From assembly GCA_024398965.1 (NCBI GenBank), contig JAKSIF010000005.1, positions 1 to 64,000 of the forward strand: a stretch of 64,000 nucleotides of DNA, written 5' to 3'. The position numbers and the translations under genes are program-made. A model generated the notes under the pieces. It was given only the letters and a program-made list of their open reading frames with translations. It ran no database searches and was not told the DNA's origin. The first letter of the stretch is position 1. Each line of letters opens with the position of its first letter. Shown in pieces: positions 1 through 64,000 of this stretch. This DNA is from Fibrobacter sp. (GTDB lineage: Bacteria; Fibrobacterota; Fibrobacteria; Fibrobacterales; Fibrobacteraceae).

Positions 1-3000
1 CCATTGACGAGGCCGACAATGGATACGGTGAGTTCTGGGTCGGCGCTGCCGTAGGTCTTGCTCTTGGCTTCGGCGGACACTACGACTGGCTTCTTGCCGA
101 TCGTGAACTCGGCGGACTGTTCACCGCTGAAGTTGCCCTTACCGGTTACCTTCACGGTGTAGGTGCCGGATGCTGTCCATGCGCCTTCGCCCCAGTCGAT
201 GGTGTAGTCGGCATCGGCGACCAAGGCTGTATCGCTTACGGTAAGCGTTACGCTAGGCTTCTGTTCGGTGCCGTTGTAGGTCACGTCTGCGGAGAGTGTG
301 ATTTCTGGGATTGTTGCAGTTGTAATTGTGAAGTCGGCGGCATTGTAGGTGATGCTGTAGCTACCCTGTTCGGAAGCTCCGGACGGGGTGATTGCGTAGA
401 TGCCGACATTTTCACCGGAAGCACGGCCGACTGTGTAGGAGATTGTCTCATCCTTGACGAGACCTTCGACAGTTGCAGTAAGGGTCGGGTCGGTGGTACC
501 GAAGACCTTGCCGGCTGCGACGGCGGTAACGGTTACTGCCTTTCTGCCGATCGTGAACTCGGCGGTCTGTTCGCCGCTGAAGTTGCCCTGGCCCTTAACC
601 TTGACGGTGTAGGTGCCGGCATTCGTCCATGCGCCTTCGCCCCAGTCGATGGTGTAGTCGGCATCGGCGACAAGTGCATTGCCGTTGAAGGTGACTGTTA
701 CGACCGGCTTCTGTTCTTCACCGTTGTAGGTTGCACCAGTTGCGGAGAGCGCGATTTCAGGAATCTTTGCTTGTGCAATCGTAAACTCTGCCGTTGCAGA
801 ACCGCCCACGTAGTTGGAGGTTTCTGCTACAGTTGCCTTGACCACATAGGTGCCGGCGGTAAAAGGCTTGACAGAGCTCCAGTCGCTTTCAACGTAGTCG
901 CCAGTCTTCTTGACTGCATAAGTGATTGAAGGTTCACTTTCCGCGGCGAAGTCGGCAGTTACAGTCGGGCTTGTGGCAGTTTCGCCATAGGTCCAGTCGG
1001 ACATCGCTACGGTAACATCGTTCTGGGTTGCCTTGGCGATAGTATACGTTGCTGTTTTAGTTCCGGTGTAATTGCCTTGACCGACCACAGTTACTGTGTA
1101 GGAACCGGCGTTCACAAAACCAGTCTTGTCCCAAGTTACAACGTAATCCTTGTCTTCGCTAGCGATTAGAACTGCGGTTTCATTAATTGAGCTCTTTACG
1201 GTTAGTGTAGGCGTCTGGGCAAGACCGTTATAGATCTTGTTTTCAGAGAGGGCAATCTGGATTGCTGCAGGAGCAATGGTAAATTCTGCAGTTGCGAATC
1301 CGCCCACATAGTTGGCGGTTTCCTTCACGGTTGCCCTCACAACGTAGGTGCCTGCATTTACAGGAACTGTTGCAGACCAGTCTTCGGTACCCTTCTTGAC
1401 GTAGGTAATGGCGGGTTCGCCTTCAGCCTTGAAGGTTGCGTTCGTCACGGGAGACTTTTCTGCGGAGCCAGTGTAGGTCCAGCCGTCCATTGCCACGGTG
1501 ACTTCGTTGGTCTGGTTCTGAGTAATGGTAAAGGATGCAGGAACGTAGGTCACATGGTAGTTGTCCTGGTTTTCAGCACCGGTCAATGTTACTGCATAAG
1601 TTCCAACGTTTTCACCGGCTTCACGGACGATGGTGAAGTCGATCAGGGTCCTTGCTTCGCCATTAACAAGACCCTTGATTTCGGTGGTGAGAGTATCCGG
1701 GTCGGCTGTATTGTACTGCTTGGTCAGAGCATCCGCAGTGACAGTGACTTCAGCACGGTCGATGATGAACGTACCGTTCTTCACCGTAATGGCGTAGTTG
1801 CTGTTGTCGGTGTAGCTTACGACAAGGGAATCTGTGTAAGTACCTGCGCTCTGGCCTACACCACTACGGCTGTAGGAGACTATTCCAAGGTCGGATGCAT
1901 TCACGAGCCCAACGACGGTACCGGTAAATTCAGGATCCTCATTGCCATAGGTCTTGCTTGCGTTAGCAACGGTGATGGTGACAGCCTTCTTGTTGATATT
2001 GAACTCGGCGGTCTGTTCGCCACTGAAGTTGCCCTTACCGGTTACCTTGACGGTGTATGTTCCAACGTCAGTCCAGTTGCCTTCGCCCCAGTCGATGGTA
2101 TAGTCTGTGCCTGCGACAAGTGCATTGCCATTGAAGGTGACTGTTACGACCGGCTTCTGTTCTTCACCGTTGTAGGTTGCACCAGTTGCGGAGAGCGCGA
2201 TTTCAGGAATCTTTGCTTGTGCAATCGTAAACTCTGCCGTTGCAGAACCGCCCACGTAGTTGGAGGTTTCTGCTACAGTTGCCTTGACCACATAGGTGCC
2301 GGCGGTAAAAGGCTTGACAGAGCTCCAGTCGCTTTCAACGTAGTCGCCAGTCTTCTTGACTGCATAAGTGATTGAAGGTTCACTTTCCGCGGCGAAGTCG
2401 GCAGTTACAGTCGGGCTTGTGGCAGTTTCGCCATAGGTCCAGTCGGACATCGCTACGGTAACATCGTTCTGGGTTGCCTTGGCGATAGTATACGTTGCTA
2501 TTTCAGTTCCTTTGTAGTTGTTCTTGCCAGATACGGTTACAGTATAGGAACCGGCGTTCACGAAACCAGTCTTGTCCCAAGTTACAACGTAATCCTTGTC
2601 TTCGCCAGCGATTAGAACTGCGGATTCATCAATTGTGCTCTTTACGGTTAGTGTAGGCGTCAGGGCAAGACCGTTATAGGTCTTGTTTTCAGAGAGGGCG
2701 ATCTGGATTGCTGCAGGAGCAATGGTAAATTCTGCTGTTGCGGAACCGCCCACGTAATTGGCTGTTTCGGCTACAGTTGCCTTGACCACATAAGTGCCGG
2801 CAGTAGAAGGCTTGATGGAACTCCAGTCGCTTTCGGCGTAGTCACCGGACTTCTTGACTGCATAAGTGATTGAAGGTTCGCCATCCGCATGGAAGACTGC
2901 GTTAGGATCAGGATCCTTGGCTGTTTCGCCATAGGTCCAGCCAGCCATTGTAATAGTAACAGCATTTTCTGGAGCCTGCTTAATCTTGTAGGTTCTTTCA

Positions 3001-6000
3001 ATTTCACCAGTGTAGTTACCCATACCGGTTACAGTTACGACATAGTCGGCAGCATCCTTGAACTCTGTCTTGCCAGCCTTATTCCAGGAAACTGTATAAT
3101 CCGTGTTTTCAACAAGAACAGTATTTCCACCATTTACGGTTTCACCGCTCTTCACGGTAACGGTAGGTTCCTGAACTGCACCCGTATAGTCCACGTCAGC
3201 TGAAATTGCCACCTGTATTGCAGCAGGGGCAATTATATAAGTCGTTGTTTTTGTTCCAGTATAATTGTTTATACCTGTCACAGAAACCGTATATGTTCCT
3301 GCAGCAACAAATTCACTTTCCGCATTCCATGCGAATGTTTCACCCTTCGGGTTCTTCCATTCCACAGTATAGTCAGAACCTTCCGTCATCACAACTTCAT
3401 TATTCTTTGTATTCTTGACGGTCAATGTAGGTGCCTGACGTTCTGCAGTGTAAACAACATTTGCAGAAACCGCGATTTCTATCGAAGCAAGCTCAATGGT
3501 AAATTCATCTATTGCGAACTTACCTTCATAATTAGCCGTTGCATCAACAATAGCCTTCACAACGTAGGTGCCAGCGCTAGAAGGCTTGGTGGCACTCCAA
3601 TCCTCGTCAACATAGCTTCCTTCAGATTTTTTTACTGCATAGACAATTGATTCGTCGCCATCAACCCACGGGCTCTTTGTAACGACTGGTTCCTTTGCGG
3701 TTTCTCCGTAGAACCACCCCTCCATAGCAACGGTCAGTTCCGGAGTATTCTTCTTAATCTCGTAAGTTTGAGATTTTCTTCCAGCATAGTTACCAACACC
3801 ATCAACCGTCAAAGTATAGACAGCAACGTCCTTGAATTCGGATTTTCCTGCCTTATCCCATGTTACGGTATAATCATCATCTGGACCTTCAGTCAATGTA
3901 AGGCCACTGACTTCACTCTTGACATAGAACGAAGGATTCTGAACTGTCTTATTGTAAAGAACTTCTGTCGGATCCATTACAATCTGGATCGGAGCAGCTT
4001 CAATCTTGAAGATGGCGGTATCAACGGCACCTACATAATTGCGCGTTTCAGCAACAGTAGCTCTTACAGTATATATTCCCACGTATTGCGGTTTTTCGGT
4101 ACTCCAAGAACCAACGCTATAAACCCCTTCATTCTCAGTTACTGTAGCGTATTCAATTACAGGTTCGTTTTCACCATGGAACTTGACGATTGTTGTATCA
4201 AAGGTCGGTTTCGTGAAATTACCTGGAGAATTTTCAGTTTGACCAAAAGTCCAGCCATCCATGGAAACTTCAATGCTGTTCTCAGGAGATTTTGTTACAG
4301 TCAAAGTTGCAGGTACGTAAGATACACTGTAGTTACCCTGGGATGCTTCGCCGCTCGGGGTGATGGTATATACCCCAACGACTTCGCCTTCAGATGTACG
4401 AGCCTTATCACGAACGATGCTGTAGCTGATCTTGCTTTCGGGGTCGTTTCTCTTCAGACCGTCAATTTTCACAGTCAGTTCAGGATCAGCAATACCATAC
4501 ACCTTTTCCTTTACCTCTGCGGTTACGACAACCGGTGCATGGGTAATAGAGAATTCAGCGGTTTTATAAGAAACTTTGTAGTTTCCTTGAATTTCATCCC
4601 CCATCGGCGTGATGGTGTATTTATTGACATTTTCACCTTCAGCACGAGAAACAGTATACTTAATCAATTCTGCGGCATGCTCTTTTTCATTTTCTACAAC
4701 ATCAGCAATAGTAGCAGTAAGTGTAGGATCATCATCACCGTAAACCTTTGTATTTGCAACAGCGGTCACTGTTACAGGAGCGTAATCTATGGTATAGCTA
4801 GCTGTTACCCTGGTTCCACTATAGTTACCCGTACCAGAGGCAGACTTGTCCTTACCCGTCACAGAAATGGTATAAACACCAGCATGTTTAAACCAGTCTT
4901 CATCAGCCAAGGTTGAGTCTTTGCCGTTATACTTGTAGCTCCAAGAAATCACATAATCATCCGTAGATTCAACAGACGGAGCATCTCCAGTCACAAGAAC
5001 CTGATTATGCTTACTATTCTTAAGTGTTACCGTTGGAATTTGTTTATCTCCATTGTACACATTCTTTTCAGTAAGAACAATCTGGATCGGAGCTTGCTCA
5101 ATAATATATTTAGCAGTCTTCGTACCTGTATAGTTACCCTGACCGGTTACAGTAACAGTGTAAGTATCTGCGTCGGTAAATCCATCCTTATCCCATGCTA
5201 CAGTGTAGTCCTTGTCTTCACCTTCAACAAGTGCATTTTCTCCCCTCTTCTCGGTTACGGTTACAGTAGGAGCATGCTTGTTGCCGTCATAGTAAACGGA
5301 AGGCATAGCGGAAATAGTTGCATACTTTGCAACATCGGCACGGTTGATTGTATACACCTTAGTTGCGGTTGTTCCGTTGTAGTTATCCGTATCTTCAACA
5401 GTAGCCATTACAACGTAGGTTCCTTGATTTACAGGAGCTGTAGTAGACCAATCTCCATCCACATATTTTTCGGCAACATAGCCTTCATCACCAGCTTTCT
5501 TGACTGCATATTGGATGACCGGTTCCACAGACTTCTTAAAACGAACGCTAGTCTTAGGAGCGTAGGTCTTGCCATCGTAATCCCAGTTGTCATTTAAGGT
5601 AATGGTTACCACATTACCCATAAACTTTTCAATGGTAAAGGTATTCTCTGCTTCGACTGCACTGTAGTTATTAGTATTCTTAACAGATGCCTTTACAGTA
5701 TACGAACCAGCATCCACAGGAATCTTGTCCGTCCAAACTTCAGAACCGTCCTTCTTATACTGATAAGTCGGTTCACCTTCGGCATGGAATTTTACATTAA
5801 TGCCGTCTTCAGGCTGTTTAAATGTTGGAACAGGATTCTTATCGGCCTTGCCGCTATAAACCCAGCCTTCCATTGCCACGGACAGCGTATTATGTTCATC
5901 CTTGGTAATGGTAAAGTCGTTAGGGACATAGGCTACGGTATAGTTGCCCTGATCCTTGTTTCCAGTCGGATTGATCTTGTAGGTTCCTACATTTTCGCCA

Positions 6001-9000
6001 ACATCACGCGGCAAAGTGTAGGATATCAAATTTTCAGATTCGCCATTCACAAGGCCCTTTACAGTCGCCGTGAATGTTGGATCCTTAACACCATAAACCT
6101 TTGTATTAGCAACAGCAGTCACTGTTACAGGAGCAGGTTTAATGACGTAGGTCAGCGTCTGGGTACCAGTGTAATTTCCCTTACCCTTTACGGTAATGGT
6201 ATAGGTCTTGACATTTGTGAAACTAGAGTCGTTCCAGCTTGCATCATAAGCGTTTGCATCACTAGTCACATCAAGTTTTTCACCGATAGTGCTATTAACC
6301 GTATGTGTCGGAATAACATGTGCAAGGCCTGTATAGGTGCCTTCAGATGCAGACAAGGCTATCTTGATCGGAGCCTGGCTAATGGTAAATTCAGCGGTCT
6401 TTTCAGCATAATTGTAGTTGTCCGTATTGGCAACGGAAGCCTTTACCACATAGGATCCTGCATTAACAGGTTTGTCAGCGCTCCAATCAGAAGACCCCTT
6501 CTTTGCATAAGTAATAGTCGGTTCTTCTGCGGCACCAAAATCCGTACTCTTTACAGGGGCTTTGGCAGCTTCGCCATAAGTCCAGCCCGCCATAGTTACA
6601 GTAATCTTAGGATCGGCCTTCTTGATTGTGTAAGTTGCAGTCACCGATACAGTATCGGTGTATTCTGAATTTTCCTTACCCCTAACCGTTACAGTGTATG
6701 TACCAGCATCGATAAAGCCATCCTTATCCCAGGTAGCTACGTAATTTGCTTCGGAAACATTTCCGTCAACGCTCTTCACTGTAATTGTCGGTGCAATTGC
6801 AGAACCTGTATAAATCGGATCAGCAGAAAGAACAACAGCAGTCACATTTTTCTTCCACTTGGCCCTGATAGTGATGTTTTCTGCAGGAATCTTTGCTGGA
6901 ATTTCAGTATCCCAACCATCGAAAGAATAATTCGTTCTTGTTGGGGACTTCGGCGCGGTCACGTCGGAATTATAGTCCTGCTCAATGACAACAGTATTCT
7001 TGCCGTCAATGTTACCGCCTGTGCAATCAAAGGTTATGGTATACTGGTTAATATTCCAACCAGCCAGGTAAACGATATTCGTTGGTGCAGTACCGTTTAC
7101 AGGCAAAGCTTCGTGAACTGCATTGAAGTCTGCAACTTTGACAGGACTAAATGTATAGGCATTCCATTCATTAAAGGTATAACCAATTTTAGAAGGTTTG
7201 CTACCATCTGCAGCAGCCTTCACCTTGGCAAGGACCTTAGAAGGAGTCTTCAAGTCCGGAACATGGATTTCAATGGTCTTGACCTGGTCACCGTTAGCAT
7301 AGGTCGTATCATTCTTTTCATAAGCAACAACTACGGACGTCAACTTAACAGTACTCTTGAAGTTGGCAATGAACGGAGTTGTCTTATTTGTAATCTTACC
7401 CGACAAAGTTCTCGCTGTATTACAGGAAATATCCGGTTCCGGAGTCCAGCAGGCAAATGTATAGGTAGAATCCCTATCTTCCGCCTTTTGTGGATGATCA
7501 CTGAATTCCCTTACAATGGCAGCGTAGATTTCATCGACCGTACCATCGGTAGGCACATTCACATTTTCATGCAATGTACTTGCGATTTGTACCTTCACCT
7601 TGGTCTGCGGGCGGTCACTTTCCTTGAAAATCGGCAAATAACGATCCAACTCGCCAACGGAGCCATTCTTATTCCAAGTATCCGTAAAGGCATAGTCATG
7701 ATCAAGGGTAGATGCCTTCGCAGGTTTAATCTTTTTGTCCGAGAAATGATGATTAATTGCAGTATTGATTTCTGCATCAGTAACTTTATTATCGTTTGGA
7801 ACACTAATTGTATCATTAGTGCCATTTGCTACAGCAACAACATACTTCTGTGCACGAGCTGTAGAGTCAAAGACAGGAATATAGATGTCATCGTCAAATT
7901 CCTTCCAATGAGAAATCGTGACATCCTCCCTTATCACAAAGCGGTAATCATGGGTCAAGGAAGATGCCTGTTTAGGATCAATCCTTAAAGTATCAAGAAT
8001 TTTAAGGCTTATGGCCTCATCAATTTCCTCGATCTTTCCATCTGCAGGTACCTTTGCTGACTGGTTCGTATTGTTAACGACAACCGTAACCGTCTTCTGC
8101 GTTCTTACACTGGAATCAAAGTTCGGAGTGTACTTGCCACCAGCTAAAGTCCAAGTTTCATTAAACTTGAAGTTTTCAGTTAATGTAGAAGCCTTGATTG
8201 GAACAATTTTCTTTCCGTCAAAGTTCTTTCCGTCAAAGTAGCGATTGATTGCTGCATAGATTTCAGCATCGGAACCGTCCTCAGGAACATAAATATCTGT
8301 GTATTCCTTATCAACGGCATCCCTACTTGTAACTACAGCCGTAACGGTAATCTGCGGACGGTCACTTTCGTTGAAGTTCGGTTCATACTTGCCATTATCA
8401 TTCAATATCCAAGAGCTATTGAATTTGTAATCAATATCAAGAGTAGAAGCCTTGATCGGTGTAATAGATCTGTCTTCAAAATACTTGTTAAGAGAAGCCT
8501 GAATTTCTTCTTCCGTTACATGCTCGTCACTAGGAATTGTTACTGTCGTATAATCATTACCATTGACAACTGCAATTACGTTTCTGGTATCACGAGAATC
8601 AACCTTGAAGTTCGGCGTATACTTTCCGTCATCACCCTTTGTCCAAGTCTTATTGAAGGTAAACTTTTCCGTAAGTGTGTAGGTTTTCTGCGGAACAATC
8701 ACAGGATCGTTACTTTCAAGGGCATCATTGATAGCATGTTCAATATCACTATGGTCATCATCATAAGTTACAACCACGAGTTGTTCTTCTGTAATTTCAG
8801 AGCCATATTTCGGAATGTACTTGGCAATCACTTTGTAAGGCGTGCCTGTATAGGTAACAGTAATTTCAAGTCCAACAGAGGAATTCATCACGCCATTTAC
8901 AATGGCAGAATCACTGGTATAATTATCCACCACAGGGCTTGTCACAGAGAAATTTGAAAGGTAAGCAACTTCGCTAACATGATCTTCCGCAACAGTCACA

Positions 9001-12000
9001 CCATTCTTAGCCTTCTTATAATGAATTGTAAGCGGATAGTTCTTAGGTGAATATACAACAGCATATTCAGCATCAGCAATCAATGTTTCTTCAATCACAG
9101 ACTTGTCAGGAGTGTGGCCTTCCAGTTCCGGAGACGTTACGGAATATTTAGTTCCATAATCCAAGGTTTTTTCGTATGTTTTTGGAGCTTCAGCACCTGT
9201 AGTTGTAGAATACACAATTCTCAACACATGGTAGTTCAATGCATACACGGGCTCATATTCAGCATCGCCAGTAACCACCACTGTACGCGGCGAATCAGCA
9301 ACACCATCCTTCCAATTGGTAAAGAAATGATTGCTCATTTCTGCAGGAGTCAAGGTCAGCACTGTACCATAATCAAATACATATACGCATGTATTAGATT
9401 CTTCGTCACAAGATTTCGGTTCTTTCTCAACTCCAGTGCCAATGCTTGCAGAAGCATTTGTCAAGGATATTTCATAGCTATTTGCCTCATAACGAACAGC
9501 AACGCTAGAATCCTTACCAGGCATCGTTACAGTAAAGTTTGCAGGGACAGCTCTGTAACCGTCAATGCCGGACGAAGTAAAGTTACGAGTTTCCCCGTAC
9601 GCCATCACCTCATGAGATTCCTTACGACCTTCGTTAGGCGTGGTATAAACAATTGTCAAGATAAACTTGTCTGGGTTGCTAACAGCTTCATAGCGAACAG
9701 CCTTTTCATCAACAGTAACACTACGCTCTTCCTGAGTGACGCCATCGCTCCAACGGGTGAAGTGATGGAATTCTTCCGGAGCTGCCTTCAAAATGACTTC
9801 AGTACCATAATCGTATGTGCTATCAGCGCTTGCAGGTTCTGCAACTGCGCCAGCATAGTTTAACTTGTACTTTCTAAGAACTGGCTTGAACTTGGCTACA
9901 TATTCAAACGGACCAGAAACACTTTCAAGATCAGGATCCCAACCATCAAATTCATAAGAGTATTCTGTGGTAGATTCCTTCACAGGAAGAGTTCCATCAT
10001 ACACAGGAACAGTTCCGTAGTCAACGTCAATTGTCTTTAGATCGGTCTTTCCATTCTTGAATGTAATTGGGTACTTGCGGAGAGTCTTCGTCCAATCCGG
10101 GCGGGAAATCCATGACCCATTGATAGAATCTGGTCTGGAATAAAGATTGGTTCCAACCACAAAGGAATAATGGTACTGAACATCGCTCTTCTTTTCGGGA
10201 GCATAGCCATTTGCATTCATGTAGGCAGTAATAACGGCAATAGGATCCCTTGCATGGCCTGCTGCCAGTGCACTATCAGGATTCAAGTCTACTCTTCGTA
10301 TTGTTACATTGGTTGTTTTTTCAGGATTAGCATCTTCATCATAGACAACCTTCACAGTCAATTCACGAACATGATGAGTATAATCAGGAACATACTTGTC
10401 TCCTGATTTTTTCCAACCAATAAATTCATGCCAATAATAGGTATCGCTATAGGATTTTGGGGCATTTGTAGGATCTGATTTTTTAATAGCATCTGTAATC
10501 ATTTGACTAATCTGATCAGCAGAAATGCCTTCAAAAATTTTAACGTCTACAGTAATGGTATCTCCATTAGCATCTACATAAGAAACCTGAACAGTCTTTT
10601 CATCTCTCTTAATGTACTTAAATGTCGGTGTAAACACGCTACGGTCTTCATTTATAGACCATTTGTCAAAAACTAGAATGGAATCAAGATATAAAGATTC
10701 GTCCGTAGGCTTTGGTGGATAGTAGTAGAGTCGCTTTAAAGCAGAGTCTACCTTCGTAATGGCGTCATTACCTTTATAAACATTCGGGATACCCTCGACT
10801 TTATAGGACTTATTTTTTGAACCATCGCTTCCATACTCATAGTATGCAAGAATATCACTTTTATTTGCTGTAAAGTTAACGACTTCACGAACATCATGAG
10901 CAGGCATGTGTTCTGCAGCAACAACCATGCGGTCTACCGTATAATCAACGGTTTTATTTCCAGAAACACCAATCGTGTATTCCACATTATTTCTATCTGT
11001 GAACGTTTCATTCACGGAATGTGAGTAAGAATCGCCGAATAAGACTTCTTTATCAACAACAATAATACGTCCTTCATATGAACCACTTGTGGTATACTGA
11101 CCGCGCAACGGGCCATCCTTCAGCACATACACAATCTGCAACTTGTAGGAATTACGTGTATAGGAACCAGTGATTTCAATGTCTTCGTCAGGCATCTTGT
11201 ACGGCAAAAGCGATTCCCAGCCACCAAAGGTATGACCTTCTTCAACCATCTTGTCGTTAGTCATCTCTGCAAGTTGAGAGTCATCTCTTAAAACCTTGCC
11301 ATATTCACGTTCAAAAGTATAGACCTTGTCGGTAAAGTATTCGCCAGTAACTTTGTAGACAATCTTATGCTTGTTGACGTTATAGGTGACCGTAACACTA
11401 ACATCCTGATCACGCATGGTTCCAGAAACGACCGGTTTATCAGCTGTGTAACCTTCAATTTTAGGGCTTTCTACGCTATAGGTTTCTCCATTCTTTACAT
11501 ACTGATAAACATTCTCCATAGGAATCGTAACACCTTCTGGAGCCACATAAGTGATAGTCAGTTTGTGGAAATTCTTATCCGTTTCTGTTTCATAAATGGT
11601 GCCATAAGATGTTTCGTAAGTAGCGTCACCCTTCACCACGACCTTTCTCGGATTATCGTAAATAGGCTTAGCCTCGCTTCCATCCTTCCAGCTTACGAAA
11701 TGTTCATCACTATTTTCAGGAATATCGGCAAGCAAGGAAAGCTGTGTGCCATAAGGGAATATGTATACGCAACCGTTTTCATCACAGGATTCAGCATCCT
11801 TCTTTATACCACCTACAGAAACGGTAGCACCCTTCAAGGTAATTGTATAGTCGTTTGCGGTCCAAACAGCCTTGAGTGTCAAGTTCTTTGTAGGCATGTA
11901 TTCTACACCGGCAGGAATCCAGGAGGTAAGAGTATGACCTTCCATAGACACCTTTGTCGGGTATGTAATTCGAGCACCATTTGTTACCTGGCCTGCAGAG

Positions 12001-15000
12001 TAGTTCACTCCTGCGACACCTTCGGCAACACCACCATCAAAATCCCAGACCAACTGGTACTTGACCTTGGTACCATCTTCAAAAACAGCATTTACAGTAA
12101 TGTTTTCTGCAGGCATTTTTGCAGGGAGAAGCGGCTCCCAGCCAACAAAATTATAGATAGAAGTCAAGTCGGCTTTCTTTTCCGGAACTCGGTCAGAAAC
12201 AAATTTGGGTTCCGCACCATAGCGGAAAGATGCAACCTGGAAATTTACGCCTTCCGATTTGAAGGTTACAGTGTATTCATTACGATCATAATAGACATTG
12301 ACTGTTGTAGATCCGTCCGCAGCAATGGCAACAGCCTTGGACTTTGTTTCATTAAGAGAAAAGCCCTCATAGCCCTTAAATCCGGCAGGTTCAAGAATTG
12401 TCATAGAACCCGTAGGACCTTCAGAAACCTGAGCCTTGTCTTCATCCAAAGTATAACCATCATCGTTTACATTTTGGAAATAGCGAGCAATTTTGTATTC
12501 AGTCGTTTCATGTGGAGCCCACTTGGCATAAAGCTTGAAGGGCTTTGCAGGCATCGTGCTGAAAGTATACTTGTTGACGAGAGCCTTTTCTGCATACCAG
12601 CCATCAAATACATAACCTCTCTTTGTCGGCGTAGTTGGCGGAGTCACAGCGGAGCCATAAGGATGTTCGCTAGAGGCAATGCCATCGCCACCATTCAATT
12701 CGTAGGTAATTGTATAGACGTTAACAGTCCATGTGGCTGTTAACGAAATGTTTTCTGCAGGCATGGTTTCTGGAAGTGTCGGTTCCCAATCCTTAAATGT
12801 ATGGCCAACCTTTGTAGGAGCCTTAGGAGCTTCAATGGCAGAACCAAAATCCTGAGTAATTGGAGAAACAGCAGATCCATCACTTACAAAGGTAATGGTA
12901 TACTGTTTAACCTTCCACTTGGCATAAACGGTAATGTTTTCTGCAGGCATTTTATTGAAGACATAAACAGTCTTCAAGTCGCTATCCGCATACCAGCCAG
13001 CAAAGGTATAACCAGTCTTGGAAGGGTCTTCGGCAGGCTTTACTACGGCGCTATTGTAATCCTGAACAATTTTTTCGACAGAAGTTCCGCCATTGGTTTC
13101 AAAGGCAATTTCATACTGCTTGATTTCCCACTTTGCATACACCGTAATATTTTCGGCAGGCATCGTCGCAAAGCTATAAGCGTTATTCAACGCTTCATCA
13201 CTATACCAGCCAACAAACTCGTAGCCAGTCTTTGTGGGAGCTGTAGGAACCTTGAGTATAGAATTAAACGGCTGCTTAACATCGGCAACTGCGGAACCAC
13301 CATTGCTGTTGAACTTAATGGTAAAGTCATCCACATTCCACTTGGCATAGACAATAATGTCTTCCATTGGAATCGTGGTAAACGTGTAAGCCTTTGTAAA
13401 CCTGGTATCTGCATACCAGCCGGCAAAACTATAGCCGGTCTTTGTTGGAGAGCCAAGTGCAGGAACTGCGTTGCCATAAGGCCCAGTAATAGCATTAACG
13501 GGATTTTCATCACCATCTACTAAAGTACCGCCATTCAAGTTCAAGGAAATAGTACGTTCACTGCCCACCCACTTTGCATAAACAGTTACATCTTCAGCAG
13601 GCATCTTGTTAAAGACAAACGGATTTTCCAGGGCTTCATCGCTGTACCAGCCGGCAAATACATAGCCCTTCTTTGTAGGAGCAACAGGAGCAGAAATTGC
13701 AGCATCGCAGTCTTTTACAATGGGCTGAATAACGTTTCCGCCATTGGTATTAAAGGTAATGGTCGCCTGATTTACCGTCCAGGAAGCGGTCAGCGTAATG
13801 TTTTCAGCAGGCATGGTTGCAGGTGCAGCAGGAACCCAACCGGCAAAGGTATAACCTGGCCTAGAAGCATTAGGAACGCTTACTGCAGCGCCATATTCAG
13901 CAACAACATTTTCTAGAGATTCGCCACCATTGGTATTCAAAGTAATTGTATAGGAATTTGCGGTATAATTTACCGTTACATCCACATTTTCATTATCCAT
14001 CGTTCCCGAAACAGCAGAAGGATCTGCGGTATAACCAACCATGGAAGGAGAAGGAATGGAATACACTTCACCGACTTCAAAAGTCTTTACAACCTTGGCA
14101 GGTGCTGTAGCGCCCTCAGGAACATTGTATGTAATAGTCAAGATATGGGTGTTGATTGCACTATCAGCAGCGAAGGTAGCATCACCAGTAACAATGACTG
14201 TACGACTTTCCGAAGCAAATCCATCGCTCCATTTTGTAAAGTGATGCGGAGCTTTAACCGCCTGGGTCAAAGTCAACGTGGTGCCGTATGCATACTTACC
14301 GTCTTCACCGGCTGCAGGAGTTGCCGTAGCACTAACAAGTTCAATAGCAAAACGCTTTGGAGTATAGTTTACAGTCACATTCTCATCAGCATCAGGCATT
14401 GTACCGGATACAGTTTCCCTATCAACGGTATAGCCTTCAATTGCTGGAGAAGCAACGGAATACATTTCACCGACTTCAAAAGTTTTAACAACCTTAGCAG
14501 GTGCAGTAACGCCTGCAGGAGTCTTATAGGTAATAGTCAAGACATGGGTATTTACAGCTCCTTCTGCTGTGTAGGATACATCACCAGTAACAATAACTGT
14601 GCGGTTTTCTGCAGTAGCGCCATCACTCCACTTGATAAAGTGATTAGGAGCAGCAATATTCTGGGTCAAAGTCAACGTGGTGCCGTATGCATACTTGCCG
14701 TCTTCACCGGCAGCAGGCGTTACGTTCGCACCAGTCACAATAATGGTATAACGATTTAAAGTTTCATTAAATTCAGCAACATATTCGGCATTGCCTGTTA
14801 CGGTGGCAGCAATTGCCGGGCTCCAGCCCTTGAAAGAATAGGAGTATTTATCAGTTGCAGCCTTTGTCGGTTCCGCACCATCGTAGGCAGGGGTTTCATT
14901 TCCAACAGCAACTGTTTTTTCCTGAAGAACTACATCTCCATTCTTAAATGTAACCTTGTATGACTCAGGCTCAACATTCGAATAGGAACCTGTTACAACA

Positions 15001-18000
15001 ACATCATGGTTCGGCATCTTTGCCGGAAGGCCACTCCATCCGCTGAAGAAATAGCCATCATGAACAACAGACTTTGTTGTCGGCGTAAGAGCAGAACCAT
15101 AAGCAACATTCTCCTTTACATCAAAGGATTCGTTGGCAAAATTTTCGCCAACAATCTTGTAAGTCACAGAGAATTTGTTGACTGTATAAGTTACGATCTT
15201 ATTGACATCGGCGCCAGCCATAGTGCCAGTAATATTTGGCTCATCAGCCGTATAACCTTCAATAACCGGGGATACTACGCTATAATCCTCCCCTACCTTC
15301 AGGAACTTTTCTACGGTAACAGGAGTTTCAACGCCATTCGGCACCTTATAAGTAACAGTAAGCTTTTTGGTATTGGCTTCAAATTCAGCAACATATTCTG
15401 CATCACCTGTCACCACAACCTTGCGATTTTCGACTGCAATCCCGTCGGACCACTGAGTAAAGCGACTGTTTTCAGGAGCCTCCGGCGTAAGAGTAAGTTC
15501 AGTACCATAGGCATACTTACCATCTACAGGATCCTTGTCCGCTGTAGCATTTTTCAAGGTTACCACATACATCGCCGGAGACCATACTGCAGTAAGCAGC
15601 AAGTCACTCGCAGGCATGTTCACAACACTTGCAGGATTCCAGACAAATTCGTAACCAGTCTTTGTCACAGATGCTGGATAATCAATCTTAGCACCATTTG
15701 TAACTTCGCCCTTAGTGTATTCCCCAGAAACAACACCTCCGTCAAAATTCCAGGTCAAGGTGTACTTCACTGCAGTTTCTGCAAACTTTGCAGAGTATTC
15801 CGTAGCACCGGAGATAGCGTCAACAGCAGGTTCCCACCCTTCAAAAACAAAACTCTTTTCTGCAGTTGCAGCCTTTGTCGGCGTAGAGCCAATGTATTCC
15901 GGAGTAGCACCAAAGCGCACCTGAGCGGTATAGAGAACCACATCTTCAGCCTTAAATACAGCTTCATAGACGTTGCGATCGCAGTAAACGTTCACGACGG
16001 TGGAACCATCTGCAGCAATACGCTTCGTTTCGGACTTTGCAGAATTCAAGGTAAAGCCATCACCGCACTTGTCTTCGTATGCAATTACAGATTCAGTCAA
16101 ACCATTTACATCAACAGTCTTTGCTTCATCCAGAGTATATTCGCTTCCGCTGACATTCTGGAAATTATACTTAACCTTATAGGCAACTTCGGCAGGATTC
16201 CAAATTGCAGTATAGGTCACGTTCTTTGCAGGCATTGCTTTATCTACAGCAGGAGACCAGCCAGCAAATTCATAACCAGTCTTAGTTACTTCTGGCGCGC
16301 GCAGTGTGGTCAAATAGGCTACAGGGGTTTCATCAGATGTATAATCCTCCCCAGCAGTTCCCGTAGCAACGCCACCATCAAAATTCCAGGTCAAAACATA
16401 CTTGTTCGCAATAAACCGACCAGCCAATTTCACATCGCCTTCTGGCATTATGAATGACGCCTCTACTGGAACAAAATTTTCACCATTGACTCGTTTCCAT
16501 TGATCAAAGCTATATCCTGCATTTGCATCGGGAGCATTAACCAAGGTATACTTATCCCCTGCAGCCACCTTATCTACACGATACAGACGAAGATTTCCAA
16601 TTTTATCAAAAATGAAATATTCAACGTTAAACTTAGGCTGTTCCTGCCATTTGGCGTAGAAGGTCTTGTCGCCAAAATCCCCCTTCACAATTTCAGTAAC
16701 AGGTTCACCATTAAAATATGGATTATCGTACCAACCTTCAAAGGTAAAGCCAGTCTTAGAAACACCAACAGGCAATGTTACGGCATTTTCCACATTATAG
16801 GTTGTAGAAGCAATTGGAGCAGCACCATTGGTCTCATAAGAAACCGTGTAGTTGATCAGTTCATATTTACCACTAATCACTACAGCTGTAGAAGGCATAC
16901 TGAACTTACCATTGGATACAGTAACCCCACCCTTCGTGACTTTCCAGCCACCAAACTTGTAGCCGTCCTTCTCTGGAACATCAATCAAGTAATGGGGAGC
17001 CTTGGCTTCAACCATCAAAGTCAAATAGTTCGCGGTCTTCCCTGCTGCGCTCGTGGTATCGTATTTCAAGGAATACTTGCCATTTTCACCCCAGTACGGA
17101 TACAAGGTCAAATCCTTGTTTTCTGCATAGGTCGCACCAAGCTCATAAACCTTGTTACCACCAGCTACAGTAGACCACCCACTCTGGGTATAGCCCGCAC
17201 GGGTAAACACATCAGAAGACAAGGTATAATCCGCACCGTGAGCCTTTTCACCAGCAGCCACATTGCCAACAACTCCATCGCCACCGGCAAGGTAGCTGAT
17301 CTTGTAAGTTGCGGCGCGCCACTTGGCATACACAACGACATTGCCAAGTTCATTTTCAGGAATGGAATTTTTTGCAATGGTCTTTTCTTCATCGGCGAAC
17401 CACCCTTCAAAGACAAAGCCATCCTTCACCGCTGGTTCAAAAAGGATTGTTCCATATTCTTCCGTATATACAGAAGGGTTCAGCTTGCTGTTTACACCCC
17501 CATCAAGATGGTAGGTAATCGTGTAGCTAACAGCATTCCACTTGGCGTAGACAGTGGTATTGCCTGTAATTTCAGTTACAAAGCTAAATGGAATATTGTA
17601 GAGGTTGCTTGTATACCAGCCGTCAAAGATATAGCCTGCAGCACTAGGCTCTTCCGGCTTAACAGCCCTGGTCCCAGCCTCCACATTCTGTGCAGGGACA
17701 AAGCCATGGCCACCCATTTCAAAAGTCAATTTATAGAATGTAGACTTGGTTTCTTTCCAGACTGCATAGACAACCTTAGCCACATCTGCAACCCCAAGGT
17801 TAGCCGGCACACCGGCATCGCTTGTCAAAGCCCAGCCCAGGAACTTGTAAGAAGTTCCCTCGTGTTCATAATCCGCTGGGGAAGGTATACTTTCAGAAGA
17901 GATCTTGCTACCAAGGTCAAACTTACGAGTCAGGTCCGTCACAGAACCAGGGAACTTGGCAACTTCGCTATTGATATTAAAGGTGATTGTAAGCTGTTCT

Positions 18001-19145
18001 TTCCATACAGCATAAAGCGTTGTGCCCTTGACAGCATTTCCAAAATCGTTTGATGCTTCAACAGCATTCTTTGTCAAAGCCCAACCAGCAAAGGTAAAGC
18101 CTTCCCTTGTCGGTTTTTCAATGCCAGAAGAATAAATGGAAGCGCCAATGCCAAAACCCTTCACAAGACTAGCACTGCCAGAAGAGAATTTACCGCCATT
18201 GGCATCAAAGGTCGCAGCAACAAGCGTGGTTGACCCACTAAAGGTAATACCGGAGTTTACAATATTTTCGCCAACACTCCATACAGTTCCGTTTACGTTA
18301 CATTTGCCACTGGACCAGGTTCCGCCATTAAGAACACAAACCTTATCTGGAGCATTTACATTTACAGTCAAGCCAGAATAGCTCTTTGTTGCAGCATTAC
18401 CAGAGCCAACAACGCCGCCAACACTACCGCTATTACCGTTATTGTTCAGGGACTTTCCATCGTAAACACTCTGTGTAACAGTACCCTTGTTTTCGCCCAC
18501 TACACCGCCAATCTTGGCAGACTTACCGTTACTTGCAATAGACACTGTGCTAAGGGCATTCTTCACGGAACCCTTAGTCAAATTACCGACAACGCCACCC
18601 ACATCCTGATTGTTACCAGAAGTCGTAATGGAACCGGAAGCGTAAGCCTTATCAATAGAACCGTTATTTTCAATTAAGCCAGCAACAACACCCACATTAA
18701 TCGGATTCAGGGAACTTGCGGCATCACCAGGCTTTGTGGCAGAAATGCTTGCATTTGCCAAAACAATGTTAGAAACAGAACCACCAGAAATAACACCAAA
18801 TAAACCTACGTTCGTCTGGGTTTCAGAGCCAACAATCTTCAGGTTAGAGATAGGATAACCTTGTCCGTTAAAGGAACCGGAATACTTTTTAGAGCCGTTA
18901 CCGATCATCGGGAAGTTGCCAGAGCAACTCATGTCAATTGGTGCCGTAACAACAGCATTGGCACTAGTGGACCCGTCATTCACCACTTTAGCAAAGTCGA
19001 CCATGTCTTGACAAGAGCCAATTTGGTAAACACCATTTACCTTATTCAACGCAGCAGCATTTGACGCGGTAAAAAAGATTACCGCCACAGTAAGAAATAA
19101 ACTGCGTAGCAAATTAAACTTTTCATAACCAGATGCTTTTCTCAT
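1..19145 (-). CDS. giant secreted multi-repeat surface protein (5' part; continues beyond left edge)
   Basis: The frame is open from ATG 19145 to the window edge, giving 6381 codons with no stop; I checked the frame at several distant points (19145, 17321, 12950, 2450, 767). An AGAAGGA-type ribosome site precedes the ATG. Residues 1-31 look like a signal peptide. About residues 33-300 are a GLUG-like beta-helix with recurring GGVVG units. About twenty InlB B-repeats (Flg_new; core GYTFAGWY...VYAKW) follow between roughly 18250 and 11850, spaced about 213 bp in places, mixed with MucBP-like units that continue to about 8800. Five or six unrecognised ~75-80 residue repeats fill about 8750-7150. 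One more InlB repeat lies near 7030-6860. From about 6850 to the edge there are alternating MBG (YGX-type) and Ig-like units. A role as a surface adhesin or matrix protein is inferred from the architecture. The C-terminus, where a sorting or anchoring domain would sit, is outside the window. Confidence 0.93.
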   Translation of the reverse strand, partial: MRKASGYEKFNLLRSLFLTVAVIFFTASNAAALNKVNGVYQIGSCQDMVDFAKVVNDGSTSANAVVTAPIDMSCSGNFPMIGNGSKKYSGSFNGQGYPISNLKIVGSETQTNVGLFGVISGGSVSNIVLANASISATKPGDAASSLNPINVGVVAGLIENNGSIDKAYASGSITTSGNNQDVGGVVGNLTKGSVKNALSTVSIASNGKSAKIGGVVGENKGTVTQSVYDGKSLNNNGNSGSVGGVVGSGNAATKSYSGLTVNVNAPDKVCVLNGGTWSSGKCNVNGTVWSVGENIVNSGITFSGSTTLVAATFDANGGKFSSGSASLVKGFGIGASIYSSGIEKPTREGFTFAGWALTKNAVEASNDFGNAVKGTTLYAVWKEQLTITFNINSEVAKFPGSVTDLTRKFDLGSKISSESIPSPADYEHEGTSYKFLGWALTSDAGVPANLGVADVAKVVYAVWKETKSTFYKLTFEMGGHGFVPAQNVEAGTRAVKPEEPSAAGYIFDGWYTSNLYNIPFSFVTEITGNTTVYAKWNAVSYTITYHLDGGVNSKLNPSVYTEEYGTILFEPAVKDGFVFEGWFADEEKTIAKNSIPENELGNVVVYAKWRAATYKISYLAGGDGVVGNVAAGEKAHGADYTLSSDVFTRAGYTQSGWSTVAGGNKVYELGATYAENKDLTLYPYWGENGKYSLKYDTTSAAGKTANYLTLMVEAKAPHYLIDVPEKDGYKFGGWKVTKGGVTVSNGKFSMPSTAVVISGKYELINYTVSYETNGAAPIASTTYNVENAVTLPVGVSKTGFTFEGWYDNPYFNGEPVTEIVKGDFGDKTFYAKWQEQPKFNVEYFIFDKIGNLRLYRVDKVAAGDKYTLVNAPDANAGYSFDQWKRVNGENFVPVEASFIMPEGDVKLAGRFIANKYVLTWNFDGGVATGTAGEDYTSDETPVAYLTTLRAPEVTKTGYEFAGWSPAVDKAMPAKNVTYTAIWNPAEVAYKVKYNFQNVSGSEYTLDEAKTVDVNGLTESVIAYEDKCGDGFTLNSAKSETKRIAADGSTVVNVYCDRNVYEAVFKAEDVVLYTAQVRFGATPEYIGSTPTKAATAEKSFVFEGWEPAVDAISGATEYSAKFAETAVKYTLTWNFDGGVVSGEYTKGEVTNGAKIDYPASVTKTGYEFVWNPASVVNMPASDLLLTAVWSPAMYVVTLKNATADKDPVDGKYAYGTELTLTPEAPENSRFTQWSDGIAVENRKVVVTGDAEYVAEFEANTKKLTVTYKVPNGVETPVTVEKFLKVGEDYSVVSPVIEGYTADEPNITGTMAGADVNKIVTYTVNKFSVTYKIVGENFANESFDVKENVAYGSALTPTTKSVVHDGYFFSGWSGLPAKMPNHDVVVTGSYSNVEPESYKVTFKNGDVVLQEKTVAVGNETPAYDGAEPTKAATDKYSYSFKGWSPAIAATVTGNAEYVAEFNETLNRYTIIVTGANVTPAAGEDGKYAYGTTLTLTQNIAAPNHFIKWSDGATAENRTVIVTGDVSYTAEGAVNTHVLTITYKTPAGVTAPAKVVKTFEVGEMYSVASPAIEGYTVDRETVSGTMPDADENVTVNYTPKRFAIELVSATATPAAGEDGKYAYGTTLTLTQAVKAPHHFTKWSDGFASESRTVIVTGDATFAADSAINTHILTITYNVPEGATAPAKVVKTFEVGEVYSIPSPSMVGYTADPSAVSGTMDNENVDVTVNYTANSYTITLNTNGGESLENVVAEYGAAVSVPNASRPGYTFAGWVPAAPATMPAENITLTASWTVNQATITFNTNGGNVIQPIVKDCDAAISAPVAPTKKGYVFAGWYSDEALENPFVFNKMPAEDVTVYAKWVGSERTISLNLNGGTLVDGDENPVNAITGPYGNAVPALGSPTKTGYSFAGWYADTRFTKAYTFTTIPMEDIIVYAKWNVDDFTIKFNSNGGSAVADVKQPFNSILKVPTAPTKTGYEFVGWYSDEALNNAYSFATMPAENITVYAKWEIKQYEIAFETNGGTSVEKIVQDYNSAVVKPAEDPSKTGYTFAGWYADSDLKTVYVFNKMPAENITVYAKWKVKQYTITFVSDGSAVSPITQDFGSAIEAPKAPTKVGHTFKDWEPTLPETMPAENISLTATWTVNVYTITYELNGGDGIASSEHPYGSAVTPPTTPTKRGYVFDGWYAEKALVNKYTFSTMPAKPFKLYAKWAPHETTEYKIARYFQNVNDDGYTLDEDKAQVSEGPTGSMTILEPAGFKGYEGFSLNETKSKAVAIAADGSTTVNVYYDRNEYTVTFKSEGVNFQVASFRYGAEPKFVSDRVPEKKADLTSIYNFVGWEPLLPAKMPAENITVNAVFEDGTKVKYQLVWDFDGGVAEGVAGVNYSAGQVTNGARITYPTKVSMEGHTLTSWIPAGVEYMPTKNLTLKAVWTANDYTITLKGATVSVGGIKKDAESCDENGCVYIFPYGTQLSLLADIPENSDEHFVSWKDGSEAKPIYDNPRKVVVKGDATYETSYGTIYETETDKNFHKLTITYVAPEGVTIPMENVYQYVKNGETYSVESPKIEGYTADKPVVSGTMRDQDVSVTVTYNVNKHKIVYKVTGEYFTDKVYTFEREYGKVLRDDSQLAEMTNDKMVEEGHTFGGWESLLPYKMPDEDIEITGSYTRNSYKLQIVYVLKDGPLRGQYTTSGSYEGRIIVVDKEVLFGDSYSHSVNETFTDRNNVEYTIGVSGNKTVDYTVDRMVVAAEHMPAHDVREVVNFTANKSDILAYYEYGSDGSKNKSYKVEGIPNVYKGNDAITKVDSALKRLYYYPPKPTDESLYLDSILVFDKWSINEDRSVFTPTFKYIKRDEKTVQVSYVDANGDTITVDVKIFEGISADQISQMITDAIKKSDPTNAPKSYSDTYYWHEFIGWKKSGDKYVPDYTHHVRELTVKVVYDEDANPEKTTNVTIRRVDLNPDSALAAGHARDPIAVITAYMNANGYAPEKKSDVQYHYSFVVGTNLYSRPDSINGSWISRPDWTKTLRKYPITFKNGKTDLKTIDVDYGTVPVYDGTLPVKESTTEYSYEFDGWDPDLESVSGPFEYVAKFKPVLRKYKLNYAGAVAEPASADSTYDYGTEVILKAAPEEFHHFTRWSDGVTQEERSVTVDEKAVRYEAVSNPDKFILTIVYTTPNEGRKESHEVMAYGETRNFTSSGIDGYRAVPANFTVTMPGKDSSVAVRYEANSYEISLTNASASIGTGVEKEPKSCDEESNTCVYVFDYGTVLTLTPAEMSNHFFTNWKDGVADSPRTVVVTGDAEYEPVYALNYHVLRIVYSTTTGAEAPKTYEKTLDYGTKYSVTSPELEGHTPDKSVIEETLIADAEYAVVYSPKNYPLTIHYKKAKNGVTVAEDHVSEVAYLSNFSVTSPVVDNYTSDSAIVNGVMNSSVGLEITVTYTGTPYKVIAKYIPKYGSEITEEQLVVVTYDDDHSDIEHAINDALESNDPVIVPQKTYTLTEKFTFNKTWTKGDDGKYTPNFKVDSRDTRNVIAVVNGNDYTTVTIPSDEHVTEEEIQASLNKYFEDRSITPIKASTLDIDYKFNSSWILNDNGKYEPNFNESDRPQITVTAVVTSRDAVDKEYTDIYVPEDGSDAEIYAAINRYFDGKNFDGKKIVPIKASTLTENFKFNETWTLAGGKYTPNFDSSVRTQKTVTVVVNNTNQSAKVPADGKIEEIDEAISLKILDTLRIDPKQASSLTHDYRFVIREDVTISHWKEFDDDIYIPVFDSTARAQKYVVAVANGTNDTISVPNDNKVTDAEINTAINHHFSDKKIKPAKASTLDHDYAFTDTWNKNGSVGELDRYLPIFKESDRPQTKVKVQIASTLHENVNVPTDGTVDEIYAAIVREFSDHPQKAEDRDSTYTFACWTPEPDISCNTARTLSGKITNKTTPFIANFKSTVKLTSVVVAYEKNDTTYANGDQVKTIEIHVPDLKTPSKVLAKVKAAADGSKPSKIGYTFNEWNAYTFSPVKVADFNAVHEALPVNGTAPTNIVYLAGWNINQYTITFDCTGGNIDGKNTVVIEQDYNSDVTAPKSPTRTNYSFDGWDTEIPAKIPAENITIRAKWKKNVTAVVLSADPIYTGSAIAPTITVKSVDGNVSEANYVATWDKDGFIDAGTYTVTVRGKENSEYTDTVSVTATYTIKKADPKITVTMAGWTYGEAAKAPVKSTDFGAAEEPTITYAKKGSSDWSADKPVNAGSYVVKASVANTDNYNYAEKTAEFTISQAPIKIALSASEGTYTGLAHVIPTHTVNSTIGEKLDVTSDANAYDASWNDSSFTNVKTYTITVKGKGNYTGTQTLTYVIKPAPVTVTAVANTKVYGVKDPTFTATVKGLVNGESENLISYTLPRDVGENVGTYKINPTGNKDQGNYTVAYVPNDFTITKDEHNTLSVAMEGWVYSGKADKNPVPTFKQPEDGINVKFHAEGEPTYQYKKDGSEVWTDKIPVDAGSYTVKASVKNTNNYSAVEAENTFTIEKFMGNVVTITLNDNWDYDGKTYAPKTSVRFKKSVEPVIQYAVKKAGDEGYVAEKYVDGDWSTTAPVNQGTYVVMATVEDTDNYNGTTATKVYTINRADVAKYATISAMPSVYYDGNKHAPTVTVTEKRGENALVEGEDKDYTVAWDKDGFTDADTYTVTVTGQGNYTGTKTAKYIIEQAPIQIVLTEKNVYNGDKQIPTVTLKNSKHNQVLVTGDAPSVESTDDYVISWSYKYNGKDSTLADEDWFKHAGVYTISVTGKDKSASGTGNYSGTRVTASYTIDYAPVTVTAVANTKVYGDDDPTLTATIADVVENEKEHAAELIKYTVSRAEGENVNKYTITPMGDEIQGNYKVSYKTAEFSITHAPVVVTAEVKEKVYGIADPELTVKIDGLKRNDPESKISYSIVRDKARTSEGEVVGVYTITPSGEASQGNYSVSYVPATLTVTKSPENSIEVSMDGWTFGQTENSPGNFTKPTFDTTIVKFHGENEPVIEYATVTENEGVYSVGSWSTEKPQYVGIYTVRATVAETRNYVGAVDTAIFKIEAAPIQIVMDPTEVLYNKTVQNPSFYVKSEVSGLTLTEGPDDDYTVTWDKAGKSEFKDVAVYTLTVDGVGNYAGRKSQTYEIKKNTPELTVAMEGWFYGETAKEPVVTKSPWVDGDESIVYAVKKSEGSYVDEDWSATKPSSAGTYVVKAIVDATANYEGKFAIDEFTIELASIEIAVSANVVYTAERQAPTLTVKNTKNNEVVMTEGSDYTVEWKNPKGETFAWNAESEFVAAGTYTVSVTGINNYTGTKTTTYIIAPAAIQVAISADVDYTGAVQEPTVTVKSGETVNGGNTVLVENTDYTVSWNKAGKTEFKDAADYVVTVTGMGNYTGEIERTYKIKQAPENAVTITMAGWTYGETAKDPDPNAVFHADGEPSITYAVKKSGDYAESDWSSIKPSTAGTYVVKATVAETANYVGGSATAEFTIAPAAIQIALSENKTYNGLALTPTLTVKSTIDESAVLIAGEDKDYVVTWDKTGFVNAGSYTVTVSGKNNYKGTEIATYTIAKATQNDVTVAMSDWTYGETATSPTVTADFAAESEPSITYAVKKTGDYVESDWSSVKPFTAGTYVVKATVAETSNYVGGSATAEFTIAQAKIPEIALSATGATYNGEEQKPVVTVTFNGNALVAGTDYTIDWGEGNWTDVGTYTVKVTGKGNFSGEQTAEFNINKKAVTITVANASKTYGNEDPEFTGTVVGLVNASDLGIVSYSRSGVGQSAGTYTDSLVVSYTDNSNYAITVKNGTFIIDRAEVTVTADALTKQYNTADPDTLTTEIKGLVNGEARTLIDFTIVREAGENVGTYAVTLTGAENQDNYHVTYVPASFTITQNQTNEVTVAMDGWTYTGSAEKSPVTNATFKAEGEPAITYVKKGTEDWSATVPVNAGTYVVRATVKETANYVGGFATAEFTIAPAAIQIALSENKIYNGLAQTPTLTVKSSINETAVLIASEDKDYVVTWDKTGFVNAGSYTVTVVGQGNYTGTKTATYTIAKATQNDVTVAMSDWTYGETATSPTVTADFAAESEPSITYAVKKTGDYVESDWSSVKPFTAGTYVVKATVAETSNYVGGSATAEFTIAQAKIPEIALSATGATYNGEEQKPVVTVTFNGNALVADADYTIDWGEGAWTNAGTYTVKVKGQGNFSGEQTAEFTIGRKAVTVTAVAAGKVFGTTDPTLTATVEGLVKDETISYTVGRASGENVGIYAITPSGASEQGSYSITYNAADFTITTATIPEITLSADVTYNGTEQKPSVTLTVSDTALVADADYTIDWGEGAWTASGTYTVKVTGKGNFSGEQSAEFTIGKKPVVVSAEAKSKTYGSADPELTVSIVGLVN
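669..1053 (-). repeat. near-identical 385-bp repeat, copy A, inside the giant gene
   Basis: This segment matches 2115-2499 with one visible mismatch over 385 bp. The offset is 1446 bp, exactly 482 codons, so the reading frame is kept. Weaker similarity extends on both sides, to about 531 and 1290. It codes for an MBG/Ig-like unit pair. Confidence 0.92.
2115..2499 (-). repeat. near-identical 385-bp repeat, copy B, inside the giant gene
   Basis: Partner of 669-1053, in direct orientation and the same frame. The near-absence of silent differences, in an array whose other units have diverged, indicates recent duplication or gene conversion. Confidence 0.92.
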
Positions 19146-19233
19146 ACAAGACATCCTTCTAAAGAATATTCTCGAATAAGATAGAAAGCTTCCTTTAATT
19201 CATCAAATCCCCTTTTCTAAAACAACCGCGATA

Positions 19234-19251
19234 TGTAAACCCATATTTACA
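19234..19251. promoter_or_regulatory. inverted repeat upstream of the giant gene
   Basis: TGTAAA and TTTACA arms are separated by 6 bp, about 90 bp upstream of the giant gene's ATG. The position fits an operator or promoter-proximal site. No regulator can be named. Confidence 0.35.
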
Positions 19252-19310
19252 AAGCAAGAAATTCATCATATTTTTACAAGAATTGGAAAAGAAAAGATTC
19301 AAGCATATAA

Positions 19311-19342
19311 AAAAGACCCGACCTTTTAGGCCGAGTCTTTTA
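19311..19342 (-). terminator. terminator downstream of the GH43 gene
   Basis: A 13-bp stem (AAAGAC...GTCTTT with GC-rich top) and 6-nt loop is flanked by A and T runs, about 100 nt past the stop of the GH43 gene. Its symmetry would allow it to act in both directions, although the giant gene on the left is transcribed away from it. Confidence 0.75.
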
Positions 19343-19350
19343 AGTTTGCA

Positions 19351-19428
19351 GCTGATGCTGAGACATTGCTTACGCGAGGCATGGCTCGCAAAAGAGATTG
19401 CTGATGCTGAGACAAGCTCAGCATGACG
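19351..19428. repeat. dispersed GCTGATGCTGAGAC / TCAGCATGAC repeat
   Basis: GCTGATGCTGAGAC occurs twice (19351 and 19400). The second copy runs on into AAGCTCAGCATGACG, which resembles the TCAGAATGAC family found elsewhere in this window. It lies in the 3' untranslated region of the GH43 gene. Confidence 0.6.
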
Positions 19429-19445
19429 TAAGAAGGAATCGCGTT

Positions 19446-21593
19446 TTACTTCACCTTGACGATGTAGTTGCCCTTGGGCAGGTTCGTGAACATCACTTCG
19501 GCGCCAGCGCGATCGCTGCGGACAGCCTTGCGATCCATGATCTGACCCATGGAGTTCAGCAGATATACCTGATGGTTGCCTGCGGTATTCAGGCGGACCT
19601 GATAATCTCCACCAATACGGTTTACTGTATAACGGGCTGCCATAGGAGCAACAGAAGGAGCAATAGCATCAGAAATGCAATTTTCTGCGTAGCCCGGGGC
19701 ATTCGGATCTTCGCAACCTTCACCAACAGGTCCTATAATACTTGAACTGGATTCAGCTTTTTCGCTAGAGCTAGATTCAACCTCTTCTTCGCTGGAACTG
19801 GACTCCGGCTCAACAGGCTTGGGGGCAATAAACATAATGTTACCCACGGCTACTTCGCCAGAAACTCCAGAGGCTGTGAGGAAGAAGTCCTGGACTCCCT
19901 TCTGAGCCTTCATTTCGGAGCATTCAGCAACGGACCAACCGTTTTCGCCAGCCTTAGCTGCACTCAGGTCGCATTCAGAAAGCACTGTTCCAGACTTGGA
20001 ACCCGCACGCAGAGAAAGTTTGCCGGATCCGTCCTTTACCTGAACAGAAACGTTGGTGCTCTTGATGGAATCGGTAACCACGTTTTCAAAGAGGGCATAG
20101 CCACCATCCTTTATGGCAAGCTCATCCTTTTCATTCAAGCGAATACGGATACCGTTATCAAAGCCGTTACCGGGGATGGTATCGCGAATAATGCGGAGGA
20201 AGTCGATGCGGTCCAGCTCTGCAAAATTCTCACCATTGGGAACCGGGCTTACATCAATGAAGTTGCCGCCACGCTTTAGCTTGGCAGGAATCATAGCCAC
20301 AGAAGTTTCTGGGAATTCACCCCAGGCACCTGTTGCAGGAAGTTTCACTTCCTGAGCCTTGCCATTGATAGTCACGCTATGGGTCGCAACTCCAGCACCG
20401 CCGTTGGCATAACGATAGCGAAGCAGGTAATCGCCAGCCTGCATAATGTTCATGGGCAAATGAATCTTGGAACCCTTGGTATTGATGTAGCCAAGGTATT
20501 CATTGCCGGAAGCCTTGGTTCCACGGGTTACGGCCAAGTCGCCAGAAACAGCGCGTGTCAATACGCCGTGTTCAGCTTCGGCACTCAGATAACGTCCAAG
20601 GAAAGGCTGACCCATTTCTGCCCAGTTGTCGTCGGTGAAAACGATGTCGCGGATATGGATGTGGTTGTACTTGTCGCCGGCGTTATCATAGTAATGATGG
20701 ACAAAGCGGACACGATTCAAGTCCTGGAAGGGTTCGCCACCACCCGGGCCAACATAACGTCCGTAACGTTCAAGAACAATGGTTCCACCGCCGGTTGCCA
20801 TATTATAGCCTGCACGATCCTTGTAGGGTCCAGTAATCTGGTCGGCTCGGCCATAAGCAGTCTTGTAAGTAGTCTGCTCGATGTTTGCTCCCTGCTGGCA
20901 GCATTTATCCCAGGCGGTAAAGAGGAAGTATTGACCATTATGTTCGATAAGGCTAGGGCCTTCTTCGGCGCCACCGCTGGCGGAACTGGTACGGCGGGCG
21001 ATATTGTAGACAGTCTTATCATCATTCGCCTGCAAGCCTGTAGTAGGATCCAGCTTGATTAGTTGAATGCCAAGGCCAAAGGATCCGAATGCCATCCAGA
21101 ATTCGCCCTTGGAGGTCTTGATTACATCGGGGTCGATGGCATTATACTTGTCTGTCGCCACCGTATGAAAAACGTGACCGCGATCCTGCCAGCCGTATCC
21201 TTCTGTTCCAGGAACGATGGACTTGGATGCTGTATAGCCGATGGCCGAAGTTCGCTTGCCAAAAACAGAGCCGCAATAATAGGCTCGGAATTCACCGTTC
21301 ATCACATAAAGATCGGGAGCCCACACATCTTCCATGGAGGGGGCGTAAGTGTAAATCCATTGCGGAAACTTGGTCATGGTCTTGCCATGAGCCTTCCAGC
21401 TGTAGGCGTCTTCCGAAGTCCAGAGGGACAGCTGATTGTTGGTTGTCATGAGGGCATAGCCGTCCTCATAGCGGATCATGGTAGGATCATGGCCCGGCTG
21501 CAAGTTATCCTTTGCATACCAGTCGGCAGCAAGTGCAGATGCGGCCCCCATCGCCAACACACCTGCAAACGAAACTAAATTCCTTTTTTTCAT
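19446..21593 (-). CDS. secreted GH43 arabinan endo-1,5-alpha-L-arabinosidase with CBM6-like module
   Basis: Predicted to cleave alpha-1,5-arabinan in plant pectin outside the cell. A signal peptide is followed by a five-bladed GH43 domain. Counting from the upstream ATG at 21605, the general-base Asp lies in GHDPTM (about residue 40), the arabinanase-type WAPD motif is near residue 95, and the acid Glu lies in EEGPSL. A CBM6-like beta-sandwich follows (about 345-475), then a second beta-rich module, a Ser-rich linker (ESSSSEEE-type), and a C-terminal tail ending in LPKGNYIVKVK that resembles type IX-like sorting domains. Three in-frame ATGs (21605, 21599, 21593) are possible. I chose 21593 because MKKRN starts a standard signal peptide; none has a strong ribosome site. 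It stands alone between terminators. Confidence 0.88.
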   Translation of the reverse strand: MKKRNLVSFAGVLAMGAASALAADWYAKDNLQPGHDPTMIRYEDGYALMTTNNQLSLWTSEDAYSWKAHGKTMTKFPQWIYTYAPSMEDVWAPDLYVMNGEFRAYYCGSVFGKRTSAIGYTASKSIVPGTEGYGWQDRGHVFHTVATDKYNAIDPDVIKTSKGEFWMAFGSFGLGIQLIKLDPTTGLQANDDKTVYNIARRTSSASGGAEEGPSLIEHNGQYFLFTAWDKCCQQGANIEQTTYKTAYGRADQITGPYKDRAGYNMATGGGTIVLERYGRYVGPGGGEPFQDLNRVRFVHHYYDNAGDKYNHIHIRDIVFTDDNWAEMGQPFLGRYLSAEAEHGVLTRAVSGDLAVTRGTKASGNEYLGYINTKGSKIHLPMNIMQAGDYLLRYRYANGGAGVATHSVTINGKAQEVKLPATGAWGEFPETSVAMIPAKLKRGGNFIDVSPVPNGENFAELDRIDFLRIIRDTIPGNGFDNGIRIRLNEKDELAIKDGGYALFENVVTDSIKSTNVSVQVKDGSGKLSLRAGSKSGTVLSECDLSAAKAGENGWSVAECSEMKAQKGVQDFFLTASGVSGEVAVGNIMFIAPKPVEPESSSSEEEVESSSSEKAESSSSIIGPVGEGCEDPNAPGYAENCISDAIAPSVAPMAARYTVNRIGGDYQVRLNTAGNHQVYLLNSMGQIMDRKAVRSDRAGAEVMFTNLPKGNYIVKVK

Positions 21594-21762
21594 ACACATA
21601 CCCATAAAGACGTTTTTAACGTACCCAACCTACCCAATATAAATATAAACCCCACAAATAATAAAACGGTCACTTCTTGTCCACATTACCATGGATAAAA
21701 AGTCCACAGTCATCCAACCTTAAAAAACACGCAAAATTTTAAAATTTCAATGCAATTGGCAG

Positions 21763-21803
21763 AAAAAAAAGGCTCCGATCTTTTTATTCGGTGCCTCTCT
21801 TTT
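21763..21803 (-). terminator. terminator downstream of mscS
   Basis: A 9-bp stem (AGGCTCCGA / TCGGTGCCT, one mismatch) with flanking A and T tracts lies about 30 nt past the stop of the MscS gene. Confidence 0.75.
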
Positions 21804-21825
21804 TTCATAATTAAGGATTTTATGT

Positions 21826-22644
21826 CTACTTTTGGGAAAACTTCGAAGTATCATTTAAAACATGCAGCACACGCTGAGGATAAGGAATCTCGATTCCCTT
21901 TTCATCAAACAGACGCTTGACCGCCTCGGTATACTCACGCTTCAGCGCGCCAAATTCGGAAGAACGTACCCACACGTAAACCGATATGGTAACGGCACTA
22001 TCGTCCAGCCCTGACACAAAGAAGGAAGGCTCCGGATCTCGCATAAAGCGAGTTTCGCCGGCCACCATGTTCCTCAGACTTTCCATCACATGGTCCAAGG
22101 ACGTGTTGTAGGAAATCCCAACCGTAATTTCCAAACGGCGATAGGGATTCTTGCTGAAATTCACGATAGGAGCTCCCCAAAGGGAGCTATTTGGAGCTGA
22201 AACGTACAAACCATCCAGTGTTTCCAGGGTGGTGTTGAAGAGGCCGATCCCTAGAATTTTTCCCTTGATGGAGCCACATTCAATCAAATCCCCCGCCTTG
22301 AAGGGGCGAAGGAAAAGGAGGACTATACCAGAAGCGATATTGGAAAGGGTATCCTTAAGGGCAAATCCGATAGCAAGGCTTGCGGCACTGATCATGGCAA
22401 CAATGCCGGTGGTATTCACACCGAAAATGTTCAAGCACACGATCAACGCAGAGATGTACACTACATACTTGATAAGATCGGTAATCAGGGGAACCGCAGC
22501 AGGATCCATCCCCCTCTTGGTCATACGGAGCAGGAATTTTCTAAAGGACCATACAAAGACTTTCACCGCCACAAAGACGAGAAGCACCAAAAGCACTTGC
22601 TTCACAATAGGATATTCAATTAAATAATCATGTATTTTTTCCAC
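21826..22644 (-). CDS. small-conductance mechanosensitive channel, MscS family
   Basis: A channel of about 272 residues that relieves osmotic pressure by opening under membrane tension. Transmembrane helices occupy the N-terminal third. The pore-lining helix and following beta domain are recognisable by ALKDTLSNIASG, LLFLRPFKAGDLIE and VSAPNSSLWGAPIVN, and the soluble C-terminal domain ends near residue 272. The gene has no nearby ATG. A TTG at 22668 would extend it by 8 residues, but a TAAATTTG motif lies at 22650-22657, exactly 5 nt before GTG 22644, which matches other leaderless-looking starts in this window, so I place the start at that GTG. It is monocistronic between two terminators. 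Confidence 0.87.
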   Translation of the reverse strand: MEKIHDYLIEYPIVKQVLLVLLVFVAVKVFVWSFRKFLLRMTKRGMDPAAVPLITDLIKYVVYISALIVCLNIFGVNTTGIVAMISAASLAIGFALKDTLSNIASGIVLLFLRPFKAGDLIECGSIKGKILGIGLFNTTLETLDGLYVSAPNSSLWGAPIVNFSKNPYRRLEITVGISYNTSLDHVMESLRNMVAGETRFMRDPEPSFFVSGLDDSAVTISVYVWVRSSEFGALKREYTEAVKRLFDEKGIEIPYPQRVLHVLNDTSKFSQK

Positions 22645-22649
22645 GGCAC

Positions 22650-22657
22650 CAAATTTA
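22650..22657 (-). promoter_or_regulatory. TAnnTTTG promoter element for mscS
   Basis: TAAATTTG matches the Bacteroidetes-type -7 consensus perfectly, is preceded by a T tract and is followed after 5 nt by the GTG start. There is no Shine-Dalgarno sequence, so the mRNA is probably leaderless. Confidence 0.6.
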
Positions 22658-22685
22658 AAAAAAATCAAATACAGCGTCAGTTTAT

Positions 22686-22723
22686 AAAAAAATAACCCGA
22701 CGAACCGTATTCCATCGGGTTAT
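22686..22723 (-). terminator. terminator downstream of dcuB
   Basis: A 9-bp perfect stem (ATAACCCGA / TCGGGTTAT) with an A-rich outer flank that reads as a U tract on the minus strand, 23 nt after the transporter stop. Confidence 0.8.
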
Positions 22724-22745
22724 GAAATGCAATATTTCTCAAAAT

Positions 22746-24119
22746 TTAGAAGAACACCTTCACAATCAGGCTGCCCACGATGGTTGAAACAATGACGCTG
22801 GTAAGGCCCGGCAACATAAAGCTGTGATTCAGCAAATACTTACCGATCACCGTTGTGCCGGAACGGTCAAAGTTCACCGTTGCAATGTCGGACGGATAGT
22901 TGGGAATGAAGAAGTAACCGTAGACACTGGGAAGCACGCCCAGAAGCACAGCACCTTCGATACCCAGGCTGTAAGCCAGCGGAAGCATGGCCACCACTAC
23001 GGCGCCCTGGGAGTTGATCAGCACAGAAACGGCGAAGAAAGCAAAAGCAATTGCCCAGGGATAATGCTGCACAATATCCTTTAGACCACCCTGCATCACA
23101 TCCATGTAGTTGGCGAAGTAGGTATCGGCAAGCCAGGCAATACCGTAAATGGCAACCACAGCCACCATGCCAGACTGCCAAACAGCACCAGCCACAGCCT
23201 TCTTGGGCTGAGCCTTGCAGAAAATAATCATGAAGGCGGCTGCAGAAATCATCACAATCTGAATGATGATGTTCATGCCGATAGGCTTCACCTGGGCGAC
23301 GCCATCTACAATCTTACCTGTAGGAACAACAGGGCGAATATCGTGCCCCGCAATCTGGAACAGAGAGAACATCACAATCACAGCAAGGGCAATAAGGAAG
23401 ATGTACACGGAACGCTTCGCTTCTTTGGAGACCTTCATGTCCAGCACAGAAGCGGTGTTACCGTACATGTATTCGCGCTGCTGCGGGTCCTTCAGCTTCG
23501 CCTGGAACACCGGGTCCTTCTCAAGGTCGAGGCCGCGCTTGTAGCTAACGCCGGCGGCAGCCATCAGGCCGCAAAGGCAAGCGGGAATGGTCACCGCAAT
23601 CACCTGCAGGTTGTTGATTTCAAAACCGTTGGCATTGGAGATCACTACGAAGGATGCCACCGCAGCCGCAATGGGAGAACAGGTAATGCCCACCTGGGAA
23701 GCGACGGATGCCACGGCACAAGGACGCTCCGGACGGATGCCCTTCTTCAGGGAAATGTCGCAGATAATGGGCATCAAGGTGTAAACCACATGGCCGGTAC
23801 CTACGAGAACCGTAAGGAAGAACGTGCAAAGCGGAGCCAGGAAAATAATCTGGTTGGGATGCTTACGCAAAAGCCTTTCCGCAATCTGGATAAGCCAATC
23901 CATACCGCCGGCAGCCTGCATAATACCAGCGCAGGTCACAGCGGCAATGATGATATAAATAACATCGGTAGGCGGCTTACCCGGAGCCATGCCAAAGCCT
24001 AGCACCAGAATGGCAAGGCCAATACCAGAAATTGCACCCAAGGCAAGACTGCCGTAACGTGAACCCACGTAAAGGGCAGCCAGCACAATCAACAGCTGAA
24101 TAATCATCACAGCAGTCAT
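22746..24119 (-). CDS. dcuB: anaerobic C4-dicarboxylate transporter, Dcu family
   Basis: An inner-membrane carrier of 457 residues (the E. coli DcuB family is about 440-450) with 10-12 hydrophobic segments. Family hallmarks are present: PGKPPTDV near residue 50, LVGTGHVVYTLMPII, GIRPERPCAVASVASQ, and GYFFIPNYPSD followed by FDRSGTTVIGKYLLNHSF near the C-terminus. Known members exchange fumarate, malate, aspartate and succinate. In a succinate-forming anaerobe the likely job is succinate export, which fits malate dehydrogenase being the next gene upstream on the same strand. Start and length agree with the family. The upstream spacer is unusually complex (see 24120-24705). DcuA versus DcuB subtype is not certain. 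Confidence 0.9.
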   Translation of the reverse strand: MTAVMIIQLLIVLAALYVGSRYGSLALGAISGIGLAILVLGFGMAPGKPPTDVIYIIIAAVTCAGIMQAAGGMDWLIQIAERLLRKHPNQIIFLAPLCTFFLTVLVGTGHVVYTLMPIICDISLKKGIRPERPCAVASVASQVGITCSPIAAAVASFVVISNANGFEINNLQVIAVTIPACLCGLMAAAGVSYKRGLDLEKDPVFQAKLKDPQQREYMYGNTASVLDMKVSKEAKRSVYIFLIALAVIVMFSLFQIAGHDIRPVVPTGKIVDGVAQVKPIGMNIIIQIVMISAAAFMIIFCKAQPKKAVAGAVWQSGMVAVVAIYGIAWLADTYFANYMDVMQGGLKDIVQHYPWAIAFAFFAVSVLINSQGAVVVAMLPLAYSLGIEGAVLLGVLPSVYGYFFIPNYPSDIATVNFDRSGTTVIGKYLLNHSFMLPGLTSVIVSTIVGSLIVKVFF

Positions 24120-24210
24120 AAGAACTCCTTTTTAAGGAAATCTATCTCAAGATTTTCCAAAAGGGCGATTCTCATAAAAAAATATGATGATTTTTTTATA
24201 CAAAAAAACA

Positions 24211-24270
24211 AAGTCTAAGCCCCAGTCTAAACCACAGCCTAAACCAAAGCCCAAATCCAAGTCTAAGCCT
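24211..24270. repeat. five tandem 12-bp units
   Basis: Degenerate AAGTCTAAGCCC-type 12-mers are repeated five times. Read on the plus strand they would code for a Lys-Ser-Lys-Pro type linker, like a TonB-style proline-rich spacer. This may be a remnant of a coding region. Confidence 0.75.
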
Positions 24271-24293
24271 CTGCGCCAGAAACAACTTTCACC

Positions 24294-24373
24294 GCTTGTT
24301 AACGATTTCGTTAACTAACAATGGAATTTTTCCGCTAAAAACAAAGGTATTTGTTAACGATTTGATTAACAAG
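24294..24373. repeat. paired-palindrome element, copy A
   Basis: A GTTAACGA-TT-TCGTTAAC palindrome at 24298-24315 is followed exactly 55 bp later by a second, slightly decayed one at 24353-24370. The same two-palindrome arrangement, with the same 55-bp period and shared flanking GCTTG and AAC, is at 32551-32627 in inverted orientation. Confidence 0.8.
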
Positions 24374-24376
24374 CAA

Positions 24377-24403
24377 AAAAATCCCTACTTGTCCAGCAGG
24401 GGA
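24377..24403. terminator. degenerate terminator-like hairpin
   Basis: ATCCCT...AGGGGAT arms next to an A-run. They resemble a decayed version of the mdh terminator stem at 24637-24667. Confidence 0.4.
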
Positions 24404-24432
24404 TGACTACCCAAAGTTTTCACCTGAAAACG

Positions 24433-24463
24433 AAAATACCCTTGGTTGTACCAAGGGTATTTT
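24433..24463. terminator. perfect terminator-like hairpin
   Basis: AAAATACCCTTGG and CCAAGGGTATTTT arms (13 bp) enclose a 5-nt loop. No gene ends directly beside it. Confidence 0.65.
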
Positions 24464-24515
24464 CTTAGGAGGGTCTTAGGGAAGGCGGGGCCTTCCCTTG
24501 TCTAATTAAGTGAGC

Positions 24516-24548
24516 AAAAAGGACCTGTCTTATCGACAGGTCCTTTTT
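24516..24548. terminator. perfect terminator-like hairpin
   Basis: The AAAAAGGACCTGTC arm pairs with GACAGGTCCTTTTT around a short loop. It is the second of the orphan hairpins between dcuB and mdh and could end an unseen small RNA. Confidence 0.65.
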
Positions 24549-24636
24549 AGCGAGAGTGAGGCTCAGTCGCAGGTTCTTATCCTACTCTTAGAGCCAAACG
24601 GTCTTTATTAAGTATTAGCGCCAGCCTTTTTAACGC

Positions 24637-24667
24637 AAAATCCCTTGCTTATTCAGCAAGGGATTTT
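24637..24667 (-). terminator. mdh terminator
   Basis: AAAATCCCTTGCT and AGCAAGGGATTTT arms lie about 40 nt after the malate dehydrogenase stop. Confidence 0.8.
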
Positions 24668-24705
24668 TGCCAAGGGTTCTAAGGGGCGGAGCCCCTTACA
24701 TCACA

Positions 24706-25686
<981 letters not shown>

Positions 25687-25694
25687 TTACGCCC

Positions 25695-25702
25695 TAAATA
25701 TA
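25695..25702 (-). promoter_or_regulatory. TAnnTTTR promoter element for mdh
   Basis: TATATTTA lies 42 nt upstream of the mdh start, leaving room for a short leader with the AAGGAAGG ribosome site. Confidence 0.5.
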
Positions 25703-25787
25703 GCACTTTTAGGTGAAAGGGAAAAGGGGTCAAACCGCCGCCGGCAGCCCTTCCCCACAATTTGTAGCCATGGAAGGGGCAAAAACC

Positions 25788-25795
25788 TATATTTC
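25788..25795 (+). promoter_or_regulatory. TAnnTTTC promoter-like element before the TauE-like gene
   Basis: TATATTTC is 10 nt before ATG 25806. Its position favours that start over the earlier GTG 25713 and ATG 25770. Confidence 0.4.
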
Positions 25796-25805
25796 GCCCC
25801 GAAAA

Positions 25806-26534
25806 ATGGAACTTGGCGTTATAGGCATACTTTTTGGGATGAGCTGCATGGGCAGTTTTATCCAACGGGTCAGCGGATTCGGGTTCGGCATCTTTGTCAT
25901 GACCGTTTTCCCCCACATTTTGCCTAGCTACGGCGAAGCCACCGCCCTTTCGGGAATGCTGGCCTGCTCCATGTCCCTGGTGGTGGCCTACCGCATGCGA
26001 AAGTACATCGTCTGGAAGCAGGTTCTCCCCCTCCTTGGCATTTTTACCGTCGTGAGCTTTTTTGCCGTAGGAGCCGTGGCAAGTTTCGACGACAAGTTCC
26101 TGAAGCATATCCTCGGGGCGATCCTCATTGTCATCAGCATCTACTTCTTCTTTATCAGCGAAAAGATCAAGCTGAAACCGAGTCTCCCTGCGCAGGTCGG
26201 GCTGGGAACATTGTCCGGCGTCATGGGCGGGCTTTTCGCCATGCAGGGGCCACCCTCGATGCTCTACTTCTTGGCCTCCTGCGAAACCAAGGAGAAGTAC
26301 ATCGCCCACAGCCAGGTGTACTTCGCCCTAGGCAACTTGATGATGACTTTCTTCAGAGCCGGAAACGGATTCGTGACAACTTCTGTGGGAATCGCCTACG
26401 GCTGCGGCATCGTTGGGGTAATCATCGGGACTGCAATTGGCGGAAAGGTATTCAAGAAGATTCCCCACAAGGTTCTCAAGAAAATCGTGTACGTGTACAT
26501 GGCCATCAGCGGCATCGTGGCCCTACTCGCCTAA
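25806..26534 (+). CDS. TauE/SafE (DUF81) family membrane permease
   Basis: An integral membrane protein of about 242 residues with some eight hydrophobic segments. It shows the TauE/SafE pattern: GFGFGIFV near the N-terminus, and in the second half GTLSGVMGGLFAMQGPP, the typical glycine-rich repeat of the first half. Characterised relatives move sulfite, taurine-derived organosulfur compounds or sulfoacetate, but the substrate cannot be read from sequence. The frame is open further upstream (GTG 25713, ATG 25770); I prefer ATG 25806 because the first membrane segment starts at once and a promoter-like motif lies between. No Shine-Dalgarno sequence is visible for any candidate. It is monocistronic and divergent from mdh. 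Confidence 0.8.
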   Translation: MELGVIGILFGMSCMGSFIQRVSGFGFGIFVMTVFPHILPSYGEATALSGMLACSMSLVVAYRMRKYIVWKQVLPLLGIFTVVSFFAVGAVASFDDKFLKHILGAILIVISIYFFFISEKIKLKPSLPAQVGLGTLSGVMGGLFAMQGPPSMLYFLASCETKEKYIAHSQVYFALGNLMMTFFRAGNGFVTTSVGIAYGCGIVGVIIGTAIGGKVFKKIPHKVLKKIVYVYMAISGIVALLA

Positions 26535-26564
26535 ATAAATTGTAGATTGTATTTTACCGTCAAA

Positions 26565-26605
26565 CTTCATTCTCGTAACTCAAAATTCGTAATTCATAAT
26601 TAATT
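26565..26605. repeat. AT-rich degenerate repeat before yfcE
   Basis: A run of ATTCGTAATTCATAATTAAT-type words directly precedes the yfcE start codon, which has no ribosome site. Comparable low-complexity spacers precede hemB and the siroheme decarboxylase gene. Confidence 0.5.
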
Positions 26606-26608
26606 TCC

Positions 26609-27259
26609 ATGCGCGCTTTAATTCTTTCAGACATTCATGGTTCCGCAGCCGCAGCCCGAAAGGCCCTCGCCCACTTTGAGCGACTTCATTGCGACAAAAT
26701 TTTCCTGCTGGGAGATACCCTCTATCACGGTCCCCGAAATCCGCTTCCCGAGGGGCACGGTCCTATGGGTGTCGTAGAAGCACTGCGTCCCTACGGAAAC
26801 AAGATTGTGGCGGTCCGCGGCAACTGCGACGCCGATGTAGACCTGATGATGCTTGACTTCGTAAAGATTGAGGATGAATACGCCGTCGTGGAAGATCAAG
26901 TGACGGACGCCGCGGGAAAGCAGAAGACCATCCGCCTCTTCTTAAGTCACGGTCACATCTTTATGCCGGAATGTTTTCCTGCCAACGCCCTGGACCAACT
27001 GGAACCGGCCGCACCTAGCAACAGCGCCGACCAAGCCCAGGGCAGAACCATCGACGCCTACCTTTACGGCCACACCCACATTTACCAGCTGCAGAAGAAC
27101 TTCAAGGGTGTTCTCATGGTGAACCCCGGTTCCACCAGCCTGCCTAAGGGAGGCAATCCGGCAACCTTCGGCCTTTACGACAGCGCTCTTGCTAATGAAA
27201 ACGGTCCCAAGTTCAGCATCCATGAACTTGAGACCGGCAAACTCCTTCAACAAGTTTAG
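26609..27259 (+). CDS. yfcE: YfcE-type metallophosphoesterase
   Basis: A cytoplasmic phosphodiesterase-like enzyme of 216 residues (E. coli YfcE has 184). The binuclear metal site motifs are all present: DIHGS (residues 8-12), GDTLYHGPRNPLP, GNCDADVD, SHGH and YGHTHIYQL, followed by NPGSTSLPKGG, which is characteristic of the YfcE branch. The natural substrate of this family is not settled. The extra length lies between the GNCD and SHGH motifs (a 20-30 residue insertion) and around LDQLEPAAPSNS. The gene ends 3 bp from the convergent secreted-protein gene, with no terminator in between. Confidence 0.88.
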   Translation: MRALILSDIHGSAAAARKALAHFERLHCDKIFLLGDTLYHGPRNPLPEGHGPMGVVEALRPYGNKIVAVRGNCDADVDLMMLDFVKIEDEYAVVEDQVTDAAGKQKTIRLFLSHGHIFMPECFPANALDQLEPAAPSNSADQAQGRTIDAYLYGHTHIYQLQKNFKGVLMVNPGSTSLPKGGNPATFGLYDSALANENGPKFSIHELETGKLLQQV

Positions 27260-27262
27260 AAC

Positions 27263-29776
27263 CTATTTGACTGTAATTCGGTGGGTCGTCTCCCCTGCAC
27301 GGACAATGTATGTTCCCACATTAGGCAGGTTCAGTGTCATGCCTTCCTGATAAGCTCTTGGCCTAGCAACAACCCTGCCCTGGATATCAAATACGGCAAC
27401 GGTCTTGCCAATGGCTAGGCCTTCAATATGCAGGCTTAAGCCCTCTGCGTAAATCTTTCCGGCAAAACCCCTGGAGGCTACCGAAACGGCAACAGGATTT
27501 TCTGGATCCGGTTTATCCGTTGTATCCTTATCCAGCGTGTCCTTTTCAACAGGATGCAATTCAATGCCACTCATCCAGTCTAGAACCGGGTATGCGTCAA
27601 CACCGACTTTCTGCTTCCAGACACCGCCATAATCAGGATGTTCCTGCAAAGCCTTGAATACGGTACCATCGGCAAAGTCCTTCGAGGAGACTTTGACAGC
27701 ACCCTCAAATTCTTCGGATCCTTTGCTGAAATATACAGCATCGAATTTTACAACAGGCTCATACTTACTGCCTACGATGGGGCTCGCCCGCAGTTCACCC
27801 GAAACAGATCCGTAATTGAAAGAGTTTTCGATCACAAGAGGTTTTGTGGAAATTCCCACGAGGCCTCCAATTTCGTAACGTCCCTCGATATCAGACACAT
27901 TGTAGGAATTCACAATATGCAAATCACCATAGTTTTCGCCAACAAGCCCTCCCACGTTACTACTATGGGAAGCATACATATTTCCTTCATTAGCGCATTC
28001 TCGAATGGTTAGATTTCCTTTATTTCGACCAACCATACTTCCAACCTGAAATGATGAAGGATTAACAAAGTTGATTCCGCTAAATACCCGTTCAAATTCC
28101 AGTACGCCGGAATTAATTTCAACAAAGCCTCCGTTATCGCCATAAATGTTGGAACCATAGTAGTCGTAGTTCATTGAATTGACGATGCCGATATTTTTAA
28201 TGACCACCGGTTTTTCTGTTGAACCTCCTTGAATTTCATCAAAAAAGCCCGACATCATATACAAACCAGAAATCGTATGATACTGGCCATCAAGAACGCC
28301 TTCAAATCCACGAATGGGTTCCCAAAGTCTAAGAGAATCCTTCACTTCGCCGCTATCCAGTTGAGGAATGTACGGATTCACCTCGATGTCAGCAGTCAGC
28401 TTGGCACATTCAATAACAATACCTTCTTCATAAAGATTGCTCCAGTGCATGAACATCTCAGAAAAGCCAAACAGTTCTCCCCTGTTGGAAATCTGGTAGC
28501 AGCCATCGTCACCCTTTGCAGGCTTTACAGGAACACCTTCCCACTTGGCATAAAATTTCTTGCTGCCCGCATCGGTGTCAGAAATTTCGGTCACCGGTTT
28601 TCCTTCAAATTTTTCGTTGGTATACCAGCCTTCAAAACCAAAGCCGATTTTACTTAGAACAGGAAGTGTAACCTTTTTGCCATAAGTATAGCTCTTGATT
28701 TCAGACAAAGTATCTACAAAGGAATACAGGCCAACGTCAAAGGAATAGGATCCATAGGGATCGTTTAAGAAAGGAATCGCACGAAGAGAATCCTGCCCCC
28801 AGATTTTTCCAGAAATTCCATTCTTGCTGTAGTTGTGCAGTTGGACCGTTGCAGCCCCCTTTTTCAACTCAAGTTCATCCACAAAGGTTCCCTTGGATTC
28901 AGGCCAGTTTCCGCAATAGAAACTGTTCTCCACTTCGTAAGAGCCCATGTTCAAACCTACAAAAGCCCCTTTGTCCTTGTCTTCTTTCTTTTCGCGATAA
29001 CTGTCTGCAAAAGAGTTGATCAAGGTGAAGGAGCCTTCATTTAAGCCAAGGAATCCACCAAGGGCGTAATATCCTCCAGAAGCACTTCTTGTTTCTGAAT
29101 TGATCACCTGCGCAGTTGCATTTTTGGCGTTGTACCCGATTAGGCCCCCCGAAATGGTATCGCCCCAAACACTTCGAAAGCCACCATCCGTAGCTAAGAT
29201 TTGCAAACTAGCACCTGTTTCGTTCAAGCCAACCACACCACCGGCAATTGAATCTGCAGTAAACATGCAGTCATCAAAAAACAGGTTTTCGACAAGGAGA
29301 TAGCCTTCGTTTATTGCCACAAGACCCACATTCTTATGCCCCTGGAAATAGGCATCCAGAATCACGACATTTTGAATTACAACGGGCTTGTCCTTTGTAC
29401 CTCCAACAGATTTATTTATAAAGCCGACATTGTCTGTAGCTTTTTCCCTAAGACGAAATCCTTCGATGGTATGTCCCTGTCCGTCGAATAATCCGGAAAA
29501 CTCCTTGATGGAAATCCAGGTTGCAAGGGAATCCGCAGTATCATTGAATTCAATATCTGCAGTCAATTTACCACAGGCGGAAATCTCGGGCTTACGGCCA
29601 TCGGCATAGGTTCCGTTTACAATGTGGGCAAAACCGTAAAGTTCGCTACGGTTAGAAATCTGGTAGCAACCATCTATTTTTTTAGGCTCTGCAAAATCGG
29701 TGGGTATGTAATACTTGGCCCCAAAAGAACAAACTGACAATAGTAGAACTATTGCAGCAAGAATACGACTATTCAT
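27263..29776 (-). CDS. secreted GLUG / InlB B-repeat protein with C-terminal sorting-like tail
   Basis: A predicted extracellular protein of 837 residues, probably binding or adhesive. A signal peptide (about 1-20) is followed by a first module opening with CYQISNRSELYGFA and containing GLUG-like beta-helix repeats (GGVVGLNE, GGLIGYN, GGFLGLNEG). One InlB B-repeat (GFGFEGWYTNEKF...KKFYAKW) comes next, then a second copy of the CYQISNRGELFGF module with more GLUG units. The C-terminal ~70 residues (VAVFDIQGRVVA...NVGTYIVRAGETTHRITVK) look like a type IX-style sorting domain. The N-terminal module resembles that of the giant protein at 1-19145. The start is set by GGGAGG 5 nt before ATG 29776; a TTG at 29788 is in frame but has no support. 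Confidence 0.85.
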   Translation of the reverse strand: MNSRILAAIVLLLSVCSFGAKYYIPTDFAEPKKIDGCYQISNRSELYGFAHIVNGTYADGRKPEISACGKLTADIEFNDTADSLATWISIKEFSGLFDGQGHTIEGFRLREKATDNVGFINKSVGGTKDKPVVIQNVVILDAYFQGHKNVGLVAINEGYLLVENLFFDDCMFTADSIAGGVVGLNETGASLQILATDGGFRSVWGDTISGGLIGYNAKNATAQVINSETRSASGGYYALGGFLGLNEGSFTLINSFADSYREKKEDKDKGAFVGLNMGSYEVENSFYCGNWPESKGTFVDELELKKGAATVQLHNYSKNGISGKIWGQDSLRAIPFLNDPYGSYSFDVGLYSFVDTLSEIKSYTYGKKVTLPVLSKIGFGFEGWYTNEKFEGKPVTEISDTDAGSKKFYAKWEGVPVKPAKGDDGCYQISNRGELFGFSEMFMHWSNLYEEGIVIECAKLTADIEVNPYIPQLDSGEVKDSLRLWEPIRGFEGVLDGQYHTISGLYMMSGFFDEIQGGSTEKPVVIKNIGIVNSMNYDYYGSNIYGDNGGFVEINSGVLEFERVFSGINFVNPSSFQVGSMVGRNKGNLTIRECANEGNMYASHSSNVGGLVGENYGDLHIVNSYNVSDIEGRYEIGGLVGISTKPLVIENSFNYGSVSGELRASPIVGSKYEPVVKFDAVYFSKGSEEFEGAVKVSSKDFADGTVFKALQEHPDYGGVWKQKVGVDAYPVLDWMSGIELHPVEKDTLDKDTTDKPDPENPVAVSVASRGFAGKIYAEGLSLHIEGLAIGKTVAVFDIQGRVVARPRAYQEGMTLNLPNVGTYIVRAGETTHRITVK

Positions 29777-29816
29777 GTTTCCTCCCAAATAACATTCTAA
29801 ATCCCCGACACCCTAC

Positions 29817-29824
29817 AAAATATA
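29817..29824 (-). promoter_or_regulatory. TATATTTT promoter-like element
   Basis: It lies about 40 nt upstream of the ATG of the secreted GLUG protein, with a downstream G (TATATTTTG) close to the FCB -7 consensus. Confidence 0.4.
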
Positions 29825-29881
29825 GATACTTAAGTCGCAAATGAAACCTTAATCTTGCGTGCATTTAGTTATAATTTTAGC

Positions 29882-30796
29882 ATGAACTACACTCCATATC
29901 GCGATTTACTGTTAAAGCTTTTCCCAAACTATCTCAAGGTGCGAAAACTGCCCTTGAATGGAGGTATGAGCTGCCCCAACTTGGATGGCACCAAAGGTTT
30001 TTCGGGCTGCAGCTACTGTAACAACCGCAGTTTCAGCCCGGTATACGACTTGGCAAAGGTCAGCATCCAGGAACAGCTGGACCAGTTCGTTCCGAAGCTT
30101 CGCGAAAAGTATCCCAATGCAGGAATCCTGGCTTACCTGCAGCCCTACACAAATACCCATGCTCCCCTGGAGCACCTGAAAGGCATTATTGACCCGATCA
30201 TAAAGCATCCTGAAGTGGCTGGGCTCGCCATCGGCACCCGCCCCGATTGCCTGGAACAGGAGAAAGTGGATTACCTGGCAAGTCTCAACAAGAAAAAGCC
30301 AATCATCGTAGAAATCGGTTTGCAGACAGCCAACGACTTGACTTTGGCAGGAATCAACCGTCGTCACACCCTGAAGGAGTTCGAGGATGCAGTCATGCGT
30401 TGCCAGGCCGCGGGCCTTACCGTTACAACACATGTCATCGTGGGACTTCCTGGCGAAACCTTGGTGGATTTCAAGAAGACCGCCCAGGTGGTTCGAGACC
30501 TGCATTTGGCTGCAGTCAAGATTCATCCTCTCCACATTGTCACGGGAACCGTCATGGCCCAGGAGTTTACCGCAGGCGAATTCAAGTTGCTGTCCTTTGA
30601 GGATTACTGCTATGCCGTTGCCGAAATGATCAAGATTATCGGCATGGAAACCGCCATCGAACGGTTCAGCGGAGAAAGCCCCAGCGACATGCTGCTGGCT
30701 CCGGACTGGTGCGGCGAGCGTGACAAGATCATCTCCACCGTAGAAAAGATTCTGAACGGCGAAGACCTCAACAAGCCGGTGATTCCCGCGCTTTAA
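29882..30796 (+). CDS. YhcC family radical SAM protein (TIGR01212 type)
   Basis: A protein of 304 residues predicted to bind a [4Fe-4S] cluster and S-adenosylmethionine. The N-terminal signature is the family's long-spaced cysteine set, CPNLDGTKGFSGCSYCNNRSF beginning near residue 30, rather than the plain CxxxCxxC. KLPLNGGMSCPN, LAIGTRPDCL, VEIGLQT and HVIVGLPGET follow the YhcC/ElpC-like radical SAM barrel. The substrate is unknown. I chose ATG 29882 because MNYTPYRDLL aligns with the family N-terminus; a TTG at 29855 is in frame. No ribosome site is seen. It is divergent from the secreted GLUG protein gene and is followed by argH. Confidence 0.85.
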   Translation: MNYTPYRDLLLKLFPNYLKVRKLPLNGGMSCPNLDGTKGFSGCSYCNNRSFSPVYDLAKVSIQEQLDQFVPKLREKYPNAGILAYLQPYTNTHAPLEHLKGIIDPIIKHPEVAGLAIGTRPDCLEQEKVDYLASLNKKKPIIVEIGLQTANDLTLAGINRRHTLKEFEDAVMRCQAAGLTVTTHVIVGLPGETLVDFKKTAQVVRDLHLAAVKIHPLHIVTGTVMAQEFTAGEFKLLSFEDYCYAVAEMIKIIGMETAIERFSGESPSDMLLAPDWCGERDKIISTVEKILNGEDLNKPVIPAL

Positions 30797-30801
30797 ATTT
30801 C

Positions 30802-30809
30802 TATCTTTA
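30802..30809 (+). promoter_or_regulatory. TAnnTTTA promoter element for argH
   Basis: TATCTTTA is preceded by a T-rich stretch, 39 nt upstream of the argH ATG, in the gap after the YhcC gene stop. Confidence 0.45.
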
Positions 30810-30848
30810 CGCTGTAAATCATAACGAAGTTACTAAAGGAACTTTATA

Positions 30849-32330
30849 ATGTCCAAGAATACCAAGACCGTAAAGGCCGCTTCTACAAAGGCAACAAAGC
30901 CCGCTGCAAAGCCTGAAAAGAAATCTTCCGGCAAGTCCGGCACCCAGACCAACATGTGGACCGGCCGCTTCGCCAGCGGTATGGCACAGTCCATGGTGGA
31001 CCTGTCCTTCAGTCTCCAGTTCGACGCAGAACTCATTGAAGAAGACATCGAAGGCAGCATCGGTCACGGCAAGGGCCTGGTAGAATCCGGCGTTTTAACC
31101 AAGGCTGAATACAAGAAGATTTGCGACGGTCTCAAGACCATTCTCGACGATTACCACGCAGGCAAGAACCTGTGGCAGCCTTCCGACGAAGACATCCACA
31201 TGGCCGTAGAACGCGTACTTACCGAACACATTGGCGCCCTGGGTAAGAAAATCCACACCGGCCGTAGCCGCAATGACCAGGTCTGCACCGACTTCAAGCT
31301 TTACATGCGTCACCGCGCTGCAGAAATCCGCGCACTCGAAGTGGAATTGATGGACGTGGTCCTGGACCTTTCCAAGAAGTACTTCGGCAAGCTGATGCCG
31401 GGCTACACCCACCTGCAGCAGGCACAGCCCATCTACTTCAGCCATTACCTCATGAGCATGTTCTTTGCAGTAAGTCGCGACGTCAAGCGCTTGGACAACT
31501 TCCTGGAACTGCACTCCCAGCTGCCTCTGGGTAGCGGCGCCATGGCTGGTTCCGCATTCCCCTACCAGCGCGCCCTGGTTGCAAAGGAACTTGGCTTCAA
31601 GGACGTGAGCCCCAACTCCATCGACGCCGTAAGCCATCGCGACATGATGCTGGAATTCAACGCTGACCTCGCCATCATCGCAAACACCATGAGCCGTTAC
31701 GCCGAAGATTTCGTGAATTGGAGCACCAGCGAATTCGGCTTCCTCACCTTGCACGATGCATTCAGCAGTGGTTCCTCCATGATGCCCCAGAAGAAGAACC
31801 CCGACTCCATGGAACTGATCCGCGGTAAGTCTGGCCGTATGCTGGGTAACTTTAGCGCCATGTACACTCTGGTGAAGGGCGCTCCCCTTTCCTACAGCCG
31901 CGACCTGCAGGAAGACAAGGAACCTGTCTTCGATAGCGTCCACAACGTAAAGGTGATCCTCCGCGTTATGAAGGAAGCTCTGGAAACAGCACGTTTCAAC
32001 TTCGACAAGATGCAGGCCAAGATGCTGCCGGCGCTGCTGGCTACCGACCTGGCAGACTTGCTGGTGGAAGCTGGCGTTCCGTTCCGCGACGCACATCACG
32101 TGGTCGGTAGCCTGGTCGGCGAAGCCGCCCGCCAGGGTAAGGAATTTACGGACCTGTCCGACGAATCCTGGGCAGCCGCCGGCGTTCCCGACGTCGCCCG
32201 CATGAAGAAGACCCTCACCTTCGAATACAGCGTCAGCCGCCGTAACATCGAAGGCGGTACCGGTCCCAAGTCCGTGAAACAGCAGTTCGTAAAGGCCGAC
32301 GCTCTTCTCAAGAAGTTTAAGAAAGCGTAA
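30849..32330 (+). CDS. argH: argininosuccinate lyase
   Basis: Last step of arginine synthesis, splitting argininosuccinate into arginine and fumarate in the cytoplasm. The catalytic core is complete: MWTGRF near residue 36, HTGRSRNDQ, TPGYTHLQQAQP-like YTHLQQAQP, and the superfamily signature GSSMMPQKKNPD near residue 312. At 493 residues it is about 30-35 longer than usual because of a Lys/Ala/Thr-rich N-terminal tail before MWTGRF. A good AAAGGA ribosome site sits before the first ATG, so the tail is probably translated. The 3' untranslated region carries a 27-bp repeat array before the terminator. Confidence 0.96.
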   Translation: MSKNTKTVKAASTKATKPAAKPEKKSSGKSGTQTNMWTGRFASGMAQSMVDLSFSLQFDAELIEEDIEGSIGHGKGLVESGVLTKAEYKKICDGLKTILDDYHAGKNLWQPSDEDIHMAVERVLTEHIGALGKKIHTGRSRNDQVCTDFKLYMRHRAAEIRALEVELMDVVLDLSKKYFGKLMPGYTHLQQAQPIYFSHYLMSMFFAVSRDVKRLDNFLELHSQLPLGSGAMAGSAFPYQRALVAKELGFKDVSPNSIDAVSHRDMMLEFNADLAIIANTMSRYAEDFVNWSTSEFGFLTLHDAFSSGSSMMPQKKNPDSMELIRGKSGRMLGNFSAMYTLVKGAPLSYSRDLQEDKEPVFDSVHNVKVILRVMKEALETARFNFDKMQAKMLPALLATDLADLLVEAGVPFRDAHHVVGSLVGEAARQGKEFTDLSDESWAAAGVPDVARMKKTLTFEYSVSRRNIEGGTGPKSVKQQFVKADALLKKFKKA

Positions 32331-32370
32331 GGCTTGATGCAGGATAGTCTCTGGATTCTTCACCCCTAAC

Positions 32371-32497
32371 GGGGTTCAGAATGACGCGTAAATTATCGGG
32401 GTTCAGAATGACGCATGAGTTGTCTGGATTCAGAATGACGAGTGAGTAGTCCGAGTTCAGAATGACGTGCAAGTTGTCTGAGCACAGAGTGACACGT
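32371..32497. repeat. five 27-bp tandem units in the argH 3' untranslated region
   Basis: Five copies of a GTTCAGAATGACGNNNNAATT-type unit, with CAGAATGAC cores at 32377, 32404, 32431 and 32458 and CAGAGTGAC at 32485, an exact 27-bp period. The core belongs to the TCAGAATGAC family that also interrupts heme genes. Confidence 0.85.
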
Positions 32498-32509
32498 AAA
32501 TTACATTAA

Positions 32510-32546
32510 AAAACCGCAGCCCGATGGTTGCGGTTTTCTTTTTTTC
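32510..32546 (+). terminator. argH terminator
   Basis: AAAACCGCA and TGCGGTTTT arms are followed by a C and seven T residues. It lies after the 27-bp array and before the palindrome pair. Confidence 0.8.
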
Positions 32547-32550
32547 ATTT

Positions 32551-32627
32551 GTTAATGAAATCGTTAATAAACAACCCTTAAATTGTTCAAAAAACTCAGT
32601 CATTAGTTAACGAAATCGTTAACAAGC
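32551..32627. repeat. paired-palindrome element, copy B
   Basis: GTTAATGA-AA-TCGTTAAT (32551-32568) and the perfect GTTAACGA-AA-TCGTTAAC (32606-32623) are 55 bp apart. In reverse orientation the perfect copy shares GCTTG before and TAA after with the copy at 24294-24318. Confidence 0.8.
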
Positions 32628-32676
32628 AATGAAATATCATTTTCGCGAGAAGAGCTACGACATGGCTTTAGTCCAT

Positions 32677-33987
32677 TTAAATTTCATCATTAGCATTCTT
32701 GACGCAGCGGACAGAAAGCCCATTGGATTTCTTGTCCTTGTGGCCATCGCTGAAATTGCTATAGAAATTCAGGAACAAGCTATAAGCGGTATTCTCGTCG
32801 GCTTCTACAGATGACCAAAAATAGGCACTCTGGTGCAAATCATAGAATCCATCGCCATCGAAACCGCCAGCAGGCTTGGCGGAGAAACCATAGTAGTCAC
32901 CGCCCTTCCCCTTAGCCCAATCCTTTTCCGTCTGCAGGGCATAAGCGCCACCGGCATAATTGAAAAGAGCATAGAAGTCTTCGGAAGTCGGCAGGCGCCA
33001 GCCCTCGGGGCAAATTTCCATTGCGGTCTTCCAGTTGTACAGACGACCGTACTTGGCGCAAGAATCGGCGTCATCCTTATAGCACCAGTTATCGCCCTTG
33101 TCTACAGCAAGATTTTCGGCAAACCATACAAGTCCATCAATTTCAATGGTATTGTAAGTCTTACCTTCGTACTTCAAAGATCCATAACCGTAATCGACGG
33201 GAGGGATTTCCGCTGCCACAAAGGCCTTCGTCGTATCAAAGACAACCCTTGACGTATCGGTAATGCAGCGAACAGACATTCCATGGCCCTTGTAATATTC
33301 GCCATGATCCAGGAAGTTGTTGTCGTAACGTAAGGTCCAGCCGGCAGCTGTACCAGCATCAATTTCATTTACAGACCAGAAGAAAGCGAACTTTTCTGTT
33401 TCCATGAAATCTTCGCCATCGTTGTTGCGTCGGCCGGCAGCAAGGGCGTTAAAACCAAAGCGGTTTACGCCTACGGCCACGGAATCAGACTTTTTCCAAC
33501 CCGACTTGGACTTCAAGCTAGCGCCAACACTTTCCACGCCATTTCTCAGGTCAACATATTTTGCAAGGGCAACCCAATCAGACTCCATAGGCAAGCGCCA
33601 GCCATTAGGGCAAACCCCCTGCAGATCACTATAAATCTTGTCCTTATACTGAAAACTAGAATCCACCATCAGCGCTGCGGTCCAAGAATAAAGACGACCA
33701 TACTTTTCACAGTTTTCTTCGTCATTTTCGTAGCACCACGTATTTCCCTTAAGTACCTTATCCGAGGACTTTCCTTTATACTTCAGGTTCTCGGCCATCC
33801 AGACCTTATCGCCAATTACCGTAACGGCATACTTTTTTCCGTCACGGGAATCCTTGAAGATGTTATCCGTAATCTTGAGCGATCTCATGTAATCATCATA
33901 TGCGTCATCATAGTCCGCCACATGGTCCGCGCAACTGCAAAGAACACCTGCCAAAAAAAGACCAGAAATCCATTTCATTCTATTCAT
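32677..33987 (-). CDS. lipoprotein with two Fibrobacter succinogenes major-paralogous domains
   Basis: A probable outer-envelope lipoprotein of 436 residues with a lipobox LCSC (Cys19). Two Fib_succ_major (TIGR02145-like) domains follow, one at about 40-245 and one at about 265-430. Each carries the diagnostic run of GxxVWMAENL or GLVWFAENL, WCYxxD...C.KYGRLYxW, CPxGWRLP and a closing GxSVRCI/V. The biochemical role of this domain is unknown; it is a hallmark of the Fibrobacter lineage. GGGGGA 4 nt before the ATG is a strong ribosome site and overlaps the stop of the preceding gene, so the two are translated as an operon. Confidence 0.9.
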   Translation of the reverse strand: MNRMKWISGLFLAGVLCSCADHVADYDDAYDDYMRSLKITDNIFKDSRDGKKYAVTVIGDKVWMAENLKYKGKSSDKVLKGNTWCYENDEENCEKYGRLYSWTAALMVDSSFQYKDKIYSDLQGVCPNGWRLPMESDWVALAKYVDLRNGVESVGASLKSKSGWKKSDSVAVGVNRFGFNALAAGRRNNDGEDFMETEKFAFFWSVNEIDAGTAAGWTLRYDNNFLDHGEYYKGHGMSVRCITDTSRVVFDTTKAFVAAEIPPVDYGYGSLKYEGKTYNTIEIDGLVWFAENLAVDKGDNWCYKDDADSCAKYGRLYNWKTAMEICPEGWRLPTSEDFYALFNYAGGAYALQTEKDWAKGKGGDYYGFSAKPAGGFDGDGFYDLHQSAYFWSSVEADENTAYSLFLNFYSNFSDGHKDKKSNGLSVRCVKNANDEI

Positions 33988-33997
33988 TTGTCCCCCA

Positions 33998-34417
33998 TTA
34001 GAATAAGACGTAGCTTACCATAAAGTACACAGCAGCTGCAAGCAACCCCACAGAAAGCATATAGTCAGCATTTCTTTCCGACTGCAAATCCTTGATTTTT
34101 TCTCGATTTCTATGATAAGTATATTCCGAGCTAAAGTCACGACTGCGAACCAAATCTACAGCGTCATCATCACAGTCCAACCCATCAAACAAACTACTAA
34201 CGGAAAATGCGAAGCCAAGAGTGGCGAATAGCAACTGGTAATTAAAGCCCTTGCCACGATGATTTTCCGTTGCGGAACTGCTTACCGACACGTCTGTCGG
34301 AACATTGGCAGGTTCAGCCTCATAGACAATGGGCCGTTTGAAATCAAAATGAGGAATGGATTCTTGAGCAAACAAAAATCCAGACATTACAAGAACTAAT
34401 GCTAAAAGAAATCTCAT
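33998..34417 (-). CDS. small exported protein of unknown function
   Basis: 139 residues, not recognised. It has a signal peptide (MRFLLALVLVMSGFLFA), a Ser-rich low-complexity region, a hydrophobic stretch near the middle (LLFATLGFAFSVSSLF), a charged Arg/Glu-rich helix and a C-terminal membrane segment (SVGLLAAAVYFMVSYVLF). The start is fixed by AGGGG 4-5 nt before ATG 34417; the frame is open further upstream but with no better start. Its stop is 10 nt from the Fib_succ_major lipoprotein start, so it is the first gene of a two-gene unit and probably works with it at the envelope. Confidence 0.7.
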   Translation of the reverse strand: MRFLLALVLVMSGFLFAQESIPHFDFKRPIVYEAEPANVPTDVSVSSSATENHRGKGFNYQLLFATLGFAFSVSSLFDGLDCDDDAVDLVRSRDFSSEYTYHRNREKIKDLQSERNADYMLSVGLLAAAVYFMVSYVLF

Positions 34418-34522
34418 ATAACCCCTAATACAAGGGGTAATATAAGTAACAAGTACGGAATAAGCTTGTTTTTTTTCGTAAACTTCCATAAACAACAAAG
34501 TTTGGAGAAAAACAGGCTACAA

Positions 34523-35182
34523 CTACTTCTTATCCTGAGGAACCAGGCGTTCCACAATGCGGAAAAGGTCGTTATAGATTTCCAGGAAGTCTTCAATCCA
34601 GATGGGATCGCGCTCGCCAACCACGTGGAAGGTTTCTTCCAGAGTGTGGCGGGCGTTATACGGGCCGATCAAGGCACCAGCCGGCTGAGCCATTCCGCCC
34701 ATCATGCCGGCAGAGAACACCGCCTGACGGGCACGATAACTACGGCGGAGTCGGGCGATTAGCGCTGCTCGTAGCGAAAGCAGTTCATCATGCGCCTGAA
34801 GGAACTCCCCTGCGTTAATCCAGGATTCCACCAGATTCAAGCGGCGTAGAATAGCATCGCGTTCGGTTGCCGGAATCAGCTGGCGTTTGTTGGCCAAGGT
34901 TGCCTTAATCTGGCCAGAAATATTCTGAAGCAGAGGAGCCTTCCAGATAACAATGGGATTTTCCGCAAAGCGGACGTCCGCATCTTCCTTTGGACTGTGC
35001 GTTTTAACCCAACGTTCCAGTTTTTCGGCAACCATCTGGGCTTCCGGCAAGCGATCTACCGCCACATATTCGCCGGCACGGTTCAGCAGGTTGTCCGCAT
35101 AGACCATACGCCAGTGAGGCAGCTTTCCGCTCTTGCGGATAGCGTCGATATTCAGGCGAAGATTCTCTAAACGTTCCTGCAT
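34523..35182 (-). CDS. unknown protein at the end of the stator-like operon
   Basis: 219 residues, no domain recognised. It has no signal peptide and no membrane helix, so it is presumably cytoplasmic. It is mainly helical with Arg/Leu-rich segments (DAILRRLNLVESW, LLSLRAALIARLRRSYRARQ), and a Gly/Met-rich turn (FSAGMMGGMAQPAG) precedes an acidic, aromatic C-terminal helix. It starts 13 nt after the MotB/OmpA-like gene with a TAGGT ribosome site. The position suggests a cytoplasmic partner of the MotA-like coiled-coil tail; this is inferred from context only. No clear terminator follows. Confidence 0.7.
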   Translation of the reverse strand: MQERLENLRLNIDAIRKSGKLPHWRMVYADNLLNRAGEYVAVDRLPEAQMVAEKLERWVKTHSPKEDADVRFAENPIVIWKAPLLQNISGQIKATLANKRQLIPATERDAILRRLNLVESWINAGEFLQAHDELLSLRAALIARLRRSYRARQAVFSAGMMGGMAQPAGALIGPYNARHTLEETFHVVGERDPIWIEDFLEIYNDLFRIVERLVPQDKK

Positions 35183-35195
35183 ATTACCTAGCTCA

Positions 35196-35834
35196 CTACT
35201 TCTGCCTGTCCATCATCTGGAGCGGAGTCACACCGATTTCCACACGACGATTCAAGCGACGATGCTCCTCGCTATCGTTAGGATACTTGGGCTGATGTTC
35301 GCCAAAGCCAGCTGCAAACAAACGATCCGGCGGAAAGCCCTGGGCTATCAAGGTCTTAACCACGTTCACGGCACGTTCCGTAGAAAGATTCCAGTTGGTA
35401 TAAGTTTTAGACTTCACCGGAGTATCGTCGGTAAAGCCGCTGACCATGATTACATCGGTGGAATCCATGGCCTCCAGCAAGCCCTTGCTAATGCCGCGAA
35501 TCACACCCACACCTTCCTGAGTCAGGTCTGCGCCGTTAATCGGGAACAGGAACTGAGCCTGAATCTGGATCTTCCCGCCTTCAAGGGCAATCAAGCCAGC
35601 CTCGATGGAAGTCTGTAGACTCTTGGAAAGAAGGGCGTTACGTTCCGCCGCAATCTTACGCATTTCTTCCTGGCAGCTAAGCACTTCCTCTTCGGTACGG
35701 GTCAAGTCCTCGGCCTTCTGTTCCTTAAGGGTAGCCATGGCTACAAAGGCAAGGATGAACAACGACACCAGGGCAACACCCAGGTCCGTGTAGGCCATCC
35801 AAGGATTGCTGTTATCGTCTTTCTTGAAACGCAT
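35196..35834 (-). CDS. MotB/ZorB-like protein with OmpA peptidoglycan-binding domain
   Basis: A 212-residue inner-membrane protein. One transmembrane helix near the N-terminus (about 14-36) begins with YTDLGVALVSL; Asp17 is placed like the proton-carrying Asp of MotB (YAD) and ZorB. A short coiled coil follows (about 40-75), then an OmpA/MotB C-terminal domain (about 85-205) with GFTDDTP, NWNLSTERA, AGFGEHQP and the LNRRVEI peptidoglycan-binding motif. It starts 3 nt after the stop of the MotA-like gene, with its ribosome site inside that gene's end, so the pair is translationally coupled. I infer a stator-type proton channel anchored to the cell wall. Confidence 0.85.
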   Translation of the reverse strand: MRFKKDDNSNPWMAYTDLGVALVSLFILAFVAMATLKEQKAEDLTRTEEEVLSCQEEMRKIAAERNALLSKSLQTSIEAGLIALEGGKIQIQAQFLFPINGADLTQEGVGVIRGISKGLLEAMDSTDVIMVSGFTDDTPVKSKTYTNWNLSTERAVNVVKTLIAQGFPPDRLFAAGFGEHQPKYPNDSEEHRRLNRRVEIGVTPLQMMDRQK

Positions 35835-35837
35835 GGA

Positions 35838-37667
35838 TTAGCCCTCTACCTTCGGCTCTTCAACTGCGGGAGCAGCACTTACGCTACTTGCGGAAGCTCG
35901 CTGAGTCTGTTCCAAAACTTCCAGGAGGATTTCCTGGGTCTTGACCGCATTTTCCATAAGGACTTCGCTTGCACGTTCGTGGAAGGCTTCCAGAGACTGG
36001 TTGAGGTGTTCCACAAAGTTTTCTTCTTCCTCGTGTTCAGCGGTATCACCACTGAGCTTTTCGAGAATCGTTTCGAGACCGGCGCGAAGCATTTCGAGAT
36101 TGGCGCTGAGTTCGGACTGGTTCACGCGCATAAGTTCTGCGGTTTCCACAATGTTTCCGCCAAGAGCGTCGGTTGCTTCCTTTTCCTTGACAACCCGTTC
36201 ATCGATGCTGACAGTAAGAGCCTTCTGGGCCTCAAGCAGCACAGCAGAAGTTTCGGAAAGCTTCTGGAATGCATCCAGGATGTCGTTGGAAAGAGCTCCA
36301 AGCTTTTCGGAAACAGAGGCGGAAAGTTCGGCGGAACCAGCCTGAGCCTTTTCGGCAACCTGCAGAGCCACGTTCTTGAGAGTCTCGAGACCTTCGCGCT
36401 GGGCATCCACATTGGAGGTCGCACGTTCTTCGAGACGCTGCATAAAGGAATTCCACTGTTCGTTGGACTGCTTAACCTGATCGGAAACAGAGGCAGCGAT
36501 ATTCTGTGTTGTGCCAGCCATGGCAGATTCTGCGGCAGAGGCAACACCATCCAGACCGGCCTTGACATCGGATGCGACGCAATCCAAGCCAGACTTAACA
36601 TCAGAAGCAACCTTGGAAAGAGCGCTTTCCATATTGGCGGAAAGGCCATTCAACTTGTCGTCCAGCTTTGCCGGGATTGATTCCACAGAAGAAGACAGGG
36701 CCTTGACGCTCTGTTCCATGGGAGTGAAAGCTCCAGTAAGAGAAGCGCTGACAGAGGAACCAAGGTTCTGCATGGAACTATTCATATTGGCCATTGCAGA
36801 GGAAAGGGCTTCGTTCAAGTTCTTTACGGATGCAGACATTTCTGCAGAAACCTTTTCTACGGATCCTGCCACATTCTGGTTCATCTTAGCTGTAGTTGCG
36901 GACAGTTCCTCGCCCACCTTGTTCACAACACCAACGAGACCGGCCTGCACTGCGGCAGTTACACTCTTCAAGTTCTGTTCCACAGATTCGAAAAGGCGTT
37001 CAAGTTCATTCTTGCTCTGCTGTTCTTCGTCAGCGGAATCACCCTGCATATTCAAGGTAAGTGCATCAAGGCGAGCCATAAAAGAATCGCGAGCAGAAAC
37101 CAAAAGGCTACGGGAAGCATTCAGGATAAGAGCGGCAAAGAGGCCACAAAGAGATGTTCCGAAAATTCCCTTCATGCCCTGGAACAACAGCTGGATTGTA
37201 TCAAGAGTTCCCTGGGTCGTAGAATTGTCGATGGCCCCGCCGGCAGTTGCCACGGAATACATAAGGCCAAAGAAAGTACCCATCAGGCCAAGGAGAATCA
37301 CGGAGCCGCCGGCACTGCGGGGAACCGAGATAGAAACGCTGTTACTCAACACCTCGTAAGCGATGGGAGAATCCAGACGGACGTTTTTAGACAAAAGCTT
37401 GCGGGCAAGCTTGAAACGTTCGGCCACAACGCCATCGCCGGCAACGCTGTAGGAGCCGCGGCTTTCGCAGGTTTCCAGGACTTCTGTTTCGGCAGCGATC
37501 TGCTTTGTCTTCTTGAGGGCGGAGACCTGCTCTACAATGAACACCACAAAGATGGCTGCCATAATGACCCAGCCAAACAAGGGGGCGCCAAAGTAGGTGG
37601 CACCTGCCAGCAAAACAGCAAGACCGACTACGGTTAGCAAGAGGATGGAAGTAAATGCATTTTTCAT
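35838..37667 (-). CDS. MotA/TolQ/ExbB-like channel protein with long coiled-coil tail (ZorA-like)
   Basis: 609 residues. Two N-terminal membrane helices (about 7-47), a cytoplasmic loop, then the conserved pair of helices: GGSVILLGLMGTFFGLMYSV (about 120-139) and GIFGTSLCGLFAALIL (about 167-182), which match the MotA/ExbB core. Residues 200-600 form a very long Ser/Ala/Val/Leu heptad-rich tail without transmembrane segments, with repeated ASxSxxVxxxL patterns. MotA and ExbB lack such a tail; ZorA of Zorya defence and some adhesion-linked MotA relatives have one. Together with the downstream MotB/OmpA protein it should form a proton-driven rotary or force-generating complex. What it drives is unknown. 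Confidence 0.85.
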   Translation of the reverse strand: MKNAFTSILLLTVVGLAVLLAGATYFGAPLFGWVIMAAIFVVFIVEQVSALKKTKQIAAETEVLETCESRGSYSVAGDGVVAERFKLARKLLSKNVRLDSPIAYEVLSNSVSISVPRSAGGSVILLGLMGTFFGLMYSVATAGGAIDNSTTQGTLDTIQLLFQGMKGIFGTSLCGLFAALILNASRSLLVSARDSFMARLDALTLNMQGDSADEEQQSKNELERLFESVEQNLKSVTAAVQAGLVGVVNKVGEELSATTAKMNQNVAGSVEKVSAEMSASVKNLNEALSSAMANMNSSMQNLGSSVSASLTGAFTPMEQSVKALSSSVESIPAKLDDKLNGLSANMESALSKVASDVKSGLDCVASDVKAGLDGVASAAESAMAGTTQNIAASVSDQVKQSNEQWNSFMQRLEERATSNVDAQREGLETLKNVALQVAEKAQAGSAELSASVSEKLGALSNDILDAFQKLSETSAVLLEAQKALTVSIDERVVKEKEATDALGGNIVETAELMRVNQSELSANLEMLRAGLETILEKLSGDTAEHEEEENFVEHLNQSLEAFHERASEVLMENAVKTQEILLEVLEQTQRASASSVSAAPAVEEPKVEG

Positions 37668-37684
37668 TTTATACCTGCATTATT

Positions 37685-38593
37685 TTAAGCCTTGTAAGAG
37701 GCTGAGGTTTCAAACAAATTCAACTGACCTCGGCTGAAACCGCGGAGGAACAAAGCCCACTTGCTCTGGTACCATTCAATAATCTGGATGGTAAGACCGC
37801 GGGCATAATCGCAAAAATCATCGGTAAAGGCCAGGAAGCCGTTTTCGTAGGCGTAGTGGGGATTCCAGTAACGGCCTACATTGCGAGCACAGCTTGTGGC
37901 TGAAGTGTAATAACGGGTCGGCCCCTTGGTATTGAAGGCTGCAGCAAAACGCTTCTTGGCGAGGGCATTCAAGGTACTGCGGAGAGACACCACCATGGCA
38001 CTTTCCTTGTCCCTGAGGGATGCCTCGAGGCAAGGCAGCAACTTGGATACAGCGTCCACGGCACTTTCGGAATGCCAGTACTTGCAGAGCTTTTCCTGAA
38101 GCTGCATCACACGACCGTTCATACGTACAAAGAGTGGTTCCGCATCGCTTACCAGAAGATGGATCGTAGCCGAGTAGAGGGCGTTGATATCCTGCTTGTT
38201 GTTCTTGACAGTAAGCGCCCAGCCCTTCTCATCGTCGTGATGGAGGAAATCGCCGCCTTCAAGAAGTAGGCGGGTCACCTCCTCGGTAGAGAATCGCTGC
38301 ATCCACTTGGTGCGGAATTCATCATACAGCTTATTTGCGTCGGCAATAATCTGCGGGAAGCTTGCATCGGCCAGTTTCCAGGCAGTTTCGCTAAAGGAAA
38401 TCAATTCCGAGGAACCCACGTTCACAGAAGGATCGTTCAGCATGGCATCCAAATGTTCGTACAGAACAATGGACCATGTGACCATCATGGACTGCGACAG
38501 GTTCGCCACCATAGACGACCTATTGGGGCGCACCGAGAGACGGACACTGTTGCCCGTCATCTTGCGTATGGATCTGCGGAAAGTTTCCTGCAC
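37685..38593 (-). CDS. unknown protein in the stator-like operon
   Basis: 302 residues, not recognised. There is no signal peptide or membrane segment, so it is likely cytoplasmic. It has a basic N-terminus (RRSIRKMTGNSVRLSVRPNRSS), mixed helical segments through the middle, and an aromatic C-terminal part (YWNPHYAYENGFLAFTDDFCDYARG, WYQSKWALFLRGF). It lies 17 nt upstream of the MotA-like gene and 9 nt after the beta-helix protein, so it is inside the operon. A role as a regulator or effector of the channel is possible; I see no nuclease, ATPase or helicase motif. Confidence 0.7.
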   Translation of the reverse strand: MQETFRRSIRKMTGNSVRLSVRPNRSSMVANLSQSMMVTWSIVLYEHLDAMLNDPSVNVGSSELISFSETAWKLADASFPQIIADANKLYDEFRTKWMQRFSTEEVTRLLLEGGDFLHHDDEKGWALTVKNNKQDINALYSATIHLLVSDAEPLFVRMNGRVMQLQEKLCKYWHSESAVDAVSKLLPCLEASLRDKESAMVVSLRSTLNALAKKRFAAAFNTKGPTRYYTSATSCARNVGRYWNPHYAYENGFLAFTDDFCDYARGLTIQIIEWYQSKWALFLRGFSRGQLNLFETSASYKA

Positions 38594-38602
38594 GCTTACC
38601 CC

Positions 38603-39319
38603 TTAGAAGCCAGTCTCTATGCGATGCCAGACATTGCGGTTGACACGCTTACCCTGACTAGAAAGTTCATCGGCTTCCTTGCGGACGTCGGCCTCAAGAT
38701 TATTCTTGATCAAGCTCATGTCGCCTTCGAACTTTCCACCGGCTTCAAGATACAACCCGTAGACATTGTTGAAAATCTTTGTATCGGCAGAAAGGACCTG
38801 ACCGGCACGAACGGAAAGGGCAAAGCGGTTTCTCGTAAATTCACAACGAGCCAGGAATACTTCGGGAACGTCATCAACCCAAAGACCATAGTAGTTGTTT
38901 ACGAACTTCACGCTTTCGAAGATACCCTTGGAACGGAACACCGTATTACGGAAGGCATTCTCCACCACCAAGTTCTTGACCTCGAAGGGGCGGTTGGAAG
39001 ATACGAAATGAAGGCCGTTCCATGTTTCGCTTGGATCGGAACTGCGGAATACCACAGGCTTTGCATCGGTACCGATAATCTTGACCGGACCTCTAAGCAT
39101 CAACTTGGCATACTCCCCCATCAGGACAGTAACGCCCGGTTCAACGATCAAGGTATCATTCGCAGAAAAAACCACACCCTGTTCCAACACATAGGGGCTG
39201 TCGGATTCAAGGAGCTTCACCTTACCGTTTTCGGTCTGAGGAAAAGGCACCTGTGCAAAGGACGCTCCAACAAGGGAGCAAAGGGCCAGAGCAACAAAAC
39301 TCTTAAATCTACGGAGCAT
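38603..39319 (-). CDS. exported right-handed beta-helix protein
   Basis: A 238-residue periplasmic or surface protein: a signal peptide (about 1-22, ending SFAQ) followed by short parallel beta-helix coils of the pectate-lyase-like type (LIVEPGVTVLMGEYAKLMLRG, VKNLVVENAFRNTVF, FESVKFVNNYYGLWVDD, VFLARCEFTRNRFALSVR). No catalytic residues of pectate lyases are seen, so binding or a structural role is more likely. The ATG overlaps the preceding stop codon by one base (TAATG), showing translational coupling within the operon. Confidence 0.75.
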   Translation of the reverse strand: MLRRFKSFVALALCSLVGASFAQVPFPQTENGKVKLLESDSPYVLEQGVVFSANDTLIVEPGVTVLMGEYAKLMLRGPVKIIGTDAKPVVFRSSDPSETWNGLHFVSSNRPFEVKNLVVENAFRNTVFRSKGIFESVKFVNNYYGLWVDDVPEVFLARCEFTRNRFALSVRAGQVLSADTKIFNNVYGLYLEAGGKFEGDMSLIKNNLEADVRKEADELSSQGKRVNRNVWHRIETGF

Positions 39320-40143
39320 TAAAGTTCACTCCTCAGTTTAATCTTCTGGATCACGTGCATTTCAGGAATGGCAGATTCTGCAACCAGGTCCTTAACGCTC
39401 AGGTCTCCGGAAAGTTCCATGTTCACGTTTGAAATTGTTCCGTGAGTCATATCGAAAATAATAGAACCGGAACCCACGATAAAGCCCTTGCTTTCCATGC
39501 GGAGGTCAGAGGAGGAGTCGGCAACTTCCTTGTAGCGGACATTCATTTCCACCTTAGCCATCTGAACACCATCGTGGACATACTGGTCCTGGAGAGTAAA
39601 CGTCTTATAGACGGAGGTCGGACCGCTGGCACCGGGAATCACCATATCGCGTTCCCACTTTTCACCAATGGCGACAGCCTTGCCCGGAAGCTGGGGCTGG
39701 ACCTTGAGGAACAGACGAATCAGGTCAAGAGCCTCGGTGCCAAGCATCACGGAATCTTCGATGACAGGATCGCTGACGGTACCATCTTTGGCCATCTTGA
39801 ACTGGAAATGTTCAGTGGACATGTAACGTTCCATATTGCGAAACTCTTCAACGGTTCGCTTGTCGGACTTGTAATCCACGGAATCAATCTTCATTTCAAA
39901 CTTTGCGGAGCCATCGTCGTAGGCAGTCAGCAAGTTGTTGGTAGCGCGAACCACAAGGTTCGTATTCATAGCTTCCGGAGTACCAATGGAATCACCCGGC
40001 AAGATAGCATTCAGGGATGATTCAAGGTAAAAAGTCTGGGCCGGAGTATTCTTGGTATTGAACTCAAGAACGTAATTCTGACCTTCACAAGCACACAAAA
40101 TTAACAGAGCGGCAGAGCCGGCGAGAGATTTAATAAAAGTCAT
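39319..40143 (-). CDS. lipoprotein of unknown function (DUF6263-like), first gene of the stator-like operon
   Basis: A 274-residue lipoprotein with lipobox LCAC (Cys19). The body is all-beta in appearance, with alternating polar and hydrophobic strands (FEMKIDSVDY, GEKWERDMVIPG, VEMNVRYKEV, GSGSIIFDMTHG) and resembles DUF6263-type lipoproteins; this assignment is tentative. The ATG has no ribosome site; a TACATTAA motif ends 4 nt before it, so the operon mRNA may be leaderless. A terminator of tadA and this promoter are packed into the 66-bp gap upstream. Confidence 0.7.
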   Translation of the reverse strand: MTFIKSLAGSAALLILCACEGQNYVLEFNTKNTPAQTFYLESSLNAILPGDSIGTPEAMNTNLVVRATNNLLTAYDDGSAKFEMKIDSVDYKSDKRTVEEFRNMERYMSTEHFQFKMAKDGTVSDPVIEDSVMLGTEALDLIRLFLKVQPQLPGKAVAIGEKWERDMVIPGASGPTSVYKTFTLQDQYVHDGVQMAKVEMNVRYKEVADSSSDLRMESKGFIVGSGSIIFDMTHGTISNVNMELSGDLSVKDLVAESAIPEMHVIQKIKLRSEL

Positions 40144-40147
40144 GCTT

Positions 40148-40155
40148 TTAATGTA
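40148..40155 (-). promoter_or_regulatory. promoter-like element of the stator operon
   Basis: TACATTAA, preceded by a run of T, is only 4 nt from the ATG at 40143. It directly follows the tadA terminator. Confidence 0.45.
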
Positions 40156-40156
40156 G

Positions 40157-40193
40157 AAAAAAAAGCGTTCAACATCCCGTTGAGCCGCTTTCT
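40157..40193 (-). terminator. tadA terminator
   Basis: An AGCGGCTCAAC / GTTGAACGCT stem with a bulge, then a U tract on the minus strand, 17 nt after the tadA stop. Confidence 0.65.
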
Positions 40194-40209
40194 AAAGGTC
40201 AAAAACCCC

Positions 40210-40746
40210 CTATGGATTTACATCCTTGGGCTTTGCCCCACTATCCCCCTTTTCCAGGCGCATCCGTTGGAAAAAAGACTTCAATAAACCGAGACATTCG
40301 TCGGCAAGAACGCCTCCAGTAACAGGGACCGGGCGTTTTAACGCATTATCCGTAATGACATCGATTGTCGTACCGCAGCCACCAAAGCGAGTATCAGGCG
40401 AGCCATAGACCACACGGCTGATTCTGCTATTGAGGATAGCGCCAGCGCACATGGGGCAAGGTTCCAGGGTAACGTACAAGGTGCAGCCATCCAAGCGCCA
40501 GTTATCAAGTTTGCTTGCGGCAGTCCCGATGGAGAGAATTTCCGCATGGGCGGTGGCATCCTTTAACATTTCGATCTGGTTATGTCCCTTCCCTATTACG
40601 ACGCCGTCCTTTACGATGACACAGCCGATAGGGATTTCCTTTTCGTCAAAAGCCTGCTGAGCCTCACGAAGAGCCATGCGCATAAAACGCTTGTCTTCCT
40701 CAGCCAAGAGTTGTGCAGCAATTTCCAGAGGATCCACTTCAGCCAT
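40210..40746 (-). CDS. tadA: tRNA-adenosine(34) deaminase
   Basis: Deaminates the wobble adenosine of tRNA-Arg (ACG) to inosine. It has 178 residues and the zinc deaminase site: His67-Ala-Glu69 and PCPMCAGA with Cys97 and Cys100. The RVVYGSPDTRFGGCGT segment is also typical of TadA. The AGGATAA ribosome site overlaps the stop of the preceding small coiled-coil gene, so the two are co-translated. The N-terminal ~18 residues precede the usual family start (FMRMALREA) but have a good ribosome site. Confidence 0.92.
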   Translation of the reverse strand: MAEVDPLEIAAQLLAEEDKRFMRMALREAQQAFDEKEIPIGCVIVKDGVVIGKGHNQIEMLKDATAHAEILSIGTAASKLDNWRLDGCTLYVTLEPCPMCAGAILNSRISRVVYGSPDTRFGGCGTTIDVITDNALKRPVPVTGGVLADECLGLLKSFFQRMRLEKGDSGAKPKDVNP

Positions 40747-40750
40747 TACT

Positions 40751-41077
40751 TTATCCTAAATTCTGTCCGACAATGGATTTGAGTTTCTGCGTAAGCATTT
40801 CCACTTGAGCCTCAAGGGCTTCGCAACGACGTTCCAAGGCAGCAAAGCGACGGTCATGTTCCGCATCCTTTACAGCCTGGCGATGAAGTTCCTCGTCCTG
40901 GACATCATTCTTGTTGCTCAGGGAATCCAGACGGAAATCGTGTTCCTTGTCCTTGGCAGCCTGGGATTTCAACTTAAAATCCTGATTCTGATTCTGGGAC
41001 ACCAGATCATCAAGGCGGGCGTCGTGCTCGCGGTCCTTCTCACGAAGTTCTGAAATAACTTCTTTTACCTCAGCCAT
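40751..41077 (-). CDS. small coiled-coil protein with 28-residue repeats
   Basis: 108 residues, not recognised. Apart from the first 13 residues it is built of three consecutive 28-residue units (14-41, 42-69, 70-97), each starting KDxEHDxR and equal to four heptads, so it should form a continuous coiled coil. It has no signal peptide, membrane segment or enzymatic motif. It lies between the AhbD-like gene (14 nt gap) and tadA (4 nt gap) on the same strand. A structural or oligomerising role is inferred only from the heptad pattern. Confidence 0.75.
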   Translation of the reverse strand: MAEVKEVISELREKDREHDARLDDLVSQNQNQDFKLKSQAAKDKEHDFRLDSLSNKNDVQDEELHRQAVKDAEHDRRFAALERRCEALEAQVEMLTQKLKSIVGQNLG

Positions 41078-41091
41078 TTTAAACGCCTTGA

Positions 41092-42084
41092 TTACTTTAC
41101 GCCACGACCATAGGCGCAGTTATTGTCTTCGTGCATGTAGTCGCCATCGTGATAGTAGGCGGCACGGGCACGGCAACCGCCACAACGGTCATTGAACTTG
41201 CAGCTACCGCAAGAACCCTTGTACTCCTTGGTACGAAGCTTCTTGAACACGTCGGCTTTGGCCCAGATTTCATCGAAGGGAGTGTCGTGAACATCGCCGG
41301 CATCTTCCAGCATGTAGGCGCAGGGACGAACAATGCCCACCGGGTTGATAATGCAATAGTCGAGGCCCGCGAGGCAACCGCGGGTGTAGCGAGTCTTGAT
41401 ATCCAGCTGGTCTGCAATACGCAGGAACTGAGGAGCGCAAGTGGGCTTTACAGGAATGCCCAAGGTGCGGCTCTTTTCCATGATGCCACGAAGGAGCTTT
41501 TCGTATTCGGCAACCTTCAAGGCATGATCTGCAATTTCCTTGCCGCGTCCCACAGGCACCAGGAAGAAAATCTGATGGTTTACCGCACCGATGCTCTTGA
41601 CCCAATCCATGATGTCAAAAATTTCACCCTGATTCCAGTCCATGATGGTCGTATGAATCTGGAACGGGAGACCTGCGGCCTTGCAGTTTTCGATACCGGC
41701 CATGGTCAGTTCAAAGGCGTTATCCAATCCACGGAAATCATTATGACGCTTAGGATCGATGCTGTCGATGCTGATACCCATGGCCATGGCTCCGGCCTTC
41801 TTAAGGCCCTGAGCCAGTTCTGCAGTAATCATGGTTCCGTTAGTACCGAATACAGGACGGAGACCATTCCTGGAAGCATGTTCCACCAATTCCAAAATGT
41901 CCGGGCGGGTCATGGGTTCACCACCGCTGAAAATCATGATCTTGAAACCGGCCTTGGTGATTTCATCAATGAGCTTGTGGCCTTCGGCAGTTGTCAGTTC
42001 ACGGTCCCTGGTACCACCAGCGTTCTGGTAGCAATGCTTACAGGTCAAGTTGCACTTATTGGTGGTCATCCAAGAAACGATCAT
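41092..42084 (-). CDS. ahbD: radical SAM protein, AhbD-like (Fe-coproporphyrin III oxidative decarboxylase)
   Basis: Predicted last step of the siroheme-dependent heme pathway, converting Fe-coproporphyrin III to heme b. It has 330 residues. The radical SAM cluster is CNLTCKHC (Cys11, Cys15, Cys18), followed by IMIFSGGEPMTRPDI. The C-terminal SPASM-like region holds the auxiliary-cluster cysteines (RGCLAG, RPCAYM, SCGSCKFNDRCGGCRARA, NNCAYG). The CKHCYQNAGG opening resembles AhbD/NirJ2 relatives. It is separated from the main heme cluster by about 10 kb but is on the same strand. It has a good AGAGGA ribosome site and a perfect TATATTTG promoter motif. A different NirJ-like activity is possible, but the presence of ahbC and the decarboxylase favours AhbD. 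Confidence 0.82.
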   Translation of the reverse strand: MIVSWMTTNKCNLTCKHCYQNAGGTRDRELTTAEGHKLIDEITKAGFKIMIFSGGEPMTRPDILELVEHASRNGLRPVFGTNGTMITAELAQGLKKAGAMAMGISIDSIDPKRHNDFRGLDNAFELTMAGIENCKAAGLPFQIHTTIMDWNQGEIFDIMDWVKSIGAVNHQIFFLVPVGRGKEIADHALKVAEYEKLLRGIMEKSRTLGIPVKPTCAPQFLRIADQLDIKTRYTRGCLAGLDYCIINPVGIVRPCAYMLEDAGDVHDTPFDEIWAKADVFKKLRTKEYKGSCGSCKFNDRCGGCRARAAYYHDGDYMHEDNNCAYGRGVK

Positions 42085-42107
42085 GATTATCCTCTTTTTA
42101 TTCGAGT

Positions 42108-42115
42108 CAAATATA
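42108..42115 (-). promoter_or_regulatory. TAnnTTTG promoter element for ahbD
   Basis: TATATTTG is a perfect match to the FCB -7 consensus, preceded by TTTTC, 23 nt before the ahbD ATG, leaving a short leader with AGAGGA. Confidence 0.6.
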
Positions 42116-42167
42116 GAAAACGGAAAAAATTAACATGGATTTCCTTTCTACATAGAACTTACAAAGT

Positions 42168-43397
42168 CTAGTTGGAATCGGACACCCTGATTTTCTTGAC
42201 CTGATTTTTAAACCTTAGCAGATAAACCCCTGCATTCGGAAGGCCTTTCAAGATGTTTTCCCTTGATCCTGAAAATTTTCCCATGAATTGACCGTTCAAA
42301 TCAAAGACATCTACGGATTCGTTCACATTCTCTCTTGGCAAGAAAGCCTTCAAGACATCCACCGATTCCGAAGAACTGGATTCTGCAACTGAGGAACTAC
42401 TGTTTATCACAGAGGAAGAACTGCCGGGAACATCCGCAAAAGAAGAACTGCTTTCGGCAACAGGAATTTCTTCTTCCGGAGTATAGCTAGCCCAATCAAT
42501 CTGTGTCTGGAATTTAAGCCGAGGAGCTTCGGTACTGCCAGCCACCCCTTCTACGGACCAGTCGTTGGTATGCCAGAAATTGATCATTAGGGAAGCCGGC
42601 TTCTGGGTAATGCGTTCCTTAGGACCGCGATAATCCCACAGGGTAATGGTATCCTTTTCATCCTTTGGGTTGACAATCCACCAGCGAATATGATCGCTCA
42701 TCCAGTCAAAGCCGTAGGTATAGAACTGCGCACTGGCATCGTAACCTTCGATGGCAGGAATGGTTTCCGGCAAATTTTCATCACCTGTCAAGCGCGCGCC
42801 GCCGCTCCAGGAATTCGCGTAAGTGGTACTGATTATTTTTCCTGTAGCAAGATTGATGGTGCGGTTCACCTTCCCCATCTTTCCGGTTTCATCATTGAAG
42901 TCCGTATAGGCGGTCATATAGACGATACGAGGATCCGCTATAAGCCATTCAAAATCAATTTCAGAATTGTCGGGAATGCCATTGCCATTTATGTCCGGCG
43001 TCTGGGCAGAACCATACTTATCGTTGTAATATGTGTAGAAGCCAACGACAGCTCCTGCCTTAGGTTGCTCGGAACCACGGGCAGATGCGGTCTTGATGCG
43101 AGCCACGTAACGGCCAAAATGTCCCATCTTTTTGGATGTATAGTTTGGGCCTTGCCAGGCTCCCGCCTTTTCCGTAGGGTCCAATTCCAGCAGGAGGACC
43201 TTCGTGCCCGATTCATCGGGAGACTCGTAGCCAGAAATATGAGTGAACGCAGCCTTATTACCACCGGAACCGTACGTAAAATTAGTTGGAGCGGAACTGT
43301 CAAACGTTTCAATATAAGAACCGGCAGCCAACGCTGACGATGAACAAACAGCCGCAACTGCAAAAAATTTAGCAGCATCCAAAACAGATGATTTCAT
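42168..43397 (-). CDS. secreted GH16-family beta-glucanase-like hydrolase
   Basis: A 409-residue protein predicted to hydrolyse beta-1,3/1,4-glucan or related polysaccharide outside the cell. A signal peptide (about 1-24) leads into a beta-jelly-roll with the GH16 active site EIDFEWL (pattern ExDxxE). FYTYGFDWMSDHIRWWIV and LMINFWHTNDWSV are the typical later strands. The domain is in the normal order, unlike the circularly permuted glucanase known from F. succinogenes. Ser-rich linkers (SSSSVINSSSS) and a C-terminal sorting-like tail (VDVFDLNGQFMGKF...GVYLLRFKNQVKKIRV) follow. The start at 43397 is set by GGGAG 7-8 nt upstream; an earlier in-frame ATG would overlap cytX. Confidence 0.87.
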   Translation of the reverse strand: MKSSVLDAAKFFAVAAVCSSSALAAGSYIETFDSSAPTNFTYGSGGNKAAFTHISGYESPDESGTKVLLLELDPTEKAGAWQGPNYTSKKMGHFGRYVARIKTASARGSEQPKAGAVVGFYTYYNDKYGSAQTPDINGNGIPDNSEIDFEWLIADPRIVYMTAYTDFNDETGKMGKVNRTINLATGKIISTTYANSWSGGARLTGDENLPETIPAIEGYDASAQFYTYGFDWMSDHIRWWIVNPKDEKDTITLWDYRGPKERITQKPASLMINFWHTNDWSVEGVAGSTEAPRLKFQTQIDWASYTPEEEIPVAESSSSFADVPGSSSSVINSSSSVAESSSSESVDVLKAFLPRENVNESVDVFDLNGQFMGKFSGSRENILKGLPNAGVYLLRFKNQVKKIRVSDSN

Positions 43398-43463
43398 ATG
43401 TAATCTCCCATAAACACTTACATCCAATATACTCTTTATTTTGTATAAAAAAACACGGGTAAC

Positions 43464-43491
43464 AAAAAAAGGTCCCACAAGGGGGAACCTT
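43464..43491 (-). terminator. cytX terminator
   Basis: AAGGTTCCC / GGGACCTT arms with a U tract on the minus strand, about 40 nt after the transporter stop and before the GH16 gene start. Confidence 0.65.
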
Positions 43492-43530
43492 CTCAAATTA
43501 CATAGCGATGAAGAGCTGAAAAAATTATTT

Positions 43531-44715
43531 TTACTTCTTAACCTTGGCAGCAATAGTCAACGCTGCAGAAACGATTACAGCCAGGAGCGTGGGGCCGACA
43601 GCCTCGAAGCCCGTAGTAACAGCAACCTGATAAACTGCGAAACCCGCAAGCCAGGAGAACAGATTCCAGATCCAGAAACCCTTCTGTTCCAGGTGTTCCT
43701 TCACAAAGAAGAAGGAAACCAGAAGCACGGCGGCCATGGGCGCAAAGACAGAGGCGATCATGTACAGGAAGTGAATGTAGTGATCCACAATGCCCCAGAT
43801 GGCAAGAACCGTACTGAGTGCGCAAACCACAACGCCAGTAATTTTAGGGTTCAGCCTGTTAACAATGGCCTTGGCAGATTCGCCTGCGGAATTTGCCGCC
43901 AAAAAATTGGTAGTCACCGTAGAAAGGGCCACGATGAGAATTCCCGGAATACCTATGCCCGCCAAAAGAATAGCCTGGGCAATGTTGGTTCCCACACCGA
44001 GACCCGCAATCTGCAGACCGATAAAGTACATCCAAAAGCTCGCAATCGTGTAGGAAACCGCGGAAACAGCAGTCGCCGCCGTAGGGCGTTCCGCATCCTT
44101 GGTGTAGTCAGAAATCACCGGCAGCCAAGATAAAGGCATAGCAATGGAAATTTCAAAGACCGTCCAGAAACCAAACTGGTGGGCGGTCTGGGAAGCCGCA
44201 GCATCGGATGCCACTGCGGCAGTATCCACTCCGAAAAGTTTTGCAGTCAAAACCACCAGAAGAATGGTCAAAAGGCTCATGATTACAGTAGTAATCTTCG
44301 CCGTCTTACGAAGTCCCACAAAGACCCAGGCGGCAATCAGCACAGCCAACAGCACGCAAGTCAAAGGGAAAGAAATGGGCAGATTCAAACCCGCCAAGGC
44401 AAGAGCGCCTTGAGCGTTCAAGACAGCAATCCAGCCAATGAGCTGCAACAGGTTCAAGGATGCAAAAAACTTGGAACCATACTTACCGAAGGTAGACGCA
44501 GTAGTCTCCATGGCATTCAGGCGAACCTTGGCACCGATAAGACCAACGAAATACAGCATGATGCCGCCCAAGACATGGCCAAGAATCAGCGGAAGCCACA
44601 GACCATCGGGAGTATTTGCGGCACCAATTTCAATACCGCATTCAATTTCAGAAACTGAAATGGCAACGCCAAACCATATAATGCCATTGGTAAAAATGCT
44701 CGTCTTCTTTTCCAT
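43531..44715 (-). CDS. cytX: NCS1-family permease, CytX-like (hydroxymethylpyrimidine or cytosine)
   Basis: An inner-membrane transporter of 394 residues with about 12 hydrophobic segments. WFGVAISVSEIECGIEIGA near the N-terminus, the AMETTASTFGKYGSKF segment and the SWLPVISDYTKDA motif fit the CytX branch of the cytosine/purine NCS1 family, whose members take up the thiamine precursor hydroxymethylpyrimidine. I see no thiamine-pyrophosphate riboswitch in the 139 bp upstream and no thiamine genes nearby, so the substrate stays open (HMP, cytosine or another nucleobase). It has its own terminator. Confidence 0.82.
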   Translation of the reverse strand: MEKKTSIFTNGIIWFGVAISVSEIECGIEIGAANTPDGLWLPLILGHVLGGIMLYFVGLIGAKVRLNAMETTASTFGKYGSKFFASLNLLQLIGWIAVLNAQGALALAGLNLPISFPLTCVLLAVLIAAWVFVGLRKTAKITTVIMSLLTILLVVLTAKLFGVDTAAVASDAAASQTAHQFGFWTVFEISIAMPLSWLPVISDYTKDAERPTAATAVSAVSYTIASFWMYFIGLQIAGLGVGTNIAQAILLAGIGIPGILIVALSTVTTNFLAANSAGESAKAIVNRLNPKITGVVVCALSTVLAIWGIVDHYIHFLYMIASVFAPMAAVLLVSFFFVKEHLEQKGFWIWNLFSWLAGFAVYQVAVTTGFEAVGPTLLAVIVSAALTIAAKVKK

Positions 44716-44854
44716 ACCTTACACACTTTGTTCTAAATCCATCATAAAAATAGAAATAGTCCTATTCTATAGCAAGGCTATTCCCTTATACTTTTTCTTA
44801 ATTAACCACGATAGATTTTATTTATCGAAGGCCTTTATTTTGTTCTAAGGTAGA

Positions 44855-45766
44855 TTAGCGATTTTCGATTACCTTACCGAAGAGCGTCCCTGCGTTCTTT
44901 TCGATCTCCTCAAGAAGTTGCTCTTCATTAGAAGCCTTTGCTGTAATACTTGAAATCAGCTTGCTAGTTTTTGTTTCATACAATTCTACGGTGATGGTCA
45001 TGAAGGAGGCGAACTTTCCAATGCGAGCCTGAGTCACAAAATCAGCGGCAATGTTCCGTCCTGTTTCTGCCAGGCAGCTTCCCTCACATTCTTCCAGGGA
45101 TTTTCCGGGAGGAAGCATGACACTGATGTTTTCACGAGTCATCACAACAAAGCCCTGCCTTGCCGGCAATGTACGGCTTGCCGCATCACGAAGGACATCG
45201 GTCAAGAAAAGGCGAGAGTTATAATCCAAGAGTTCTGCCCCCGCCGCAGTTTCGAGCACAGCAACGTACGTCGTCGGATAATCTTTTTCTGTAACAGGTG
45301 CATCCACCGGGGCTGCAGGTTGCTTGACGTCACTCTCAAATTTTTGAGTAGCTGGTCTTTGCCAAGCATCATCAGGCTCTGAGTAATTTGGATTGCCGCA
45401 ATTCAATACGATATCAAAATCTTTTTTTTCGTAATAATTCATCCCACCAAGAATCGGGTCAAAAATCCATCCAAAATAAACCCATGAGAATAGATTTCCT
45501 ACAATGTACCATCCACCAGAAAAATGAGATTCAACAGTCTGATGCGCAGTTTCGCAACCTTTTTTCCTGGCGACAACACTGACCGTACCACTCTTAACTT
45601 GTACAGAAACATGCCCTCGCCCCGAAAACTCACCTTCATTGGTTATTACAGAAATGTCGGCATTGTCATCTGCAGAATAGAAATTAAGAGTCTTCCTACC
45701 GCCATTCATAATGGTGGCACAGCTAGACAGCATTAGCAGCGAAATGAAGACTACTATAAACTTCAT
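44855..45766 (-). CDS. lipoprotein with a CsgG/FlgO-like C-terminal domain
   Basis: A 303-residue lipoprotein with lipobox LSSC (Cys16). The N-terminal half has a PEGA-like beta segment (ISVITNEGEFSGRGHVSVQVKSGTV) and a Trp/Gly-rich hydrophobic stretch (GGWYIVGNLFSWVYFGW). After a Pro-rich linker, the C-terminal half (about 160-303) has VAVLETAAGAELLDYNSRLFLTDVLRDA, GRNIAADFVTQARIG and a closing helix, like proteins that sense or assemble at the outer membrane (FlgO, CsgG, LpoB-type folds). Function unknown. It is 28 nt after hemL and could share its transcript; no ribosome site is visible. Confidence 0.72.
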   Translation of the reverse strand: MKFIVVFISLLMLSSCATIMNGGRKTLNFYSADDNADISVITNEGEFSGRGHVSVQVKSGTVSVVARKKGCETAHQTVESHFSGGWYIVGNLFSWVYFGWIFDPILGGMNYYEKKDFDIVLNCGNPNYSEPDDAWQRPATQKFESDVKQPAAPVDAPVTEKDYPTTYVAVLETAAGAELLDYNSRLFLTDVLRDAASRTLPARQGFVVMTRENISVMLPPGKSLEECEGSCLAETGRNIAADFVTQARIGKFASFMTITVELYETKTSKLISSITAKASNEEQLLEEIEKNAGTLFGKVIENR

Positions 45767-45794
45767 CTATTCACAAGCGGGATAGAGCGAAAAC

Positions 45795-47081
45795 CTACAG
45801 GCTTTTCAAGACCTTGCGGGCTGCGGCGATAGTCTTTTCGATGTCGTCATCCGTATGGGCGGAGCTCACAAAGATGGCCTCGAACTGGCTGGGAGCCAGA
45901 TAGATGCCTTCATCCAGCATTCCCAGGAAGTACTTGCGGAACAGTTCCAGGTCGGATTTCTGCACATCGGCAAAGCAAGTAACCGGACCGGGCGTAAAGA
46001 AGACGCAACCCATGGAGCCTACCTGGTTGGTAGTCATGGGAAGGCCAGCCTCGTCTGCAGCTGCCTTCAAGCCCTTGAGGAGGGTGGTGGTAGATCGTTC
46101 GGCGCGGATATAATGTTCGGGATTGCCGCTGAGTTCTCGCATGGTGGCAAGGCCTGCAGCCATAGCCACCGGATTGCCAGACAAGGTGCCAGCCTGATAG
46201 ATTCCGCCCAAGGGAGCGATCTGCTGCATCACATCCAAGCGGCCGCCGTATGCACCCACAGGCATGCCGCCTCCGATAATCTTACCGAAGGTAGTAAGGT
46301 CCGGAGTAATGCCGTACAGGCCCTGAGCGCAGTGAATACCCACTCGGAAACCGGTCATGACTTCATCCACAATCAGGAGAGCGCCATGCTTCTTGGTTTC
46401 GTCGGAAAGGGTCTGGAGGAATTCCTTAGAAGCAGGCACAACGCCCATATTGCCAGCCACAGGTTCCACAATGACACCGGCGATTTCATCACCGATCTTG
46501 TCGAAAGTTTCACGAACCTGAGCCACGTCGTTATACTGCAGAGTCAAGGTGTACTTGGCAAGGTCTGCAGGAACGCCCTTGCTGCTAGGCTTGCCAGTAG
46601 TCAGCATGCCGGAGCCAGCCTTAATCAGCAAGCTGTCGCTGTGACCATGATAGCAACCTTCAAACTTGATAATCTTGTCGCGACCGGTAAAGCCTCGAGC
46701 CGCACGGATAGCGCTCATGGTGGCCTCGGTACCGGAGTTCACCATACGAATCATCTGGATGCTGGGCACCAACTGCATCACCAGCTTTGCAAGCTCCGAT
46801 TCCAATCCACAAGGAGCACCAAAGCTCAAGCCGTTCTGTGCCGTTTCCGCCACCGCCTTGATGACGGAATCATGGGCGTGACCCAACATCATGGGACCCC
46901 AGGAACCCACATAGTCCACATAGTCGTTGCCATCTACATCGTAGATGTGGCTGCCCTTAGCTCGGGCAATGAACGGAGGTGTCGCCCCCACGTTACCAAA
47001 CGCACGAACAGGACTGTTGACGCCACCAGGCATCAGGGACTTTGCTTCAGCAAACAGCTTTTCACTAACAGAATGATTCAT
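45795..47081 (-). CDS. hemL: glutamate-1-semialdehyde 2,1-aminomutase
   Basis: A PLP enzyme forming 5-aminolevulinate, the second step after HemA in the C5 route. It has 428 residues. Visible motifs are [23 protein letters not shown], the cofactor Asp segment [12 protein letters not shown] and the Schiff-base Lys in [17 protein letters not shown] chose ATG 47081 because [10 protein letters not shown] matches the family start; an in-frame GTG at 47105 would read through the upstream hairpin. There is no ribosome site, and a TACCTTTC motif lies exactly 5 nt before the ATG, which suggests a leaderless message. It is separated from hemB by the toxin-antitoxin pair. Confidence 0.96.
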
Positions 47082-47086
47082 AAGGG

Positions 47087-47094
47087 GAAAGGTA
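47087..47094 (-). promoter_or_regulatory. promoter-like element of hemL, probably leaderless
   Basis: TACCTTTC is preceded by a T tract, with 5 nt between the motif and the ATG. The T tract also serves as the tail of the toxin-antitoxin terminator. Confidence 0.5.
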
Positions 47095-47097
47095 GAA

Positions 47098-47127
47098 AAA
47101 AACACCTGACATGTATCAGGTGTTCTC
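47098..47127 (-). terminator. toxin-antitoxin terminator
   Basis: AACACCTGA / TCAGGTGTT stem (47101-47124) and a U tract, 12 nt after the toxin stop. The stem is the same as in the terminator at 47984-48008. Confidence 0.75.
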
Positions 47128-47136
47128 TTCTATCCG

Positions 47137-47400
47137 CTAACCTTCGTAATGGCCCTTGCAGGAAATCACGTCGATAATGTCTCCGTTGACCCGATAGACC
47201 AGGCGGTTGGTATCGTCGATTCGACGACTCCAGAATCCCGTGAGATTCCCTTTCAATGGTTCGGGCTTGCCGATGCCGTCTTCGGCGCTTCGCTCAACAT
47301 CTTTCAAGAGCTGATTGATGCGCTTGAGAGTCTTCTTGTCTTGGGACTGCCAGTACACATAGTCGCTAAAGGCGATTTCAGAAAAAGCGATTTTACTCAT
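47137..47400 (-). CDS. yoeB: YoeB/Txe-family toxin (ribosome-dependent mRNA endonuclease)
   Basis: 87 residues, the normal size for YoeB. The catalytic residues align with those of E. coli YoeB: Glu47 (KPEPLKGN), Arg66 (NRLVY), His84 and Tyr85 (GHYEG C-terminus). FWSRRI and DYVYWQSQDKKTLKRIN are also typical. Members cut mRNA in the ribosomal A site when the antitoxin is lost. I chose ATG 47400 (MSKIAFSEIAF); an in-frame ATG at 47421 lies deeper in the antitoxin gene. The start overlaps the antitoxin stop by 8 bp, the usual coupling in such operons. Confidence 0.93.
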   Translation of the reverse strand: MSKIAFSEIAFSDYVYWQSQDKKTLKRINQLLKDVERSAEDGIGKPEPLKGNLTGFWSRRIDDTNRLVYRVNGDIIDVISCKGHYEG

Positions 47401-47668
47401 TCTCCATAGCCTCCAACTCATCCATTGTCTTTACGATAACCTTCCCCGCCTTGATGGCGGCAGCGCTTTCTTCCAGGAACTTCATGTTGCTTTCGCTGTA
47501 GAATGGATCCGGAGCGGCGACGTCGAAAGGAATGCGGTTCTCTCTCAAGACCGCCTTGACGAACAAGTTGAGGGCAGAGGATGTGGATAGCCCTACTTCC
47601 TTACAGAACTTGTCGAAACGTTCCTTATCCTTGGTTTCGATTCGTGCGGAAATTGTAGAAAGAGCCAT
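47393..47668 (-). CDS. RelB/DinJ-family antitoxin
   Basis: 91 residues. The N-terminal ribbon-helix-helix (ALSTISARIETKDKERFDKFCKEVGLSTSSALNLFVKAVL) is typical of RelB/DinJ and should bind the operator upstream. The C-terminal part after RIPFDVAAPDPFYSESN, including LEESAAAIKAGKVI, is the usual toxin-neutralising region. Here a RelB/DinJ-type antitoxin is paired with a YoeB-type toxin, whose classic partner is YefM/Phd; such mixed pairs exist. The start is set by GGAGG 8 nt before ATG 47668. Confidence 0.92.
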   Translation of the reverse strand: MALSTISARIETKDKERFDKFCKEVGLSTSSALNLFVKAVLRENRIPFDVAAPDPFYSESNMKFLEESAAAIKAGKVIVKTMDELEAMENE

Positions 47669-47690
47669 AGCTATACCTCCATTTTCCGAC

Positions 47691-47721
47691 AATGTAATAC
47701 ATTCGCTTGCATTTTGCAAGC
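47691..47721 (-). promoter_or_regulatory. candidate operator/promoter of the toxin-antitoxin operon
   Basis: Two adjacent palindromes lie 23-53 bp upstream of the antitoxin start: AATGTA-A-TACATT (47691-47703) and the perfect GCTTGCA-TTT-TGCAAGC (47705-47721). The spacing fits binding of one or two ribbon-helix-helix antitoxin dimers for autoregulation. Confidence 0.6.
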
Positions 47722-47790
47722 TATTTTGACACAATACAGCAGATTCTGCCATTTTTTCACCTTATTTTGGGATTTTTAATATTCAACGAA

Positions 47791-47819
47791 ACATTCTCTA
47801 CACAGTATGTAGAGATTGT
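47791..47819. promoter_or_regulatory. 29-bp inverted repeat upstream of the toxin-antitoxin operon
   Basis: ACAWTCTCTACA arms (inner 8 bp perfect) surround a 5-bp centre. There is no T tract, so an operator or recombination site is more likely than a terminator. Confidence 0.4.
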
Positions 47820-47977
47820 TCTTGTACAATTCAGCATGGTTGATTGGTTTAAGTTACTTTAGGCATAGCATCTCCTTTTTTTGAAAAAAACTTTTTTGCA
47901 AAAAACAAAAAAACACAAGGTGAGAGCCGCGACAGAACGCTTGCGTTCTGGCATGGCCGAACCGAAGTTTTTTCTGC
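47820..47977. other. spacer between the toxin-antitoxin operon and the hemB terminator, no gene seen
   Basis: The stretch is A-rich and contains a perfect CAGAACGC-TT-GCGTTCTG hairpin (47933-47950). A short plus-strand open frame begins at 47881 but consists of Lys/Phe runs across the terminator and lacks a ribosome site. Confidence 0.6.
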
Positions 47978-48008
47978 AAAAAAAACACCTGATTTTTCAT
48001 CAGGTGTT
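47978..48008 (-). terminator. hemB terminator
   Basis: AACACCTGAT / ATCAGGTGTT arms (47984-48008) followed on the minus strand by eight T residues, about 180 nt past the hemB stop. Confidence 0.75.
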
Positions 48009-48091
48009 CAGGAGACTATTCGTAACGCTCGGGAGGGAATATAGAAACGAGGGTTATTTTGTAAAGGGTTACTTTGTTAAAAATCTGTAAA

Positions 48092-48163
48092 TTACTTTAA
48101 CGGACCACTCTTTTCAAAATTGAGAATTTACTTCAACAAACCACTCTTTTCAAAATTGAGAAT
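48092..48163. repeat. two tandem 36-bp units downstream of hemB
   Basis: TTACTTYAACRRACCACTC continuing into TTTTCAAAATTGAGAAT is present twice back to back (48092-48127, 48128-48163). A 16-bp palindrome (48181-48196) next to it spans the hemB stop codon. Confidence 0.8.
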
Positions 48164-48185
48164 TTGCAAGAGCAAATTTTATTTG

Positions 48186-49151
48186 CTATAGCAAATTCTT
48201 TTCCAAAATTTCCTTGGCGTGGTAGGTGATGATGATGTCGGCACCGGCGCGCTTGAAGGCGATCATGTTTTCGCGGATGATGGCGTCTTCGTCGATCCAG
48301 CCCAGGGTACCGGCGGCCTTCACCATGGAGTATTCGCCGCTGACGTTATATACGGCCACGGGAACGTTGCTGATTTCTGCAGCACCGCGGAGCACATCCA
48401 GGAAAGCGAGGCCCGGCTTCACCATGACGATATCAGCACCTTCTTCTAGATCCAATTCCACTTCGTGCATGGCTTCGCGACCATTGCGGACATCCATCTG
48501 GTAAGTCTTGCGGTTGCCGAAATGGGGAGCGGAGTCAGCGGCATCGCGGAAGGGGCCGTAGTAGGCACTGGCGAACTTTGCGCTGTACCCCATGATCGGC
48601 GTATTGGTAAAGCCTGCTTCGTCAAGGGCTTCACGGATAGCGGTAATGTGACCATCCATCATGTCGCTGGGGGCAACCATGTCGGCACCGGCAGCCACTT
48701 GAGAAACAGCAGTCTTTGCCAGCAGTTCCAGAGTGGAGTCGTTATCCACATCGTGATCCTTAATGATACCGCAGTGACCGTGACTCATGTATTCGCAGAG
48801 ACACACATCGCAAATGACGTAGATTTCCGGGAACTTGGCCTTGATGGCGCGAACGGCTCGCTGGACAATGCTGTTCTCGCCGTAAGCTTCGGAAGCCATT
48901 TCGTCCTTATGGTCGGGAATGCCAAAGAGCAGCACAGACTTGAGACCCAACGGTCCGAAGGTTTCGAGCTCCTTCAGCAGTTCATCGATGCTGAAACGGA
49001 ACTGGTTAGGCATGCTGGAGATTTCTTCTTTGACGCCTTCTCCTTCTACCACGAACATGGGGTAAACGAGGCAATCGGGGCTGACGGAAGTTTCCGCAAT
49101 CATGTTGCGGATGGTGGTATTCTGACGTAAACGACGAGGACGGACGATCAT
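48186..49151 (-). CDS. hemB: porphobilinogen synthase (5-aminolevulinate dehydratase)
   Basis: Condenses two 5-aminolevulinate molecules to porphobilinogen. It has 321 residues, normal length. The zinc-type cysteine cluster CDVCLCEYMSHGHCG is present; the Schiff-base lysines are in GYSAKFASAYYGPFRDA and DIVMVKPGL. N-terminal RPRRLRQN and DCLVYPMFV match the family. No ribosome site precedes the ATG; instead a tandem TGAGTATTGAGTTTT spacer lies directly upstream. It follows the CbiX-SirC fusion gene on the same strand and is the last tetrapyrrole gene before the toxin-antitoxin pair. Confidence 0.97.
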   Translation of the reverse strand: MIVRPRRLRQNTTIRNMIAETSVSPDCLVYPMFVVEGEGVKEEISSMPNQFRFSIDELLKELETFGPLGLKSVLLFGIPDHKDEMASEAYGENSIVQRAVRAIKAKFPEIYVICDVCLCEYMSHGHCGIIKDHDVDNDSTLELLAKTAVSQVAAGADMVAPSDMMDGHITAIREALDEAGFTNTPIMGYSAKFASAYYGPFRDAADSAPHFGNRKTYQMDVRNGREAMHEVELDLEEGADIVMVKPGLAFLDVLRGAAEISNVPVAVYNVSGEYSMVKAAGTLGWIDEDAIIRENMIAFKRAGADIIITYHAKEILEKNLL

Positions 49152-49153
49152 AA

Positions 49154-49188
49154 TGAGTATTGAGTTTTGAGTATTGAGTTTTGAGTTT
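49154..49188. repeat. 14-bp tandem spacer repeat before hemB
   Basis: TGAGTATTGAGTTT is repeated 2.5 times between the CbiX-SirC fusion gene and the hemB start. Confidence 0.75.
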
Positions 49189-49210
49189 AGATTTTTTAAA
49201 CGCGAAAAAA

Positions 49211-50110
49211 CTATGACACGGTTGTAGGGTCGAGGAAATTCTTTTCAATTTGTTCCAAATCCTGGCCCCAGTCGGTCTGGATTTTCTGTTTCAGTTTTTT
49301 GGCGAGACTGGGTGCGCGACCGCGGGTAGAAACGGTGACGGTAATGTTTTCCCCAAAGTCCATTCGGGCGGGAACAATAAAGTCTCCATCCAGATAATCA
49401 CAGGCGTTGTTCACCATAATGCGGCGAGCACGGGCATCATTGCTGACCTGCGCGTTTACAGCCGGCTGGTCCGTGCAGATGTACACCATGGATACACCGC
49501 GAAGATCCGTAGAATCGTAAGGACGTTCCACCAGATTCAACATGGTCATAGATCCCTCGGGAATCTGCAGACTTGCAAACTCGGGATCGAACTGTGAAGC
49601 CACCACCGTAATGCGGGCTCCTGTAGGCAACAAAGTCTTTACCTTACGTAAGGCAATGCGGCCACCGCCCACAACCAGTACGCTCTTACCTTCCAGCTTA
49701 ACCTCAATTGCCAACATGCTGGAATTGAAATGCGTAGAAGACTCAGCAGTCTTTCTGGTTTTCTGAGCGCCTTTGACTCCAGCCACCACCATGTCAGCAA
49801 AGCCATTCCACTCGCCAAGAGGCGGCAACAAGGTCAGCGGAATCTGCGGGAAATCCTTCTGTGCGTTAGCCACGATAGCTGGGATATCGCCCTTGGAATG
49901 CTGGCCGCTCAAAAGCAGGTACGGAAGCAAAGTCACCGACTCCACATCCTCACGCAAAAGGGCGCGCAGGTCATTGTCCAAATCCAGCAGGCTTGTACTT
50001 GCAATGCGGGCGTCAGGCATATCGTGACGCAAGCGGTCCAGCACCACTTCAAAGGCGCTGTAGGCTCCCGGACGGATGCAGTTATGGGCAATAATCAAAA
50101 CGACTTTCAT
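49211..50110 (-). CDS. fusion of CbiX/SirB-like chelatase and precorrin-2 dehydrogenase (SirC)
   Basis: 299 residues. The N-terminal part (about 1-118) is a short CbiX/SirB-type domain with its two metal-binding histidines, His9 (LIIAHN) and His71 (LLLSGQHSKGDIP). The C-terminal part (about 128-290) is the NAD-binding precorrin-2 dehydrogenase domain of CysG/Met8p type: GKSVLVVGGGRIALRKV, VNNACDYLDGDFIVPA and TVSTRGRAPSLAKKLK. Together they would oxidise precorrin-2 to sirohydrochlorin and insert iron, giving siroheme for the Ahb route. The ATG overlaps the cobA-hemD stop by 4 nt (ATGA), so the fused enzymes are co-translated. Whether the metal is iron or cobalt cannot be told; the neighbours favour iron. 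Confidence 0.87.
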   Translation of the reverse strand: MKVVLIIAHNCIRPGAYSAFEVVLDRLRHDMPDARIASTSLLDLDNDLRALLREDVESVTLLPYLLLSGQHSKGDIPAIVANAQKDFPQIPLTLLPPLGEWNGFADMVVAGVKGAQKTRKTAESSTHFNSSMLAIEVKLEGKSVLVVGGGRIALRKVKTLLPTGARITVVASQFDPEFASLQIPEGSMTMLNLVERPYDSTDLRGVSMVYICTDQPAVNAQVSNDARARRIMVNNACDYLDGDFIVPARMDFGENITVTVSTRGRAPSLAKKLKQKIQTDWGQDLEQIEKNFLDPTTVS

Positions 50111-51708
50111 ACAGAGTAATACTCCGCAATTTTTTTGACCAGGGAGTCCATGGTAGTTTCTTCACTTTCCACAACATCGAAGCCGTACTTCTTGGCAGTA
50201 GCGGTTGTGAGACGACCGATGGAGAAAGCGAGGACAGGAACTGCACTGGATTCTTCGCTCAGCTCAGAATGACGGGGGCTGAGTTCAGAATGAAGGGTCT
50301 TGCCCTCGGTGCCACAAATTGCGGTCGCCTTGGCGAAGGCTTCTACGGCACTGGAGCTAGCAAATACAACTGCGTCGGCGTTTGCGACAGCCTCACGTTT
50401 CCAGTCGGGCATGGATGCTGCAGGCAGCGTTTCGTATACTACCCAGCGGGTTGCCTTCGGAAGCAAATTCAAGATGGTTTCGTCGGCAAGGTTGCCCTGG
50501 AGAAGGAGGATGCGGGATTCGCCACATTCGCCGGCGGTGCACTTTTCTGCAAGCAGTTTGCCCAAGCCTTCGCCGGTATGATCCTCGGGAACGTAGTCGC
50601 AGCGGATGCCACGTTCCAGCAACTTCTTTTCGGTAATCTTTCCGACGGATGCAATTTTCTTGCTGGCAAGAACGCGAATGTCAAGGCCAGCCTTGAAGAG
50701 AGATTCAAAGAAGGAATCAACGCCGTTGGTGCTGGTAAATGCGAGGACGTCAAAATTTGCGAGGTCTGCGAAATCAGCAACAGCCCCATCCAAAGAACCT
50801 ACGCGAGGTTCGACACCACGGGTTTCGATCATGGGAGTTTCAATGACTTCAGCACCGAGAGCTGTAAGGCGAGAAGCAATTCCCCCAGCCTGCTTTGCGG
50901 CTCGAGTAATCACCAGACGCTTACCGGACAGCGGCAAATCCTTACGCCAAGCGAGAGACTTGCCCAGATCCACCACATCACCCATAATGGTAATGGCGGG
51001 CGCGGTCACGTTTTCACGGAGGATGGTCTCCCCCGCTGTTTCCAAGGTGCATGCGACCGTACGCTGATAAGGCGTAGTTCCCTTTTCAATGAATGCCAAA
51101 GGAGTCTTGGGATCCTTGCCGCATTCCATCAGGCGGCGGGCGATAAAATCCATGTTGGCAATACCCATGTAGAACACCAAGGTTCCTGGGCATTTGGCTA
51201 AAGTTGCAAAGTCGAGGCCCAGTTCTGCATCACTATGACCTTCCGCAGAACCCTTCTCGTGTCCGGTAATGATGTGCAAACTTGTTGCAATGCCACGATG
51301 GGTCACAGGAATTCCCGCATAGGCGGGCACAGAAATTCCAGCAGTTACGCCAGGAACCACTTCAAATTCAATTCCGGCCTCTACAAGTTCCAAGCATTCT
51401 TCACCGCCGCGTCCAAAGACGAAAGGATCGCCACCCTTGAGACGAGCGATTACTGCACCCGGATTTTCCTGGGCAAACTTCACCAGCAGTTTATTGATTT
51501 CGGACTGTTTGACCTTGTGATGGGTCGGCATCTTGCCCACATCCACCATCTGAGCCTTATCATTGCTCATGGCTAAAATCGCAGGAGAAACCAGACGGTC
51601 ATAAACGACTACATCGGCCTTCTCCAAAATGGACTTGCCCTTCAGAGTAAAAAGTCCCGGGTCACCAGGACCAGCGCCAATCAAATAAACTTTACCAAAA
51701 TTCTTCAT
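50107..51708 (-). CDS. cobA-hemD: fused uroporphyrinogen-III methyltransferase and uroporphyrinogen-III synthase
   Basis: 533 residues. Residues about 5-250 are the SAM-dependent methyltransferase making precorrin-2: VYLIGAGPGDPGLFTLKG, VVYDRLVS, RLKGGDPFVFGRGGEE, VVPGVTAG and GIPVTHRG. Residues about 260-530 are the synthase closing the tetrapyrrole ring, with KRLVITRAAKQAGG and the late SSSAVEAF segment. Such CobA-HemD fusions are known in clostridia and some other anaerobes. Near residue 470-490 the synthase contains HSELSPRHSELSEESS, which is the translation of a dispersed DNA repeat (50249-50293) and is absent from normal synthases; the frame stays open. Confidence 0.93.
   Translation of the reverse strand: MKNFGKVYLIGAGPGDPGLFTLKGKSILEKADVVVYDRLVSPAILAMSNDKAQMVDVGKMPTHHKVKQSEINKLLVKFAQENPGAVIARLKGGDPFVFGRGGEECLELVEAGIEFEVVPGVTAGISVPAYAGIPVTHRGIATSLHIITGHEKGSAEGHSDAELGLDFATLAKCPGTLVFYMGIANMDFIARRLMECGKDPKTPLAFIEKGTTPYQRTVACTLETAGETILRENVTAPAITIMGDVVDLGKSLAWRKDLPLSGKRLVITRAAKQAGGIASRLTALGAEVIETPMIETRGVEPRVGSLDGAVADFADLANFDVLAFTSTNGVDSFFESLFKAGLDIRVLASKKIASVGKITEKKLLERGIRCDYVPEDHTGEGLGKLLAEKCTAGECGESRILLLQGNLADETILNLLPKATRWVVYETLPAASMPDWKREAVANADAVVFASSSAVEAFAKATAICGTEGKTLHSELSPRHSELSEESSAVPVLAFSIGRLTTATAKKYGFDVVESEETTMDSLVKKIAEYYSV
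50249..50293. repeat. dispersed TCAGAATGAC repeat inside cobA-hemD
   Basis: GATTCTTCGCTC..CTCAGAATGAC is followed by a second TTCAGAATGA core 20 bp later. It translates as HSELSPRHSELSEESS in the synthase domain. Confidence 0.8.
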
Positions 51709-51753
51709 TTCGTAATGAAATTTAGAATTTATGCAGATCGGCTATTTTGGTTT

Positions 51754-52707
51754 CTATGGATTGAGTTGCTTTTTGATGAGTTCCGCAAGGGATACACCCA
51801 GCTGTTTAGCTTTCTGCACGGATTCTACTGCGGCAACATCAAAGGCTGCCGAGTCTTCTGCACGAAGCAGGCGCTTGGTAGTTTCGTCCCAATAGATACC
51901 GCGAATCCTAAGCATACGATTGCCAGCACATCCGCTGGTTGGCACATTCGCGAATTCAGCAAAGCTTGCCACCGGGAACTGGCAGCCAGCATCAAGAGCC
52001 TTGAGGAAAGCCATTTCTGCAACGGCAATGCAGTAAGTTTCTAAATGGTTGACGCGGTTCAATGCAGCAGTCACTTCGGAAGCGCAGCCGTTCTTCAAAG
52101 TTTCAATGGCAAGAATTCCCTGACCGCTTGCAGGAAGCATCTTGTCGGTGTCGAAATATTCCGTCACCTGATCTGCTAGGCCCATGCGCTTGAGGCCAGC
52201 GGCAGCCAGAACGACGCCATCCAATTCAGCCAACTTAGAAATGCGAGTTTGAATATTTCCGCGGATAGACACGTATTCCAGATCCGGACGCAAGGCCTTC
52301 AGCTGGACCACACGGCGGATACTTCCTGTACCCACCTTCGCACCTGCCGGCAGATCCATAAAGCGGCAGCCATCCTTACCGCCGCGGGCAAGGAACGCAT
52401 CTCGCGGATCTTCGCGCTTGAGAACCGCAGCCAGCTTGAATTCCGGCAACACCTCTGCAGGCATATCCTTCAGGCTATGAATGGCAATATCTGCTCGACC
52501 TTCAAGCAGAGCAACTTCAAGTTCCTTAATGAAGACGCCTTTACCGCCAAAGCTGGCGAGGGACTTGTCCAGACGGCGGTCGCCCTCTGTAGTCATGGAA
52601 ACCAGTTCGTAACTGAGGTCGGTGTTGGCAGCCACGATTTCGTCGGCAGCCATAGTAGTCTGGGCAAGAGCCAAAGCGCTTTTACGAGTAGCAATTCTAA
52701 GTTTCAT
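51754..52707 (-). CDS. hemC: hydroxymethylbilane synthase (porphobilinogen deaminase)
   Basis: Polymerises four porphobilinogens to hydroxymethylbilane. It has 317 residues. Motifs include IATRKSALALAQ, the catalytic Asp region IHSLKDMPAE, GTGSIRR, RGNIQTRISKL, and the dipyrromethane-binding Cys in LDAGCQFPVA. ATG 52707 has an AAGAAGG ribosome site; a GTG immediately upstream (52710) is in frame. It lies between hemA and cobA-hemD on the same strand; the 75-bp gap to hemA holds a dispersed repeat. Confidence 0.96.
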   Translation of the reverse strand: MKLRIATRKSALALAQTTMAADEIVAANTDLSYELVSMTTEGDRRLDKSLASFGGKGVFIKELEVALLEGRADIAIHSLKDMPAEVLPEFKLAAVLKREDPRDAFLARGGKDGCRFMDLPAGAKVGTGSIRRVVQLKALRPDLEYVSIRGNIQTRISKLAELDGVVLAAAGLKRMGLADQVTEYFDTDKMLPASGQGILAIETLKNGCASEVTAALNRVNHLETYCIAVAEMAFLKALDAGCQFPVASFAEFANVPTSGCAGNRMLRIRGIYWDETTKRLLRAEDSAAFDVAAVESVQKAKQLGVSLAELIKKQLNP

Positions 52708-52723
52708 CACAAGACCTTCTTGC

Positions 52724-52758
52724 AGGATCCTTCGCGGCTTCGCCTCTCAGGATGACAC
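52724..52758. repeat. dispersed CAGGATGACAC repeat between hemA and hemC
   Basis: AGGATCCTTCGCGGCTTCGCC continues to TCAGGATGACAC. It is a sister form of the element found inside cobA-hemD and the decarboxylase gene, here in the intergenic gap. Confidence 0.75.
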
Positions 52759-52782
52759 TATGATGGTTCTGCTCACATGTCA

Positions 52783-54060
52783 TCAGGAAGACGCCTTCGA
52801 TAAACATTCCAAATACTTCTGCACATCCTCTGCAGAATTTTCTGCTTTCACCTTGTACAGATAATCGTTGGCCATCTTCTTTGCGAAACGGACATACATC
52901 ATCTGAATGCGATCGGAATCTTCCTGAGACAAGTCCGGCATGGAACGCAACAACTTTTCGCATTCATCTTCCGCAGTGGTCACCATTTGGCCAGCAAGAA
53001 CGTTAATACGCTTTGCCACATCGTCCATGCGGTACCACTGCAAAAATTCCTCGATACCTTCCTGAAGGATCCTCTGGGCAGCCTCCAGTTCAATCATGCG
53101 AAGGCGGCGATTTTCTGAAACAATCTTTTCCAGGTCATCTACGCAAACATACTGAACACCGGGAAGTTCCCCGATAGACGCTTCTGCATTGCGAGGGCTA
53201 CCCAAGTCTATAACCAAGCGCGGGGCGGAACCATCCTGATGATGGCCGGCGGAACTATCCTGCGAATTCTCCGCGACCTTCAGCAAAACTTTAGCGTATT
53301 CATTCTTCGTTACAATTGGCTCCTGGCAGGCACTGCAAAGAATCATCACATCCGCCTTGCCCATAACACTATAGCGGTCTTCAAAACGTACCGGAGTCAG
53401 CACATCCTCAAACTTTTGGGCGTTGGCAAACGTACGGCTGGAGGCAAAAATTCTGGTGGTATTTTCCTGGACGTACTTCAACATCAGGGAACCCATTTCG
53501 CCAAGGCCAACAATGTACACGGAACGATTTTCCAGATCGTCGAAAGTTTTCTGCACCTGTTTCATAGCCAGGAACGGAATGTTGCAACTGAGCTTGCTCA
53601 GGTTGGTTTCGGTCTTGATACGCTTGGTAGTGTGAATTGCACCCTGGAAAAGTTTATTCAAGCTTACGCCTGTCGTACCTGCCTGATGAGCGGTTTCATA
53701 GGCTCGACCAATCTGATGCAAAATCTGGTCCTCGCCCACAGCCACAGAATCAAGGCCCGCGCAAACATTCATCACATGATGAACAACCGCATCTCCTTCG
53801 TAACTATAGAAGAACTGGGCAAAATCTTCGTAATTCTGGTGAGCAAGGCCGCACACATAGCGAACCAGTTCGCCTTCTTCCAAGGGGCGGTCACTGGCCA
53901 CATAGACTTCGGTGCGGTTGCAAGTAGCAAGAATCAAAAGTTCATCAAAGTTGGAATGCTGAAGAGCCTCGGCCTTCATTTCCATCGTGATGTAGAACTT
54001 TTCACGGATGGCAATTTCTGCCACCTTATGACTCATTCCTGCCATGTAAATCTTTCGCAT
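52783..54060 (-). CDS. hemA: glutamyl-tRNA reductase
   Basis: First step of the C5 tetrapyrrole route, reducing Glu-tRNA to glutamate-1-semialdehyde with NADPH. It has 425 residues. The catalytic Cys47 is in LLILATCNRTEVY, followed by GLDSVAVGEDQILHQ, the NADPH-binding VYIVGLGEMGSLM and a C-terminal dimerisation helix. Before RLVIDLGSPRN there is an odd stretch, NSQDSSAGHHQDGSAP, coded by a 24-bp imperfect direct repeat (53224-53262), probably another small insertion. The ATG has no ribosome site; TACATTTG lies 5 nt upstream, so the mRNA is likely leaderless. Confidence 0.96.
   Translation of the reverse strand: MRKIYMAGMSHKVAEIAIREKFYITMEMKAEALQHSNFDELLILATCNRTEVYVASDRPLEEGELVRYVCGLAHQNYEDFAQFFYSYEGDAVVHHVMNVCAGLDSVAVGEDQILHQIGRAYETAHQAGTTGVSLNKLFQGAIHTTKRIKTETNLSKLSCNIPFLAMKQVQKTFDDLENRSVYIVGLGEMGSLMLKYVQENTTRIFASSRTFANAQKFEDVLTPVRFEDRYSVMGKADVMILCSACQEPIVTKNEYAKVLLKVAENSQDSSAGHHQDGSAPRLVIDLGSPRNAEASIGELPGVQYVCVDDLEKIVSENRRLRMIELEAAQRILQEGIEEFLQWYRMDDVAKRINVLAGQMVTTAEDECEKLLRSMPDLSQEDSDRIQMMYVRFAKKMANDYLYKVKAENSAEDVQKYLECLSKASS
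53224..53262. repeat. 24-bp-period direct repeat inside hemA
   Basis: GGCGGAACCATCCTG and GGCGGAACTATCCTG, 15 bp each, are 24 bp apart. They code for the atypical QDSSAGHHQDGSA stretch. Confidence 0.6.
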
Positions 54061-54065
54061 GGCAG

Positions 54066-54073
54066 CAAATGTA
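54066..54073 (-). promoter_or_regulatory. TAnnTTTG promoter element of hemA, probably leaderless
   Basis: TACATTTG is a full consensus match, preceded by TTTTTTC, with CTGCC (5 nt) before the ATG and no Shine-Dalgarno sequence. Confidence 0.6.
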
Positions 54074-54085
54074 GAAAAAAGAATT

Positions 54086-55144
54086 CTATTCCGTAAAATA
54101 CTTGTAACTGGTCTTCTTCAATTCACGAACAGAATGAAGAACAACATACTTCGGATTTCCAAGAGTTGCGGTGGTCTCGGTCACAAACTGGCTTAGCTCT
54201 TCGTCGCTCTGAGCATGGAACATTCCATAGACATTATAAGGAAAACCTTCAAATGCCGGACGTTCATAGCAATGAGAAACATGAGGATTTGCAGCAAGAA
54301 CTGCGCCTGCTGCGGAAGCATCCATGGAAAATTCGCCAGATGCTCCGATATCAAAGCAGACCATGGCATTGCAAGGGAAACCCGCCTGCTGATGGCGAAG
54401 TACAGCTCCAAAACGACGCATGCGCTTTGAAGTAAGATCTGCGCGTGCCTCACCAAGAATGGTCTCTAGATTCTTCGCTCCGCTCAGAATGACACCTTGG
54501 AATAAATCAGCAAAGGGTGTCAAAGAATGAGGCAAGTCTCCGCTCAGCAAACGAATGCGAGCCTTATCCATTTCCGAAAGTGGCACGGCCTTTCCAGCGG
54601 ATTCGCCACCCATTCCGTGACGGTCCACTTTTTCGCCAGACTCTTGCTTAGAGCCAGCAGCCTTTCCCATTACCGTATTGATCTTAAACATCTTCTTTGC
54701 CGGCATGGAATGAACATCGTGCAGCGCAGTTACTTTCGTTAATTTATCTATAATAGACTGCAAGACTGTTTCATTTTCGGCAATGACCGTAAACCAAACG
54801 TTGTATTCGTGGGAACGAACGTAGTTGTGGGTTATGGCAGGAACATCCATCACGACTGCGGCAAACTTTTCAAGTTCTGTCTGCGGATGATCCGTCGCTC
54901 CATCAAAATCGAAGTCCGACTCCGGCACACGACCTGCACACAGGCGACTTACCAAGCCCAATCGCTTAGTATCGTACACACCGCCAATGCGGCGAATCAC
55001 GCCAGAAGTGCGAAGTTTTTCTACAGCTTCAAAAACCGTTTGTTCGTCTTCGTCAACCAACTTTCCGATAACAGCATAAGGACGGTCTTCGATGGGAAAA
55101 CCGTCCTGAATGATATCAAGAATTCGCTGTTCTAATTCAGTCAT
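54086..55144 (-). CDS. ahbAB: fused siroheme decarboxylase (AhbA-AhbB-like)
   Basis: Predicted to decarboxylate siroheme to 12,18-didecarboxysiroheme. It has 352 residues made of two Lrp/AsnC-like halves, which in other organisms are separate subunits of about 150-180 residues. The first half (about 1-165) has LEQRILDIIQDGFPIEDRPYAVIGK and VIRRIGGVYDTKRLG. The second (about 192-352) has DKARIRLLSGDLPHSLTPFADL and MRRFGAVLRHQQAGFPCNAMVCFD. A Gly/Lys/Ser-rich linker joins them. In the second half, VILSGAKNLETI is the translation of a dispersed repeat (54465-54495) and interrupts the first helix region. No ribosome site is seen at the ATG; an AT-rich repeat spacer precedes it. Confidence 0.87.
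   Translation of the reverse strand: MTELEQRILDIIQDGFPIEDRPYAVIGKLVDEDEQTVFEAVEKLRTSGVIRRIGGVYDTKRLGLVSRLCAGRVPESDFDFDGATDHPQTELEKFAAVVMDVPAITHNYVRSHEYNVWFTVIAENETVLQSIIDKLTKVTALHDVHSMPAKKMFKINTVMGKAAGSKQESGEKVDRHGMGGESAGKAVPLSEMDKARIRLLSGDLPHSLTPFADLFQGVILSGAKNLETILGEARADLTSKRMRRFGAVLRHQQAGFPCNAMVCFDIGASGEFSMDASAAGAVLAANPHVSHCYERPAFEGFPYNVYGMFHAQSDEELSQFVTETTATLGNPKYVVLHSVRELKKTSYKYFTE
54465..54495. repeat. dispersed TCAGAATGAC repeat inside the siroheme decarboxylase gene
   Basis: TCTAGATTCTTCGCTCCGC continues to TCAGAATGAC. It has the same core as in cobA-hemD but is read in another frame (VILSGAKNL). Confidence 0.8.
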
Positions 55145-55160
55145 GACAATTTAATTGACG

Positions 55161-55205
55161 ATTGATGATTATTATCAACCATTCATCATCAATCATTCAT
55201 TAATT
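55161..55205. repeat. AT-rich degenerate repeat before the siroheme decarboxylase gene
   Basis: Repeated ATTGATGAT / CATTCATCATCAATCATTCATTA words fill the 48-bp gap between ahbC and the decarboxylase gene. Confidence 0.55.
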
Positions 55206-56365
55206 TCGTCGTCGGTCAGGTAGCAAGCAGGATCCATTTCCCAGAAGTCACCAGTAACCGCCTCGGCTCGGGTACGGAAGTTACCGTTGCAAAGGTTCAG
55301 GAAAGCGCACTTGGGGCAACGACCCTTCAGCAAGGGCTTGCGGTCCTTAAGGCCAGCCATGATCGGATTGGAAACGTCGGTCCAGATATCGCCGAACTTA
55401 CGTTCACGAACGTTACCCAGGGTAATGTACTGAGTGAACTGGTCCGGATGGACATTGCCAATGCTATCGATGTTACCGAAGGCCATGCCGCTACGGTTGC
55501 CGCCATTGCTCTGGATCAATTCCAGAATCTTCTTGGCGCGTTCCGGATCTTCACGCTTCATACGCTGGTACAGGTACACAGCATCGGCGTGGTTATCCAC
55601 CGTCAGAATTTCCTTGTTCAGGCCTCGCTTCTTGAAGTCGAGAACGCGGTCAATAATCAGGTCCATAACCTGGCGGCTTTCTTCGTGACTCAGGTCGTGG
55701 TCCACAATACCACTGCCGCGGCCGCTATAGACCAGATGGTAGAAACAGGCGCGATCGATGTTCTCGGACTCAATAAGGTCGAAAATAGAATTGAGGTCGC
55801 GATAGTTGTCCTTGGTAATGGTAAAGCGAAGACCAACCTTCTGGCCGGTAGCCACGCAGTTACGGATACCGCGGATGGCAAGCTTGTAGGCACCTTCCTT
55901 ACCGCGGAACTTGTCGTGAGTTTGCTCGTTACCATCAAGGCTAATTCCCACATATCCAACGCCCATGGCCTTCAGCTTTTCTGCCACTTCGGGAGTAATG
56001 CAGGTACCGTTGGTAGAAATGGTGGGGCGAATGCCCTTGCTTGCAGCATAGTTTGCCAATTCAAAGAAGTCGGGGCGAAGCAGCGGTTCACCACCGCTGA
56101 ACAGGATCACCGGGACCTTGAATTCGGCCAACTGATCAATCAGAGCCAAGCCTTCTTCGTGAGTCAATTCGTTCTGGTACTTGATGGCCTCGGAACGGGC
56201 ATAGCAATGTACGCACTTCAAGTTACAGGTCTTGGTGCAGTTCCACACCACCACCGGGCCACGGCCTTCGGAAACGCCGTTCTTAGCTTCGTGAGCCTTG
56301 GGAGTGTAACGAAGTTGGTCTCCGTAATTCGGAGCATCCATCAAAAGCTTGGTAATACTGATCAT
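55193..56365 (-). CDS. ahbC: radical SAM protein AhbC (12,18-didecarboxysiroheme deacetylase)
   Basis: Predicted to remove the acetate side chains of didecarboxysiroheme, giving Fe-coproporphyrin III. It has 390 residues, the usual AhbC length. The radical SAM cluster is CNLKCVHC (Cys47, Cys51, Cys54), followed by ILFSGGEPLLRPDF, GISLDGNEQTHDKFRG and FYHLVYSGRG. The C-terminal part has auxiliary-cluster cysteines (GRCPKCAFLNLCNGNFRTRAE and DPACY). It starts 9 nt after the LpoB-like gene stop and leads into the decarboxylase gene, so the three may form one transcript. Similarity to NirJ is expected; no heme d1 genes are present. Confidence 0.9.
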   Translation of the reverse strand: MISITKLLMDAPNYGDQLRYTPKAHEAKNGVSEGRGPVVVWNCTKTCNLKCVHCYARSEAIKYQNELTHEEGLALIDQLAEFKVPVILFSGGEPLLRPDFFELANYAASKGIRPTISTNGTCITPEVAEKLKAMGVGYVGISLDGNEQTHDKFRGKEGAYKLAIRGIRNCVATGQKVGLRFTITKDNYRDLNSIFDLIESENIDRACFYHLVYSGRGSGIVDHDLSHEESRQVMDLIIDRVLDFKKRGLNKEILTVDNHADAVYLYQRMKREDPERAKKILELIQSNGGNRSGMAFGNIDSIGNVHPDQFTQYITLGNVRERKFGDIWTDVSNPIMAGLKDRKPLLKGRCPKCAFLNLCNGNFRTRAEAVTGDFWEMDPACYLTDDEINE

Positions 56366-56374
56366 AGATTTCTA

Positions 56375-56983
56375 TTAAAGCTTAACAGCGTCCTTGGAAA
56401 CAAACTTCTTGATCTTCTTGTCGCCCAGCCAGAGCTTCTTGTGGGTCTGAAGGTCGGTCAGTTCCAGGTCGATCTGGTAGAACACAACGGACTTGCCACC
56501 TTCCTGGTCGATGATGGAATTGATGGTGCCGGTGAGCATCAGGTCTGCGCCCTGTTCCATGCCAAGTTCCTTGGTGGTTTCTGCAGTGGCGTTACCGCGC
56601 TGGTCCATGACTTCCTGACGGAGTTCCTGACGTTCGGTTGCATTGGCAACAAAGTCAGCCTTGCCGGAGTTGATGAGAGCGCGTTCCATGTCCTTAACAA
56701 AGGTTTCTACGCTAATGTGTTCGTGGCTCTTGTTGCGAACGTTGCCGATAACGACGGTGGGCACGCGGCCCAGTTCAGCAGACATCTTGTCGTACCAGGG
56801 GCGGGTCAGGCAGTCCATGATCATTTCGTCGGCAACCAGGCGGGAATCGGTGTCGTTCCACTTGCCAGAAAGGTCGGTAGTGGAATTTGCATCGATACGG
56901 GTAACCTTGCTACCACCACCGCTGCTGCATGCAACAAAGCAAAGGCTAAGGCCAAGAGCCAAGAGAGCAAAAATTTTACGCAT
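56375..56983 (-). CDS. LpoB-like penicillin-binding-protein activator lipoprotein
   Basis: A 202-residue lipoprotein with lipobox VACS (Cys19). The body matches the LpoB/YcfM fold: LVADEMIMDCLTRPW, PTVVIGNVRNKSHEHISVETFVKDMERALINSGKADFV and GADLMLTGTINSIIDQEGGK. In E. coli LpoB activates the transpeptidase PBP1b from the outer membrane. It is the first gene of the unit that continues into ahbC, an odd pairing of wall and heme functions. The start has an AAAGGAGA ribosome site and an upstream TATCTTGT motif. Confidence 0.85.
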   Translation of the reverse strand: MRKIFALLALGLSLCFVACSSGGGSKVTRIDANSTTDLSGKWNDTDSRLVADEMIMDCLTRPWYDKMSAELGRVPTVVIGNVRNKSHEHISVETFVKDMERALINSGKADFVANATERQELRQEVMDQRGNATAETTKELGMEQGADLMLTGTINSIIDQEGGKSVVFYQIDLELTDLQTHKKLWLGDKKIKKFVSKDAVKL

Positions 56984-57012
56984 AGTATTCTCCTTTAAAA
57001 TTTATACGGGCT

Positions 57013-57020
57013 ACAAGATA
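57013..57020 (-). promoter_or_regulatory. promoter-like element of the lpoB-ahbC unit
   Basis: TATCTTGT preceded by TTTTTC, 30 nt upstream of the ATG, with a leader containing AAAGGAGA. Confidence 0.4.
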
Positions 57021-57036
57021 GAAAAATGCATTGCAT

Positions 57037-57066
57037 AAAAAAAGACCTCATCCAATGGATGAGGTT
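57037..57066 (-). terminator. terminator of the small basic protein gene
   Basis: CCTCATCCA / TGGATGAGG perfect palindrome (57046-57064) with a U tract on the minus strand, about 30 nt past the stop. Confidence 0.8.
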
Positions 57067-57094
57067 CCTTTCAAGATTCTAGGCGAAGCACCGA

Positions 57095-57418
57095 TTACTT
57101 GTCAGCAAACTTCTTAGAAGCTGCAGCGACCTTCGGGTCCTTCTGAGCGTCCTTGATCTTCTGCTTAATGCCGTCTTCGATGTGCTTCTTGAGCTTTGCA
57201 GCCAGAGCCGGGAAACGGTCTTCAAGAGAGTCGCTAAATACCTTGGGAGCCTTGGGAGCAGCCGGCTTTGCACCGAACTTGCCACCCTTCTTGAAGGGGC
57301 GCTTGCCACCCTTACGGGGAGCCTTCTTCTTGTCGGCAGTCTTCACTTCTTCCTTAGTTTCAACCTTAGCTTCTGCAGCTGCTTCTACCTTAACTTCTTC
57401 GACTTTTTCTTCTGCCAT
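57095..57418 (-). CDS. small Lys/Ala-rich basic protein of unknown function
   Basis: 107 residues, not recognised. Acidic N-terminus (MAEEKVEEVKVEAAAEAK), then a very basic Lys/Gly/Pro-rich middle (KKKAPRKGGKRPFKKGGKFGAK), then a helical C-terminal part (DRFPALAAKLKKHIEDGIKQKIKDAQKDP). The composition resembles histone H1-like or other nucleic-acid-binding tails, so a nucleoid or ribosome-associated role is possible but unproven. The start is set by AGAGG 8 nt before ATG 57418. It has its own terminator and sits downstream of mnmG. Confidence 0.75.
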   Translation of the reverse strand: MAEEKVEEVKVEAAAEAKVETKEEVKTADKKKAPRKGGKRPFKKGGKFGAKPAAPKAPKVFSDSLEDRFPALAAKLKKHIEDGIKQKIKDAQKDPKVAAASKKFADK

Positions 57419-57483
57419 GATATACCTCTTGAAAAATAATGTTTTATTGACGGGCCAAAGATAATAAAAATTCAACCCTCTGT

Positions 57484-59343
57484 CTATGTTCGATTTTCCA
57501 ACCAGTGGGCCAAAACGGTGATATCCGCAGGGCGTACACCGGGAATTCGGCTTGCCTGGCCCAAAGTCAAGGGCTTTTGGGCGTTCAGGCGCTGGCGGCT
57601 CTCGATACTGATGGCCGGAATGGACATGTAGTCAAAATCGGGCGACAGCTTGACGGATTCCATCTTCTTCTGGTCGTCGATTTCGCGGGCCTGACGGTCG
57701 AAGAAGCCAGCATAAATCTCTTCGGCGTACATGAACCACTGATCGCGGCGGAGCACGTTCTGGTCTGGCACAGCCACCTTGAAGAACATCTCGGGATCGA
57801 TGCCCGGACGGCGCAGCACATTGATCCAGCGGGTGCGCTCGGTAGCAAGAGCCTGACCGCCGGCCTCGAGAATCTTGTTGGCGTCCTCGGGCGTAGCGGA
57901 TTCTTCCGTAAGGCGACGCTTGATGGATTCCATCTGCTGCTTACGGGCGATCCAGGCATTATAATCAACATCGGTCAGCATACCGATGCGACGGGCATGT
58001 TCCTTAAGGCGGGCGTCGGCGTTATCGCTACGGAGGAACAGACGGTATTCCGCACGGCTGGTGAACATACGGTAAGGTTCATCCAGCAGGACGTTGACCA
58101 GGTCGTCCACCATGACACCCAGGTAACTTTCAGAACGACCAAGAATAAAGGGTTCCTCCCCCTTCACCTTGAGAGCCGCATTGATGCCGGCCATGAGGCC
58201 TTGGCCTGCAGCCTCCTCGTAGCCGCTGGTTCCACAGACCTGTCCTGCGAAGTACAGGCCCGGAACATTCTTGCATTCAAAAGTCGGATACAGCTGGGTG
58301 GCGTCCACGGAATCGTATTCCACCGCATAGCCAATCTGGAGCACCCGTGCTCGAGTCAGACCGGGAATGGTATGGATTGCAGCCAGCTGGATATCAGCAG
58401 GCAAGCTACTGCTGAAGCCGTTAATGTAGACGCGTCCAATGTCCGCCTGTTCCGGTTCCAGGAACAACTGGTGGCCATCGCGGTCGCCGAATCGATTAAT
58501 CTTGTCTTCAATGCTTGGGCAGTAGCGAGGGCCGCGTCCCTGAATACGGCCGCTGAACATGGGGCTGTCCTTGAAGCCGCTACGCAAGATGTCATGAGTC
58601 TTGATGTTGGTACGGGTAATCCAACAGACGCAATCGTTGCGAACCGGATCTTGATGGCGGTCGCTCATGGGCCAAGGTTGGTCGTCACCGCGCTGCACAT
58701 CGCACTCGTTAAAGTCGATGGAGTCCGGATCAAGACGGCTAGGCGTTCCGGTCTTAAGGCGACGAAGACGTACACCGGCCCGGGCTAGGCATTCGGAGAG
58801 CTTATCGGAGCTAGGCTCGCCCACTCGCCCACCAATGCTTGTATCAAGGCCAGTAAACATCTTGGAAGCAAGGAACGTACCGCTGGTTACCACAATGGAC
58901 TTCGTGATATAGCGGTCGCCATTCAGCAAGGTCAGTTCCAAGCGACCATCGGCCATACGTTCAAAGCAGGCCAACTCCCCCTGGATAACGCTTAATCCCG
59001 GCAAGGACGTAATGACTTCCCGGGCCACCTCGCTATAGTACTTCATGTCGCACTGGGCACGAGGGCCCCATACGGCAGGCCCCTTGCTCATGTTCAACAT
59101 GCGGAACTGAATTCCAGCCTTGTCTGTAAGCAGGCCCATCAGTCCACCAAGCGCATCGATGTCTCGAACAATCTGGCCCTTGGCCACACCGCCCACAGCA
59201 GGATTACAGCTCATGCGGCCGATGGCATCAATATCCATAGTCAACATGGCGGTCTTTACACCAAGCTTCCATGCAGCATGAGTAGCCTCAATGCCGGCAT
59301 GTCCGCCACCCACCACAACAACATCGTATTCAGCGAGAATCAT
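57484..59343 (-). CDS. mnmG: tRNA uridine-5-carboxymethylaminomethyl modification enzyme, FAD subunit
   Basis: Works with MnmE to modify wobble uridines in several tRNAs. It has 619 residues, the normal length. The FAD-binding motif VVVVGGGHAGIEA is at residues 8-20; CNPAVGGVAKGQIVRDIDALGG, the catalytic-Cys segment YCPSIEDKI, and GLYFAGQVCGTSGYEEAAGQG follow. The C-terminal helical domain ends LTLGQASRIPGVRPADITVLAHWL. No clear ribosome site; a TAATCTTTA motif lies about 21 nt upstream. mnmE is not in the window. Confidence 0.96.
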   Translation of the reverse strand: MILAEYDVVVVGGGHAGIEATHAAWKLGVKTAMLTMDIDAIGRMSCNPAVGGVAKGQIVRDIDALGGLMGLLTDKAGIQFRMLNMSKGPAVWGPRAQCDMKYYSEVAREVITSLPGLSVIQGELACFERMADGRLELTLLNGDRYITKSIVVTSGTFLASKMFTGLDTSIGGRVGEPSSDKLSECLARAGVRLRRLKTGTPSRLDPDSIDFNECDVQRGDDQPWPMSDRHQDPVRNDCVCWITRTNIKTHDILRSGFKDSPMFSGRIQGRGPRYCPSIEDKINRFGDRDGHQLFLEPEQADIGRVYINGFSSSLPADIQLAAIHTIPGLTRARVLQIGYAVEYDSVDATQLYPTFECKNVPGLYFAGQVCGTSGYEEAAGQGLMAGINAALKVKGEEPFILGRSESYLGVMVDDLVNVLLDEPYRMFTSRAEYRLFLRSDNADARLKEHARRIGMLTDVDYNAWIARKQQMESIKRRLTEESATPEDANKILEAGGQALATERTRWINVLRRPGIDPEMFFKVAVPDQNVLRRDQWFMYAEEIYAGFFDRQAREIDDQKKMESVKLSPDFDYMSIPAISIESRQRLNAQKPLTLGQASRIPGVRPADITVLAHWLENRT

Positions 59344-59394
59344 TTTCGTTAAAAAGGGATTAGTTAAAGATTAGGGGAACTCGAATCGGAACTT

Positions 59395-59430
59395 GAAAAA
59401 AACGATAGACTCGAAGGTCTATCGTCTTTT
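59395..59430 (-). terminator. terminator of the FKBP_N-thioredoxin lipoprotein gene
   Basis: ACGATAGAC / GTCTATCGT perfect 9-bp stem with a 6-nt loop and flanking A/T tracts. Confidence 0.8.
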
Positions 59431-59443
59431 GTCTTAGGGCAAA

Positions 59444-60736
59444 TTACTTTGCAGCTGCCGGAGCTTCTGCTGCCTTGGCTTCTTCAGCCTTGCGAGGATC
59501 TTCCGGATTCCATTCCACCTTCTTACCCTTCAGGAGAGCGGCGATTTCTGCCTTCAAAGTATCCTTTTCAGATTCGAATGCGGCGTACATCTTGTAGGAG
59601 CCATCCGGGTTCACCAGGTAAACCTTGGGAACGTAGCCATCGCTGTAGAGTTCACCGAACTGGCGGGATTCATCCCAAACCACGTTAACAGTTGCATCCC
59701 AGTTTGCGTTATCCATAAACTTGCGGATGCCGGACTTGTTGTTGCCACCGCTAGCCACAGCGAGAGTGGTCAAGCCATCCTTGGCAAATTCCTTGGCGAT
59801 TTCAAGAATCTGGGGAGCTGCATGAGCGCAGTGGCCGCAGGTTGCAGAGAAGTAGAACACCAGCAAGGACTTGTTTGCAAAGGCGGTGATATCGTCAGCC
59901 TTGGCAGAGATACCGGAAACCTTCACCTTGTAGTTCATAAGCTTGGGCATGCCGTTAAGAAGAGTGTCGCCCTTCATGCCGGCAACTTCTTCCTTAAGCT
60001 TCTGCTGTTCTTCTTCGAACTTCTTTGCTGCAGCAGCGCGCATTTCCTGGGCCTTGGCCTGGAAGCGCTGACCGATAGCAGCGAGGGAATCTTCGGGAAG
60101 CTGGAGAGTAAAGGTAGAGTCCTGAACCTTTGCAGAAGATTCCTTGACACCCAGGATGAAGTAGTCTTCGTCCAGAGTGGTTTCGAACTGCTTGCCGATA
60201 CCGATCAGCTGGTTTGCAAACTGAAGACCAATCAGGTAGGAGAACTTGATGTTGTTGGAGCTTTCTGCATTCACGACCACTGCTGCACCGGTAGAGGGAG
60301 TAGTCTTTGCAATGGGCTGAGCGCGGCCAACAGAATCAATGTAGGCGCGAACCTTGGCCTGGTCATCACCGAGGTTTGCGAGAGTTGCACTATCCGGGCG
60401 AATTTCTTCGGCACGCTTACGAGCGATAACAGTGTAATGCTGACCGATTTCCTGAATCTGTTCCGGAGTCATCTGGAGCTTGAAGGCAGTATCGTTGTTT
60501 GCCTTGACATTATCGCGGATAGCCTGGATTACAGCATCTTCATTCAGTTCTTCACCCATCTGGCGAGGAATCAAGGTAAAGTTCTGACCGCCGAACTGAG
60601 CGCCCAGCATGTAGGCAAACTTATCGAAGTCAGAGGTGTTAGCGTCAATGGCAACCTTCTTAGGAGCAGCAGACTGTTCATTGCAAGCAACGAGAGCAAG
60701 AGCTGCAGCGCCAAATGCGATCTTCTTAATGTTCAT
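59444..60736 (-). CDS. lipoprotein with FKBP_N-like domains and a thioredoxin domain
   Basis: A 430-residue lipoprotein with lipobox LVAC (Cys18). Two FKBP_N-type dimerisation units are visible, around residues 35-120 (FAYMLGAQFGGQ) and 162-245 (FSYLIGLQFANQLIGIG), but the FKBP catalytic domain that usually follows is missing. Instead residues about 275-405 form a TlpA/thioredoxin-like domain with the active site CGHC in FYFSATCGHCAHAAP and the cis-Pro in DGYVPKVYLVNPDG. It probably handles disulfides or folding of exported proteins in the envelope. An Ala/Glu-rich tail ends the protein. It follows proS by 24 nt and may share its transcript. Confidence 0.85.
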   Translation of the reverse strand: MNIKKIAFGAAALALVACNEQSAAPKKVAIDANTSDFDKFAYMLGAQFGGQNFTLIPRQMGEELNEDAVIQAIRDNVKANNDTAFKLQMTPEQIQEIGQHYTVIARKRAEEIRPDSATLANLGDDQAKVRAYIDSVGRAQPIAKTTPSTGAAVVVNAESSNNIKFSYLIGLQFANQLIGIGKQFETTLDEDYFILGVKESSAKVQDSTFTLQLPEDSLAAIGQRFQAKAQEMRAAAAKKFEEEQQKLKEEVAGMKGDTLLNGMPKLMNYKVKVSGISAKADDITAFANKSLLVFYFSATCGHCAHAAPQILEIAKEFAKDGLTTLAVASGGNNKSGIRKFMDNANWDATVNVVWDESRQFGELYSDGYVPKVYLVNPDGSYKMYAAFESEKDTLKAEIAALLKGKKVEWNPEDPRKAEEAKAAEAPAAAK

Positions 60737-60760
60737 TTTTAATCTCCTAATTATTCAAAC

Positions 60761-62455
60761 TTATTCTGCGAAGTAAGCCTTGGCCTTGGCCACAACTTCT
60801 TCGACCTTGACCATGGTGAATTCCTTTTCGTTGCGGAACTTCCATTCCACTTCGCCGTTGGCAAGACCCTTCTTGCCGATAGCGATACGGACCGGGGAGC
60901 CCCACAGGTCGGCATCCTTGAACTTGACGCCCGGACGTTCGTCACGATCGTCCACGAGAACGTCGATGCCGTTAGCTTCAAGTTCTGCTTCGAACTTTTC
61001 TGCAAGTTCCACCAGTTCCGGTTCCTTGCCGATGGGAACGATTTCCACCTGGAAGGGAGCGATGGACTTGGGCCAGATGGGGCCGAAGTCATCGTGGCTG
61101 TTTTCAACAACGGAAGCCATGAGGCGGCCGATACCGATACCGTAGCAACCCATGATGGCGGGAGCGGTAGTCTTTTCGGCAGTGAGGTACTTGGCACCCA
61201 TGGATTCAGAGAACTTGGTGCCCAGCTTGAAGATGTTACCCAGTTCGATACCGCGGGTTTCGGAAAGTTCTTCACCGCAGTTCGGGCACTTGCAGCCGCC
61301 CTGAGCTTCGGCGATGTCGGCCACTTCGAATGCCGGGAAGTCGCGCTTCGGGGTGCAGTGCATCAGGTGGTAGTTTTCTTCGTTGGCGCCCATCACGAGA
61401 TCGCAGGCGTCAGCCAGAGCTTCGTCCACGATGATGCGGGTGTCGTGAGCACCGATGGGGCTAGCAAAGCCAGGCACCATGCCGCACTGGCGGATGAGGG
61501 CGTCGTCTGCAGGGTAAAGTTCCTTGGCCTTCAGCAGGTTGTGGAGCTTGATTTCGGAAACGTCCAAGTTGCCCGGAACCATGACGGTAATGAGCTTGCC
61601 TTCGAAGTCGAAGAACACGCACTTGGCGGTGGACTTGGGGTCGATCTTCAGGAATGCGCTCAGTTCCTCGATAGACGGGCAGTGAGGAGTTTCAACCTTT
61701 TCGGGCATGGCGTTAGCGTCGCCCTTGTAGGTTTCGCGAGTAAACTTTGCGATTTCGCGGTTGGCCTGGTAGCCACACTTCTTACAGAGAATCAGGTAGT
61801 CTTCGCCGTTGGGAGTATCCAGCATGAATTCGTGAGCAATTTTTCCGCCCATGATGCCGGTATCGCTCTGGACCACCACCGGTTCAATGCCTACGCGGCG
61901 GTAAATGCGGAGGTAGGCATCGTATTCTTCCTGATAGTGCTTGTCCAGGTCTTCCTGAGAAGAGTGGAAGCTGTAGGCGTCCTTCATGAGGAATTCGCGG
62001 ACACGGATCAGACCGCCGCGGGCACGGGCTTCGTCGCGGTACTTGGTCTTGAACTGGTACAGCATGAAGGGCAGCTGCTTGTAGCTGTTCAGCACGTAGC
62101 GGGCCATATCGGTCATGGCTTCTTCGTGGGTCATGGCCAGCACCATGTTGTGGTTGTTACGGTCCTTAAAACGGAGAAGTTCTTCGCCGATGGCCTGGTA
62201 ACGGCCAGATTCGCTCCACAGGTCTGCGGTCTGGACCACGGGCAGGTCCACTTCGATACCGCCGATCTTGTTCATTTCTTCACGAACGATGTTGGTAATC
62301 TTCTGGATCACGCGGTAGCCGATAGGCATCATGGAGTAGATACCGGTAGAAACAGGCTTGATATAGCCGCCACGCATCAGGAAGATGTGGCTGGGCATAG
62401 TTGCGTCGCTGGGCGTTTCGCGGAGCGTGACATAGAAGTACTTAGAGAGTTTCAT
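60761..62455 (-). CDS. proS: prolyl-tRNA synthetase (bacterial type with editing domain)
   Basis: Charges tRNA-Pro. It has 564 residues. Class II catalytic motifs appear in GIYSMMPIGYRVIQ, FKTKYRDEARARGGLIRVREFLMKDAYSFH and GCYGIGIGRLMASV. The central INS editing domain (about 230-380) carries STAKCVFFD and GAHDTRIIVDEAL. A Cys pair (CKCPNCG) lies after it. The true start is ATG 62455 (MKLSKYFYVTLRETP) with AAAGGAAAG upstream; the frame is open to 62494 without a ribosome site. Confidence 0.96.
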   Translation of the reverse strand: MKLSKYFYVTLRETPSDATMPSHIFLMRGGYIKPVSTGIYSMMPIGYRVIQKITNIVREEMNKIGGIEVDLPVVQTADLWSESGRYQAIGEELLRFKDRNNHNMVLAMTHEEAMTDMARYVLNSYKQLPFMLYQFKTKYRDEARARGGLIRVREFLMKDAYSFHSSQEDLDKHYQEEYDAYLRIYRRVGIEPVVVQSDTGIMGGKIAHEFMLDTPNGEDYLILCKKCGYQANREIAKFTRETYKGDANAMPEKVETPHCPSIEELSAFLKIDPKSTAKCVFFDFEGKLITVMVPGNLDVSEIKLHNLLKAKELYPADDALIRQCGMVPGFASPIGAHDTRIIVDEALADACDLVMGANEENYHLMHCTPKRDFPAFEVADIAEAQGGCKCPNCGEELSETRGIELGNIFKLGTKFSESMGAKYLTAEKTTAPAIMGCYGIGIGRLMASVVENSHDDFGPIWPKSIAPFQVEIVPIGKEPELVELAEKFEAELEANGIDVLVDDRDERPGVKFKDADLWGSPVRIAIGKKGLANGEVEWKFRNEKEFTMVKVEEVVAKAKAYFAE

Positions 62456-62548
62456 TTTTCTTTCCTTTTGACGAGCCCGGTAAACAGGGCCCACCTATTA
62501 AATTCGAGGGATAATTTAGAAAAAAGTAGGGCGACACATCAAATTTTG

Positions 62549-62556
62549 TATCTTAT
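62549..62556 (+). promoter_or_regulatory. promoter-like element of the DUF2914 gene, probably leaderless
   Basis: TATCTTAT is followed after 5 nt by the ATG at 62562. No true Shine-Dalgarno spacing is possible. Confidence 0.45.
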
Positions 62557-62561
62557 GGGAT

Positions 62562-63896
62562 ATGGAATTCGTTGATAAACTTCGTGAAAAGCCCCTTGTA
62601 AAAAAAATTGAAAAGTTCTTCCCCGCCATAGCCTTTCTTGGCGGTTTCGGGTGGGACTCAATTACCCTGGGCATGTCCATCGACGATAGCGACCTGGTAT
62701 TTCTCCTGGCGTACTACACCGGCGCCCTGATTCTTGTTGTACTTCTGTCTGCAAGGCTTGAACATCCCGAAGGCTGGACAGCGGAACGCATCATGGCCGC
62801 AGCCGCCGCAAGGCCTCAAAAGCAGGCACCGAAACAAGAAGCTAAACAACCACCAAGGCAACCCACCACAAAGATCGGCAACGCAGCCTCCACCGCGGCA
62901 TCAACAGTCGCAAATGCAGCCACCTCCGCAGCCTCATCCGTCGCAAGCGCCGCAGACAAGCTGGCAGAAAAAGTTGGACTCGAAAAAACAGCCATTCCCG
63001 AGAACGCCATCGTTGTAGAGCACCACTTTTTAGATCGCGAATGGTCCCCCGTCTGGAAGGATCGTTTTACCTGGGCATTGCAGTTCTTCTTCGGCGGTAT
63101 TTCCAGCGCACTTGTAGTCTGCTACTTCAAAAGTAGCGGTTCCCTAGCATCGCTCATTCTTGTTATTTTGTTAGCAATGCTTCTGGTGGGTAACGAATTC
63201 CTCAAGAAGCATTACGAAAGCTTCGGCCTGAACCTCACCATGTTCTGCCTCCTTGGAACCATGGTACTTAACTTCACCATTCCCCACCTGGTTCACAGCA
63301 TCGGATTTGGATGGTTCTTCCTGAGTACCATGCTGTCCTTCGGGGTTTGCGCCCTGATATGGAAAATCTCCCGACGAACCAAGAAGGTTCTGATTGCGCC
63401 GGCCGTCATCAGCGTGTTATTGATTGTTGCCTACCTGATGAACTGGGTCCCGCCGGTGCCTCTTGTTCTTAAGCAGCAGATGGCTTGCCAGAACTTCGAC
63501 AAGGAAACATACACCTGCGATATCGACGCACCCAGCTTTCTACAAAAGGTGGGGCTAAAGTCTCCCACGGTCCACCGGATGGACGGAAACGAAGTCTACT
63601 TCCTCTCCTCCGTCTACGCCCCGGCAAAGCTGAAAGCGGAGCTGGAATACCGCTGGTACTACCAGGAACCCTCCACCGGAAAGTACAAACTGACAGACAA
63701 GATATCCTCTAGCCGCATGACCATTAATGGCGGCCGCGAGTCTGGTTTCCGAAGCTTCTCCAAGAAGAAGAACGTTCCACCCGGAATCTACCGCGTGGAA
63801 ACCGCATACAAAAATGGAGCCGTTATCGGCTCCAGTGCATTCGAAGTATTTGAAGGCGCCCCTGAAAACGGATTCGTCAGGGACACCCTCCGCTAA
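62562..63896 (+). CDS. membrane protein with C-terminal DUF2914 domain
   Basis: 444 residues. One or two membrane helices at the N-terminus (about 20-65), then a long Ala/Ser/Thr/Gln/Pro-rich cytoplasmic stretch with repeated ASTAAST/NAATSAAS words (about 80-145), then five or six membrane helices (about 165-310), and a C-terminal soluble DUF2914 domain (about 330-440) with VYFLSSVYAP, LEYRWYYQEP, RSFSKKKNVPPGIYRVETAY and GSSAFEVFEG. The function of DUF2914 proteins is unknown. The start codon is 5 nt after a TATCTTAT motif with no ribosome site. It ends 2 bp from the convergent partial gene at the right edge. Confidence 0.85.
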   Translation: MEFVDKLREKPLVKKIEKFFPAIAFLGGFGWDSITLGMSIDDSDLVFLLAYYTGALILVVLLSARLEHPEGWTAERIMAAAAARPQKQAPKQEAKQPPRQPTTKIGNAASTAASTVANAATSAASSVASAADKLAEKVGLEKTAIPENAIVVEHHFLDREWSPVWKDRFTWALQFFFGGISSALVVCYFKSSGSLASLILVILLAMLLVGNEFLKKHYESFGLNLTMFCLLGTMVLNFTIPHLVHSIGFGWFFLSTMLSFGVCALIWKISRRTKKVLIAPAVISVLLIVAYLMNWVPPVPLVLKQQMACQNFDKETYTCDIDAPSFLQKVGLKSPTVHRMDGNEVYFLSSVYAPAKLKAELEYRWYYQEPSTGKYKLTDKISSSRMTINGGRESGFRSFSKKKNVPPGIYRVETAYKNGAVIGSSAFEVFEGAPENGFVRDTLR

Positions 63897-63898
63897 TC

Positions 63899-64000
63899 TT
63901 ATTTTCTAATGCCGAACTTGATGGCGCGTTCGCCCTGAACCTTCAGGACGTATACGCCGTTGTTCAAGACATTCAGTTCCACAGTATTGCCAGCAGAAGC
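63899..64000 (-). CDS. 3' end of an exported protein with sorting-like C-terminal tail (partial)
   Basis: Only the last 33 codons are in the window. The sequence ends NTVELNVLNNGVYVLKVQG then IKFGIRK and a TAA stop, the same pattern (short strand, G-x-Y-V/I-x-K/R-V, basic end) as the tails of the GH43, GH16 and GLUG-repeat proteins here. It is therefore probably the terminal sorting domain of another secreted protein whose body lies to the right. Confidence 0.8.
   Translation of the reverse strand, partial: ASAGNTVELNVLNNGVYVLKVQGERAIKFGIRK

Follow-up and report, generated by a model that had tools for sequence, protein, structure and literature searches.

The window (the whole stretch of DNA that was analysed, 64,000 nucleotides from a gut Fibrobacter sp.) begins within the gene of a giant protein which, with at least 7,600 amino acids, is among the largest bacterial surface proteins. 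In the explanation that we favour, with moderate confidence, the open frame of the window encodes, from the N-terminus on, five sixths of a giant whose full length is at least about 7,613 residues, and the complete protein would be an extended surface adhesin, exported by the T9SS and served by a dedicated pair of membrane partners. Beyond what an earlier note on this DNA contained, the continuation of the giant was located on a second contig, two co-inherited partner genes were found, and the locus was recognised as an accessory insertion. The tight attachment of Fibrobacter to plant fibre is a long-standing question, to which the accessory cassette of three genes brings a concrete and testable candidate.

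Open frame and repeat modules of the giant

The minus-strand frame runs from 19154/19145 to position 3 and contains 6,399 codons without a stop, a run with a chance probability of about 1e-167 at the local base composition. Since base 1 of the window is base 1 of the contig (C5), the frame leaves the contig itself and not merely the window. The window DNA is known from one fragmented assembly (3.59 Mb in 151 contigs). Direct reading of the sequence revealed AGAAGG 9 bases upstream of 19145, thus this position is preferred as the start, and the N-terminus that follows is hydrophobic and ends in NAAA. An uninterrupted giant frame of at least 6,381 residues running off the edge, the start at 19145 and a signal peptide had been claimed in the earlier note, and the first two agree with these observations, the N-terminus being signal-peptide-like. 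The GC content of the giant gene (window 1-19145) was 44.8%, compared with 50.0% in the remaining window, as would fit a locus that was acquired or evolves fast. The parts of the gene are the following, with residue numbers counted from the first ATG:

3..19145, minus strand: N-terminal part of the giant surface protein, with 6,381 aa or more, cut by the contig edge and continuing on contig C73
19050..19145, minus strand: signal-peptide-like N-terminus, MRKASGYEKFNLLRSLFLTVAVIFFTASNAAA, from direct reading of the sequence
18255..19010, minus strand: region with two sub-threshold GLUG motifs
11175..18212, minus strand: series of InlB B (Flg_new), divergent InlB B (Flg_new_2) and MucBP-like modules, from Pfam and profiles
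10359..10601, minus strand: unmodelled Fibrobacter repeat, unit 1 of 7 (residues 2852-2932)
8847..10073, minus strand: more modules of the InlB B, divergent InlB B and MucBP-like kinds (residues 3028-3436), from Pfam and profiles
7386..8840, minus strand: six unmodelled repeats in tandem (residues 3439-3923), predicted beta-beta-alpha-beta-beta
6861..7043, minus strand: lone InlB B-repeat, separating the unmodelled repeats from the MBG array
3..6836, minus strand: MBG/Ig-like array, continued on C73

The modules were placed using profiles built from the giant itself. In the C5 part approx. 72 were found (23 InlB B, 6 divergent InlB B, 7 MucBP-like, 28 MBG-like and 8 hits of the unmodelled repeat, the latter being 7 units and a fragment), and the C73 part added 15 modules of the same classes, nine of them MBG-like, so that at least 87 small modules are present. 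The InlB B-repeat (Flg_new, Flg_new_2; PF09479), MucBP and MBG_2/MBG_3 (PF18676/PF18887) exceeded the Pfam cut-offs in the giant, while GLUG (PF07581) stayed below (16.4 bits, cut-off 20.5). The earlier list of repeats therefore holds for InlB, MucBP and MBG and not for GLUG; the unknown class that it also contained is real and counts 7 units in the frame of the window. The search of the giant for carbohydrate-binding and catalytic domains gave none over cut-off and a single sub-threshold CBM_X2 hit; a ligand-binding domain over cut-off and a leucine-rich internalin domain were not found in the giant either. A limited literature search returned no publication on Fibrobacter with InlB B-repeats.

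The unmodelled 77-residue repeat (25 units aligned, from the window and the named relatives) had no Pfam match and constitutes a family outside all Pfam models. AlphaFold2 predicted a beta-beta-alpha-beta-beta arrangement (pLDDT 87), for which the best structural match was the ubiquitin family (Z 3.9, 2.7 A over 55), and the comparison with the InlB B-repeat 2y5p gave Z 3.6 and 3.0 A over 52. Profile search of PDB sequences yielded weak hits to ubiquitin, and Foldseek ranked no structure significantly. According to the model the repeat is likely a beta-grasp, although all structural scores are weak. A profile-profile link to the InlB B-repeat was considered and rejected, as a short Y-F-W motif alone aligned (probability 11%). 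Full-length strong matches of the repeat were confined to Fibrobacter among 168 genomes of the phylum.

Four other genes of the window deserve mention. The product of 27263-29788 (minus strand, 841 aa), with an InlB B-repeat, GLUG over cut-off and a weak T9SS tail, is by its sequence another surface protein of related composition near the giant, though of ordinary size. A protein with the Fibrobacter succinogenes major domain (PF09603, 436 aa) is encoded at 32677-33987 and a GH16-like protein, whose T9SS tail exceeds the cut-off, at 42168-43553, both on the minus strand. The 609 aa product of 35838-37667 (minus strand), whose best Pfam match is apolipoprotein-like and below cut-off, is probably a long coiled-coil or amphipathic-helix protein.

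The C-terminal part on a second contig

The earlier note had proposed to look past the left edge for the C-terminus, and it was found on C73, a contig of 8,957 bp outside the window. There the giant continues for 1,232 aa (L040:8957->5262) and ends in a T9SS-type tail, ...AGNYVLRVNNQTSRVVVK. In the source genome MBG_2 occurred on contigs C5 and C73 only, and the minus strand of C73 starts inside the repeat of C5 (95% DNA identity over 210 bp). Since no exact suffix/prefix overlap exists between the two contigs, the join was tested by gene order instead. Two genes upstream of the giant matter here:

19446..21605, minus strand: GH43 arabinanase-like enzyme with CBM6 and a weak T9SS tail
22746..24119, minus strand: C4-dicarboxylate transporter Dcu, the synteny anchor for the C5-C73 join

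Dcu and the ThiG of C73 were 1.5-7.5 kb apart in six genomes of the same genus (G055, G024, G071, G073, G023, G051), with the same order and strand in all of them. In G055 the order is Dcu-MscS-GH43-[empty]-ThiS/ThiF-ThiG, and the interval between GH43 and thiS is an exact empty site: similarity to C73 ends at the stop codon of the lipoprotein gene, and similarity to C5 resumes at the end of the GH43 gene, which is conserved beside the empty site and forms one boundary of the insertion. The synteny and the empty site together mean that the two contigs border a single locus. That C73 might hold a second giant gene of its own was rejected on the same gene order and on the restriction of MBG_2 to these contigs. 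Judged from the sequences, the giant and the two genes downstream of it are present here and absent in G055, by gain here or loss there. The combined giant has at least 7,613 aa, about 823 kDa, a pI of 4.7 and 17 cysteines; the length is a lower bound, as further repeats may sit in the gap.

Some further observations concern the surroundings of the join. A 713-bp unit of C73 is duplicated in tandem with 99.7% identity (first 205-1637 bases from the high end, L040), which points to a recent expansion of the repeats or to an assembly problem close to the contig break. In G071 (contig C10; L157 6966-7362) the interval matching the insertion site holds another thiF-like fragment, a partial one, which hints at a rearrangement there. 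A search for riboswitches upstream of the giant and of the thi genes gave no Rfam match over threshold.

Export and partner genes

Enzymes of Fibrobacter, cellulases among them, were earlier proposed as T9SS cargo via tails of this kind (PMC6851124). SprA was detected in the source genome with 1135 bits, together with at least 41 proteins having type A tails (TIGR04183) over cut-off. The C73 tail did not reach the TIGR04183 cut-off; a profile of the source genome's own tails recovered it with E 2.4e-7, as well as the tails of the giants in the relatives, with E down to 5e-13, and none of 200 shuffles and 200 background pieces was among the matches listed. DUF6383 matched the tail weakly (E 0.0004), and the NCBIfam matches of the C73 part, taken up to E 0.1, did not include the Type B CTD (TIGR04131). 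In a poorly resolved tree of 70 tail residues the linked tails did not form one clade. From its tail, the giant is apparently exported by the T9SS; the recovered tail strengthens the earlier view of a giant Fibrobacter surface protein of several repeat classes.

Two genes follow the giant on C73, at distances of 14 bases (giant to barrel) and 8 bases (barrel to lipoprotein):

L040 5244->4228: gene of the predicted outer-membrane barrel, 339 aa, secreted, directly downstream of the giant
L040 4216->3437: lipoprotein gene, 260 aa, after the barrel gene

The fold predicted for the barrel, modelled on the protein of the relative L144 in place of that of C73, has 8 strands of the OmpA/NspA/OmpW type (Z 14-15 to OmpA and NspA; pLDDT mostly 75-95 in the barrel and 68 overall). 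It is preceded by a long disordered N-terminal linker and a helix, and the protein ends at the last strand, WRIIIDFSLL. No conserved cysteine was present among 12 members of the family; in the lipoprotein family the lipobox cysteine and four further invariant cysteines were kept. The barrel had no NCBIfam match, PorP/SprF (TIGR03519) included, and no hit in a sequence-profile search of the PDB; PorP/SprF and PorV were absent among its structural matches listed. The source genome had no PorP/SprF member over cut-off (a partial match gave 23 bits vs 90.55). Since the barrel matches none of the known T9SS shuttle families, the case for an anchoring role is one of linkage and analogy, by which the most probable task of the barrel and the lipoprotein is to hold or guide the giant, or to anchor it, at the outer membrane.

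In genomes of the same genus both genes adjoin a giant tail-bearing protein, mostly divergently, while here they are co-directional with it. All three genes were found together at 9 of the 11 named Fibrobacter loci; of the other two, L146 is a 3.6-kb contig and L147 is listed with the barrel only. The named loci with the barrel gene all belonged to Fibrobacter in a scan of GTDB contigs, which used short peptide patterns and may miss relatives; this agrees with the attribution of the DNA to Fibrobacter made earlier.

These data bear on another explanation, according to which the giant is an ordinary type A cargo, handled by PorV/PorU and attached to the surface like the other tailed proteins of the genome, and the linkage of the barrel and lipoprotein genes has a different reason, e.g. 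envelope maintenance or sensing. The tail does resemble the common type A-like tails of the genome, and type A cargo relies on PorV and needs no dedicated partner (PMC12618676). Nevertheless, the barrel and lipoprotein accompany this subfamily almost without exception, in two gene orientations, and we regard this explanation as rather unlikely.

Distribution of the cassette

Barrel and repeat occurred together in 20 of the 168 genomes of the phylum, 1 + 1 were discordant and 146 had neither (Fisher 1e-23), while in the 61 genomes of the genus the corresponding figures were 14, 1 + 1 and 45 (Fisher 1e-11); these Fisher values ignore phylogeny and depend on E-value thresholds of our own choice (repeat below 1e-10; barrel below 1e-100 or 1e-50, depending on the scan). 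The co-occurrence and linkage suggest that giant, barrel and lipoprotein are inherited as a cassette of three genes. The linked giants range between some 1,100 and more than 7,600 aa, and G024 has a related unit elsewhere, on its contig C19. Since genomes estimated to be 100% complete and having neither barrel nor repeat exist, the cassette is accessory, and the many members of the genus that do not carry it mean that it is not essential for fibre attachment in the genus.

The patchy occurrence in the genus and the variable length of the giants would also suit a structural coat or spacer, a long acidic fibre for spacing the surface or shielding it from phages and protists, as would a composition of mostly repetitive beta modules, acidic and devoid of any recognised binding domain above cut-off. 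MucBP and InlB B-repeats are characteristic of proteins in contact with mucus or host surfaces, and this, as well as the mixture of repeat classes, which speaks against a regular lattice, makes such a coat improbable in our judgement.

Mis-assembly, i.e. a chimeric frame of concatenated repeats from several genes, which the earlier note had named as a possible source of error, is suggested by near-identical repeats near the contig breaks (99.7% over 713 bp on C73, 92% over 806 bp on C5) but is very hard to reconcile with 6,399 codons free of stops and frameshifts, with repeats that are mostly well diverged (TRF found no long array) and with independent assemblies, in which single-contig giants of 1,900-4,800 aa have a matching tail, the repeat and a linked barrel.

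Proposed function of the giant

The working proposed for the giant as a partnered adhesin starts from what can be read in the sequence: the frame, the repeat classes, the similarity of the tail, the linkage of the three genes and the insertion site. The protein would first cross by Sec, by means of its putative signal peptide, and the T9SS would then recognise the C-terminal tail encoded on C73 and translocate the protein. Outside it would form a long thin chain of small, mostly beta modules, in the order InlB B, MucBP, the Fibrobacter-specific beta-grasp-like repeat and MBG/Ig-like, the base of which would be held or guided by the barrel and the lipoprotein as SprB is by SprF. The tethered fibre may bind a surface, plant fibre or neighbouring cells, through many weak contacts. 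Given the arabinanase neighbour and the fibre-degrading genus, plant fibre is the natural first candidate ligand, and a putative role as adhesin or scaffold in fibre attachment is plausible.

Comparison with known systems

The giant shares many bona fide InlB B copies with the InlB B-repeat/Listeria-Bacteroides repeat proteins (PF09479, TIGR02543), but it adds MucBP, MBG, the unmodelled repeat and a T9SS-type tail, and the leucine-rich internalin domain is missing. With the T9SS-tailed cellulases and the BTD/Fpm-1 proteins of Fibrobacter succinogenes it has the tail type and the genus in common (PMC6851124), while it is much larger, is accompanied by two partner genes and has no catalytic or carbohydrate-binding domain over cut-off.

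PorG is a predicted 8-stranded outer-membrane protein of the T9SS (PMC12635249), and the barrel described here is likewise small, of 8 predicted strands and from a T9SS organism. However, PorG belongs to the secretion core and bears cysteines in a C-tail on the periplasmic side, whereas our barrel is accessory, ends at its last strand and has no conserved cysteine.

The closest parallel in arrangement is drawn with SprB of Flavobacterium johnsoniae, a giant T9SS gliding adhesin bound and anchored by SprF (PMC9143113, PMC12635249); porP/sprF-like genes commonly stand directly downstream of type B cargo genes (PMC12618676). In both cases a giant repetitive surface protein with a T9SS-type tail has the gene of an outer-membrane protein beside it, here directly downstream. 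The partner here, by contrast, is predicted to be OmpA-like and 8-stranded, has no conserved cysteines and is unrelated to SprF, and the tail is type A-like and not type B; gliding is not implied. It is conceivable, although we would lean against it at present, that Fibrobacter possesses its own PorP/SprF-independent partner system for giant T9SS fibres, composed of an OmpA-like barrel and a cysteine-rich lipoprotein, together with a helix-bearing, InlB-B-like beta-grasp repeat confined to this genus among the genera of the phylum surveyed. The cassette may be a second solution to the problem that SprB and SprF solve, the loading and holding of a giant adhesin at the outer membrane.
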